Notes under the pieces: generated by a model
Told to the model about the DNA's origin: nothing
What the model saw: the letters and a program-made list of their open reading frames with translations, nothing else
Database searches by the model: none
From: a virus
Strand: one strand, 5' to 3'
Length of the DNA stretch: 29,930 nucleotides
IMG/VR virus record: IMGVR_UViG_3300010396_000403
Location: 1-29,930 of that record
Translations under genes and position numbers: made by a program
Shown here: piece after piece, positions 1 through 29,930 of the stretch
How the letters are laid out: each line of letters starts with the position of its first letter
How positions within the stretch are numbered: the stretch's first letter is position 1

Positions 1-105
1 AATCTCGGAGGCGCGAATCTCGGAGGCGCGAATCTCGGAGGCGCGAATCTCGAAGGCGCGAATCTCGGAGGCGCGAATCTCGAAGGCGCGAATCTCGAAG
101 GCGCG
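1..105 (+). repeat. 15-bp tandem repeat, seven units, coding for pentapeptides
   Basis: Seven head-to-tail copies of aatctcggaggcgcg run from the first base to 105. Units 4, 6 and 7 carry one change (gg to ga), which turns Gly into Glu. The array is in frame with the pentapeptide-repeat gene, and one DNA unit equals one pentapeptide. Near identity at the nucleotide level points to recent slippage or unequal recombination. The array may continue to the left of the window. Confidence 0.95.
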
Positions 106-354
106 GAAGGTCTCGACAAATTTCCAATCCAGATTGGCAGTCATAAGCATTGGCTCATCACCACGCCTGAAGGAAAACTTCAGATCGGCTGCCACGTTCA
201 TACGTTCGATGAATGGAAGCGCCATGCAGACAAGATTGGCGAGGCGGAAGAATACTCCGAACTCGACATCGAGATTTACAAGCTGCATATCGAGCATATC
301 GAGAAGGTTTCCCGATTGCTGTGGAACGCCAAAAAGAAAGAAAAGGCGGCCTGA
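1..354 (+). CDS. Pentapeptide-repeat protein, C-terminal part (5' end outside window)
   Basis: Reading from base 1 gives an open frame of 117 codons ending in TGA at 352-354. It begins with seven pentapeptides of the form N-L-G/E-G-A, the A(D/N)LXX signature that folds into a right-handed beta-helix. A mixed alpha/beta tail follows, with HWLITT, QIGCHVHTFDEW and a helical end (YKLHIEHIEKVSRLLW). I recall similar tails after pentapeptide repeats in other phage proteins, with the Cys/His pair and FDEW-like motif. The function is unknown; such helices can mimic DNA or serve as binding scaffolds. The start lies upstream of the window, so the length is unknown. The next gene starts one base after the stop. 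Confidence 0.85.
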   Translation, partial: NLGGANLGGANLGGANLEGANLGGANLEGANLEGAEGLDKFPIQIGSHKHWLITTPEGKLQIGCHVHTFDEWKRHADKIGEAEEYSELDIEIYKLHIEHIEKVSRLLWNAKKKEKAA

Positions 355-355
355 C

Positions 356-799
356 GTGGCGATTTCAGATCGCAACATCAATTTTCGCGCGCCGGAGCGC
401 ACGCATGAGCAGCTCAGCCGGTTGATGGACAAGTTCGAGGCGAAACGCACTTGGGTCATCATCAAAGCGATTGAGCATTTTTTTGTGTTCGTCTTCACGC
501 CTTGGATATTGCGTGAAGTGTTCCAGGAATGGGAAGCGTTTTCGCGCAAAATCGTGCAAAACGCGGCAACACAACAGCCTAAACAGTTACGGTTAGTATT
601 CGGTGAATCCGCTTCGCCGTCGTTCTTCGTGCGCTTTGGCGGCATGAGGACGCCCGATGACGAGCGCCCTCAGCCGGACACTCAGGAGCCGATTAAAGCG
701 GTGGGTGTGGTTCTGGCCACGGAGGCATACACATCACCGTCCTTCCCGGCACGCTTTCGCCTGTTATTCGCTCAGGGTATCACGCGGAGGGCTGCTTGA
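356..799 (+). CDS. Ribbon-helix-helix (CopG/MetJ-like) DNA-binding protein with a long tail
   Basis: The gene starts with GTG one base after the previous stop. Residues 6-45 (NINFRAPERTHEQL, then a helix and WVIIKAIEHFF) match the ribbon-helix-helix pattern: a short beta strand followed by two helices, where the strand pairs with its twin in a dimer and enters the DNA major groove. The remaining ~100 residues (helical VFTPWILREVFQEWEAF, then a Pro/Ser-rich stretch) are not familiar. RHH proteins are usually repressors of their own operon or antitoxins. No toxin partner is seen next door; the neighbour is a membrane protein. The RHH call is fairly sure, but the tail could be non-conserved read-on. 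Confidence 0.65.
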   Translation: MAISDRNINFRAPERTHEQLSRLMDKFEAKRTWVIIKAIEHFFVFVFTPWILREVFQEWEAFSRKIVQNAATQQPKQLRLVFGESASPSFFVRFGGMRTPDDERPQPDTQEPIKAVGVVLATEAYTSPSFPARFRLLFAQGITRRAA

Positions 800-1464
800 T
801 TCGCCTCGCTGGAATCGTCGCGTCGTTTGCCGTCCTGCTTTGGGCGGTCTACGCGGTGAATCGCGCGTCGAGGATGCACTGGACGGCGATTGCGTATGTC
901 GCGGCACAGTGCGCGTTCGCATTCCTTGGTCTTCGCGCTCTCGCGCCGATCGATGCGAAGGACACGACGTATCTCCGCATCTTCATGTGGTGCTTTTTCG
1001 CAGTGTTGACGTGTGCGCTGTGCTTCGTGTGCTTTTTGAATTTGCCGTGGTCGCTGATTGCGGTGACTTCGGCGTTCGTGGTGACGGTCGCGCGATACCT
1101 CTACGGGCGCATCCCTCATCCACTGCAAGCGCCAGTGAAACTTTCGTTGGTGCAAGGTTCGGTCCTGCTCGTCTGCGGAATCCTCGCGCTGCTCTCGCTG
1201 TCGGAACGGAACACGCCGGAGCGATACATCGTTGCTTGTGGCTTTGGCGTGTTCTGGACTGCGATGGCGGTATCTGGCCTCGCATGGACGGTCGGCGTGA
1301 CGCGCAACTATCACACTTGGATTTCGCTGAACAGCTGGCTGTCAGCGGCGATTGCAATTCTCAGTTTTGGGCCGATGGCCTATTGGCTGGGGAAAGCACA
1401 AGTCGAGTTGAGTCATCAGGCGCTGCCGGAGATTGCGGCGGCAGAAAGAGCAGGAGCGCGATGA
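796..1464 (+). CDS. Multi-pass membrane protein of unknown function
   Basis: A TTG start at 796 overlaps the upstream stop (TTGA) and is preceded by GGAGG. The 222-residue product has about six to seven hydrophobic segments: near residues 2-20, 30-48, 62-82, 84-100, 120-138, 147-167 and 180-200. They are separated by short charged loops, and the C-terminus is soluble and alanine-rich. I recognise no transport or enzyme motif. It is large for an accessory phage membrane protein. Superinfection exclusion or an effect on the host envelope are possible roles, but neither is shown by the sequence. Holins are usually much smaller, so this is probably not one. Confidence 0.75.
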   Translation: MIRLAGIVASFAVLLWAVYAVNRASRMHWTAIAYVAAQCAFAFLGLRALAPIDAKDTTYLRIFMWCFFAVLTCALCFVCFLNLPWSLIAVTSAFVVTVARYLYGRIPHPLQAPVKLSLVQGSVLLVCGILALLSLSERNTPERYIVACGFGVFWTAMAVSGLAWTVGVTRNYHTWISLNSWLSAAIAILSFGPMAYWLGKAQVELSHQALPEIAAAERAGAR

Positions 1465-1664
1465 GCACCGTTCCAATGCAGAACCTTATCGATGATTACG
1501 CCCAGAAGATGGAGCGCGGACTCAAGGTAAAGATGCGCCATTTCGTAGCGACCATTCCTTTCGCTGAGCGCGCCGATTTCTTCCACCCAATGAACCGCGA
1601 TCTGTGGCAGGCGGAGTTTGGCCGATACCTTCAACAGAAAGGGGAGTTTGCGTCCAATGACTGA
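1461..1664 (+). CDS. Small hypothetical protein (67 aa)
   Basis: The ATG at 1461 overlaps the membrane protein's stop (ATGA) and follows a good AGGAGCG ribosome site. The product is helical and charged (DDYAQKMERGLKVKMRHF, then PFAERADFFHPMNRDLW). I do not recognise the family. No signal peptide, membrane segment or metal site is visible. It is translationally coupled on both sides, since the next gene starts eight bases before its stop. It therefore belongs to the same early operon. Confidence 0.6.
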   Translation: MSTVPMQNLIDDYAQKMERGLKVKMRHFVATIPFAERADFFHPMNRDLWQAEFGRYLQQKGEFASND

Positions 1665-1845
1665 CCGCGAGCAAAACCATCTCGACGTTATGACCGACAT
1701 GGTGGACACGCACTGGAACCAGCCCTACTGCTACGCCACGACCGACGAGCAGGAGCAAGAGGCCGACCAACTACATCAAGCCCTCGCAGCCGCCCACGCG
1801 CAAATCTACGTGACGACCGTTTCGCAAATCCAGGAGGAGCGATGA
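1657..1845 (+). CDS. Small acidic hypothetical protein (62 aa)
   Basis: The start at 1657 (ATG) sits inside the last codons of the previous gene, after a GGGGAG ribosome site. The product begins MTDREQNHLDVMTDMVDTHW and is rich in Glu, Gln and Asp, with a predicted helical hairpin (TDEQEQEADQLHQALAAAHA). I cannot name the family. Its position in a chain of tiny overlapping genes is typical of the accessory early region of lytic phages. Confidence 0.6.
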   Translation: MTDREQNHLDVMTDMVDTHWNQPYCYATTDEQEQEADQLHQALAAAHAQIYVTTVSQIQEER

Positions 1846-1940
1846 ACTGGGCAACGCTCGTATTCGCCGTATCGCTTGTCCTTGGCACGGAGATGATTGC
1901 GCGCGCGATCGGCAGATTTCTGAGGCGCGGATGCATCTAG
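1842..1940 (+). CDS. Single-pass membrane microprotein (32 aa)
   Basis: This gene has one of the strongest ribosome sites in the block (AGGAGG just upstream of ATG 1842) and an ATGA overlap with the preceding gene. The product is one hydrophobic helix (WATLVFAVSLVLG...) followed by a basic tail (RFLRRG), so an N-out/C-in orientation is likely by the positive-inside rule. Its last ten bases overlap the next gene's start. It is too short to assign. It could be a membrane effector, a holin-like or spanin-like component, or an accessory peptide. Confidence 0.55.
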   Translation: MNWATLVFAVSLVLGTEMIARAIGRFLRRGCI

Positions 1941-2116
1941 CCGCACTCATTCTCTTCGCGCTCTTCCTGCTGGCCGTGCTGGTCGGCAAGCGCTTGGCGT
2001 ATGTGCGCGAAGAGATGGAGCGGCGGCTGGACGAGGCCGAAGTGGATGCGGAGCTGCGCCGGCAGTACGTGTATCAGTGGTGCGGGCTCTTCGAAATACC
2101 TGAGGTTAAGCGATGA
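1931..2116 (+). CDS. N-anchored membrane protein with amphipathic coil (61 aa)
   Basis: The product has an N-terminal hydrophobic segment (residues 3-22, LAALILFALFLLAVLVG). A charged helical region follows (YVREEMERRLDEAEVDAELRR), then a short tail containing one Cys. This looks like an inner-membrane-anchored coiled coil, a layout shared with i-spanins (Rz-type), but no partner o-spanin lipobox is nearby, so I do not call it one. The ATG at 1931 lies within the previous gene's last codons. Confidence 0.6.
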   Translation: MHLAALILFALFLLAVLVGKRLAYVREEMERRLDEAEVDAELRRQYVYQWCGLFEIPEVKR

Positions 2117-2298
2117 GACAACTTCCCTATCGAGCGAAGCGCTGTCCTGATTGCACGTCCGATGACGCCGATTGCCAGACATGCGGCGGCTGCCATCGCG
2201 TAATTGAGCGCGTGAAGGATTTACAGACCGTGCGCGACGTTATCAAGGACTACATCGCTAAGGCACGGGCGTATCGCGCGGCATGGGGCCACAAATGA
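2113..2298 (+). CDS. Small zinc-ribbon-like protein (61 aa)
   Basis: The N-terminal half holds CPDC at residues 11-14 and, close behind, CQTCGGC. That is five cysteines plus a histidine (CGGCH), a spacing that fits a treble-clef or zinc-ribbon metal site. The C-terminal half is a basic helix (VIKDYIAKARAYRAAW). It probably binds nucleic acid or protein, but the function is unknown. The ATG overlaps the preceding TGA (ATGA). Confidence 0.6.
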   Translation: MRQLPYRAKRCPDCTSDDADCQTCGGCHRVIERVKDLQTVRDVIKDYIAKARAYRAAWGHK

Positions 2299-2402
2299 AT
2301 GCCGAGTCGAGCGTCGCGCTGGCCGTGCTGTGCGCTGCGCTGGCGGCTGGCGCGATCACGCTGGGCTACTGGAAGGAGCGGCTGCATGAGCTACGTGGAT
2401 AA
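2295..2402 (+). CDS. Single-pass membrane microprotein (35 aa)
   Basis: The ATG at 2295 overlaps the previous stop (ATGA). The product is MNAESSVALAVLCAALAAG plus a short end rich in Lys, Arg and Glu (GYWKERLHELRG). It reads as one alanine-rich transmembrane helix with a cytoplasmic basic tail. Its 3' end overlaps the next gene by 17 bases. It has the same design as the products at 1842 and 2595, but no clear sequence similarity to them. Confidence 0.5.
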   Translation: MNAESSVALAVLCAALAAGAITLGYWKERLHELRG

Positions 2403-2598
2403 GCATCTCCGTATTTGGGTCGTTGGCGTTCGCGAGCGTGCGCCGAAGCGCAAATCGGAGTGGACCTCTCGATGGCATCCGACTTCCCGCGCGTGGCACG
2501 GAACACGCAAAGAGTGTCAGGCATACATCGACGGCGAGATTGCGAAGTCCAATTTTGAATACTACGAGTACAAGCCGCTGAGGTATCGCCCGGCGTGA
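2386..2598 (+). CDS. Small basic hypothetical protein (70 aa)
   Basis: I chose ATG 2386 because AAGGAGCGG lies just upstream; an in-frame ATG at 2299 would overlap the whole preceding gene. The product has beta character at the start (LRIWVVGVRERAPKRKSEWT), then HPTSRAWHGTRKECQAYID and a Tyr-rich end (FEYYEYKPLRY). The pattern resembles small phage proteins with an N-terminal beta hairpin and a helix, possibly binding nucleic acid. I do not recognise the family. Confidence 0.6.
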   Translation: MSYVDKHLRIWVVGVRERAPKRKSEWTSRWHPTSRAWHGTRKECQAYIDGEIAKSNFEYYEYKPLRYRPA

Positions 2599-2690
2599 CC
2601 GACTCCGCCATTTCGTGGGCGCTCACCATCGGCTTTGGCGCGCTGGCTGTGGCGATGTGGCTCTACGTGAAGCGAAAGGCGAAGGAATGA
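2595..2690 (+). CDS. Single-pass membrane microprotein (31 aa)
   Basis: GTG at 2595 overlaps the previous TGA (GTGA), and its own TGA overlaps the next ATG (ATGA). The product is one hydrophobic helix (ISWALTIGFGALAVAMWLYV) followed by KRKAKE. The coupling at both ends is the main evidence that it is translated. The function is unknown. Confidence 0.5.
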   Translation: MTDSAISWALTIGFGALAVAMWLYVKRKAKE

Positions 2691-2872
2691 CCGGCGACCA
2701 ACTGATTGTCGAGCTGGCGAGCATCGTGGAGACGACGTGCTATCCGCGTTTTGATCGCGTGACGGGCGACCAGCAGCCGATTACCCGCGAAGAATGGGAC
2801 ATCGTGGCCGACAAAGTTCTGATGCTTTGCGCGAGAAACAAGCCGAAGGAGGCTGTCAATGGCAACCACTGA
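2687..2872 (+). CDS. Small hypothetical protein (61 aa)
   Basis: The ATG at 2687 overlaps the previous stop, after an AAGGCGAAGGA ribosome site. The product is MTGDQLIVELASIVETTCYP followed by RFDRVTGDQQPITREEW and a C-terminal helix. It reads as a compact alpha-helical protein with two cysteines. I cannot place the family. The gene overlaps the following coiled-coil gene by 14 bases. Confidence 0.6.
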   Translation: MTGDQLIVELASIVETTCYPRFDRVTGDQQPITREEWDIVADKVLMLCARNKPKEAVNGNH

Positions 2873-3632
2873 AGTTGTGCGAGTCGAGACAAAGAAGATC
2901 GAAACGGCGCTCACGTCGCTGCGGGAGCGGGCGAATGCAATTGTCGTATCCGACGCCGATAGCTACGCCGCCGCCTGCCAGATTGCTCTCGATGGCCGCG
3001 CCTACATCAAGAATGTTGGATTTGAGCTGGACCCCGGTATCGCCTCCGCAAAAGACCACCTCGACCTGCTGAGGAACCAAAAGGCCAAGTTTGTTGATCC
3101 GGCCAAGCAGATTGTCGAGGTGGCGGCCCAGAAGGCTGAGGCGTGGAAAGCCGAAGAGAGACGTAAAGCCGCGGCCGAGCAGGAACGCATCAACGCGGAG
3201 CGTCGCCGCGAAGCTGCCCGTGTCGCAGAAGAGGAGCGCCAAGCGGCGGTTCGCAAGGCTGAGGCGGAACGTAAAGAGCGGGAAGCTGAGATCGAGCGCG
3301 AGCGAGCGGCTGGAGAGTTAAAGAAGCGCGAAGCCGACAAGCTGGCCAAACTCGCCGCCGAACAAGCTGAGGCAGCCAAGAGACAGGCTGCGGAAGCTGC
3401 CGTGACCGCTGCGGCGAGTGTGCAAGAAGTGAAAGTTGCTCCCGCCGTCCCAAAGGTTGCGGGTATCAAAGCGCGAGTGAACTACAAGTTCAAGGTCATT
3501 GACGAATCGAAGCTCCCACGCAAGTTCTTGATGGCCGACGAAGTGGCGATCGGGCAATTCATCCGCGCCGAGAAGCGAACGGGAACGGACATCATCCCCG
3601 GCGTGGAGGTTTATTCGGAGGATGGAGTTTGA
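2859..3632 (+). CDS. Phage coiled-coil protein next to the annealase gene (257 aa)
   Basis: Three parts are visible: a helical N-terminal domain (residues 1-85), a long highly charged coiled coil rich in Ala, Glu, Lys and Arg (about 85-190), and a C-terminal domain from about 205. The last part reads VNYKFKVIDESKLPRKFLM, then DEVAIGQFIRAEKRTG and IPGVEVYSE. I know this C-terminal pattern (strand, 'lys/val-P-R', helix, 'IPGV') from phage proteins encoded just before RecT/Bet genes, which supports a role in recombination or replication. The exact activity is not known. The ribosome site AAGGAGG precedes ATG 2859. The coiled coil makes TolA-like matches likely in searches, and these would be spurious. 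Confidence 0.75.
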   Translation: MATTEVVRVETKKIETALTSLRERANAIVVSDADSYAAACQIALDGRAYIKNVGFELDPGIASAKDHLDLLRNQKAKFVDPAKQIVEVAAQKAEAWKAEERRKAAAEQERINAERRREAARVAEEERQAAVRKAEAERKEREAEIERERAAGELKKREADKLAKLAAEQAEAAKRQAAEAAVTAAASVQEVKVAPAVPKVAGIKARVNYKFKVIDESKLPRKFLMADEVAIGQFIRAEKRTGTDIIPGVEVYSEDGV

Positions 3633-3937
3633 GGACTGACGAACAGCGCAAATGGATGCGGGAGTGGAAGCGTGCCCACAGGCCAAAGACGCGAAAGAGG
3701 AATCATCTCAAAGAGAGGGCCGGTTCCAAAGCGTGGAAGGTTGCAAACCGAGAGAAAGTACTGGCCCAAAACCTGCTCAACAGGGCTATCCGGTTTGGAA
3801 GGATTGTTCGTCCGACTCTTTGCGAGAAGTGCAGAGCGGATGGAAAGACTGAAGGGCATCACACAGATTACACGAAACCACTGGAGGTTGCATGGCTCTG
3901 TCGAAAGTGTCACCGCGTCGAACATCGCATGGATTAG
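3629..3937 (+). CDS. HNH-type zinc-binding protein (102 aa)
   Basis: A TTG start overlaps the preceding stop (TTGA) and follows GGAGGATGGAG. The basic N-terminal half (KRAHRPKTRKRNHLKERAG) is likely to contact nucleic acid. The C-terminal half has C65-x2-C68, HH at 77-78 in GHHTDYTKPLEVAWLC, then C91-x2-C94-H95. This is the phage HNH-like fold with two CxxC knuckles. Small free-standing HNH proteins can nick DNA or act in packaging. Whether this one is catalytic is uncertain. Its last 46 bases overlap the Bet gene. Confidence 0.75.
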   Translation: MRTDEQRKWMREWKRAHRPKTRKRNHLKERAGSKAWKVANREKVLAQNLLNRAIRFGRIVRPTLCEKCRADGKTEGHHTDYTKPLEVAWLCRKCHRVEHRMD

Positions 3938-4677
3938 CGGTATCGAAGCCGAAGCGGTTGCAGAAGAACGAAGTAGAACTCCTGAAGCGCACGGTGGCTA
4001 AGGGTGTGACGGATGACGAGTTCGCTTTGTTTCTTTGGGTGGCTAAGAAACACAAAATCGACCCGATGACGAGGCAGCTCCACTGTATCAAGCGGTTCAC
4101 TCAGAAGCACCACCAAGACGAAAAGGGCATCTGGATCGCCGGTCACACGATGTCGATTCAGATCGGAATAGACGGATATAGGGCGCTTGCAGGGCGCGAT
4201 CATGCGGATTTTGGCGGTTGCGACGAGCCGGAGTTTGAATTCTCAGAGACGAACAAGCGAATCCCGACCGTAGCCCGAATCAGACTCTGGAAGAAGGGAT
4301 TAGAGCACCCGATCGTCGGAGTCGCCTATTGGGACGAGTACGCGCCGAAGGACCTGACCAAAGCCGAGGCGTTCATGTGGGCGAAGATGCCGAAACACAT
4401 GCTGGCGAAGTGTGCCGAGGCTCTGGCTCTGCGCAAGGGCTACCCCGAACTAGCCGATATTTACACGAACGAAGAGATGGCGCAGACCGCCGACGAATAC
4501 ACGCCAGAAGGCCGCCAGATCATCGACCAACATCCTGAAACCGGTTCCCGCGAAGCTGCCCAAGCTGTAGCGCAACGAAAAATAAAAGAGCACAAGGAGA
4601 AAAAGACGAAGGAAAAGGCGCCGATACAGGAACAAATCTGGCCGAAACGGGAGCCGGGTGAAGATGCCAACGTGTAA
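3892..4677 (+). CDS. bet: Bet/RecT-family single-strand annealing protein
   Basis: This 261-residue protein matches the Bet family closely. It has an N-terminal ELLKRTVAKGVTDDEFALFL helix (residues 29-48), then KIDPMTRQLHCIKRF, MSIQIGIDGYRALAGR (88-102), and the typical MWAKMPKHMLAKCAEALALR (162-181) followed by KGYPELADIYT. Bet proteins coat single-stranded DNA and anneal it to complementary strands during phage recombination. The C-terminus is charged and probably flexible. ATG 3892 has GGAGG five bases upstream, so I accept a 46-base overlap with the HNH gene. A partner exonuclease is not recognisable in this window. Confidence 0.92.
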   Translation: MALSKVSPRRTSHGLAVSKPKRLQKNEVELLKRTVAKGVTDDEFALFLWVAKKHKIDPMTRQLHCIKRFTQKHHQDEKGIWIAGHTMSIQIGIDGYRALAGRDHADFGGCDEPEFEFSETNKRIPTVARIRLWKKGLEHPIVGVAYWDEYAPKDLTKAEAFMWAKMPKHMLAKCAEALALRKGYPELADIYTNEEMAQTADEYTPEGRQIIDQHPETGSREAAQAVAQRKIKEHKEKKTKEKAPIQEQIWPKREPGEDANV

Positions 4678-5122
4678 AGAAGCCCTGGAGTTCTACAAAA
4701 AGGCTGTCCGCGACGGCAAGGGCGACATGCGGACTGGGCATCCGTACATCGCTGAGGAAGAAGCGGCGAAGCGCGAGAAAAACGAGCCGGACGAACACGG
4801 GCGGCAAAAAACAAAGATTTCATTCGACTCCGCAGATCCCGACAGCTACCGGGAATGGCACAAGGAACGCAAGCGCTGGCTTACGCGCGCCCAGAACAAT
4901 CCGACGCTCTCTACGGACGCGATGGTACTTGGTCTGAAGGCGTACTCCGACGAAGCGATCGACAAAATTATCGAAACTTTGGGCGTGATACGAGCCCGAA
5001 TGGAAGCTGAACGAGCCGAAGCCAACGGTGTGCCGCGCGCTGTAATTCCTCAAGTTCCCCGCGAAGACGAGATCGAACCGCTACTTCGGCGCTCGATCAT
5101 GATGGCGGAGGCCCGCAAATGA
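4658..5122 (+). CDS. Hypothetical protein downstream of Bet (154 aa)
   Basis: The start is GTG 4658 or ATG 4664; both overlap the end of bet. I keep 4658 because the ACGGGAG ribosome site fits it better. The product is soluble and charged. It has an N-terminal helix (CKEALEFYKKAVRDGKGD), a middle segment with WHKERKRWLTRAQNNPTL, and a helix DEAIDKIIETLGVIRARMEAE. Position directly after the annealase would suit a recombination partner, but I see none of the motifs of a YqaJ or lambda-type exonuclease. The function is unknown. Confidence 0.65.
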   Translation: MKMPTCKEALEFYKKAVRDGKGDMRTGHPYIAEEEAAKREKNEPDEHGRQKTKISFDSADPDSYREWHKERKRWLTRAQNNPTLSTDAMVLGLKAYSDEAIDKIIETLGVIRARMEAERAEANGVPRAVIPQVPREDEIEPLLRRSIMMAEARK

Positions 5123-5256
5123 GAGACAAAGACCAAGACACATGCGGCAACAAGCTACGCGAGGGCGAAAAGGTTATCGCCGTCTGCGACAAAAAGAAAG
5201 GACACCGAGGCGAGCACGAGAACGAACACTATGCGTGGTGGAGCGACAAGAATTGA
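5119..5256 (+). CDS. Small Cys/His protein (45 aa)
   Basis: The ATG at 5119 overlaps the previous TGA (ATGA) and its TGA overlaps a TTG start (TTGA). The product carries C9, C23, H29 and H33 in a layout C-x13-C-x5-H-x3-H, then EHYAWWSDKN. I recall small phage proteins ending in a GEH...WAWW-type tail, so this is likely a real family, perhaps metal-binding. It is below usual gene-finder length limits. Confidence 0.55.
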   Translation: MRDKDQDTCGNKLREGEKVIAVCDKKKGHRGEHENEHYAWWSDKN

Positions 5257-5588
5257 AAGCCGATCGCGAACTCACGAAGGCGATGAAGTTTCAGGACCCG
5301 CGCAGCTTCATCGGCAAGCGCATCCACCCTGAGACGAATCATCAATGCGTGTACTTGAAGGGCAGGGATGTTGGGCCGGCGCGGCTAGCGATCTACGAGC
5401 GCGACAAGGAGCTGTGCAAGTTCTGCGGTCGCTTCGCAGATTGGGACGATGGCGAGATGCATCACGTAGTCGGTGGATTGGGCCTGCAACGCTGCTCATG
5501 CCCAGAGAATTTAGTGTGGTCGTGCGGCCCTTGCCATCAAAAGGAGCACGGGCGGTTCTGGCGCACGGCAAGGATCGCGGCCGCATGA
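5253..5588 (+). CDS. HNH endonuclease-like protein (111 aa)
   Basis: TTG 5253 overlaps the previous stop. An in-frame ATG at 5283, preceded by GAAGG, is an alternative start. The core is RLAIYERDKELCKFCGRF, then GEMHHVVGGLGLQRC and ENLVWSCGPCHQKEHGR. It has metal knuckles C55/C58 and C91/C94 with the HH at 70-71, as in HNH nucleases. The length is normal for a stand-alone phage HNH. It could be a homing nuclease or a functional phage nickase; the text cannot separate these. Confidence 0.8.
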   Translation: MKADRELTKAMKFQDPRSFIGKRIHPETNHQCVYLKGRDVGPARLAIYERDKELCKFCGRFADWDDGEMHHVVGGLGLQRCSCPENLVWSCGPCHQKEHGRFWRTARIAAA

Positions 5589-5761
5589 ACCTGCCCCGCG
5601 CCATCGAGCTACACCGAATTATGCAGGGCATGGCACTGGCCTTCGAGCGCGGCGAGGAAGAGGACGTGCGCGACTTCAACGCGCGATTCATGATTTTGTC
5701 AGACGAGTTCATGCGAGCTATTCAGGAGCCAGAGAAGAGCGATGCCGTGGGATCGAAGTAA
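5585..5761 (+). CDS. Small helical protein (58 aa)
   Basis: The ATG at 5585 overlaps the stop of the HNH gene (ATGA). The product is MNLPRAIELHRIMQGMALAF, then an acidic stretch (ERGEEEDVRDFNARF) and the tail SDEFMRAIQEPEKSDAVGSK. It is probably two helices, with no metal site. The tail motif D/E-EFM-x-AI-x-EPE recurs in the 20-codon gene at 6086. Its last 20 bases overlap the next HNH-type gene. The function is unknown. Confidence 0.6.
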   Translation: MNLPRAIELHRIMQGMALAFERGEEEDVRDFNARFMILSDEFMRAIQEPEKSDAVGSK

Positions 5762-6089
5762 GTACCCGAGGGACTGGGAAGAAATCGTCGCGGCTGTGCG
5801 TTTGCGTTCTGGCAATCGCTGCGAGTGTCACGGCGAGTGCGGGCTGCATAAAACAACGCCAGGACCGAGGCGGTGCGTGGAGACAAATGGTAACGACGCG
5901 CGATGGGCGAAAGGTCGTGTGGTGCTGACAACGGCTCATCTGTGCGAATGCGACCCACCTTGCGGGATTCCCGCGCACCTCAAGCACATGTGTCAGCGGT
6001 GCCATTTGCGTGTCGATGTGAAGCTGCACATGCGCCACGCCAAGGAGACGCGCGAGCGCAAAGTTGGGCAAAAGAGGCTATTCGCGTGA
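5742..6089 (+). CDS. HNH-like zinc protein, phage family with C-x2-C-H end (115 aa)
   Basis: It begins MPWDRSKYPRDWEEIVAAVR, and YPxDWxxI is a start I know from a widespread phage family. Metal-binding groups follow: C27-x-C29-x3-C33, H66 in VVLTTAHLCECDPPC, and C84-x2-C87-H88 in LKHMCQRCHLRVD. The order fits a degenerate HNH/McrA-type fold. I do not see a clear second catalytic histidine, so it may bind DNA or RNA without cutting. A duplicate-like arrangement (small helical gene, then this) precedes the methyltransferase. Confidence 0.75.
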   Translation: MPWDRSKYPRDWEEIVAAVRLRSGNRCECHGECGLHKTTPGPRRCVETNGNDARWAKGRVVLTTAHLCECDPPCGIPAHLKHMCQRCHLRVDVKLHMRHAKETRERKVGQKRLFA

Positions 6090-6148
6090 GCGAGGAATTT
6101 ATGAAGGCGATTCGCGAGCCGGAGCAGCCGCAGAAGCAATGCGACTGA
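6086..6148 (+). CDS. Mini-gene or remnant (20 aa) leading into the methyltransferase
   Basis: GTG 6086 overlaps the previous stop (GTGA) and the frame ends at TGA 6146-6148. The product is MSEEFMKAIREPEQPQKQCD. Its core repeats the tail of the protein at 5585 (EFM-AI-EPE) with mostly synonymous base differences. The methyltransferase ATG (6139) lies inside it. The embedded frame at 6152 is in the same frame, one codon after its stop. It may serve mainly to couple translation. It may instead be the remains of a longer gene. Confidence 0.4.
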   Translation: MSEEFMKAIREPEQPQKQCD

Positions 6149-6858
6149 CGCATGGGAGTTTATTCAGTGGAATCGGAGGGTTTGACCTTGGCTTCGAACG
6201 AGCGGGAATCGAGACAGTCTGGCAGGTCGAAATCGACCCTTACTGCCGGCGAGTTCTTGCACGCCATTTCCCATCTGCCATCCGCTACGACGACGTGCGA
6301 ACAGTCGGAAATCACAATCTCGCCCCCGTTGACATCATCAGCGGAGGATTCCCCTGTCAGGACATCAGCAACGCCGGAGACAGAGCAGGCATCGACGGCG
6401 AAAAATCAGGTCTTTGGCGAGAGATGTATCGAGTCTTTTGCGAGCTACGACCGCGCTACATCGCAGTGGAAAACGTCTCAGCATTGCTTATTCGGGGGTT
6501 TGAGCGAGTTCTCGGGGACTTGGCCAGCGCAGGGTATGACGCTCAATGGCGAAGCGTATGGGCTGCCAATTTCGGGGCTTTGCATCGCAGGGAACGAGTC
6601 TTCATTGTTGCCAACAATGCGCGCGAGTATGTCCCTAGTTGGGGCACCGATCTGGAAACGGACGCCAAACAGAGGGAACTTAGAGGAGATACTTGCCGAA
6701 TTGTACCCTCACCTTATTGGGCAACTACTGAATGTCCAAGCTGGGGAGTGGCTGATGGGCTTCCCGATCGGGTGGACCGCCTTAGAGGACTTGGCAACGC
6801 CATTGTCCCGCAAATCGCAGAGTGGATCGGAAGGCGAATAGTGGAGGCCGGCGCGTGA
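6139..6858 (+). CDS. dcm: DNA (cytosine-5) methyltransferase
   Basis: This 239-residue product transfers a methyl group from S-adenosylmethionine to C5 of cytosine in DNA. Motif I is LFSGIGGFDLGFERAG (8-23), motif II contains EID (31-33), and motif IV is SGGFPCQDISNAG with the catalytic Cys73. Motif VI is ENVSAL (111-116), motif VIII is HRRERVFIVA (149-158), and motif X is GLGNAIVPQIAEW (217-229). Only about 45 residues lie between motifs VIII and IX/X, so the target-recognition part is very short. I set the start at ATG 6139, four residues before the conserved THGSLFSG. It probably protects phage DNA from host restriction. The target site cannot be read from the sequence. Another long frame overlaps most of it. 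Confidence 0.93.
   Translation: MRLTHGSLFSGIGGFDLGFERAGIETVWQVEIDPYCRRVLARHFPSAIRYDDVRTVGNHNLAPVDIISGGFPCQDISNAGDRAGIDGEKSGLWREMYRVFCELRPRYIAVENVSALLIRGFERVLGDLASAGYDAQWRSVWAANFGALHRRERVFIVANNAREYVPSWGTDLETDAKQRELRGDTCRIVPSPYWATTECPSWGVADGLPDRVDRLRGLGNAIVPQIAEWIGRRIVEAGA
6152..6841 (+). CDS. Overlapping (+1 frame) protein inside the methyltransferase gene
   Basis: A 229-codon frame lies wholly within the methyltransferase gene, shifted by +1. Its product has TSSAEDSPVRTSATPE over methyltransferase motif IV, then SFASYDRATSQWKTSQHCLF, FSGTWPAQGMTLNGEAYGLP, SSLLPTMRAS, a NLEEILAELYP helix and EWLMGFPIGWTALEDL over motif X. I remember phage hypothetical proteins with the same string of motifs (TSSA-DSP-RTSA, TWP-GM-NG, SLLPT, EWLMGFP-GWT). 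That suggests a true overprinted gene rather than chance, but this recollection is unchecked. The ATG stands four bases after the stop of the 20-codon gene in the same frame, so re-initiation is plausible. There is no clear ribosome site. The function is unknown. Confidence 0.5.
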   Translation: MGVYSVESEGLTLASNERESRQSGRSKSTLTAGEFLHAISHLPSATTTCEQSEITISPPLTSSAEDSPVRTSATPETEQASTAKNQVFGERCIESFASYDRATSQWKTSQHCLFGGLSEFSGTWPAQGMTLNGEAYGLPISGLCIAGNESSLLPTMRASMSLVGAPIWKRTPNRGNLEEILAELYPHLIGQLLNVQAGEWLMGFPIGWTALEDLATPLSRKSQSGSEGE

Positions 6859-7133
6859 CAGCCCTTCGCAGCGACAACCTGCGCTCGGCGGAGCTGTCGC
6901 GCGTCGAGATCGACTGGATTGTGCGGATATTGGGGAGGGTGCCGGGTGGCGCAAAGTCGAGCGGAGATTGTAGCGCGATGGAGGGCGAAGCGCGATCCAC
7001 GGAACCAATGGCTATTCATCGTGGAGCGGCACCTAGGCATCCCGCGCAAGAAGAAGTACCAGCATATCGGCGTTGTGGAGTGGAGGATGAAGCACAAGCG
7101 AGGGCCAAAGCCGCGCGCACCGATACCGATTGA
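6855..7133 (+). CDS. Possible small protein overlapping the next gene
   Basis: GTG 6855 overlaps the methyltransferase stop (GTGA) with GGAGG well placed upstream. The first ~35 residues (RSDNLRSAELSRVEIDWIVR, ILGRVPGGAKSS) look like a real helical phage protein. I recall short phage proteins with an 'L-RVPGG-KS' stretch. After that the frame overlaps a better gene at 6946 and reads like low-quality sequence. The true product may therefore be short, frameshifted, or partly overprinted. Confidence 0.4.
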   Translation: MTALRSDNLRSAELSRVEIDWIVRILGRVPGGAKSSGDCSAMEGEARSTEPMAIHRGAAPRHPAQEEVPAYRRCGVEDEAQARAKAARTDTD

Positions 7134-7215
7134 CCGCGCAACGGCGGTGCGGTGCGTGATGTCGGAGCGGCGCTTGGCATATTTGAGTTTCTGTTCATCG
7201 ATGAGACGAGGCTGA
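6946..7215 (+). CDS. Basic hypothetical protein (89 aa)
   Basis: GTG 6946 has an excellent ribosome site (GGGGAGGG) seven bases upstream. The product is basic and helical: VAQSRAEIVARWRAKRDPRN, FIVERHLGIPRKKKYQHIGV, a KHKRGPKPRAP linker, then RATAVRCVMSERRLAYLSFC. It probably binds DNA or RNA, perhaps helix-turn-helix-like, but I cannot assign a family. It directly precedes the replication gene. Confidence 0.6.
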   Translation: MAQSRAEIVARWRAKRDPRNQWLFIVERHLGIPRKKKYQHIGVVEWRMKHKRGPKPRAPIPIDRATAVRCVMSERRLAYLSFCSSMRRG

Positions 7216-7218
7216 GGG

Positions 7219-8145
7219 TTGCCGAAGAGAATTATTGATGGCGAAGCAATGTGGGGGAGTGACAAGTTAGCGGCGTGCGAAGTCTGGGCGCGGCGCGAAT
7301 ACGCTTGGCTGTATCCCTTGGCCGATGCGAACGGCTGCTTCGAACTAACGAGCTTGAGGGTTATCTGGGGCAAGGTGGCAGCGAATCGGCCAGATTTGTC
7401 TTTGCAGAGACTCCAGGAGGTGTTTGAGCAGTTCACCCGTCATGGTTTGCTTTTCACCTGGGTCACAAACGGCAAACGCTACGGGCATTGGACGAGGAGC
7501 GAAGGTCGGTTACCACCGAGATCGGAACGAAGGCGGCATAAATCTCTCGCACCCGATATTCCGGTAGGCGAACTGGCAAAGTACCTCAACTCCTTTGGAA
7601 TCAAAGAGGTCAGCAATGTTCTCGACCTAGGTCGAGACTTGGTTTTGGTTAGGGATTTGGATTTGGTTGAGGAAAGGCAAGAAGCGGCTTCGCCGCCTGG
7701 CGTGCCTGTGGCGCTATGGCTTTCTTTCGTGGAAGTGCGGAGAAGCGTCCGAAAACCCCTAACCGGAACTGCCAGCGAGTTGATTTGGCGCGAACTGGCG
7801 AGCCTCAAAGAGCGAGGGCACGATCCGATCGACGTTCTCGAACAATCCATCCGCAACAGTTGGCCGGATGTTTATCCCGTGAAGGAGAAGCAAAATGGCG
7901 CACGACAGCCAGGTAAAGCAGAACAGCGACGAGACAAGGGCCAAGAAATCAGCCAAGACATCTTTGGACGTCCTAGCGGATTGGTGGGCGCTCTCCATTC
8001 AGGTTTGGAGGGACGATCCGTCGCGCGAATTGGCGCTGGTCTACCGGGAGACGTTACAGGACATTCCGCCGTTGGTGCTCCACAAGGCGTTCCTGCGCGT
8101 CGCCAAGACTTGCAAGTTCCGGCCAAACCCAGCGGAGATTCGTGA
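7219..8145 (+). CDS. Phage replication protein (initiator / DnaT-like)
   Basis: TTG 7219 begins MPKRIIDGEAMWGSDKLAAC, a start I know from phage replication proteins, followed by a winged-helix-like domain (ANGCFELTSLRVIWGKVAAN, then LQEVFEQFTRHGLLFTW; residues ~1-105). A variable linker leads to LWLSFVEVRRSVRKPLTGTA and LKERGHDPIDVLEQSIRNSW with PDVYP (about 165-220). That second domain normally ends phage O/DnaT-type proteins, which load host replication proteins at the origin. Here the frame runs on for ~85 residues that overlap the next gene and look unlike a conserved domain. A stop may have been lost near 7890, or the overlap may be genuine. Confidence 0.75.
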   Translation: MPKRIIDGEAMWGSDKLAACEVWARREYAWLYPLADANGCFELTSLRVIWGKVAANRPDLSLQRLQEVFEQFTRHGLLFTWVTNGKRYGHWTRSEGRLPPRSERRRHKSLAPDIPVGELAKYLNSFGIKEVSNVLDLGRDLVLVRDLDLVEERQEAASPPGVPVALWLSFVEVRRSVRKPLTGTASELIWRELASLKERGHDPIDVLEQSIRNSWPDVYPVKEKQNGARQPGKAEQRRDKGQEISQDIFGRPSGLVGALHSGLEGRSVARIGAGLPGDVTGHSAVGAPQGVPARRQDLQVPAKPSGDS

Positions 8146-8314
8146 AGCGGCTGAGATCGAAGCGGAACTGTCGCGCAAAGCAAATCGACCTGCATATCTC
8201 GATGAGCCACCACTGAGCCAAGAGGAACGCAACGCCGCGATGGAGGACACAAAAGAGATTCGCGAAAAGTTCAAGCGGAGTCTCGGTATTGTGAGTCGCG
8301 AAAAATCGGCATAA
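7895..8314 (+). CDS. Replication accessory protein, possible helicase-loader type (139 aa)
   Basis: ATG 7895 has AAGGAG eight bases upstream. After a polar N-terminus (residues 1-25) comes LDVLADWWALSIQVWRDDPS, LALVYRETLQDIPPLVLHKA, and FLRVAKTCKFRPNPAEIREA. This is an all-helical domain of the kind seen in phage proteins that count as 'replicative helicase loader-like' (scanning helices with F-P-x-ELR). The C-terminus is charged. It follows the initiator and overlaps it by 251 bases, so the two are likely co-produced and may act together. The helicase-loader role is inferred. Confidence 0.65.
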   Translation: MAHDSQVKQNSDETRAKKSAKTSLDVLADWWALSIQVWRDDPSRELALVYRETLQDIPPLVLHKAFLRVAKTCKFRPNPAEIREAAEIEAELSRKANRPAYLDEPPLSQEERNAAMEDTKEIREKFKRSLGIVSREKSA

Positions 8315-8356
8315 GCGGGGGCGGGGCGGCTGACGGTCTAATGGAGAGGGGGCGCG

Positions 8357-8659
8357 ATGAACTGGCGAGCGATAGGAATAGAGCCAATGCCTGCGATGTG
8401 CGAGAACTGCCCATTTGGACACTCTAAGGCGCAACGGCACATGCGGAATTCGCTAGCGAAGGGACGCTTCAATGAGATTTGCCAGAGCGTTTTTCAGGGT
8501 TTCGCGTTCATGTGCCACAAAACGACGACACATGACGATGAAGGCGAGCATGTGTTGACCAAGCGGGACAGGGAATGCGCGGGATCAATTCAGTTTCGAG
8601 AAACGGCTCACGCCAATCGAGAGCGTGCGGTGAAACGAGCGGCCCAGCGCCACATCTAG
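8357..8659 (+). CDS. Conserved phage Cys/His protein (100 aa)
   Basis: The ribosome site GAGAGGGGG precedes ATG 8357. The product has CENCPFGHSKAQRHMRNSL, then KGRFNEICQSVFQGFAFMCH, KTTTHDDEGEHV and ECAGSIQFRETAHANRERA. I recognise this set (CPF, HMRNSL, ICQSV-QG-F-CHKT, CAGA) as a conserved small phage protein of unknown role, probably metal-binding through four cysteines and a histidine. It sits in the early region after the replication genes. Confidence 0.75.
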   Translation: MNWRAIGIEPMPAMCENCPFGHSKAQRHMRNSLAKGRFNEICQSVFQGFAFMCHKTTTHDDEGEHVLTKRDRECAGSIQFRETAHANRERAVKRAAQRHI

Positions 8660-8678
8660 CGCGGGAGGAGAGGGAGCG

Positions 8679-8882
8679 ATGAGCGAAAGCAGATTACGTG
8701 ACCCGATTTGGCAGATTCTAGCGACAGTGTGGATTATTGGCGCAACTGTCGTGTGGTCGAAGTTCTTCATGCAGCCGGGAATGTCCGATGAGGGTGACAG
8801 GCTTTTTCGATTGGGATATGCGTGGCTGGCGGTTGGTGGCGGACTCGCGCTGATGCGTCTAGTTTGGGGGAAATCCCGATGA
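8679..8882 (+). CDS. Two-helix membrane protein (67 aa)
   Basis: GGAGGAGAGGGAGCG precedes ATG 8679, a very strong ribosome site. The product has two hydrophobic stretches (residues ~9-28 and ~44-62) with a short polar loop (PGMSDEGDRLFR) and a basic C-terminus (GKSR). The size and two-helix layout would suit a class II holin, but no lysis genes are adjacent and the position is in the early region. I therefore leave it as an unassigned membrane protein. Confidence 0.6.
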   Translation: MSESRLRDPIWQILATVWIIGATVVWSKFFMQPGMSDEGDRLFRLGYAWLAVGGGLALMRLVWGKSR

Positions 8883-9013
8883 GCAACGCAGAGACACGCA
8901 AGCCCGACGTTTACTGCGACAGGAAACTTTGTCCGATTTGTCATGAGGTCGGCAAGCATCACTGGAGCTGCCCGATGCGCGAATATTTGCGATTTAAGCG
9001 GAGGCCACGATGA
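8879..9013 (+). CDS. Small zinc-knuckle protein (44 aa)
   Basis: The ATG at 8879 overlaps the previous TGA (ATGA) and its own TGA overlaps the next ATG. The product reads DVYCDRKLCPICHEVGKHHW, then SCPMREYLRFKRRPR. It has C-x4-C-x2-C-H and a later Cys with an HH pair, which is a likely single zinc site followed by a basic tail. It is probably nucleic-acid-binding. Confidence 0.55.
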   Translation: MSNAETRKPDVYCDRKLCPICHEVGKHHWSCPMREYLRFKRRPR

Positions 9014-9627
9014 CCCAGAGCAACCCTAAGTCGGTCGAAGGGGCGCGTCTAATAGAAGTAAAGTTCGAGCGCAACGCTTGGCAGATTTACAACAACGGGT
9101 GGCTGTTGGGCGGAGACTTCGCATCAAAGGAAGCCGCAGAACAGTGGATGGCTCACTTCCGTTCGCCAAAGGCCGCTCTCTCCGCTGCTGCTCCCCGCTG
9201 CAACCGCTGCGCCGCCGATCTCTGTGAGCACGACAACTGCACGGATTGGACGTGCGCGAGGGCGTGCGGGAAGTGTGCGCCGGGGCCGGTTCCCGCAAGA
9301 GATGGGGTGCGCGAGGCGGCTCAGTCAACCAAAGAGTATGCCGAACAGTGCGCTCGTGATTTGCTAACGCGATTATTTAATGAGCACTACGGCAGTGGTG
9401 AGGCTAAATGGTTTCGCCACGCTTTAAGACGCAATCTTGAGCCTATGCTGGTAAAAGAACTCCTTCTTTGGGCGGATGCGTACTGGCGAGCGCGAATGAG
9501 TAATAGACCGCAAGTTGATTGCTACCGAGAACTGCTCAAAGAGCGCGAGGGAAATCCTTGCACGCCGGAGGAGCAGCTAGGTCAGTGGCGCGAACCTGAG
9601 CAAGAGGAGCAAGCCGATGGACAATAG
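9010..9627 (+). CDS. Hypothetical protein with cysteine cluster (205 aa)
   Basis: Three parts can be seen. The N-terminal part (residues ~12-52) has alternating strand and helix (RLIEVKFERNAWQIYNNGWL then KEAAEQWMAHF). A cysteine-rich middle (~63-92) has CNRC, C-EHDNC, C and CGKC, which could hold one or two metals. The C-terminal part is helical (EYAEQCARDLLTRLFNEHYG ... LVKELLLWADAYW) and ends acidic. I know no family with this order. It starts with an ATGA overlap and ends overlapping the next gene by 11 bases. Confidence 0.65.
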   Translation: MTQSNPKSVEGARLIEVKFERNAWQIYNNGWLLGGDFASKEAAEQWMAHFRSPKAALSAAAPRCNRCAADLCEHDNCTDWTCARACGKCAPGPVPARDGVREAAQSTKEYAEQCARDLLTRLFNEHYGSGEAKWFRHALRRNLEPMLVKELLLWADAYWRARMSNRPQVDCYRELLKEREGNPCTPEEQLGQWREPEQEEQADGQ

Positions 9628-10246
9628 GGAGAGGGCACGGGAGTGGCTAAATCTCAACTTTCCAGACCAGCACGTCTCACACGATGCTGTAGTGTTGACG
9701 CGGCTACTCGACGAAACCGAGAAGCGAGTGCTGGGGGAGGCGCGTGCCGCCATCGAAGGTGGCGCTACGAGTCCAATGCCCGAGGAGAAGATTCCTGCGC
9801 TTGTGTGGCTGATTCGCGAGAACGCGCAGGGATACTTGGCCAACACCGATGACCACGCGAAGGGAATATTTCTGACGACGCTGTTGGCGCATGGACTGGT
9901 GCTGCGCGAAGAAATTTATGGAATTGTGCGAGCCGAGCAAGTGCTCGAAGCATCGCCGCGCGAGCCGCTGACGCCAGCTGTGTTTGAGGAGGCAGTTTAT
10001 CGGGCGCAGGACACGGGCTCAGTTCATGGAACGGAAACTTATGCTCGGCGCGGCGCAGAATATATCAACAGTGCGCTTGGGCTGACCGCGCGAGCCGCAG
10101 CCCCACTACCAACCGCGCGGGAGGCGCTCTCAGCGCAAATTGAATTAGCACGCAAACAATTGGCTATGATTGATGAACATGGTGAGCCGGTTTCATCGGT
10201 TCAAGTAAACATTGATGTTTTGAGAGCGTTGTTGGGCAGCGGTTGA
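9617..10246 (+). CDS. Hypothetical helical protein (209 aa)
   Basis: ATG 9617 follows AAGAGGAGCAAG. The product is almost wholly helical. It starts RERAREWLNLNFPDQHVSHD, has a middle segment IPALVWLIRENAQGYLANTD followed by an alanine-rich helix, and ends ALSAQIELARKQLAMIDEHG. There is no metal site, signal peptide or membrane segment. I do not recognise it. Its codon use matches the neighbours. Confidence 0.65.
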   Translation: MDNRERAREWLNLNFPDQHVSHDAVVLTRLLDETEKRVLGEARAAIEGGATSPMPEEKIPALVWLIRENAQGYLANTDDHAKGIFLTTLLAHGLVLREEIYGIVRAEQVLEASPREPLTPAVFEEAVYRAQDTGSVHGTETYARRGAEYINSALGLTARAAAPLPTAREALSAQIELARKQLAMIDEHGEPVSSVQVNIDVLRALLGSG

Positions 10247-10259
10247 TGCGGGAGGCGGG

Positions 10260-10472
10260 ATGAGACGCAAGTGGACGCCCCAATTTGTAGCTAAATTTCC
10301 TTGCAAGCGTTGCTTCGATGAAGGGCTTGAGACTTGCTGCTGCGCGTGTCCGCCGACTCATCCAGCCGGGCGATTGTTGCGCGAGGAGCCGGACGTAGCA
10401 GAGGAGATTCAGCGGCACACGAAGCATCAGAGATTGCGCGAGGGATTCGCGTTGATGCGGGAGGAGCGGTAG
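10260..10472 (+). CDS. Small Cys-rich protein (70 aa)
   Basis: ATG 10260 follows GGAGGCGGG. The product has CKRCFDEGLETCCCACPPTH (residues 15-34), with six cysteines in twenty residues plus a histidine. A charged helical tail follows (EEIQRHTKHQRLREGFALMR). The cysteine cluster suggests a zinc or disulfide-bonded knot. It lies directly before rusA and is probably co-translated with it. The function is unknown. Confidence 0.6.
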   Translation: MRRKWTPQFVAKFPCKRCFDEGLETCCCACPPTHPAGRLLREEPDVAEEIQRHTKHQRLREGFALMREER

Positions 10473-10838
10473 ATGGGGGCTGAACTGCGGATTATGGTGC
10501 CGTTGGTGCCGCCGAGCGTCAACATGTATGTCAGGCACACGCGAAGTGGGAGGCATTATGTCACAGCCGAAGGTCGATCTTTCAAAGAGGCTGTCGGTTT
10601 ACTTTATCGACGGGCGGGACGCTTGGATACACGACGGTACGAGCTGGAAGCTACTGTGTACCTCGGCAGAGCCCAGCGTGGTGACGGAGATAACTTTTGG
10701 AAGGTTATTGCGGATGGACTTGTGGAGGCTGGGGCAATTCATTCGGATGCGGCTGTCACTGATTGGATTATGCATGTCCGGCGTGATCGAGCGAATCCGC
10801 GGACGGAAATCATAGTGCGGGCGGCACAGCAGGAATAG
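10473..10838 (+). CDS. rusA: RusA-family Holliday junction resolvase
   Basis: RusA dimers cut four-way DNA junctions symmetrically. The 121-residue product has the family's usual length and order: VPLVPPSVNMYVRHT near the start, then RGDGDNFWKVIADGLVEAGA and IHSDAAVTDW. The acidic and basic residues D71, D73, K77 and D92 sit at the spacing of the catalytic D70, D72, K76 and D91 of E. coli RusA, so the active site looks intact. ATG 10473 follows immediately after the previous stop, with GGGAGGAGCGG upstream. It probably resolves recombination or replication intermediates made by Bet before packaging. Confidence 0.93.
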   Translation: MGAELRIMVPLVPPSVNMYVRHTRSGRHYVTAEGRSFKEAVGLLYRRAGRLDTRRYELEATVYLGRAQRGDGDNFWKVIADGLVEAGAIHSDAAVTDWIMHVRRDRANPRTEIIVRAAQQE

Positions 10839-10870
10839 AGGAGATGGCGAAATGAGCGGTGACGAGGCTT

Positions 10871-10978
10871 ATGTACGAGTTCCAGGAGCATGAAATGTGT
10901 CCACTTTGCCGCGAAATAGCCAAGAACCGCGCGCAGTCGAAGCGCAAGCGGGAGAGGAAGCACCGCAAAGCCGCATGA
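10871..10978 (+). CDS. Small basic protein with CxxC (35 aa)
   Basis: ATG 10871 has only a weak site upstream. The product is MYEFQEHEMCPLCREIAKNR followed by a run of Lys and Arg (SKRKRERKHRKAA). One CPLC knuckle plus a strongly basic tail suggests nucleic-acid binding. Its TGA overlaps the next ATG (ATGA), which supports translation. Confidence 0.45.
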   Translation: MYEFQEHEMCPLCREIAKNRAQSKRKRERKHRKAA

Positions 10979-11196
10979 CGCAAACGCCACGCGAACGCGC
11001 CGCGCTGATGGTCTACAAAGCGCTCCAGATGAGCGGCAAGACCGATTCCGAGATCGCGCGCGCGCTGGGCATGAGCCAAGGCAACCTCACCAAATATGTG
11101 AAAGGCTATCGCGCCATGCAGATCGACACGCTATTTCGCATCGTAGAGGCTTGCGGGCTGGAGATTGTCGAGTTGCGCGTGAGAAAACGCCAATGA
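10975..11196 (+). CDS. Cro/C1-type helix-turn-helix regulator (73 aa)
   Basis: ATG 10975 overlaps the previous stop. Residues ~12-60 form a five-helix HTH: ALMVYKALQMSGKTDSEIAR, ALGMSQGNLTKYVKGYRAMQ, then DTLFRIVEACGLEIVELRV. The turn 'LGMSQGNLTKYV' is the recognition region. Small Cro-like proteins of this kind usually switch phage transcription. It sits just before the largest non-coding gaps of the window, so those gaps are good candidates for its operator. There is no dimer or effector domain. Confidence 0.8.
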   Translation: MTQTPRERAALMVYKALQMSGKTDSEIARALGMSQGNLTKYVKGYRAMQIDTLFRIVEACGLEIVELRVRKRQ

Positions 11197-11381
11197 TCCC
11201 GATGCATCGAATCCGCAGCATGAACCGAAAGCAAATGCGCGACGTAATGGTTTGGCGTTATTCCGCTGGTGATCCGCCGGGCGTCAAACAAATCATGCGC
11301 CTGTTTATTTTCCTGACGACATTCTGGATGAAAACGCGAATCCTGAGGCATTTGGCTTATCGCGCAGGGCGTCGCGCGTGA
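11193..11381 (+). CDS. Small basic hypothetical protein (62 aa)
   Basis: The ATG at 11193 overlaps the regulator's stop (ATGA). The product is Arg/Met-rich: MHRIRSMNRKQMRDVMVWRY, then a more hydrophobic stretch (IMRLFIFLTTFWM) and a basic end. It could be a short amphipathic DNA-binding or membrane-associated protein. I cannot name it. It is the last gene of the early chain before a 112-base gap. Confidence 0.5.
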   Translation: MIPMHRIRSMNRKQMRDVMVWRYSAGDPPGVKQIMRLFIFLTTFWMKTRILRHLAYRAGRRA

Positions 11382-11397
11382 GAAAGCGTACAAGTGA

Positions 11398-11428
11398 TTG
11401 AGACAGCGCGCGTCAGGCGTGATACATA
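11398..11428 (+). promoter_or_regulatory. Candidate sigma-70-like promoter in the 112-base gap
   Basis: The gap 11382-11493 holds no gene. Within it TTGAGA (11398-11403) is followed by GATACA at 17 bases, or by TACATA at 19 bases preceded by TGA (an extended -10 shape). The -10 match is only about half of consensus. The position before a gene without a ribosome site and downstream of a Cro-like regulator makes it worth listing, no more. Confidence 0.25.
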
Positions 11429-11493
11429 GAACTCCTGAGCTGCGCCAAATCCTGGCATGCGCTAGGTCTGCTTGATGGTGCAACTATCCCCGA

Positions 11494-11805
11494 ATGAACA
11501 AGCTGACGCTGCACTTCAAATCCAGCAAACGCCATATGAAAGCCAGCGAGCGCGACGAATTACTCCTCAGCGGCGAAATCAAGCCCATCAGCGCCACAGA
11601 ATACCGCTACATCGCCAAGCCACGCATCCTCAATAGCTTTCAAGCCCTCGCCGATCTCAAGCTCACCAAACCAGCAGCCGATACCGGTTTCCTCGAAGGC
11701 CATTTCATCATCGAACGCGCCGGCAAGCGATCGCGCGACATCCAAGCCAAGCCTGGGCAGCTCGAGATTCAGCTAAGGTTGCAATCTCAGCCTGTCAGCG
11801 CCTAG
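11494..11805 (+). CDS. Hypothetical protein (103 aa)
   Basis: ATG 11494 has no clear Shine-Dalgarno sequence, unlike almost all neighbours. The product is basic and of mixed secondary structure: MNKLTLHFKSSKRHMKASER, EIKPISATEYRYIAKPRILN, then ADTGFLEGHFIIERAGKRSR and a QLEIQLRLQ strand. I see no known motif. It may be expressed from its own promoter in the gap upstream. It is the first of two free-standing small genes between the early and late blocks. Confidence 0.5.
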   Translation: MNKLTLHFKSSKRHMKASERDELLLSGEIKPISATEYRYIAKPRILNSFQALADLKLTKPAADTGFLEGHFIIERAGKRSRDIQAKPGQLEIQLRLQSQPVSA

Positions 11806-11846
11806 AAACGCGCAACACAAGCAAATAGCTCAAGCGGCATAAATAC

Positions 11847-12089
11847 ATGGCATCAGGCGTTACCAATAAGAGGGTAATCATCAAAGCGTGTAGAGAAGTC
11901 CTGAGCGACTCTCGCTCTCATCCACGCGATAAAGTTCAAGCTGCAGCTTTGCTCATGCGATTGACCAAGCTGAAAGTTTTAGCCCCTGCCCGTCGGCGAC
12001 GAATCGAATCGAACGACGAATTAAAACACGCGCAAACTACGCCAGCTCAAGCACTTACAAGACTACTGGCCGAGAGTACAGTGCAATGA
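11847..12089 (+). CDS. Small helical protein before the repeat-rich gap (80 aa)
   Basis: ATG 11847 lacks a good ribosome site. The product is MASGVTNKRVIIKACREVLS, then HPRDKVQAAALLMRLTKLKV with LAPARRRR, and a polar tail. The helix-rich N-terminal half resembles a small DNA-binding domain. A small-terminase-like or regulatory role near the repeat-rich gap that follows is possible, but I see no signature that decides it. Confidence 0.5.
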   Translation: MASGVTNKRVIIKACREVLSDSRSHPRDKVQAAALLMRLTKLKVLAPARRRRIESNDELKHAQTTPAQALTRLLAESTVQ

Positions 12090-12208
12090 CCAAAGTACTA
12101 ATGCTCTGGTACGTAAGTACGGGGCGAAAGAAATTCGAATTTTTAGCCGTACGGGGTGGGGGTGGGCAGCCCACACGGGGGCTTACGCATTTGGCGACCG
12201 GGGGCTTA
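12076..12208 (+). promoter_or_regulatory. Repeat- and palindrome-rich intergenic region
   Basis: This gap (coding ends at 12089) packs several elements. Five GTAC sites begin at 12076, 12095, 12109, 12117 and 12149. GTACGGGG occurs twice (12117 and 12149). AAATTCGAATTT at 12131-12142 is a perfect 12-base palindrome. GTGGG-CAG-CCCAC forms a short hairpin near 12163-12175. GGGGGCTTA occurs twice, at 12177 and 12200, 23 bases apart. No T-run follows the hairpin, so it is not a standard terminator. The block may be an operator, late promoter, or a packaging/terminase recognition region; an HNH gene begins immediately after it. Confidence 0.5.
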
Positions 12209-12210
12209 GC

Positions 12211-12549
12211 TTGACGGCGTGTGCCCAATGCAGTTCCGTCTTTGAGCCTCAGCGAGTCAGTCAAAAGTATTGTGGCCAGAAGTGCAGCGCATATGTTCGG
12301 AACCGCCAGCGCCGTCTACGCGCTCAGCAGTATGTGCTGCGGGACAAGACGGACAAGGGATGTGAGCGATGTCCTGAGCGGCGGATCCCATGCTTGGACT
12401 ACCATCATCTCGACAAGGCTAGCAAGTCTCATGGAATCTGCGAGATGGTCCGGCATGGGGCTTCTCTTGCGGTGCTCCAGCGCGAGATTGATAAATGCAT
12501 TCTGCTTTGCGCGAATTGCCACCGCGTTGAAGAGGCGAGTCAGCTGTGA
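12211..12549 (+). CDS. HNH endonuclease-like protein with extra zinc finger (112 aa)
   Basis: TTG 12211 lies just after GGGGG; GTG 12220 is an alternative. The N-terminus has a four-cysteine finger (C4, C7, C21, C25: CAQC ... QKYCGQKC) followed by a basic stretch. The HNH core is CERC (51-54), YHHLDKASKSHG with HH at 65-66, and CILLCANCHRVEE (C100, C103, H104). Phage HNH proteins next to terminase genes can take part in DNA packaging, but TerL is 3.5 kb away here. A homing role is equally open. Confidence 0.78.
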   Translation: MTACAQCSSVFEPQRVSQKYCGQKCSAYVRNRQRRLRAQQYVLRDKTDKGCERCPERRIPCLDYHHLDKASKSHGICEMVRHGASLAVLQREIDKCILLCANCHRVEEASQL

Positions 12550-12719
12550 AGCTCTCACATGCGGAAGTGGCGTATGAGCACCCGGCGAAGGGGATGAGCC
12601 ATTGCAGCGAGTGCGTGCACTACCGGGATGGGTATCCGCCGGGGATGTATCCGCATTGTGTGATTGTGAAGGATCCGATACGGCCGGAGGATTGGTGCTC
12701 GAAGTTCAAGAAAGCCTAG
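12546..12719 (+). CDS. Four-cysteine, HiPIP-like small protein (57 aa)
   Basis: GTG 12546 overlaps the HNH stop (GTGA). The product contains C20-x2-C23-x14-C38-x12-C51 in HCSECVHYRDGYPPGMYPHC, VIVKDPIRPEDWCSKF. The pattern C-x2-C, then C-x-x-V, I-x-P and WC-x-(F/W) is that of high-potential iron-sulfur proteins, and of small phage proteins sharing this layout. It may hold a 4Fe-4S cluster or zinc. The usual phage role is not known. Confidence 0.65.
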   Translation: MKLSHAEVAYEHPAKGMSHCSECVHYRDGYPPGMYPHCVIVKDPIRPEDWCSKFKKA

Positions 12720-13279
12720 TGTTGGATGAGTTCGTAGAGGCGTTTCCGCAGCTGCGCGGCACGGCGCGGTGGGAGGGGCTGTCTTACCTCGTAGGGGAGT
12801 TGCTGGAGCGCCCAAGGCCGGTGATTCTGGAGACAGGGACTTGCCGGAAGCCGGGAGATTGGACTGGCGATGGCTGCGCTACTTCGGTATGGAATTGGGT
12901 GGTGGAGCGCAAGAATGGCATGGCGATCAGCGTGGACGTGGATGCGAGTTCCTGCGATGTAGCAAGGCGGATTTGCCCCAAGGTGCATGTGGTTTGCGCG
13001 GATTCTCCGTCTTTCCTTCGTGGCTTTATGCCGTTTGCCCTCGATCTGCTGTATCTCGATTCGCGGGATTGGGGACCGGGCGCCGAACTCGAAGCCTGTA
13101 TGCACCAGGTAGCGGAGCTGAGCGCGATCTGGGAGCGGTTGCCCAGCGGCTGCCTGATCGCCAGCGACGATTCGCATTCGAAGGACCTGGGTAAGCCGGC
13201 CCTGACCCGGCGCCTGCTGTCCATCCTCGGCATCGAGCCTGTTTTGGATTCATATATCGTCGTGTGGAAAAAGCCGTGA
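12719..13279 (+). CDS. Class I SAM-dependent methyltransferase (Methyltransf_24-like)
   Basis: The start is GTG 12719 (or TTG 12722), overlapping the previous TAG by one base; longer in-frame starts would run through the previous gene. Motifs: PVILETGTCRKPGDWTGDGC (35-53) is the SAM-binding first strand and loop. SVDVD (71-75) is the acidic second strand. VHVVCADSPSFL is followed by LDLLYLDSRDW (D114), and a late LIASDDSHSKD follows. This set matches small O-methyltransferase-like or glycan-modifying proteins rather than DNA methyltransferases. The following TPR/glycosyltransferase-like gene suggests the two modify a sugar or a virion protein. The substrate is unknown. Confidence 0.75.
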   Translation: MLDEFVEAFPQLRGTARWEGLSYLVGELLERPRPVILETGTCRKPGDWTGDGCATSVWNWVVERKNGMAISVDVDASSCDVARRICPKVHVVCADSPSFLRGFMPFALDLLYLDSRDWGPGAELEACMHQVAELSAIWERLPSGCLIASDDSHSKDLGKPALTRRLLSILGIEPVLDSYIVVWKKP

Positions 13280-13482
13280 TGCGTAAGCGCCTTGAGCGCG
13301 TCACATTCGATGATGCTGGCGAACCCGTTAGCTGGGAACAATCCTTCGACAACGGCGAGACTTGGCTTACTCGTCCTTGGTGGAATGGTCAGAAGCTACC
13401 TTTCCACGCTGAGAAAGGCGCAGGCATTCGCTGGGTCGTACAGGAGTTTTGGGAAGATTTGAAAACGGCTTGGTGTCCCTGA
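13279..13482 (+). CDS. Small hypothetical protein (67 aa)
   Basis: The ATG at 13279 overlaps the methyltransferase stop by one base (TGATG). The next gene starts the same way at 13482. The product is MRKRLERVTFDDAGEPVSWE, then NGETWLTRPWWNGQKLPFHA and VVQEFWEDLKTAW. It is a compact beta-rich fold with many tryptophans and no cysteine cluster. Coupling on both sides places it in the modification cassette. The function is unknown. Confidence 0.6.
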   Translation: MRKRLERVTFDDAGEPVSWEQSFDNGETWLTRPWWNGQKLPFHAEKGAGIRWVVQEFWEDLKTAWCP

Positions 13483-14813
13483 TGATGATCCTGGTTCCAA
13501 AGTCCGAAGCGGACGGCGAGAGCGTTCTCTCGGTTGCCGAAGCCAAGAAACAGCTTCCCAAATGGGAGATGGTCAACAAGCTGCGCCCCAACGCCGCGAA
13601 CCTAATGAATCTCGCGGCCATCTATTACACGCTGGGCCGCGCGGAAGAGGCTATGGTTGCCGCGACGAACCTAGTTTCCGCCCTCGAAGATGCCGGGGAT
13701 GTGCCTGCGAACATCATGGCAGGCGTGTATCAGAATCGCGGGATGATGTACCGCGGCTTTGGGCGGTTTGCCGAAGCACAATGTGACATTTTCCGGGCTT
13801 GGGAACTCGAGAAGAATTCCGACTACATCGGAATGGCGCAAGCCGAGGAGCATCTCCGCAATGGAAACTGGTCCGAAGGCTGGAAGTGGCACAACCGCGC
13901 AAGAGGAACGTGCTCAGGTGCGGCTCTCGCCTGTGGACTTCCTGAAGAATGTAAGTTCTGGGACGGAAAAGATACGCCCGAACATCTACTCGTCATCAAC
14001 GAAGGCGGTGCTGGAGACCGCATTAACTACACTCGCTACCTTCCGTATCTCACCGCTCGGAAAATTTCTTGGAGTTTCTTCTGCTTCGACGAACTCAAAC
14101 CCTTCTACGATCGTCTCCCCTGGATTGGCCCCGAACGAACCATAGGCGAGAGCGATAAAAAGGAATTCTGCCCTCCGCCGTCTCACTGGACGACCACCTT
14201 TTCGCTCGCAGGCCCGCTCGGCATCGATCCTCGCGCCATCCCTGATTTCCCCACGCCTTATACGGCCCCGCCGCACACCGGACGCATCGAACGTATCGAT
14301 TCCCGCCCCCTAGTCGGCCTCTGCTGGAACGCCAATGAACTTCACCAGGGCGGGTTGAAGGTGCGATCGCTCACCGAAGGCCAGGCCATGCGCCTCGTTT
14401 GCATGACAGCCGACAAAATCGCCTGGGTCAACGTCCAGCACGATCACAAAATGCCGTTCCCAGTCACAAATATCCCGTTCAAAACCTGGGAAGACACCGC
14501 AACGCTTCTGCATCACCTCGATGCGCTCGTTACCGTCGATTGCGGGACGCTCTGGCTCAGTCTGGGCATGAAAAAAGAGACCGCGGTCGTCCTGACAGCC
14601 TCGGAAGACTGGAAATTCCATCATAATTGGTCGCCATGCGCGAAACTGTACCACAATGGCCCTTCGACGCAGCTTTTCGACGCCGAACATGCGCTCGATT
14701 TGCTCATCACCGACATTCGGGCCGGAATTTGGCCCTCAAGTTTGAAGCAGCAACTCGCTCCTTCAGAAAGCACCACCACCACTCGCCCCGACATGGCGCT
14801 CATCAGCGTTTAA
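13482..14813 (+). CDS. TPR protein with GT9/GT-B-like glycosyltransferase domain (443 aa)
   Basis: ATG 13482 overlaps the previous TGA. Residues ~35-140 hold TPR-like helical repeats (NAANLMNLAAIYYTLGRAEE, VYQNRGMMYRGFGRFAEAQ). From ~165 a glycosyltransferase fold like GT9/heptosyltransferase or TPR-GT proteins follows. LLVINEGGAGDRINYTRYLP (169-188) is the glycine loop. RPLVGLCWNANELHQGG (275-291) starts the second Rossmann half. TWEDTATLLHHLDALVTVDC and GTLWLSLGMK (335-364) match the 'D-A-AHLAGALG' donor-binding segment, although the usual His is replaced here. It may glycosylate a virion or host surface protein. The enzyme activity is inferred from fold motifs only. Confidence 0.7.
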   Translation: MMILVPKSEADGESVLSVAEAKKQLPKWEMVNKLRPNAANLMNLAAIYYTLGRAEEAMVAATNLVSALEDAGDVPANIMAGVYQNRGMMYRGFGRFAEAQCDIFRAWELEKNSDYIGMAQAEEHLRNGNWSEGWKWHNRARGTCSGAALACGLPEECKFWDGKDTPEHLLVINEGGAGDRINYTRYLPYLTARKISWSFFCFDELKPFYDRLPWIGPERTIGESDKKEFCPPPSHWTTTFSLAGPLGIDPRAIPDFPTPYTAPPHTGRIERIDSRPLVGLCWNANELHQGGLKVRSLTEGQAMRLVCMTADKIAWVNVQHDHKMPFPVTNIPFKTWEDTATLLHHLDALVTVDCGTLWLSLGMKKETAVVLTASEDWKFHHNWSPCAKLYHNGPSTQLFDAEHALDLLITDIRAGIWPSSLKQQLAPSESTTTTRPDMALISV

Positions 14814-14814
14814 A

Positions 14815-14839
14815 GACTCCGATCAGGTCAGTCGGGGAC
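14815..14839 (+). other. Imperfect hairpin between the glycosyltransferase-like gene and the virion genes
   Basis: GACTCCGA (14815-14822) faces TCGGGGAC (14832-14839) across a nine-base loop, with one mismatch and one G-U pair. No T-run follows. It lies in the 43-base gap at the entrance of the virion gene block. It may be an RNA-processing or regulatory element, or chance. Confidence 0.25.
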
Positions 14840-14856
14840 GTTGCAGGTAAAAATCA

Positions 14857-15408
14857 ATGGCTGTAATCGCAGATGCACTTAAAATCACACCCGCGGCAGC
14901 TCTTACTGCCACCGCGGCGCAGTCCGTTGTCCAGACAACCGCGGGCGGAAACCTCATCCTCAATGCTCCCGGCTCGAACCGTCTCAACGGCAAGCGCTTC
15001 AGTCTCGTCGCTTCCGGCTGGGCTTCCTGCACCGCGGGCACATTCACTTCGACCATCCAGCCGATTCTCTACGGCGATACCAGCCTCGCCACGGTGACGA
15101 CCAAACCGCTATTCACTTCCTCGGCGGGGACGCTTGCTTATACGGGAACGACCGGCGCGGCGATCCAGTGGACGATGGCAGGCGTGTTTGAAGGCGATTC
15201 GACTTCCGGGCAGCTGTTTGGCAGCGTGCAATCGATCGTCGGCGGCACGCTCAAAGGCGCGACTGTCAGCGTGGCTCCGGTGTCGGTGCCTATCAACTTC
15301 GCGTCGGAATCCTCGATGATGAAATTCGCCATCGGCAACACCAACGCTACCACCGTGGCGCCGGGGCTGAAGTTCGTCGTCAATGAATTCTATCTCGCGC
15401 AAGAATAG
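14857..15408 (+). CDS. Putative virion decoration or head/tail fibre protein (183 aa)
   Basis: The product is rich in Thr, Ser, Ala and Gly with alternating beta strands (KITPAAALTATAAQSVVQTT, FTSTIQPILYGDTSLATV, SIVGGTLKGATVSVAPVSVP) and no cysteine pair, charged helix or signal peptide. Such a beta-rich, low-charge composition is typical of phage surface proteins. It is the first gene of the virion block, separated from the glycosyltransferase-like gene by 43 bases. The exact location on the particle is unknown. Confidence 0.6.
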   Translation: MAVIADALKITPAAALTATAAQSVVQTTAGGNLILNAPGSNRLNGKRFSLVASGWASCTAGTFTSTIQPILYGDTSLATVTTKPLFTSSAGTLAYTGTTGAAIQWTMAGVFEGDSTSGQLFGSVQSIVGGTLKGATVSVAPVSVPINFASESSMMKFAIGNTNATTVAPGLKFVVNEFYLAQE

Positions 15409-15410
15409 CC

Positions 15411-15599
15411 ATGCCTAAATTCCTTGAGGACGCTCTTAAAAAAGAGTATCCGGGCAATCCGTCCGCCGTGTATGGCACGATGAACAAAATCGGCGCCATG
15501 CACGGCAACAAGGAAACCGCGAAGGGCCGCGAAATGGAAGCGAAACACGAATCCCACCGCGCCGCCTACGTCAGCCGTATGAAAGCGAGGAAGAAGTAA
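15411..15599 (+). CDS. Conserved small basic phage protein (62 aa)
   Basis: The product is MPKFLEDALKKEYPGNPSAV, YGTMNKIGAMHGNKETAKGR, then a KHESHRAAYVSRMKARKK end. I recognise the 'AxLKKEYP...VYGTLNKIG...G-K-T-KG-E' pattern as a common small protein in phage head/packaging blocks. It is very basic, so DNA or head-shell binding is likely. Its stop overlaps the next ATG (TAATG). Confidence 0.7.
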   Translation: MPKFLEDALKKEYPGNPSAVYGTMNKIGAMHGNKETAKGREMEAKHESHRAAYVSRMKARKK

Positions 15600-15883
15600 T
15601 GGATACCGCAATGATGGGCCTGTCGCACAAGCCCAAGATGCCCAAGGGCATGAAGGATATGCGCAAGCACGGCATCGCGCGCACGATGATCGAGCATCAT
15701 CACGACGGCTCGCATCAGATCACGCACGAGCACATGAAGCCGGGAACGATGCCGACCAAACATGGCGCGAAGGACCTCGAAGAACTCCACGACCACATGG
15801 AGCAGCATCTTGGCGGGATGCCGACCGACGAAGAAATGAACGAAGGCGAAGAGACCGCGACTCCGCCGATGATGAGCAAATAA
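15599..15883 (+). CDS. His/Met-rich small protein (94 aa)
   Basis: The ATG at 15599 overlaps the previous TAA. The product has an unusual content of His and Met: MRKHGIARTMIEHHHDGSHQ, ITHEHMKPGTMPTKHGAKDL, EELHDHMEQHLGGMP, then an acidic end. There are about fourteen histidines in 94 residues, in clusters that could bind metal. I know short phage proteins with 'IEHHDDGSH-VRH' segments near the terminase or head genes, so it is likely a real family. Its role is unknown. Confidence 0.65.
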   Translation: MDTAMMGLSHKPKMPKGMKDMRKHGIARTMIEHHHDGSHQITHEHMKPGTMPTKHGAKDLEELHDHMEQHLGGMPTDEEMNEGEETATPPMMSK

Positions 15884-15884
15884 C

Positions 15885-16079
15885 ATGGCTGGCGAATATC
15901 GCAAGGCGATGGTATCGCGCCACAAAAAGAAAATCGGCCACATTGAAAAAGGCGCCTTCCACAAATGGCTGGGCAAGCCGGAATCTGAGCCGATCACGGA
16001 AGCTGATATTCAAAAAGGACTTAACGCCGGCGGTCACGCGGCTAAGATGGCAAATTTTGCGAGGAATTTCGCCCATTAA
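15885..16079 (+). CDS. Small basic phage protein upstream of TerL (64 aa)
   Basis: ATG 15885 follows the previous stop closely. The product is MAGEYRKAMVSRHKKKIGHI, EKGAFHKWLGKPESEPITEA, DIQKGLNAGGHAAKMANFAR. The 'KGAFHKWLGKPE-EPITEADI-KG' stretch is familiar from phage head-region genes and is mostly helical. Its position just before TerL would allow a small-terminase or accessory role, but the fold does not show a helix-turn-helix. Its end overlaps the TerL start. Confidence 0.65.
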   Translation: MAGEYRKAMVSRHKKKIGHIEKGAFHKWLGKPESEPITEADIQKGLNAGGHAAKMANFARNFAH

Positions 16080-17844
16080 GGTTTCCGAGCGGTTCACGCA
16101 GGCGATCGAAGCGTATGTCGCCAGAATCGGCGGCAAGAAGGAATATCACGCCCGCCGCCGCCAGTGCCAGACCGATCTAAAGTTTCTCTCGACAGAAATA
16201 TTTCACCGGGATTTTTTCGAGGCCACGCATCGGCCCGTCATCGACTTCTTTCTGAAGAAAACGCCATTCGCTCCGGCTTTCCAGCAAGGCTCGACATACA
16301 CGCTGGCGGAATTTCAGGCGGCAATCGCGAATCTAGAAACATTGGAACGGCGCAAGGGGATTCTGCTCTACCCGCGCGGCAACTTCAAATCCAGTTTTGA
16401 TGCCGATGACATCTGCCAATACATTATCTGCTATCCCGACATCCGCATCCTCATCATGGTCGGCGAGTCGAGCCTCGGTGAAGCGTTCGTACCTGAAATC
16501 AAGGAACGTTTCGTCCTCCAAGAGAAGGCTATTCCGACCGAGTTTCAGCTTCTTTTTCCTGAGTTCGTGATCGATATCGAAGCGGACAAGGATCGCGGCG
16601 GCGCTCAGGAATACTGGTGTCCGGCGAGACGCATCAAGCAGGTGGCGCCAACCCTCGGCTCCATCTCCATCCTCGGATCATCGTCCGGCCATCACTGCGA
16701 TGTATTCAAGTGCGATGACGTGGTTACGGATACCACTCCAATCGAGACTTCCATGTCGCGGAACAAGCTGGTGCGCAAGTTTGTCACGACGGCGAACCTG
16801 CTCGATCCGCACGGCGTTCTAGAACTTATCGGCACGCGCTATCACGAGGAGGACTTGTACGACCATGTGCGCACGATCCTTAAGAACTGCCGGTATCTTT
16901 GTGGTTCCTCGTGGACAGCCCTTCCGCACGCGCGTCACAAGAAACTTAAAGAGCTTACTGAAGGCGATGTGGTGCTCCTGTTTCCCGAGCGACAGGGCTT
17001 CGCGTTCCTTCGAGAAAAGCTTTTGCTCGATGAGGACACCTTCTGCCTCCAGCAACTCAATGATCCCAAAAAAGTCGGGCTCAGCGTCAAATTCAGAATC
17101 GAAGACCTCCGCGCAGCAACTACGCGCATCCCGCAGAACCCATCGTTCCGAAGGTACAACTTCTGGGATGTAGCGACGACGAACTCCGAAGGCTCGGACT
17201 ACACCGCTGGCGGCTGCCTGCTGGTCGATACCACCAAATGGATTGCATATCTCCATCATTTCATCATGGAGAAATACACACCCAGCGAGTTGGCCTATCA
17301 GATCGCGAAGATGGCCAAGGAAACCAATCCAGAGCGCGTGATGTTCGAGCGCTACACCGCGACAAACGCCTGCTGGCTTGAGCAGGAAGTGCGCAAGATA
17401 GGAGTCAGCTGGGGCTATGAAATCCCTATCCATACCATCAAAGTCGATAAAACCAAAGGCGCGAAAGGCCCGCGTATCTGCGGACTCGAACCGCTCATCC
17501 GAGGCGGGCGACTCTACTTCTCCAACCTCTTACCCAACCTCGAGTCCTTGTTCAAGCAGTTTACCGATTTTACGGGTGTGCCGCATCCGAAACGGAATGA
17601 CGATGGGCCTGACATGCTCAGTTTCCTACGACTCGTTATGCCGATGACCGGCATCGACATGCCGAAAGCGCAAGAGCCGAGCATAAGTTTCGGCCTGCAA
17701 ACCATCGACAACTCGAAAGACAACGCCGCATGGATGGCCGCGCACGGCAAAGACTCTGCCGTCCGTTCGTTCCTTCGTCCGCCCGCGCCACCGGTTCAGG
17801 TCGCGCCCAGTACGTCTGCACCAGGATATTTCCCCGGCCAATAA
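16057..17844 (+). CDS. terL: Terminase large subunit (ATPase and nuclease)
   Basis: TerL drives DNA into the capsid and cuts it. Numbering from TTG 16057, the ATPase has YPRGNFKSS (105-113) as a variant Walker A and VFKCDDVVTD (D220/D221) as Walker B, followed by ELIGTRYHEEDLY (coupling region). The nuclease has FWDVATTNSEGSDYTAGG (369-386, D371), the acidic strand MFERYTATNA (E431) and NDDGPDMLSF (D519), so all three acidic groups are present. The start is uncertain. TTG 16057 has a weak ribosome site, and ATT 16075 has GAGGAA at ideal spacing. An ATG at 15943 would read through most of the preceding gene. The length of ~590 residues is normal. Confidence 0.92.
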   Translation: MRGISPIKVSERFTQAIEAYVARIGGKKEYHARRRQCQTDLKFLSTEIFHRDFFEATHRPVIDFFLKKTPFAPAFQQGSTYTLAEFQAAIANLETLERRKGILLYPRGNFKSSFDADDICQYIICYPDIRILIMVGESSLGEAFVPEIKERFVLQEKAIPTEFQLLFPEFVIDIEADKDRGGAQEYWCPARRIKQVAPTLGSISILGSSSGHHCDVFKCDDVVTDTTPIETSMSRNKLVRKFVTTANLLDPHGVLELIGTRYHEEDLYDHVRTILKNCRYLCGSSWTALPHARHKKLKELTEGDVVLLFPERQGFAFLREKLLLDEDTFCLQQLNDPKKVGLSVKFRIEDLRAATTRIPQNPSFRRYNFWDVATTNSEGSDYTAGGCLLVDTTKWIAYLHHFIMEKYTPSELAYQIAKMAKETNPERVMFERYTATNACWLEQEVRKIGVSWGYEIPIHTIKVDKTKGAKGPRICGLEPLIRGGRLYFSNLLPNLESLFKQFTDFTGVPHPKRNDDGPDMLSFLRLVMPMTGIDMPKAQEPSISFGLQTIDNSKDNAAWMAAHGKDSAVRSFLRPPAPPVQVAPSTSAPGYFPGQ

Positions 17845-19386
17845 ATGCCTGAAGCAACGCTGATTGATAAATTCAAACTGTCCGGCCTCGATGCTCCGGT
17901 CGAGCGCGAACAAATCTCCATCGATCCTGCTGAGGATGCGCTCGCCAAGCGCAAGTACGACGACGAAGCCGCGCTCCAGATTCTCAAGCAAGACCTCGAA
18001 TACGCCGAAGGCGACAAGCTCAAGCTCGAATACAACCAGATGTGGACGATGAATGACGAGCTGCTTCAGTCGCCGTGGCGCAACGGCTACTATTTCAATC
18101 CCGCACGCGCCAACGTTCCGCGCTACACGCTCTCTAACATCATTGATGTCGTCGTGACAAAGATCATGGGTGGGCTGTTCTTCGAGGAAACGCCATTCAT
18201 GCTGATGGCGAATCCAAAGCTCGACCAAAAGATGATGTGGGCGAAGGAAGCTGTCGCCTCGACGCAGCTTCGCGAGATGGAATTCTCGAACGAATGCGAA
18301 AAGGGCTGGTATCAATGCGCTCTACAAGGCACGCAAATCTACAAATACGGCTGGTTGGATGACACGAAGAAAGTCCCGGTATTCACAGCCGAAGAGGAAC
18401 CGCAAAAGTTTTCGACGCCGCTGGGCGATAAGCAGCTCGATACGCCGCAATCGGACAATTTCAAGCTGGAATGGGAAAGCAAGGACATTCACCGCCCGTG
18501 GCTCAAGTGGCGCGACATCCGCTATCTGGCCATCGCTCCGACATGGAAGGAAGGCGACATCCGTAAGGCTCCGTGGGTGTGCGATTCGGAGTACGTGACC
18601 CTCGACGAGCTTGACCAGCTGCGTGATGACCCAGATTACGATATTCCCTCGAAGGAAGAATTGGAGTCGCTATTCTTTCCGCCGAATGACCAGCAATCAC
18701 CGCCGGGAGATGTGACCGAGACTCGCCCCACGAACATGCGGGCATGGCTGACGCATTCCGAAGGGCGCGAAGTCAACGACTCCGCCGATCCCTACGCGCG
18801 CAAGATTCGTTTCGTCGAGCGCTGGGACAAATACAAGGGCACGACGGCGCTCCAGAACAACAAAGGCTACCTGCTCATCAAGAACAAGAACCACGACTTC
18901 GGCGCCGTACCGTACCTGTCTTCGACGTGGCGGCCGCTGCCATCTTCGGGTTACGGCCAGGGACTCGGCCAGCTTATCGGCCCGGACCAGCAGATTGAAA
19001 AGGGAACGCTCTGCGCGTATCTCGACATTCTTTCGTTCATTGCGCGTCCCAGCTACATCCGGCAGAAAACGCTCAACACGCCGTCGCAGGACATCAAGAT
19101 TGATCTTGGCTCCATCATTTCCGTCGAAGGACCTGTCAATGAAGCATGGAAAATGCTCGAACAACCAAAAGTCGATGCGTCCCTTGTCGCTGCAATTGAC
19201 GCTGCCAAAAACTCCGCAGCCAACACTTCAGGCGCAAACGAATTGGTCGGTCAAGGCAATACGGTTGGGGCCGGACGCGGCACTGGAATGCGGTCAGGTA
19301 GCGGGGCGCAGCTTGTTGGTCAGGCGCAGGCGGGACGGCTCGATGGTCCTTTGGAGCGTTTCATAAGGCAAGTCTTCGTTCCGTGA
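17845..19386 (+). CDS. Portal protein, part before an in-frame UGA (513 aa)
   Basis: ATG 17845 follows TerL's TAA directly. The order TerL-portal and the motifs fit a portal: long N-terminal helix, NGYYFNPARANVPRYTLSN, MWAKEAVASTQLREMEFSNE, YLSSTWRPLPSSGYGQGLG with QLIGPDQQIEKGTLCAYLD, then ANTSGANELV and the Gly-rich tunnel segment. Twelve such subunits form the DNA entry ring. This frame stops at TGA 19384 after RFIRQVFVP, where portals of this type normally continue with a tryptophan. The downstream frame carries the missing C-terminal part, so as written this product would lack ~185 residues. Confidence 0.9.
   Translation: MPEATLIDKFKLSGLDAPVEREQISIDPAEDALAKRKYDDEAALQILKQDLEYAEGDKLKLEYNQMWTMNDELLQSPWRNGYYFNPARANVPRYTLSNIIDVVVTKIMGGLFFEETPFMLMANPKLDQKMMWAKEAVASTQLREMEFSNECEKGWYQCALQGTQIYKYGWLDDTKKVPVFTAEEEPQKFSTPLGDKQLDTPQSDNFKLEWESKDIHRPWLKWRDIRYLAIAPTWKEGDIRKAPWVCDSEYVTLDELDQLRDDPDYDIPSKEELESLFFPPNDQQSPPGDVTETRPTNMRAWLTHSEGREVNDSADPYARKIRFVERWDKYKGTTALQNNKGYLLIKNKNHDFGAVPYLSSTWRPLPSSGYGQGLGQLIGPDQQIEKGTLCAYLDILSFIARPSYIRQKTLNTPSQDIKIDLGSIISVEGPVNEAWKMLEQPKVDASLVAAIDAAKNSAANTSGANELVGQGNTVGAGRGTGMRSGSGAQLVGQAQAGRLDGPLERFIRQVFVP
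19384..19386 (+). other. In-frame UGA inside the portal gene
   Basis: The codon order is GTT CCG TGA CTG TAT ATC ATG, all in one frame, and both sides encode portal. UGA followed by C is a context known for leaky termination. A single base change from TGG (Trp) would produce it. UGA is used as a normal stop in most other genes here, so a genome-wide UGA=Trp code is ruled out. Confidence 0.8.
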
Positions 19387-19395
19387 CTGTATATC

Positions 19396-19944
19396 ATGGA
19401 CGAGATGAATGCGAAGCGACTGCCCGCGCGTTCGCTCCGCGAAATCCTCGAAGATGACCAAGAGCACGACTATACCAATTTCAATCACATCACCTGGCGC
19501 AACGCAAAGGTGGAGTATCAGATTCTCGCCGGAGCGCATCTTGGCCCGCGCAAGCAGATGGCGGAGTTCATGCCGTTCCTGCAACAACTGGTGAACACGC
19601 CGCCGATGATGAAGGCCGCGCAGCAGGCAGGGCTCATCTTCGACTTCGATGTGTTCATTAATTCATGGTCGCGCCTCGCAGGCTTCCCGCAGCAGCAATC
19701 GTTCTTCCGCAAAATGACCGACGACGAGAAGCGAAAGGCGGAAGCTAATTCGCCCGCTGCGGTTCAACAGATGAAGGGCCAGCAGGCGCAGCAGCAACTC
19801 GCGCAAAAGGGCGAGCAGGACGAGAACAAGATCGCCGCTCAGTCGCAGGGCCGCGCAGCTGAGAAAGTCACTCAGCTGATGCTTGAGAAAACGATGATGC
19901 CTGAAGGCGAGCATCCCACCATCGGAGCAGGATTCGGCGGATGA
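19396..19944 (+). CDS. Portal protein, C-terminal part after the in-frame UGA (182 aa)
   Basis: The region is in the same frame as the portal gene. From ATG 19396 it reads MDEMNAKRLPARSLREILED, VEYQILAGAHLGPRKQMAEF, MPFLQQLVNTPPMMKAAQQA, then a Gln/Lys-rich tail. I recall portals with '(F/I)xP-W-(L)-x-MDELN...REILG...YEVLAGAHL-A-K-MA' running without a break, so this is the portal's crown/C-terminal end. ATG 19396 has no Shine-Dalgarno site, which argues against an independent gene. Readthrough would give a 699-residue product. If not read through, this is a pseudogene fragment or reached by weak re-initiation. Confidence 0.75.
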   Translation: MDEMNAKRLPARSLREILEDDQEHDYTNFNHITWRNAKVEYQILAGAHLGPRKQMAEFMPFLQQLVNTPPMMKAAQQAGLIFDFDVFINSWSRLAGFPQQQSFFRKMTDDEKRKAEANSPAAVQQMKGQQAQQQLAQKGEQDENKIAAQSQGRAAEKVTQLMLEKTMMPEGEHPTIGAGFGG

Positions 19945-20267
19945 GATACGAAATCAAGCTCAGCGAGCAGGAAGAATTGTACCTCCAGCAGATCGCCATG
20001 CATCCCGGCTATCCCGTTCTGCTAAAGCTGCTCCAAATGGAAAAATGGGATGCGGTTGCAGAAGCGATGGCCTGCAAGGATTTAAACATCGAGAAGCGCG
20101 CGCTGGCTCTTACCGATGCGCAGCGCACCGATGTTGTCGTGGGCAATATCACGCAACGGCTCGAGCGTTTCCGCGAAAGCTCCATGCCGTCGATCCAGCC
20201 CGAACCTGAGAATGCGCAACACGACCCTCTTTTAGCAGCACTGTTCAGTGAAAGGAACACACACTAA
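19941..20267 (+). CDS. Small hypothetical head-region protein (108 aa)
   Basis: The ATG overlaps the portal stop (ATGA), and its TAA overlaps the next ATG (TAATG). The product is helical and soluble: MRYEIKLSEQEELYLQQIAM, VLLKLLQMEKWDAVAEAMAC, DAQRTDVVVGNITQRLERFR, then an acidic Pro-rich tail. Its position between portal and scaffold-like gene suggests a head-assembly or portal-associated role. I know no named family. Confidence 0.65.
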   Translation: MRYEIKLSEQEELYLQQIAMHPGYPVLLKLLQMEKWDAVAEAMACKDLNIEKRALALTDAQRTDVVVGNITQRLERFRESSMPSIQPEPENAQHDPLLAALFSERNTH

Positions 20268-21115
20268 TGGCTACTCAGCCGGTAGTGACCGACACTCAAC
20301 CCGAAGTAGACCAGGAAACAGGGAAATTCGTTTATTCCTATCAGCCGAGGGATTCCGACCGCCAGTTCATCGGCAAACCGTATCGTTTTCTCTATACCGA
20401 CCATCAAGACCTCGTGCGGCAAATCACTGAGGCCAAGGAAAACGCCGATCGCTATATCCACGAAGTAAAGACTGGGAAACGGCAAGTTAGTGGTGAACTG
20501 GCTGCGCCTCGCCCGACGTTCCAGCCCGCGCCCGAATCCGCCGAAGAGGCGGAACGTCAAGAACGAGAAAGATTCAGACAGAATGCTGAAAAAGAATTCG
20601 GCGCTCCATTGGACAAAGTGCGCGAGCGATTGCGCATTGCAGGCGATCTCGAAGAAGGAATTACCGCTCAGCGTTGGGCGATGGAGAACGAAGCCAACGG
20701 CTATTACATCTGTCCGCACAACGCGCGCGAAATGATGAAGTATCTTGATGGCGAGAATCCGCAAGGCCAAAGACTGGCCCGCATTCCAGCCAACTACGAT
20801 TTAGCTTTTGAAGCCGTGAAGGACAAACTCATTGCCCGTCCGGCGCAAGAGCAAGCACCACCTGCGGACTCCACGCAGCAGCAACCACCGTCCACTCGGA
20901 CAGAAACACCCAGATCAACAGGCGTTATTCCCGGCCAGTTCCAAGGCACTCGCCCCGGAACGCAAGCTGAGAGGCAGCCGTTGACGCGGGACAGGTTCCG
21001 CCAGATCGACAAAATGAGTCGCGACCAATTCATGGCACTCAAGCGCAGTAACCCTACTGAGTATTGGGCGTTCGTGAAAATGCAGGAAGCGGCGAAGGCG
21101 CAACCGCAGCAATAA
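20267..21115 (+). CDS. Putative scaffold protein (282 aa)
   Basis: The gene lies just before the capsid gene and its composition is scaffold-like: no cysteine cluster, highly charged helices, and a proline/glutamine-rich disordered segment (residues ~195-245). An N-terminal helical part (QFIGKPYRFLYTDHQDLVRQ, ITEAKENADRYIHEVKTG) leads to EEAERQERERFRQNAEKEFG, a segment CPHNAREMMKYLDGENP, and a C-terminal helix (RFRQIDKMSRDQFMALKRSN). Scaffolds direct capsid assembly and then leave. The role is inferred from position and composition. Confidence 0.6.
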   Translation: MATQPVVTDTQPEVDQETGKFVYSYQPRDSDRQFIGKPYRFLYTDHQDLVRQITEAKENADRYIHEVKTGKRQVSGELAAPRPTFQPAPESAEEAERQERERFRQNAEKEFGAPLDKVRERLRIAGDLEEGITAQRWAMENEANGYYICPHNAREMMKYLDGENPQGQRLARIPANYDLAFEAVKDKLIARPAQEQAPPADSTQQQPPSTRTETPRSTGVIPGQFQGTRPGTQAERQPLTRDRFRQIDKMSRDQFMALKRSNPTEYWAFVKMQEAAKAQPQQ

Positions 21116-21119
21116 AACT

Positions 21120-21136
21120 TCTCACCTTCAGTGAGA
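21120..21136 (+). promoter_or_regulatory. Hairpin over the capsid gene's ribosome-binding region
   Basis: TCTCAC (21120-21125) and GTGAGA (21131-21136) can pair perfectly around a five-base loop. The 3' arm holds the purine stretch just upstream of the capsid ATG at 21141. It lies in the only untranslated gap before a virion gene in this stretch, so it may tune capsid translation or protect the mRNA. No T-run follows, so it is not a terminator. Confidence 0.35.
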
Positions 21137-21140
21137 TGAA

Positions 21141-22184
21141 ATGCCTTCACCATCACAAGCCAGCAACACCGTATCAACGCTTGTTCAGGCGCAGATCACG
21201 GAGTTCGACAAGAACTTCGTCGATAACCTGAAGGGCAATACCCCGCACCTCCGCTGCATGGAGATTCGTGAACAGTCGGAACACAGCGGCATCAATCACG
21301 CGCTGTTCATGTATCAGCTTGCGGTACCGAGTGGAACAACCAATCCTCCGGGCCAAGGCTATATCCCGCAGCAGATTGCGGACGGTACGCTCTCCGATCC
21401 GTTGCAGTTGACGGTCAATCAGCAGAACTCCCAGCTGGGCGAGTATGGCGACTTCGCGACGATTTCGGCTTTCGCGCAGTTTGCCGCACTCGATGACACC
21501 ACGCTGAACACGGGCAAGGAGCTTGCGTTCCGCGCGGGCCTCGGCCTTAACGACTTGGGCCAGTCCGTCACCGACACGCTGAACAACACCGATTCCACGG
21601 TGCTGAATCAGATTACGTCGGGCGCGGCGCTGGACCTGGCGACGATCCGCGGCGCCAAACAGTCGCTCGTTTTCCGTTCGTGCCAACCAGTTCGCGCAGG
21701 CAAGGCTTGCGGCGTCATTTGCCCGCTCGTCCTCGGGGATCTCTGGGCTGGCACCACGGTCAACAACTCGGCTGTGGACTTCTGGAAGTACACACAAGGC
21801 GGGCAGGACAAGTTCGATGACATGGCTGGCTCCGAACAGGACGAGCCGATCGAACTCCCCGGCACGCAGATTGTGTTCTACCAGTCGCCCTACGTCACCC
21901 AGCAAGCCAACCTCAACGGCCACGGCATCGCCTACCGCACATACATCTACATGAATCAGGCGGTCATCGCCATCTTCGCTCGCGTACCGGGCGATTCCAA
22001 CATGGAAGATGGAAACTGGCGGGCAATCAAGGTGAATCTGACGCGCAACCTGCCTAGTTCGGCCTTCGACCCGCTCGCTACGATCGGCAACATAGCGGGT
22101 TACAGGTACCACGTCACGTTCTCGCTGCCGCCGGACACCACGATGCGCGCGCGCGAAATTGACAGCGTTTCTGCGTACAGCTAA
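21141..22184 (+). CDS. Major capsid protein (347 aa)
   Basis: Position after portal and scaffold-like genes, size and sequence support the main shell protein. The N-terminus is helical (TEFDKNFVDNLKGNTPHLRC). A core of strands and helices follows (LTVNQQNSQLGEYGDFATIS, TGKELAFRAGLGLNDLGQSV, VICPLVLGDLWAG). Then comes a region in the style of N4-gp56-like capsids (GTQIVFYQSPYVTQQANLNG, IYMNQAVIAIFARVPGDSNM) and GYRYHVTFSLPPDTTMRARE at the end. The HK97-fold assignment is by analogy. Strong, even codon use agrees with high expression. Confidence 0.82.
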   Translation: MPSPSQASNTVSTLVQAQITEFDKNFVDNLKGNTPHLRCMEIREQSEHSGINHALFMYQLAVPSGTTNPPGQGYIPQQIADGTLSDPLQLTVNQQNSQLGEYGDFATISAFAQFAALDDTTLNTGKELAFRAGLGLNDLGQSVTDTLNNTDSTVLNQITSGAALDLATIRGAKQSLVFRSCQPVRAGKACGVICPLVLGDLWAGTTVNNSAVDFWKYTQGGQDKFDDMAGSEQDEPIELPGTQIVFYQSPYVTQQANLNGHGIAYRTYIYMNQAVIAIFARVPGDSNMEDGNWRAIKVNLTRNLPSSAFDPLATIGNIAGYRYHVTFSLPPDTTMRAREIDSVSAYS

Positions 22185-22188
22185 AACC

Positions 22189-22902
22189 ATGGCCGACGAT
22201 CTCGACATCCTCAAAACCTCAGCTTCTGCCGATATGGGCGGGGGTGTCGAGATTCCGGCTGCTCACAATGAAAAAACCTACGACCTCATTAAGACTGCCA
22301 AGCAAGAACTAGCCGATTGGCACGTTCAATGGGGGAAAAAGCCGGAGAAGGATTCGCGCGCTGATGAGAAATTGGCAGCCCTGCGCGAAGATACCGCTGA
22401 ACGCCTGAAAGCCTACATTCCCGCAGCGTTGGGAGATGAAAAGCATCGCATTCGCAACATCATGTCGCTGCCGGAATTCTGCCGGAAGCTGAACAACATC
22501 CTAGGCCCTGCCGCCGATCTTGGTTCCCGCATTTTCATCAACACGCCTCCGCCCGTTCCCGGCTTCGATAACGAGAAGATGAAGGGCCTGTTCATCAAAA
22601 TGCGCGGTATGGATATGTTCACGTATCACGAAGATTTACCGCCGGGCTGGAAAAAGATTTGCACGGTGCAGAATCCCTACATGAGCGAGTGGGGAATTAT
22701 GAATCGCGACTCTCACGGCGCATTCAGAAGCTGGAAGTTCATCGGCTGGCGCGGCCAAGTACTTTTGCGACTGATTCTGGCCGGAGCGATTACCGAAGAG
22801 GAAGCGCACGCGGAATTCGGCGTCCCGCAGGGTGTTGAAGTAGACCGCGAATATCTAAGAATTCTGACTAACTGGAGAAAAAATGGCCAAAGACCAAACT
22901 AA
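22189..22902 (+). CDS. Virion-region hypothetical protein (237 aa)
   Basis: I chose ATG 22189, just after the capsid stop; an in-frame start at 22159 would overlap the capsid. The product is mixed: helical KTYDLIKTAKQELADWHVQW, EDTAERLKAYIPAALGDEKH, RIRNIMSLPEFCRKLNNILG, then GFDNEKMKGLFIKMRGMDMF and a last helical part ending GVEVDREYLRILTNWRKNGQ. It could be a head completion or accessory head protein. I recognise no family. Confidence 0.65.
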   Translation: MADDLDILKTSASADMGGGVEIPAAHNEKTYDLIKTAKQELADWHVQWGKKPEKDSRADEKLAALREDTAERLKAYIPAALGDEKHRIRNIMSLPEFCRKLNNILGPAADLGSRIFINTPPPVPGFDNEKMKGLFIKMRGMDMFTYHEDLPPGWKKICTVQNPYMSEWGIMNRDSHGAFRSWKFIGWRGQVLLRLILAGAITEEEAHAEFGVPQGVEVDREYLRILTNWRKNGQRPN

Positions 22903-23380
22903 TCAGCCGGGCGAGATGACCATCGAAGAACAACTCAAGCGAATCGAGTTGGAAGAACGCCAGCAAGCATTGGAATCCAGAAAATTACAAGATGAAGTAG
23001 CGCGCATTCAGCTTGAAGCACTCAAGCGAGAAGCTGAAACAAGGAAGACGAATAAAGCTCGGGGAGTTGCCGATGCGCAAAAGGCAATCGAGGATCGGGA
23101 CGCATTGCGGGCGCGGTGCAATCACCATTTAGGGGGACAGGGCGCTATGGGCATAGTCAGCGGTCAGGGTGATGAGGAGCGGCCCACGACCATCGGAGCG
23201 CAAGTGTTCTTGGATGACACTATCCGCTTAAAATGCAATCGCTGCGGCGATTCTTGCTTATCTACGGACCCTGATCGAGCCAAGTGGGCGAAATGGGTTG
23301 GACTTTGGAAACATAGCTTCACAAAAACAATGATGGTCGTGGGCGGAATCAAGACAACGAAAGTCGCTCAGGTAGCCTAA
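22883..23380 (+). CDS. Coiled-coil protein with zinc-ribbon end (165 aa)
   Basis: ATG 22883 follows GGAGAAAA and overlaps the previous gene by 20 bases. Residues ~12-75 form a charged coiled coil (EEQLKRIELEERQQALESRK). The C-terminal part has C79-x-H81-H82, then KCNRCGDSC (C118, C121, C125), a likely zinc site, in a compact domain. It sits among head/neck genes, so a structural or assembly role is likely. The same architecture (coil plus ribbon) is seen in phage assembly chaperones, but I cannot assign it. Confidence 0.65.
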   Translation: MAKDQTNQPGEMTIEEQLKRIELEERQQALESRKLQDEVARIQLEALKREAETRKTNKARGVADAQKAIEDRDALRARCNHHLGGQGAMGIVSGQGDEERPTTIGAQVFLDDTIRLKCNRCGDSCLSTDPDRAKWAKWVGLWKHSFTKTMMVVGGIKTTKVAQVA

Positions 23381-23381
23381 C

Positions 23382-24440
23382 GTGCCCATCACTTACACGG
23401 GACAAAGCATCTACGATTCACTGCGAGTGATGCCGGATTTGGCTCCGGTATTCAACTCGCAGGTTTCGGGCTTCTCGCTTGAGCCCATGCTGACCATCCT
23501 CAACGAGACGATGGCCTACATGCTGGGCCCTAATTTCCCGTGGAAGTTCAATGAAATTGAAGTCGCTCCGTTTCTCATTAACTCGTATCAGCAGGACTAC
23601 GCCACCAACAATACAAATATCGGCTATCTGACTGCTGGCGACTGCCTCGACGTAAACAACACGGTCACATCGAAGGCGTTGCCCCAGGTGCGCGTCGTCC
23701 GTGACTTGCCGCGCATGACGACTTGGCCGTCACTGCCGCCGCAATTCTACGGCCCGATGGTGTTCTCGATTTGCTGGCGCTACAACAGCCAGCTTTACTA
23801 CGGTACATGGGGTGCGGCCAACGCTGGCAGCGGCACGCGAGGCAATAATCCTGTCGCGCATTCCGTCTATACCAATCCGCTGGGAGTCGGCACGAACATG
23901 CCGTTCAATCCCATCACACAGATCAAAGATGCGAATGGGAATCTGCTCGTCCTCACGGGATTCGGCACGGAAGGAACAACCGCTCCCGTGGCTCCTGCTA
24001 ATTCTGTTGCTGGCACGATTGCGACTCCGGGGTTAGGCGCGACGACGCAATGGACGGTAGTCGATCCTCTCGCGCAAGGCTTCCGCATCTCGCCTCCGCC
24101 ATCACAGACAGGCGTTGTCTGGCAGTTCAATCTGCGCGCACAGGCGATGCCGCCGCCACCGTTCACCAGCCTCAATACTTTGCTCGCGCCGATCACGGAT
24201 GATTACATTCCCTACTTCCGGCAGGGCTGCATCACCACGACCTATCGTTATTCTCCCGAAGAAAAGGTGCGGCAGAAGTACGACAAGGAACTACAAATTT
24301 GGGAAGCGCGGCTTAATCAGGGCAAGATGCAGGGCGACCGTGAGCCTGAGAGCTATTCGTTCATTCCAACCGGTGGCATCGTCGCCGGGCCAAGCACGGG
24401 CATGATTACGCCAGGCAATCCGTGGGGTTTCCCGACGTGA
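23382..24440 (+). CDS. Putative neck or tail-tubular protein A-like (352 aa)
   Basis: GTG 23382 follows the previous stop by one base. The N-terminus is helical (YDSLRVMPDLAPVFNSQVSG, LEPMLTILNETMAYMLG). A beta-rich middle with Gly/Thr/Asn loops (residues ~130-260) follows, then YFRQGCITTTYRYSPEEKVR with QKYDKELQIWEARLNQGKMQ. The following gene, with a fold of similar style, overlaps it (GTGA). This pair after the capsid matches the place of T7-type tail-tube/adaptor proteins. The name is by position and composition. Confidence 0.6.
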   Translation: MPITYTGQSIYDSLRVMPDLAPVFNSQVSGFSLEPMLTILNETMAYMLGPNFPWKFNEIEVAPFLINSYQQDYATNNTNIGYLTAGDCLDVNNTVTSKALPQVRVVRDLPRMTTWPSLPPQFYGPMVFSICWRYNSQLYYGTWGAANAGSGTRGNNPVAHSVYTNPLGVGTNMPFNPITQIKDANGNLLVLTGFGTEGTTAPVAPANSVAGTIATPGLGATTQWTVVDPLAQGFRISPPPSQTGVVWQFNLRAQAMPPPPFTSLNTLLAPITDDYIPYFRQGCITTTYRYSPEEKVRQKYDKELQIWEARLNQGKMQGDREPESYSFIPTGGIVAGPSTGMITPGNPWGFPT

Positions 24441-25150
24441 GCGAAACGATTACAGCCACGATTGCAGCGGTACAAAGCAGTCTGGGTTATTGGTCTCCGA
24501 CAGTTGGGACGAGCAATGAGCCTGCGATCACTTCCGCGAACAATGTGCAGCAAGTGATGCTCGCTCCTCCGTTCAAATGGTCATGGAACCGGAATAGCCT
24601 GACTTTCAATACGGTTGCCGGAACGCAGGATTACACATCAAGCGTCACGGATTTCGGCTATGCGGAGACAGCGACCATCGCATATCCCGGTAATTCACGA
24701 ATCGTCTCGCTGAATGTCCTGAATCATACGCCGCTAGGCGAAAGTATCGACCAGCAGGTTCCGGCGACTATCGGCGTTCAGCAAAACACGGTGGGAACAA
24801 GCGTAAAGTTCAGATTCCTCGGCGTTCCCGACAAAATTTATGCCGTGGTGGTCTGGTATCAAAAGTTCTCGCCAAAGATTTCCGCTCTCAGCGATACATG
24901 GGTTCCACCGGACTTCATGGGCTATATCTATCAGCGCGGCTTTCTCGCGGAATTGTACGAAGCATTTGCTCAGCCATCGCTTGCCGCGCAACAGAGAGCA
25001 TCATTCGCCGCCGGATTGATTGCGAACAGCGAAGGGCTGACGCTTACCGAGAAGAATATGTTTCTTGCGCAATATCTCGGCAACATGCGGATGCTTCAGG
25101 ATTCCCAACTCAGCACGCAAGTTGGAACGCAGGCGAGGAGCGCGGGCTAA
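24437..25150 (+). CDS. Putative head-tail adaptor/stopper protein (237 aa)
   Basis: GTG 24437 overlaps the previous stop (GTGA); GTG 24422 is a second option. The product begins VSETITATIAAVQSSLGYWS, continues beta-rich (FNTVAGTQDYTSSVTDFGYA, ETATIAYPGNSRIVSLNVLN, KFRFLGVPDKIYAVVVWYQK), and ends in helices (RGFLAELYEAFAQPSLAAQQ, LTEKNMFLAQYLGNMRMLQD). The fold order of strands then two helices recalls gp11-type tail-tube A proteins of podoviruses. Together with the preceding and following genes it fits a short-tail assembly set. Confidence 0.6.
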   Translation: MSETITATIAAVQSSLGYWSPTVGTSNEPAITSANNVQQVMLAPPFKWSWNRNSLTFNTVAGTQDYTSSVTDFGYAETATIAYPGNSRIVSLNVLNHTPLGESIDQQVPATIGVQQNTVGTSVKFRFLGVPDKIYAVVVWYQKFSPKISALSDTWVPPDFMGYIYQRGFLAELYEAFAQPSLAAQQRASFAAGLIANSEGLTLTEKNMFLAQYLGNMRMLQDSQLSTQVGTQARSAG

Positions 25151-28100
25151 GTGCCAGGTGCCCTTGCCCAAGCGGGCGCGCAACCAATCAAGCAGCCGAA
25201 GTGGACGCCGATCCACATGGGCCGCGCGCAGACCGGGCTTATCACCAACCGCGCAGCGCTGCATGATTTCGCAATCGGACTGTACGGAAAGTTCTATGGC
25301 GCCGGTGCGGATGCTCTGCTCGATGGCAGCAACATTGAAATCTCGCCGCAACAGACATGGAAGCATCGTCCCGGTCATTCGGCATTTTGCACGCTGCCAT
25401 CGACCTGCCTGACGGTTTATCCGTTCTTCAATGCGGATGGAACGATCACGCTGTATATGGACACCACGACGGGGATTTACACAAATCCGTCGAGTCCCAC
25501 ATTGTTCGCGTCAAAGGCCAGCGGCGCTCTCCAGACTTCCTTTTTGCAGATTGGCGAAACACTCTATCTGGCCGATGGCGTCGAGAATCGCAAAGTCATT
25601 GGCGGGAAAATTTACGCATGGGCAATCAACGGACCGGCCACAGCTCCGACCGTTGTTATCGATAGCGCGCCAACCGGCAGCACGCCTTGGACGGCGAGCA
25701 CCGTTTATTCCACGATGGGCTTGCTGATCGACTCGAATACGAACGTGCAGCAACTCATCAGCGTCAATGCCGATGGCACGAATCTTCCACCGGCAACAAT
25801 CGGAACATCGGGAGTAGGCGAGCCAGTCTGGAACAATACCAGCGGCGGAACGGTTACGGAAGGCAGCGGCTTGCAGTGGACCTGCTACGGCCCTGTGGGT
25901 TTGTGGGTTGCAAATTCTACCTATACGGATGCTTCCGGCCCCGGTTCGCTGGGCGCTCCAGCAATGATTTTCGACACGATCTCCGGCAATGTGTTCATCG
26001 CCAACGGAACGGGAAGCAGCGGAACGTCGCGGCCTAATTTTTCCGCAGTTCCTTTGCTCGGCTCGACCCATGCGGATGGTGCAATTCACTGGTTCAATGT
26101 CGGCCCGCCAAAGACTTGGACGCCGAGCCACGCTTATGCTCAGTGGGGCGCAAGTTTCGGCGCAAATGACAACAACGCATTTGTGACTGAACCGACTACG
26201 CCGCAAGCCGCTGGATATGGAACGGCATCCCAGCAGACGGTATTTCTGCAAGTGACTGCGACAGCGGCGGGAACTTCGGATTCGAGCCATACAGGGCCGC
26301 AATGGGCAAGTTCGCAAGCCAATCCGGTGACGCGCGATGGTCAGCTGAATTATCAATTCCTCGGCTCGGCCACGCGCGCGAATTCCCACAGCTACACGGC
26401 TTGGCAGGCAGGCACGCCATTTTTCAACGTCATCAGCGATGGAACGAATTTTCAGGTCTGCCTCGTCAGCGGCATCTCGGCAGGCTCGGCACCAACATTC
26501 AGCGCGGCATATGGCGGCGTCACCGTGGATGGTACGGTGCAATGGGTTTGCGTAGGCCAGACGCGCACATGGGCGGCAAGTACAAAATGGTATCTCCCGG
26601 CAGTGGGCTTCTCTCCGCCGGTTTCCAACGTGAATCCTTATGGCGGCGCGGCGATCATCGACGCTAACAACAACGTCGAATCCGTCACGAATAGCGGAAA
26701 ATCAGGTTCGACGGCGCCAAGCTGGGCAACCACGGTCGGAGCAACGACTTCGGATGGCACGATTACCTGGACGCTCACCGCGCTTGCGGCCACTTTCAAA
26801 GGGAGCACACCGCTGGCCTTCACCAAAGGCTACGGCTACGTCTACGCATGGAAGTCGCGCAGTGCGACGGATTTCTATGTGACGAATGCGCCAAACGGAC
26901 AATCGGGCGCGCTGGGCCCTCCAACCGGCTCAGGTTCTGGAGGTATTACAACGGCCTCGCCTGCGTTTGAGATGCCGACTGGATCGAACGCCGGAGCGGT
27001 CATGCAGGTGTCAGGCTCTTGGCCCACGGACACGCAATACGACACCGTGGTTGTCTATCGCTCGACGGATGGCTTCCAGACCGGCCCATATCTCGAACTC
27101 ACGGAAATTGCCGCGCCCGCTCCCGTGAATGGCGCCTATCAGGGTACATGGACATTCTTTGATTCGGTGCCGGATACAAATCTCAACGAACTCATCGAAG
27201 CGGATACATCGGGCGAGAATGCGCCGCCGCCAACAGGACTCCTGAATCTAGAGCTCCACATGAATCGCATCTGGGGCAACGTTGGGAATGTCGTGTTTGC
27301 TTCCAGCGGGCCGGACATTCCAGTCGGAAACGGGAATGGCTACGAAGGCTGGAACGCTTCCAACAGCTTTCCACTGCAATCGCCGGTCAACAAACACATT
27401 GCCACGCAAAGCGGGCTGCTGGCATTTACGACTTCGGATGTGTACATCATCGCCGGTGGGCCATCGATCCCGCAATTCTTCCCGTGGCGCATTGCGCGCG
27501 GAATTGGGCTTCTTTCAACCAACGCCATTCAGATTGTGGGCGGTGAAATCTACATGGTCACAGCCGACCAGCGATTCATCGCCTTCCAGCCGGGCGTAGG
27601 ACATTCGGAACCGGGTTTCCCGATCGCAGATCAAATCGCCAACTTCAATCCAGCAACCGCATACGTGACTGAGCACGCTGTCGGCGTCGATCCATCGGCA
27701 ATGTTTGTCTGCAACGGCTCTACAGGATGGTTTCGGCTTGTTCCTCACGCTACGCCGGGCTTCATCAGCCCCGATCAGCCTGTCTGGTCGCCATTCGCGA
27801 CGATTACGGGAGGTTGCACGGGCGCTCAATCGGTGACGACTTCGGCGGGCGTTCGCTCATTGCTCGTGTTTCAATCCGGCGGCGTAATTCTGAAGCGCGA
27901 TCTCACAACGGCACAGGACAATGGCTCGAACTTCAGCGGAAATTATACGGTTGGCTCGATTGTCGTAACCCATCCTAGCCAATTGGCTGAATTGGGCTTT
28001 ATGACATTCGAGTTTTCAAAGGCGGGAAGCCCAACGCTGAGCTATTTGCCCAATGAAATCAGCACAACAGGCGGAGCGGCATTCCAGCAGTTCACATCTT

Positions 28101-28321
28101 CGGTCTTCGATCCGCCATTGCTCTACGGAACGACCGTAACGCCGTCGTCTTATAACCCGAATCGTTATTGGTTCAAGCAGACAACCAACACAAACCAGCT
28201 TCCTCCGGCGCTTTGGTGCCGTCACCTGCAAATCAAAGTGACTTATCCATCGGAAAACGCTTTTCACGAACTCTATAGCTTCGCGATCGTCGGCGCACTC
28301 TACGCCGAGGCGGGAATGTGA
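25151..28321 (+). CDS. Large tail protein with five repeat modules and propeller-like C-terminus (1056 aa)
   Basis: GTG 25151 starts directly after the previous stop. The N-terminal ~160 residues are beta-rich (KWTPIHMGRAQTGLITNRAA). From ~180 to ~542 come five degenerate modules of 55-80 residues. They share W-x3-T-x-Y, I-D-x-N-x-V, G-x-S-G-x3-P-x-W and T-x-DG-x3-W. The C-terminal half has segments typical of podovirus tail proteins (IATQSGLLAFTTSDVYIIAG, GLLSTNAIQIVGGEIYMVTA, ATITGG). I assign it as a tail-tubular B/propeller-type structural protein. The modules may bind carbohydrate. It is the largest gene here. Confidence 0.72.
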   Translation: MPGALAQAGAQPIKQPKWTPIHMGRAQTGLITNRAALHDFAIGLYGKFYGAGADALLDGSNIEISPQQTWKHRPGHSAFCTLPSTCLTVYPFFNADGTITLYMDTTTGIYTNPSSPTLFASKASGALQTSFLQIGETLYLADGVENRKVIGGKIYAWAINGPATAPTVVIDSAPTGSTPWTASTVYSTMGLLIDSNTNVQQLISVNADGTNLPPATIGTSGVGEPVWNNTSGGTVTEGSGLQWTCYGPVGLWVANSTYTDASGPGSLGAPAMIFDTISGNVFIANGTGSSGTSRPNFSAVPLLGSTHADGAIHWFNVGPPKTWTPSHAYAQWGASFGANDNNAFVTEPTTPQAAGYGTASQQTVFLQVTATAAGTSDSSHTGPQWASSQANPVTRDGQLNYQFLGSATRANSHSYTAWQAGTPFFNVISDGTNFQVCLVSGISAGSAPTFSAAYGGVTVDGTVQWVCVGQTRTWAASTKWYLPAVGFSPPVSNVNPYGGAAIIDANNNVESVTNSGKSGSTAPSWATTVGATTSDGTITWTLTALAATFKGSTPLAFTKGYGYVYAWKSRSATDFYVTNAPNGQSGALGPPTGSGSGGITTASPAFEMPTGSNAGAVMQVSGSWPTDTQYDTVVVYRSTDGFQTGPYLELTEIAAPAPVNGAYQGTWTFFDSVPDTNLNELIEADTSGENAPPPTGLLNLELHMNRIWGNVGNVVFASSGPDIPVGNGNGYEGWNASNSFPLQSPVNKHIATQSGLLAFTTSDVYIIAGGPSIPQFFPWRIARGIGLLSTNAIQIVGGEIYMVTADQRFIAFQPGVGHSEPGFPIADQIANFNPATAYVTEHAVGVDPSAMFVCNGSTGWFRLVPHATPGFISPDQPVWSPFATITGGCTGAQSVTTSAGVRSLLVFQSGGVILKRDLTTAQDNGSNFSGNYTVGSIVVTHPSQLAELGFMTFEFSKAGSPTLSYLPNEISTTGGAAFQQFTSSVFDPPLLYGTTVTPSSYNPNRYWFKQTTNTNQLPPALWCRHLQIKVTYPSENAFHELYSFAIVGALYAEAGM
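25688..26777 (+). repeat. Five degenerate protein-level repeat modules in the large tail protein
   Basis: In the product these are roughly residues 180-247, 252-318, 323-405, 411-469 and 474-542. Each starts with an aromatic residue and a short T/S-x-Y motif and ends with DG/EG-x3-W. DNA identity between modules is low, so they are old duplications. They resemble small beta-sandwich or carbohydrate-binding (W-x3-T-x-Y) modules. Confidence 0.55.
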
Positions 28322-29930
28322 CAGTCAGCCTCGAAGATATCCAAGATAAGCTAATCCCGATTTCGGCGCAATCCGGGCCGACGCATGTTATCGCTCCGCT
28401 CGCGCCAAGTCAGGACACCACGCCTGACCAGATCGCCTATTTCAACCGGCCCAACGCCATCCCGTTTGTGCGGCATTCGCCATTACCCGCCGCCGCAAAT
28501 GCGCAAGTCAATGCAACGGCGGCGGCGACAGCCAAAACCGTCGCACAATCAGTACTGACGAACTCTGGGAGAATTAAACTATCGGTTCCTCCTGAATTCA
28601 TCCCGATTGACCAAACCGTGTCATTGCCCGGTCCGCTGGAATTGGCATGGGCGCCGCAATCTCCCGCGACATATCTCGGAGTGCCAAGCGGAGATGGCGT
28701 TTCTAATTTCGTGGATAAGGCATGGGCAAATCAGGGCTTGCCGCCAATGCCCGCTCCTTCTGTATTGGCGACGACAGTTTCTACGGCACCGTCTTTCTCA
28801 CCGGAATATGCGCTATGGTTTTTAATCACTTCTTTTGCTTCGCAGACCAACCCGCTCGTTCCCGATGATCTCAGCTGGACGCTTGTCGATAACTCCACGA
28901 TTAGCACTCTTTTTGCAATGAAGGCGATCGCGGCCAACACCGTTACAGCAAATGAAAATATCGTCCCCGCACCTTGGGCAAGTCAGCTTGTACTGTTCGG
29001 TTCAACTGGTGTCGCGCCGCAGTTGATTCAACAAGTGGGATTTGGCGGCGGCTCGATCGCAGGCGCCACATGGACGGCAAATTTTCCAAATCCTGTTACA
29101 GCGGGAAGTCTGATTGTCATTTGGATTAGTTCGCTCGACGTAACCGCCACCACGATCCCGATCCCATCGGGTAGCGACACTGACGGGAACGGCTATTTCT
29201 TAGTGGCTCAATCCTCGGAGATCGGACAAGGTTCGCAACCCGCTGTCATGCAGCAAATTTTGGTTACGCCACCCGCAATTCACACAGGCTCAACCAATAC
29301 GATTACCATCGTTATCCCGCCCACTGGCGGAGGCGGATTGTTGGCGGGCCAGCTTTTCGCGTATGAAATCTCAGGCTTGGCCTCGCTTCCCACAACACCG
29401 CGCTTCATTCCGATCACGGTTGAGCCGCCATTGCCAATTAAGGATGGCGGAACTGGAACATCCACGCCCGGCCTCGTCGCAGGCTCAGGAATTACGATCA
29501 CTGGAACGTGGCCAAATGAAACAATCGCATCCGCTTCAGGCGGTCCGGGTGGCGTGACGCAAGATATTCAAGTCAACGATGCTGGCGGATTTGGCGATGC
29601 TGCGTCAATCGTTCCTGGCTCAACTTTTCAAGTCGATAGCGGTTCTACGGCTGTAATCATCGATCATCTAAATTTGAGCGTTTCAAATGGCACATTTTCT
29701 GTAAATACGTTGGGAACTGGCGGGATTACGCTGCGAAGCACGGGCGGAAACATTGATATCAACACAACCTCGGCGCTCAATCAAATCCGAATAGGAACAG
29801 CAAATAATAGCAATGTGCAAGTTGGCGGCGGCTCATCCAATCTTGGTTTTTACAACGGAACGCAAACCGCCCAACAGACGGTTACTGGCTCACGAAGCGG
29901 CGGCGCCGCGCTCACCAATCTTCTCACCGC
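28318..29930 (+). CDS. Tail fibre protein, 3' end cut by the window edge
   Basis: GTG 28318 overlaps the previous stop. The frame is open for all 537 codons to the end of the window. The N-terminal part is Pro/Ala-rich and probably the attachment part (SLEDIQDKLIPISAQSGPTH). Beta-rich Thr/Ser/Gly segments follow (GGGSIAGATWTANFPNPVTA), with a repeated phage-fibre theme PIKDGGTGTSTPGLVAGSGI and ITITGTWPN. The last residues (SNLGFYNGTQTAQQTVTGSR, SGGAALTNLL) match the trimerisation-type ending I know from many phage fibres, which ends 10-15 residues later. The protein probably recognises the host surface. Codons ending in A or T are more common than in the neighbours. Confidence 0.8.
   Translation, partial: MTVSLEDIQDKLIPISAQSGPTHVIAPLAPSQDTTPDQIAYFNRPNAIPFVRHSPLPAAANAQVNATAAATAKTVAQSVLTNSGRIKLSVPPEFIPIDQTVSLPGPLELAWAPQSPATYLGVPSGDGVSNFVDKAWANQGLPPMPAPSVLATTVSTAPSFSPEYALWFLITSFASQTNPLVPDDLSWTLVDNSTISTLFAMKAIAANTVTANENIVPAPWASQLVLFGSTGVAPQLIQQVGFGGGSIAGATWTANFPNPVTAGSLIVIWISSLDVTATTIPIPSGSDTDGNGYFLVAQSSEIGQGSQPAVMQQILVTPPAIHTGSTNTITIVIPPTGGGGLLAGQLFAYEISGLASLPTTPRFIPITVEPPLPIKDGGTGTSTPGLVAGSGITITGTWPNETIASASGGPGGVTQDIQVNDAGGFGDAASIVPGSTFQVDSGSTAVIIDHLNLSVSNGTFSVNTLGTGGITLRSTGGNIDINTTSALNQIRIGTANNSNVQVGGGSSNLGFYNGTQTAQQTVTGSRSGGAALTNLLT

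What the first reader, a model, noticed from the sequence alone, without database searches (positions are those of the whole stretch)
6139..6858. Two long conserved-looking genes in different frames on the same strand (cytosine methyltransferase and an embedded 229-codon gene)
The +1 frame (6152-6841) is open for 690 bases inside an intact methyltransferase. It carries its own recognisable phage-protein motifs end to end: TSSAEDSPVRTSATPE opposite the PCQ motif, FSGTWPAQGMTLNGEAYGLP, SSLLPT and EWLMGFPIGWT opposite motif X. I recall hypothetical phage proteins with this same motif order, so the overlap may be old and widespread, an example of overprinting where the methyltransferase motifs dictate a second protein. 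The methyltransferase target-recognition part is unusually short, which would reduce conflict between frames. Translation could come from re-initiation at the ATG four bases after the TGA of a 20-codon gene in the same frame.
Basis: partly seen in the sequence, partly recalled or inferred. Interest (0 to 1): 0.85.

Follow-up and report, generated by a model that had tools for sequence, protein, structure and literature searches.

The report
DNA methyltransferase with nested partner subunit
A phage gene carries, in a shifted reading frame inside it, a second real gene that most likely supplies the missing DNA-recognition half of the same DNA-methylating enzyme, an arrangement also found in relatives across phages and bacteria.

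Summary
In detail: a 229-codon +1 ORF (6152-6841) lies inside an intact cytosine-C5 methyltransferase ORF (6139-6858). It is not a by-product. In 69 distinct viral relatives chosen by methyltransferase similarity alone, the +1 frame has 3 stops where 139 are expected over 91 codons from the FPCQ motif; the +2 frame has 198 against 225. Codon-position rates hand over from one frame to the other along the gene. A motif IX pattern (EWLMGFPIGWT here) is in the nested frame in 121 of 132 loci and in the methyltransferase frame in none. The methyltransferase frame keeps motifs I-VIII and X. Best reading: a two-subunit C5-methyltransferase, alpha (catalytic) and nested beta (recognition domain plus motif IX), of the M.EcoHK31I kind. 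In three relatives motifs IX and X sit together in the beta frame, an M.AquI-like split. Of 80 bacterial loci found with a beta profile, 79 have alpha at the same +1 offset. A second phage clade has part of the recognition domain in the +1 frame. The kind is known; I found neither its breadth nor the second partition in print. Expression and biochemistry are untested.

The parts
6139..6858 (+). alpha subunit: C5-cytosine methyltransferase, 239 aa, motifs I-VIII and X, no motif IX pattern, no confidently folded small domain
   Evidence: PF00145 E 9e-43 over residues 6-163 only; PHROG 363 E 1e-75; model pLDDT 84.4, Z 26.8 to M.HhaI
6152..6841 (+). nested +1 ORF, beta subunit, up to 229 aa; true start unresolved
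   Evidence: PHROG 1008 E 1e-19
6284..6838 (+). part of the +1 frame that is under selection across the family (from about 22 codons before alpha FPCQ)
   Evidence: stops observed/expected: 137/132.0 at codons -60..-26, 16/109.7 at -22..-1, 3/285.2 at 0..+90; 131 loci, partly chosen by beta; same in 69 loci chosen by alpha alone
6349..6360 (+). alpha motif IV FPCQ (catalytic Cys); read +1 as part of SPVRTS of beta
   Evidence: sequence; invariant P72 C73
6583..6609 (+). alpha motif VIII (HRRERVFIV)
   Evidence: invariant R151, R153; motif name recalled
6631..6786 (+). alpha linker where other C5 methyltransferases have the recognition domain and motif IX; low-confidence in the model
   Evidence: residues 184-209 below pLDDT 50; codon position ratio pos3/pos1 0.90 then 0.70 in the family
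6746..6778 (+). beta motif IX (EWLMGFPIGWT)
6790..6831 (+). alpha motif X (LGNAIVPQIAEWIG), its Gly-Asn 35 nt after the Gly of beta GFP
   Evidence: 35 nt in 91 of 103 loci where both could be located, of 132
6175..6180 (+). GGAGGG inside alpha motif I codons, 7 nt before an in-frame beta TTG (6188): strongest ribosome-site-like candidate start
   Evidence: a candidate only
6086..6148 (+). 20-codon ORF (GTG start) whose stop lies just before ATG 6152
   Evidence: sequence

Best explanation
The locus encodes one two-subunit cytosine-C5 DNA methyltransferase on two overlapping frames. Alpha (frame 0) is the catalytic domain: SAM binding and catalysis, motifs I-VIII, plus motif X at its C-terminus. 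Beta (+1 frame, nested) is the small domain: target-recognition residues plus motif IX. The two associate after translation into a M.HhaI-like enzyme. Beta is translated on its own from an internal start. A solitary phage methyltransferase that protects phage DNA from host restriction is the likely role: no restriction enzyme was recognised among ten window proteins scanned with Pfam, five of which matched nothing; the other ORFs of the window were not scanned. Shown: both frames under purifying selection, the partition of motifs, a confident catalytic fold for alpha. Inferred: translation of beta, association, that beta reads the DNA target, and the biological role.
For: Selection in the +1 frame: 70 distinct viral relatives found with alpha alone have 231 stops/443.8 expected, +2 control 773/756.0; 49 of 70 at or below 1% of shuffles; position-resolved 3/139.1 from FPCQ to +90 codons in 69 of them. 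Jackknifed beta profile: 25 of 25 loci tested (of 89 in A3) score above all 40 synonymous shuffles. Codon-position rates: alpha pos3/pos1 3.69 before beta, 1.84 in IV-VIII, 0.90 in the recognition zone, 0.70 in the motif IX zone, 2.51 and 2.01 in motif X. Motif IX pattern: 121 of 132 in beta, 0 of 132 in alpha; hhalign's best beta-to-classical match lands on motif IX. L007 (Streptomyces phage Vash), L087 and L202 have motifs IX and X contiguous in the beta frame. All 86 loci taken with beta carry alpha, at offset +1. 23 C5 methyltransferases without a full beta match show no significant +1 ORF.
Against: The hhalign match to motif IX is short and not significant alone (P 0.061; alpha's motif X scores alike, 0.058). 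The motif IX pattern was written by me. Beta's model is poor (pLDDT 62.5, pTM 0.26) and finds no fold match; the two chains could not be modelled together. No family-wide start codon was found, and the window has no ATG where constraint begins. PMC3404938 places the predicted recognition domain of M.EcoHK31I in its large subunit, unlike my reading. No expression or activity data.
Confidence: 0.86

Rival explanations
1. Programmed +1 frameshifting: ribosomes reading alpha shift after motif VIII into the beta frame, making a fused chain with recognition domain and motif IX.
For: Beta's C-terminus continues the order VIII-recognition domain-IX; in L007, L087 and L202 a single shift would give a complete enzyme.
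Against: Constraint on the beta frame starts about 100 codons before the end of motif VIII and synonymous sites are already damped there (pos3 0.335 against 0.487 upstream); a fused chain in the nested type would lack motif X.
Confidence: 0.08
2. An independent phage protein (for example a regulator or anti-defence protein) overprinted on the methyltransferase, not part of the enzyme.
For: Beta gave no convincing Pfam match (107 members) and no NCBIfam match (4 members); its model is inconclusive.
Against: The motif IX pattern is in beta and missing from alpha, with a fixed IX-X geometry in 91 of 103 measurable loci; all 86 loci taken with beta (80 best of 393 IMG/VR relatives, 6 of 129 phage records) carry alpha.
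Confidence: 0.05
3. Chance or composition artefact: methyltransferase motifs and codon bias keep the +1 frame open without function.
For: Half of beta's profile score is dictated by alpha; this window alone gives 13 of 2000.
Against: with the +2 frame and methyltransferases without beta as controls.
Confidence: 0.01

Closest known systems
M.EcoHK31I (two-polypeptide C5-methyltransferase, YGGCCR)
   Same: Large subunit with motifs I-VIII and X, small subunit with motif IX (passages of PMC3404938; called naturally split in a passage of PMC3439449). That its small-subunit gene is nested in the large one in another frame is my recall of Lee, Kam and Shaw 1995, which is not held.
   Different: Here on a phage contig, no restriction enzyme recognised nearby; PMC3404938 puts the predicted recognition domain in the large subunit, here alpha's model shows none. 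Sequences not compared.
M.AquI (two-polypeptide C5-methyltransferase)
   Same: Catalytic motifs on one chain, distal recognition part and motif IX on the other.
   Different: Motif X is on the small subunit in M.AquI, on alpha here; relatives L007, L087, L202 match the M.AquI layout but with a long +1 overlap.
PHROG 363 (alpha) and PHROG 1008 (beta), both labelled DNA methyltransferase
   Same: Sequence families of the two frames.
   Different: The entries as shown do not say that the two overlap.
M.HhaI / M.HaeIII (single-chain)
   Same: Alpha has the same catalytic fold, Z 26.8 (2uyc_A, a mutant of M.HhaI) and 24.6 (1dct_A).
   Different: Alpha (239 aa against 327) has no confidently folded small domain; beta supplies it (inference).

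Membership tests
C5-cytosine DNA methyltransferase (PF00145), alpha | motifs I-VIII with catalytic PCQ, motif X | tested here: met
   motif numbers recalled
C5-cytosine DNA methyltransferase (PF00145), alpha | motif IX and recognition domain on the same chain | tested here: not met
   motif IX pattern 0 of 132 in the alpha frame; low-confidence linker
M.EcoHK31I-type split methyltransferase | motifs I-VIII and X on the large, motif IX on the small polypeptide | tested here: met
   definition from passages of PMC3404938
M.EcoHK31I-type split methyltransferase | small-subunit gene nested in the large one in another frame (recalled) | tested here: met
   the definition itself is recall
M.EcoHK31I-type split methyltransferase | both polypeptides needed for methylation | not testable with these tools
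   needs biochemistry
M.EcoHK31I-type split methyltransferase | sequence homology to M.EcoHK31I alpha and beta | not tested
   I had no sequence of it; the 1995 paper is not in the library
M.AquI-type split methyltransferase | motifs IX and X together on the small polypeptide | tested here: not met
   motif X of the window is in alpha; met in L007, L087, L202

The most novel reading that the evidence does not exclude
Nested coding of a methyltransferase's recognition half on top of its catalytic half is not a single curiosity but an ancient, widespread architecture of phages and many bacterial phyla, possibly one of the most widely kept same-strand overlaps (no comparison with other overlaps was made), and it exists in at least two partitions: in one beta holds motif IX, in the other (phage clade L299-L318) the +1 frame holds the first half of the recognition domain while the main frame keeps motifs IX and X.
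Probability: 0.65. Interest if true: 0.75.

Novelty: new member of a known kind. Interest (0 to 1): 0.6.

Why it matters
Annotation keeps only one of two real genes: of 16 annotated phage records looked at (16 of 129 with a match, not a random draw), 10 list alpha alone, 5 beta alone (4 of these as hypothetical protein), and only the M.AquI-like one lists both. A codon-optimised synthetic alpha would destroy beta and probably look inactive (inference). The system is also a clean natural test of dual coding: hundreds of loci in which two halves of one enzyme constrain each other's codons, which ties overlap evolution to how DNA specificity changes.

Tried and rejected
Pfam and NCBIfam scans of the nested protein found nothing convincing (in one search each of 15 families matched 1 of 107 members, best E 0.021); a profile search of solved structures found nothing up to E 10; Foldseek on the weak beta model gave two matches, E 6 and 8. 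A universal beta start codon was sought and not found; ATG at codons -25 to -19 is common but is mostly what alpha dictates. One search scanned one strand only and is superseded. Three single-chain queries fetched 34 loci as controls; 25 could be scored, and 15 of these had a +1 ORF matched by at most 1 of 100 shuffles, all in one clade, L299-L318; the other 10 had none. I suspected beta itself in that clade; the result is mixed: beta-profile score is within the shuffles in 5 of 11 loci (8 to 14 of 60 as high) and above nearly all in 6 of 11 (0 to 2 of 60). The +1 frame there carries another piece, the first half of the recognition domain.

Rows dropped: 14 long-insert rows and 4 phage-collection rows between A1 (107) and A3 (89), 3 between A2 (61) and A4 (58); 7 control loci with in-frame stops and 2 partial ones; L250 from the classical alignment, 4 irregular loci, 10 of 114 pairs by a cap per locus and 14 of the remaining 104 without landmarks; most pairs in the codon control also lacked landmarks; 1 of 70 loci without the anchor; 29 of 132 without both patterns for the spacing. 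Seven beta-type loci turned up among the 30 fetched with the dcm family; 4 of these 7 reached 1% of shuffles, L265, L266 and L257 did not (3, 6 and 44 of 200). Of the 80 alpha-queried loci, 21 did not reach 1%.

Full report
WHAT IS THERE. The window is an IMG/VR virus record. RecT and RusA pass Pfam cut-offs; HNH, terminase and portal matches fall just below theirs, so it is a tailed-phage contig. A C5-cytosine methyltransferase ORF (alpha, 6139-6858) has a 229-codon ORF nested in its +1 frame (beta, 6152-6841). Alpha matches PF00145 over residues 6-163 only and PHROG 363 over 1-237. Beta has no Pfam or NCBIfam match but matches PHROG 1008, as do 89 of 89 aligned members.

IS IT MORE THAN CHANCE. 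For this gene alone 13 of 2000 synonymous shuffles give so long a +1 ORF. Of 80 viral loci retrieved with the alpha protein only (the best 80 of 299), 59 lie at or below 1% of shuffles in the +1 frame against 1 in the +2 frame. After removing duplicates, 70 loci have 231 stops against 443.8 expected in +1, and 773 against 756.0 in +2. By position relative to alpha FPCQ (69 of the 70 have it), +1 stops are 77/72.7 (observed/expected) at codons -60 to -26, 11/53.2 at -22 to -1, and 3/139.1 at 0 to +90; +2 gives 123/124.1, 83/81.8 and 198/225.0. A larger set of 131 loci, partly chosen by beta similarity, agrees. So the selected frame starts about 22 codons before FPCQ, and roughly the first 44 of the 229 residues need not belong to the conserved protein.

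SELECTION ON BOTH FRAMES. A beta profile built without the tested locus scores the +1 frame at 257 bits on average against 125 for shuffles; 25 of 25 loci tested (of 89) exceed all 40 shuffles (window 254.9 against a maximum of 181.5). In 90 aligned pairs (not independent) the ratio of changes at alpha position 3 to position 1 is 3.69 in motifs I-III, 1.84 in IV-VIII, 0.90 in the recognition zone, 0.70 just before motif X, then 2.51 and 2.01 in motif X. In a +1 overlap alpha position 1 is beta's wobble position, so a ratio below 1 means that beta dominates exactly where motif IX lies. Viral enzymes from the control set give 1.85-2.21 throughout, from few scorable pairs.

WHAT THE NESTED PROTEIN IS. 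Its C-terminus, LNPxWVEWLMGFPxGWTDL, resembles motif IX of single-chain enzymes, such as LTSRMMARIQGFPDTWTF, and is the place where a profile comparison with 22 of them aligns best (weak by itself). The motif IX pattern is in beta in 121 of 132 loci and in alpha in 0 of 132; beta's GFP and alpha's motif X Gly-Asn are 35 nt apart in 91 of 103 measurable loci. Alpha's model is confident for motifs I-VIII and X, with a low-confidence linker between, and aligns to M.HhaI with Z 26.8, rmsd 2.3, 200 residues of 239. Beta modelled alone is poor. Natural variants are telling: in Streptomyces phage Vash (L007), L087 and L202 the alpha frame ends after motif VIII and motifs IX and X follow each other in the beta frame. 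In L158 and L223 both frames change once between motifs VIII and IX, yet motif IX is again one frame ahead of motif X, as one indel in a nested pair would give; L216 has a frame change inside both genes. Whether these are real or sequencing errors is unknown.

HOW FAR IT REACHES. tblastn with beta finds 129 phage records. All 86 loci taken with beta (6 of those records, and the best 80 of 393 IMG/VR relatives) carry alpha, at offset +1. Of 80 bacterial and MAG loci found with a beta profile (the best 80 of 255; titles from Proteobacteria, Actinomycetota, Bacillota, Bacteroidetes, Planctomycetota, Acidobacteria, Nitrospirota, Treponema and others; some may be prophages), 79 have alpha at offset +1, and L216 mixes frames. 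A profile search rings in 15 of 299 genomes of one phylum (that of a Sphingomonas locus) and 4 of 299 of another (that of a Paenibacillus locus), each sample holding its seed genome; all 15 loci kept from these two searches carry alpha one frame behind. Among 30 loci fetched with the dcm family, the 23 without a full beta match show no significant +1 ORF.

A SECOND PARTITION. Seeking controls with a single-chain enzyme (L248), I met a phage clade (L299-L318) whose main frame keeps its own motif IX (seen in L304 and L312) yet whose +1 frame is open for about 210-230 codons. In 90 pairs of 14 loci (mean identity 84%) the pos3/pos1 ratio is 1.05 in the +1-open part after motif VIII and 3.12 after the +1 stop. 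The +1 frame there reads, in L304, [38 protein letters not shown], like the in-frame segment [40 protein letters not shown] of L248. The loci were found through the HKEKGNGF pattern, so I scored only the part before it: 11 of 11 loci exceed all 60 shuffles in +1, with no positive score in frame 0.

KNOWN OR NEW. PMC3404938 (passages read) names M.AquI and M.EcoHK31I as the exceptions consisting of two polypeptides and gives their motif layout; the window matches the M.EcoHK31I layout. PMC5944983 (passages) cites only the M.AquI papers for natural bisection. That M.EcoHK31I's small subunit is nested in another frame is recall. Searches of the open-licence library listed no paper whose title or abstract start reports this distribution; some lists were capped (20 of 530, 12 of 29), only listings were seen apart from the passages named here and those of PMC3439449, PMC6456624 and PMC4574080, and subscription papers are mostly missing. 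The locus is therefore a new member of a known kind, with a breadth and a second partition that I did not find described.

LIMITS. No translation, start site, complex or activity was tested. The window's own beta start is open: ATG 6152, TTG 6188 with GGAGGG 7 nt upstream, or a weak codon nearer 6284.

Noticed in passing
L299-L318 (IMG/VR phage clade): A different C5-methyltransferase clade in which the +1 frame holds the first half of the recognition domain while the main frame keeps motif IX: a second nested partition.
   Followed up: partly
L092, L100, L107, L115 beta ORFs: Beta proteins with several tandem WPTP-type modules in the recognition zone, read in alpha as repeated ADA-like motifs; these may be exchangeable specificity units.
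   Followed up: no
L202:2080-3900: An HNH-endonuclease-like segment (by eye, untested) interrupts the alpha gene between motif I and the PC motif, with a frame change after it.
   Followed up: no
window 5345-5761 and 6086-6148: The 20-codon ORF before alpha (SEEFMKAIREPEQ) resembles the C-terminal end of the upstream ORF (SDEFMRAIQEPEK): a short duplicated gene end.
   Followed up: no
PP395640.1, PP083311.1, KX853510.1, NC_028910.1, PP079418.1 (L002, L003, L006, L333, L335): Public phage records that annotate only the beta frame and miss the catalytic methyltransferase.
   Followed up: partly
L158, L223 and L216: Nested pairs with one frame change (after motif VIII in L158 and L223, inside both genes in L216); motif IX stays one frame ahead of motif X in L158 and L223. 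Real or sequencing errors unknown.
   Followed up: partly

Follow-up and report, generated by a model that had tools for sequence, protein, structure and literature searches.

An unshared in-frame TGA in the N4-type portal gene of a metagenomic virus record probably reflects an error or a very recent mutation

RESULTS

The portal gene is a single frame broken once. The portal gene of the virus record IMGVR_UViG_3300010396_000403 is an ordinary single gene of 699 codons (positions 17845 to 19944, plus strand, identified by its ORF, profile, and fold), interrupted at codon 514 by one in-frame TGA (positions 19384 to 19386, plus strand). Judged from comparative sequence data, this TGA stands alone, differs by a single base from a tryptophan codon that hardly varies among relatives, and is found only in one assembled record. 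Very probably, the metagenome consensus has taken up an error or a minority allele here, or else the phage has acquired a genuine nonsense mutation very recently; on either view the TGA would be without function. All coordinates refer to the window, the whole 29,930-nucleotide stretch of this IMG/VR record that was analyzed.

The upstream ORF (17845 to 19386) starts with ATG, encodes 513 amino acids, and terminates at the TGA. Beyond it the frame stays open until a TGA at 19942 to 19944, adding 185 codons (19387 to 19941, plus strand) whose constraint is as strong as that of the 5' part. The ORFs therefore bear out the observation in the earlier note that an in-frame TGA splits a portal frame of 699 joined residues. 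The read-through protein matched the portal/head-tail adaptor family phrog_332 over residues 95 to 668 (E = 1e-12), a second such family, phrog_1216, and, by profile, the solved portal Gp39. It also aligned over its full length, at 94% identity, with the portal of the nearest relative, labelled L001 for the portal locus (a contig of 42,453 bases) and G001 for the shared genes. The normal portal content claimed for the joined protein is thus upheld by the two profiles and the full-length match. An intact gene for the terminase large subunit (15943 to 17844, plus strand; phrog_38, E = 3e-44) lies directly upstream, its TAA abutting the portal ATG. Downstream, the final portal stop overlaps the start of a small conserved gene (19941 to 20267, plus strand), which is intact and 96% identical in G001, and the relative has the same arrangement. 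The portal profile, the fold described below, and the adjacent large terminase identify a podovirus portal of the N4 type.

Codon 514 is TGG in nearly all relatives. In L001, codon 514 is TGG and the portal ORF is unbroken. We pooled and de-duplicated the IMG/VR portal relatives, counting each distinct 123-nt stretch around the site as one haplotype. TGG was present in 111 of 112 distinct haplotypes and TTC in the remaining one, and none of these aligned relatives carried an internal stop. Apparent in-frame stops in two loci, L131 and L135, were rejected; both precede the point where portal coding begins, within the first positions of the alignment. Comparison of this codon across related phages, which the earlier note had proposed as a check, thus leaves the TGA unique to the record.

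Searches built on TGG are blind to TGA. Three were able to detect it: a scan with TGR at the codon, a TGA-only scan, and a second profile pattern (QA[QN]A[GS]RLD). The tight-motif IMG/VR scan allowing either TGG or TGA (F-V/I-P-TGR-LYIMDE) returned 14 contigs, all 14 with TGG. With a looser motif, the TGA-only scan of IMG/VR matched two contigs, neither of them a portal; the TGG version of that motif matched 105 stretches, and among the 80 listed all but one encode a recognizable portal relative. The profile-guided search kept 80 loci, and the 85 loci checked at the codon comprised 84 with TGG and 1 with TTC. Phenylalanine replaces tryptophan at the codon in only two of the relatives seen, L054:2501-4525 (IMGVR_UViG_3300050011_000064) and L025:2073-4202 (Tunturiibacter phage Tunturi_3). 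The latter, at 27% identity, was the sole portal match among named phages. An exact 23-mer taken from the mosaic tract described below found no further record of the same species in IMG/VR. The portal was not found in the bacterial genomes searched, so no prophage copy helps.

Both sides of the stop are under constraint. Relative to L001, dN/dS was 0.017 before the TGA (codons 1 to 398) and 0.025 after it (codons 515 to 699). Only three amino-acid differences from L001 follow the TGA, one of which looks derived in L001. By a simple Poisson estimate, the probability of three or fewer changes is about 0.002 if the 3' part had been unselected during 10% of the window's branch. The dN/dS after the TGA reflects history shared with a relative that has TGG and gives no date for the stop. 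Given the strong 3' constraint, the stop must have arisen very recently, be missing from the real population, or be read through, three possibilities that this test alone does not separate.

The stop falls inside a predicted core helix. A portal model was built from 65 sequences, with the Tunturi_3 row left out (mean pLDDT of 67); an earlier fold from 11 sequences was too poor for use (pLDDT of 43). The closest solved folds were N4-type portals (E of about 1e-20). In the model, W514 lies inside a helix spanning residues 487 to 525, in a block (residues 501 to 560) with pLDDT of about 83 to 93. It is preceded by a low-confidence stretch, residues 461 to 498, whose position may match that of the portal tunnel loop. 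A chain ending at residue 513 is predicted to lose the end of this helix plus 186 residues. Because the truncation cuts a core helix of the N4-type fold, the 513-residue chain is unlikely to work as an alternative subunit.

The stop lies at the edge of a mosaic tract. Positions 19046 to 19393 (plus strand) form a diverged tract of roughly 350 bp with 62 to 78% identity to L001, compared with about 88 to 95% in the flanks; the relative has a three-residue insertion in this region. The right edge of the tract comes within 10 bases of the TGA. The differences end with the codons CCG, TGA, CTG, and TAT; identity, about 89% ahead of the tract, recovers to about 92% just past the TGA. A search for a donor gave a best match of only 74%, and either lineage could be the recombinant. 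At such an edge, an assembler could go astray when strains are mixed. Similar tracts occur in the window at about 12900 to 13100, 13900 to 14100, 15500 to 16050, 20300 to 20800, and 22900 to 23350. Natural recombination is therefore common in this DNA, and the position of the TGA at a tract edge is only suggestive.

Further mosaic blocks were seen at 20267 to 21115 and 22883 to 23380. The gene at 20267 and the 165-residue gene at 22883 are only about 60 to 70% identical to the nearest relative, with neighbors at 96 to 99% in protein sequence. Within an early region that is mostly unalignable, 435 bases (10451 to 10885) are 99.5% identical to G001, which points either to exchange in the recent past or to strong conservation of a 121-residue gene (10473 to 10838). 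The window further encodes a RecT-like single-strand annealing protein (3892 to 4677), which could promote mosaicism, a DNA methyltransferase-like protein (6152 to 6841), and an O-like replication initiation protein (7219 to 8145).

DISCUSSION

Translation through or around the stop. A UGA followed by C is a weak termination context. Near-cognate Trp-tRNA might decode UGA-C in part, yielding portals of 513 and 699 residues by programmed or tolerated readthrough, and the insertion of Trp would restore the family residue at codon 514. The downstream constraint is also predicted by such readthrough, and misincorporation of Trp at UGA has a precedent in the A1 protein of phage Q-beta (PMC8067240). 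Nevertheless, we consider this reading improbable. The stop, which a readthrough gene would be expected to conserve, is conserved in 0 of 112 distinct relatives. The C is indeed present, as the earlier note had pointed out, but it opens the leucine codon that the family conserves (CTG follows the site in 31 of 85 relatives) and so is inherited. The same note had called for RNA structure prediction over 19387 to 19470; folding there was ordinary (z = -1.30, with 19 of 200 shuffles folding at least as well), as it was in the other 3' flank calculation (z = -0.36), and no Rfam family came near its gathering score near the site. Folding and Rfam thus give no sign of the stimulatory 3' RNA element expected of a readthrough gene. 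No tRNA gene, suppressor or other, is present in the window, which is a genome fragment, or in G001. A ring of 12 subunits would be poorly supplied by full-length product at a few percent of the normal level, and subunits cut short by the stop would miss part of the core helix. By title and abstract, the papers that a literature search on portal readthrough returned dealt with other subjects. A recent portal UGA that is suppressed efficiently in the natural host, with truncated and full-length subunits coexisting in the infected cell, is likewise improbable. Were readthrough true, a ring of fixed copy number would contain subunits of mixed length, which would be a rarity; comparison with relatives speaks against it.

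A split portal, in which ribosomes terminating at 19386 would start again at the ATG at 19396 and the fragments would co-assemble, has very little to recommend it. That ATG begins 9 bases past the stop, near enough for coupled re-initiation, but it encodes the internal methionine M518, nearly invariant among relatives. The stretch GGCAAGTCTTCGTTCCGTGACTGTATATC-ATG lacks a suitably spaced, purine-rich Shine-Dalgarno, which agrees with the earlier statement that the ATG lacks a ribosome site. The modeled break would fall midway in a continuous helix, and none of the 112 relatives is split. An altered code in which the phage reads UGA as tryptophan is the least credible reading, even though the UGA occupies a tryptophan position. 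The 15 genes that the window and the nearest relative have in common contain 107 TGG codons and 1 in-frame TGA. UGA ends four of these genes, including the portal, and UAA and UAG end the rest. It terminates the gene at 12602 to 13279, where G001 has UAG at the homologous place, and that at 25151 to 28321, where G001 has UAA; the gene at 23382 to 24440 in the window also ends in UGA. Because UGA ends shared genes where the relative uses UAG or UAA, it is a stop here, which refutes the altered code. The earlier note had excluded genome-wide recoding on the grounds that UGA ends most other genes. That count was wrong, but UGA is a working terminator and the exclusion holds, through homologous gene ends and not through a UGA majority.

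Error or very recent mutation. Of the three options originally offered, programmed readthrough with short and long portals is not supported: the TGA occurs in one record only, 111 of 112 relatives have TGG, no stimulatory structure was found, and the C is inherited. A loss-of-function mutation and a sequencing error both fit everything. We slightly prefer the view that an error or a minority allele entered the metagenome consensus. A very recent real nonsense mutation, which would leave the phage portal-defective or persisting in a mixed population, is a serious but somewhat weaker candidate. If a single base in these genes is changed at random, a stop results in about 3.7% of cases. For the 15 kb of shared genes, an assumed error frequency of 1 in 10,000 then predicts about 0.06 nonsense errors (15,000 x 0.0001 x 0.037). 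An event of this kind is unusual for a given contig and ordinary across a scan of many, and this contig was picked from such a scan. Against an error, the other genes shared with G001 are all open, with no frameshift or stop, and the lack of any other sign of error in them indicates that the error rate is not high. The coincidence of the TGA with a tract edge may likewise be chance combined with natural recombination. In either case, the matter is mainly one of annotation, as gene callers will cut this portal into two genes.

Comparison with known systems. In profile and fold, the protein resembles the portals of N4-type and related podoviruses (the N4 portal, 9lc1 and 9yf5; Gp39, 9d83; phrog_332 and phrog_1216). 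It differs in the internal stop of the present copy, whereas all compared relatives are uninterrupted. In Q-beta, the complete coat protein normally ends at UGA, and a minor, longer form, A1, is made by Trp misincorporation at this UGA about 1 time in 15 (PMC8067240). The likeness is that of a phage structural gene with a UGA where tryptophan could enter, but the portal UGA lies inside a conserved fold and is conserved in no relative, and readthrough here is only hypothetical. Gut phages that recode stop codons, crAss-like and others, also carry in-frame stops within conserved genes; in them a stop is reassigned across many genes, with code 15 (TAG to Gln) established by metaproteomics (PMC9523058). 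The window, by comparison, has one in-frame stop and keeps UGA as a terminator. Metagenome-assembled virus contigs with base errors or point nonsense mutations present the same picture of a single unshared stop in an otherwise conserved ORF, and no difference from them was found.
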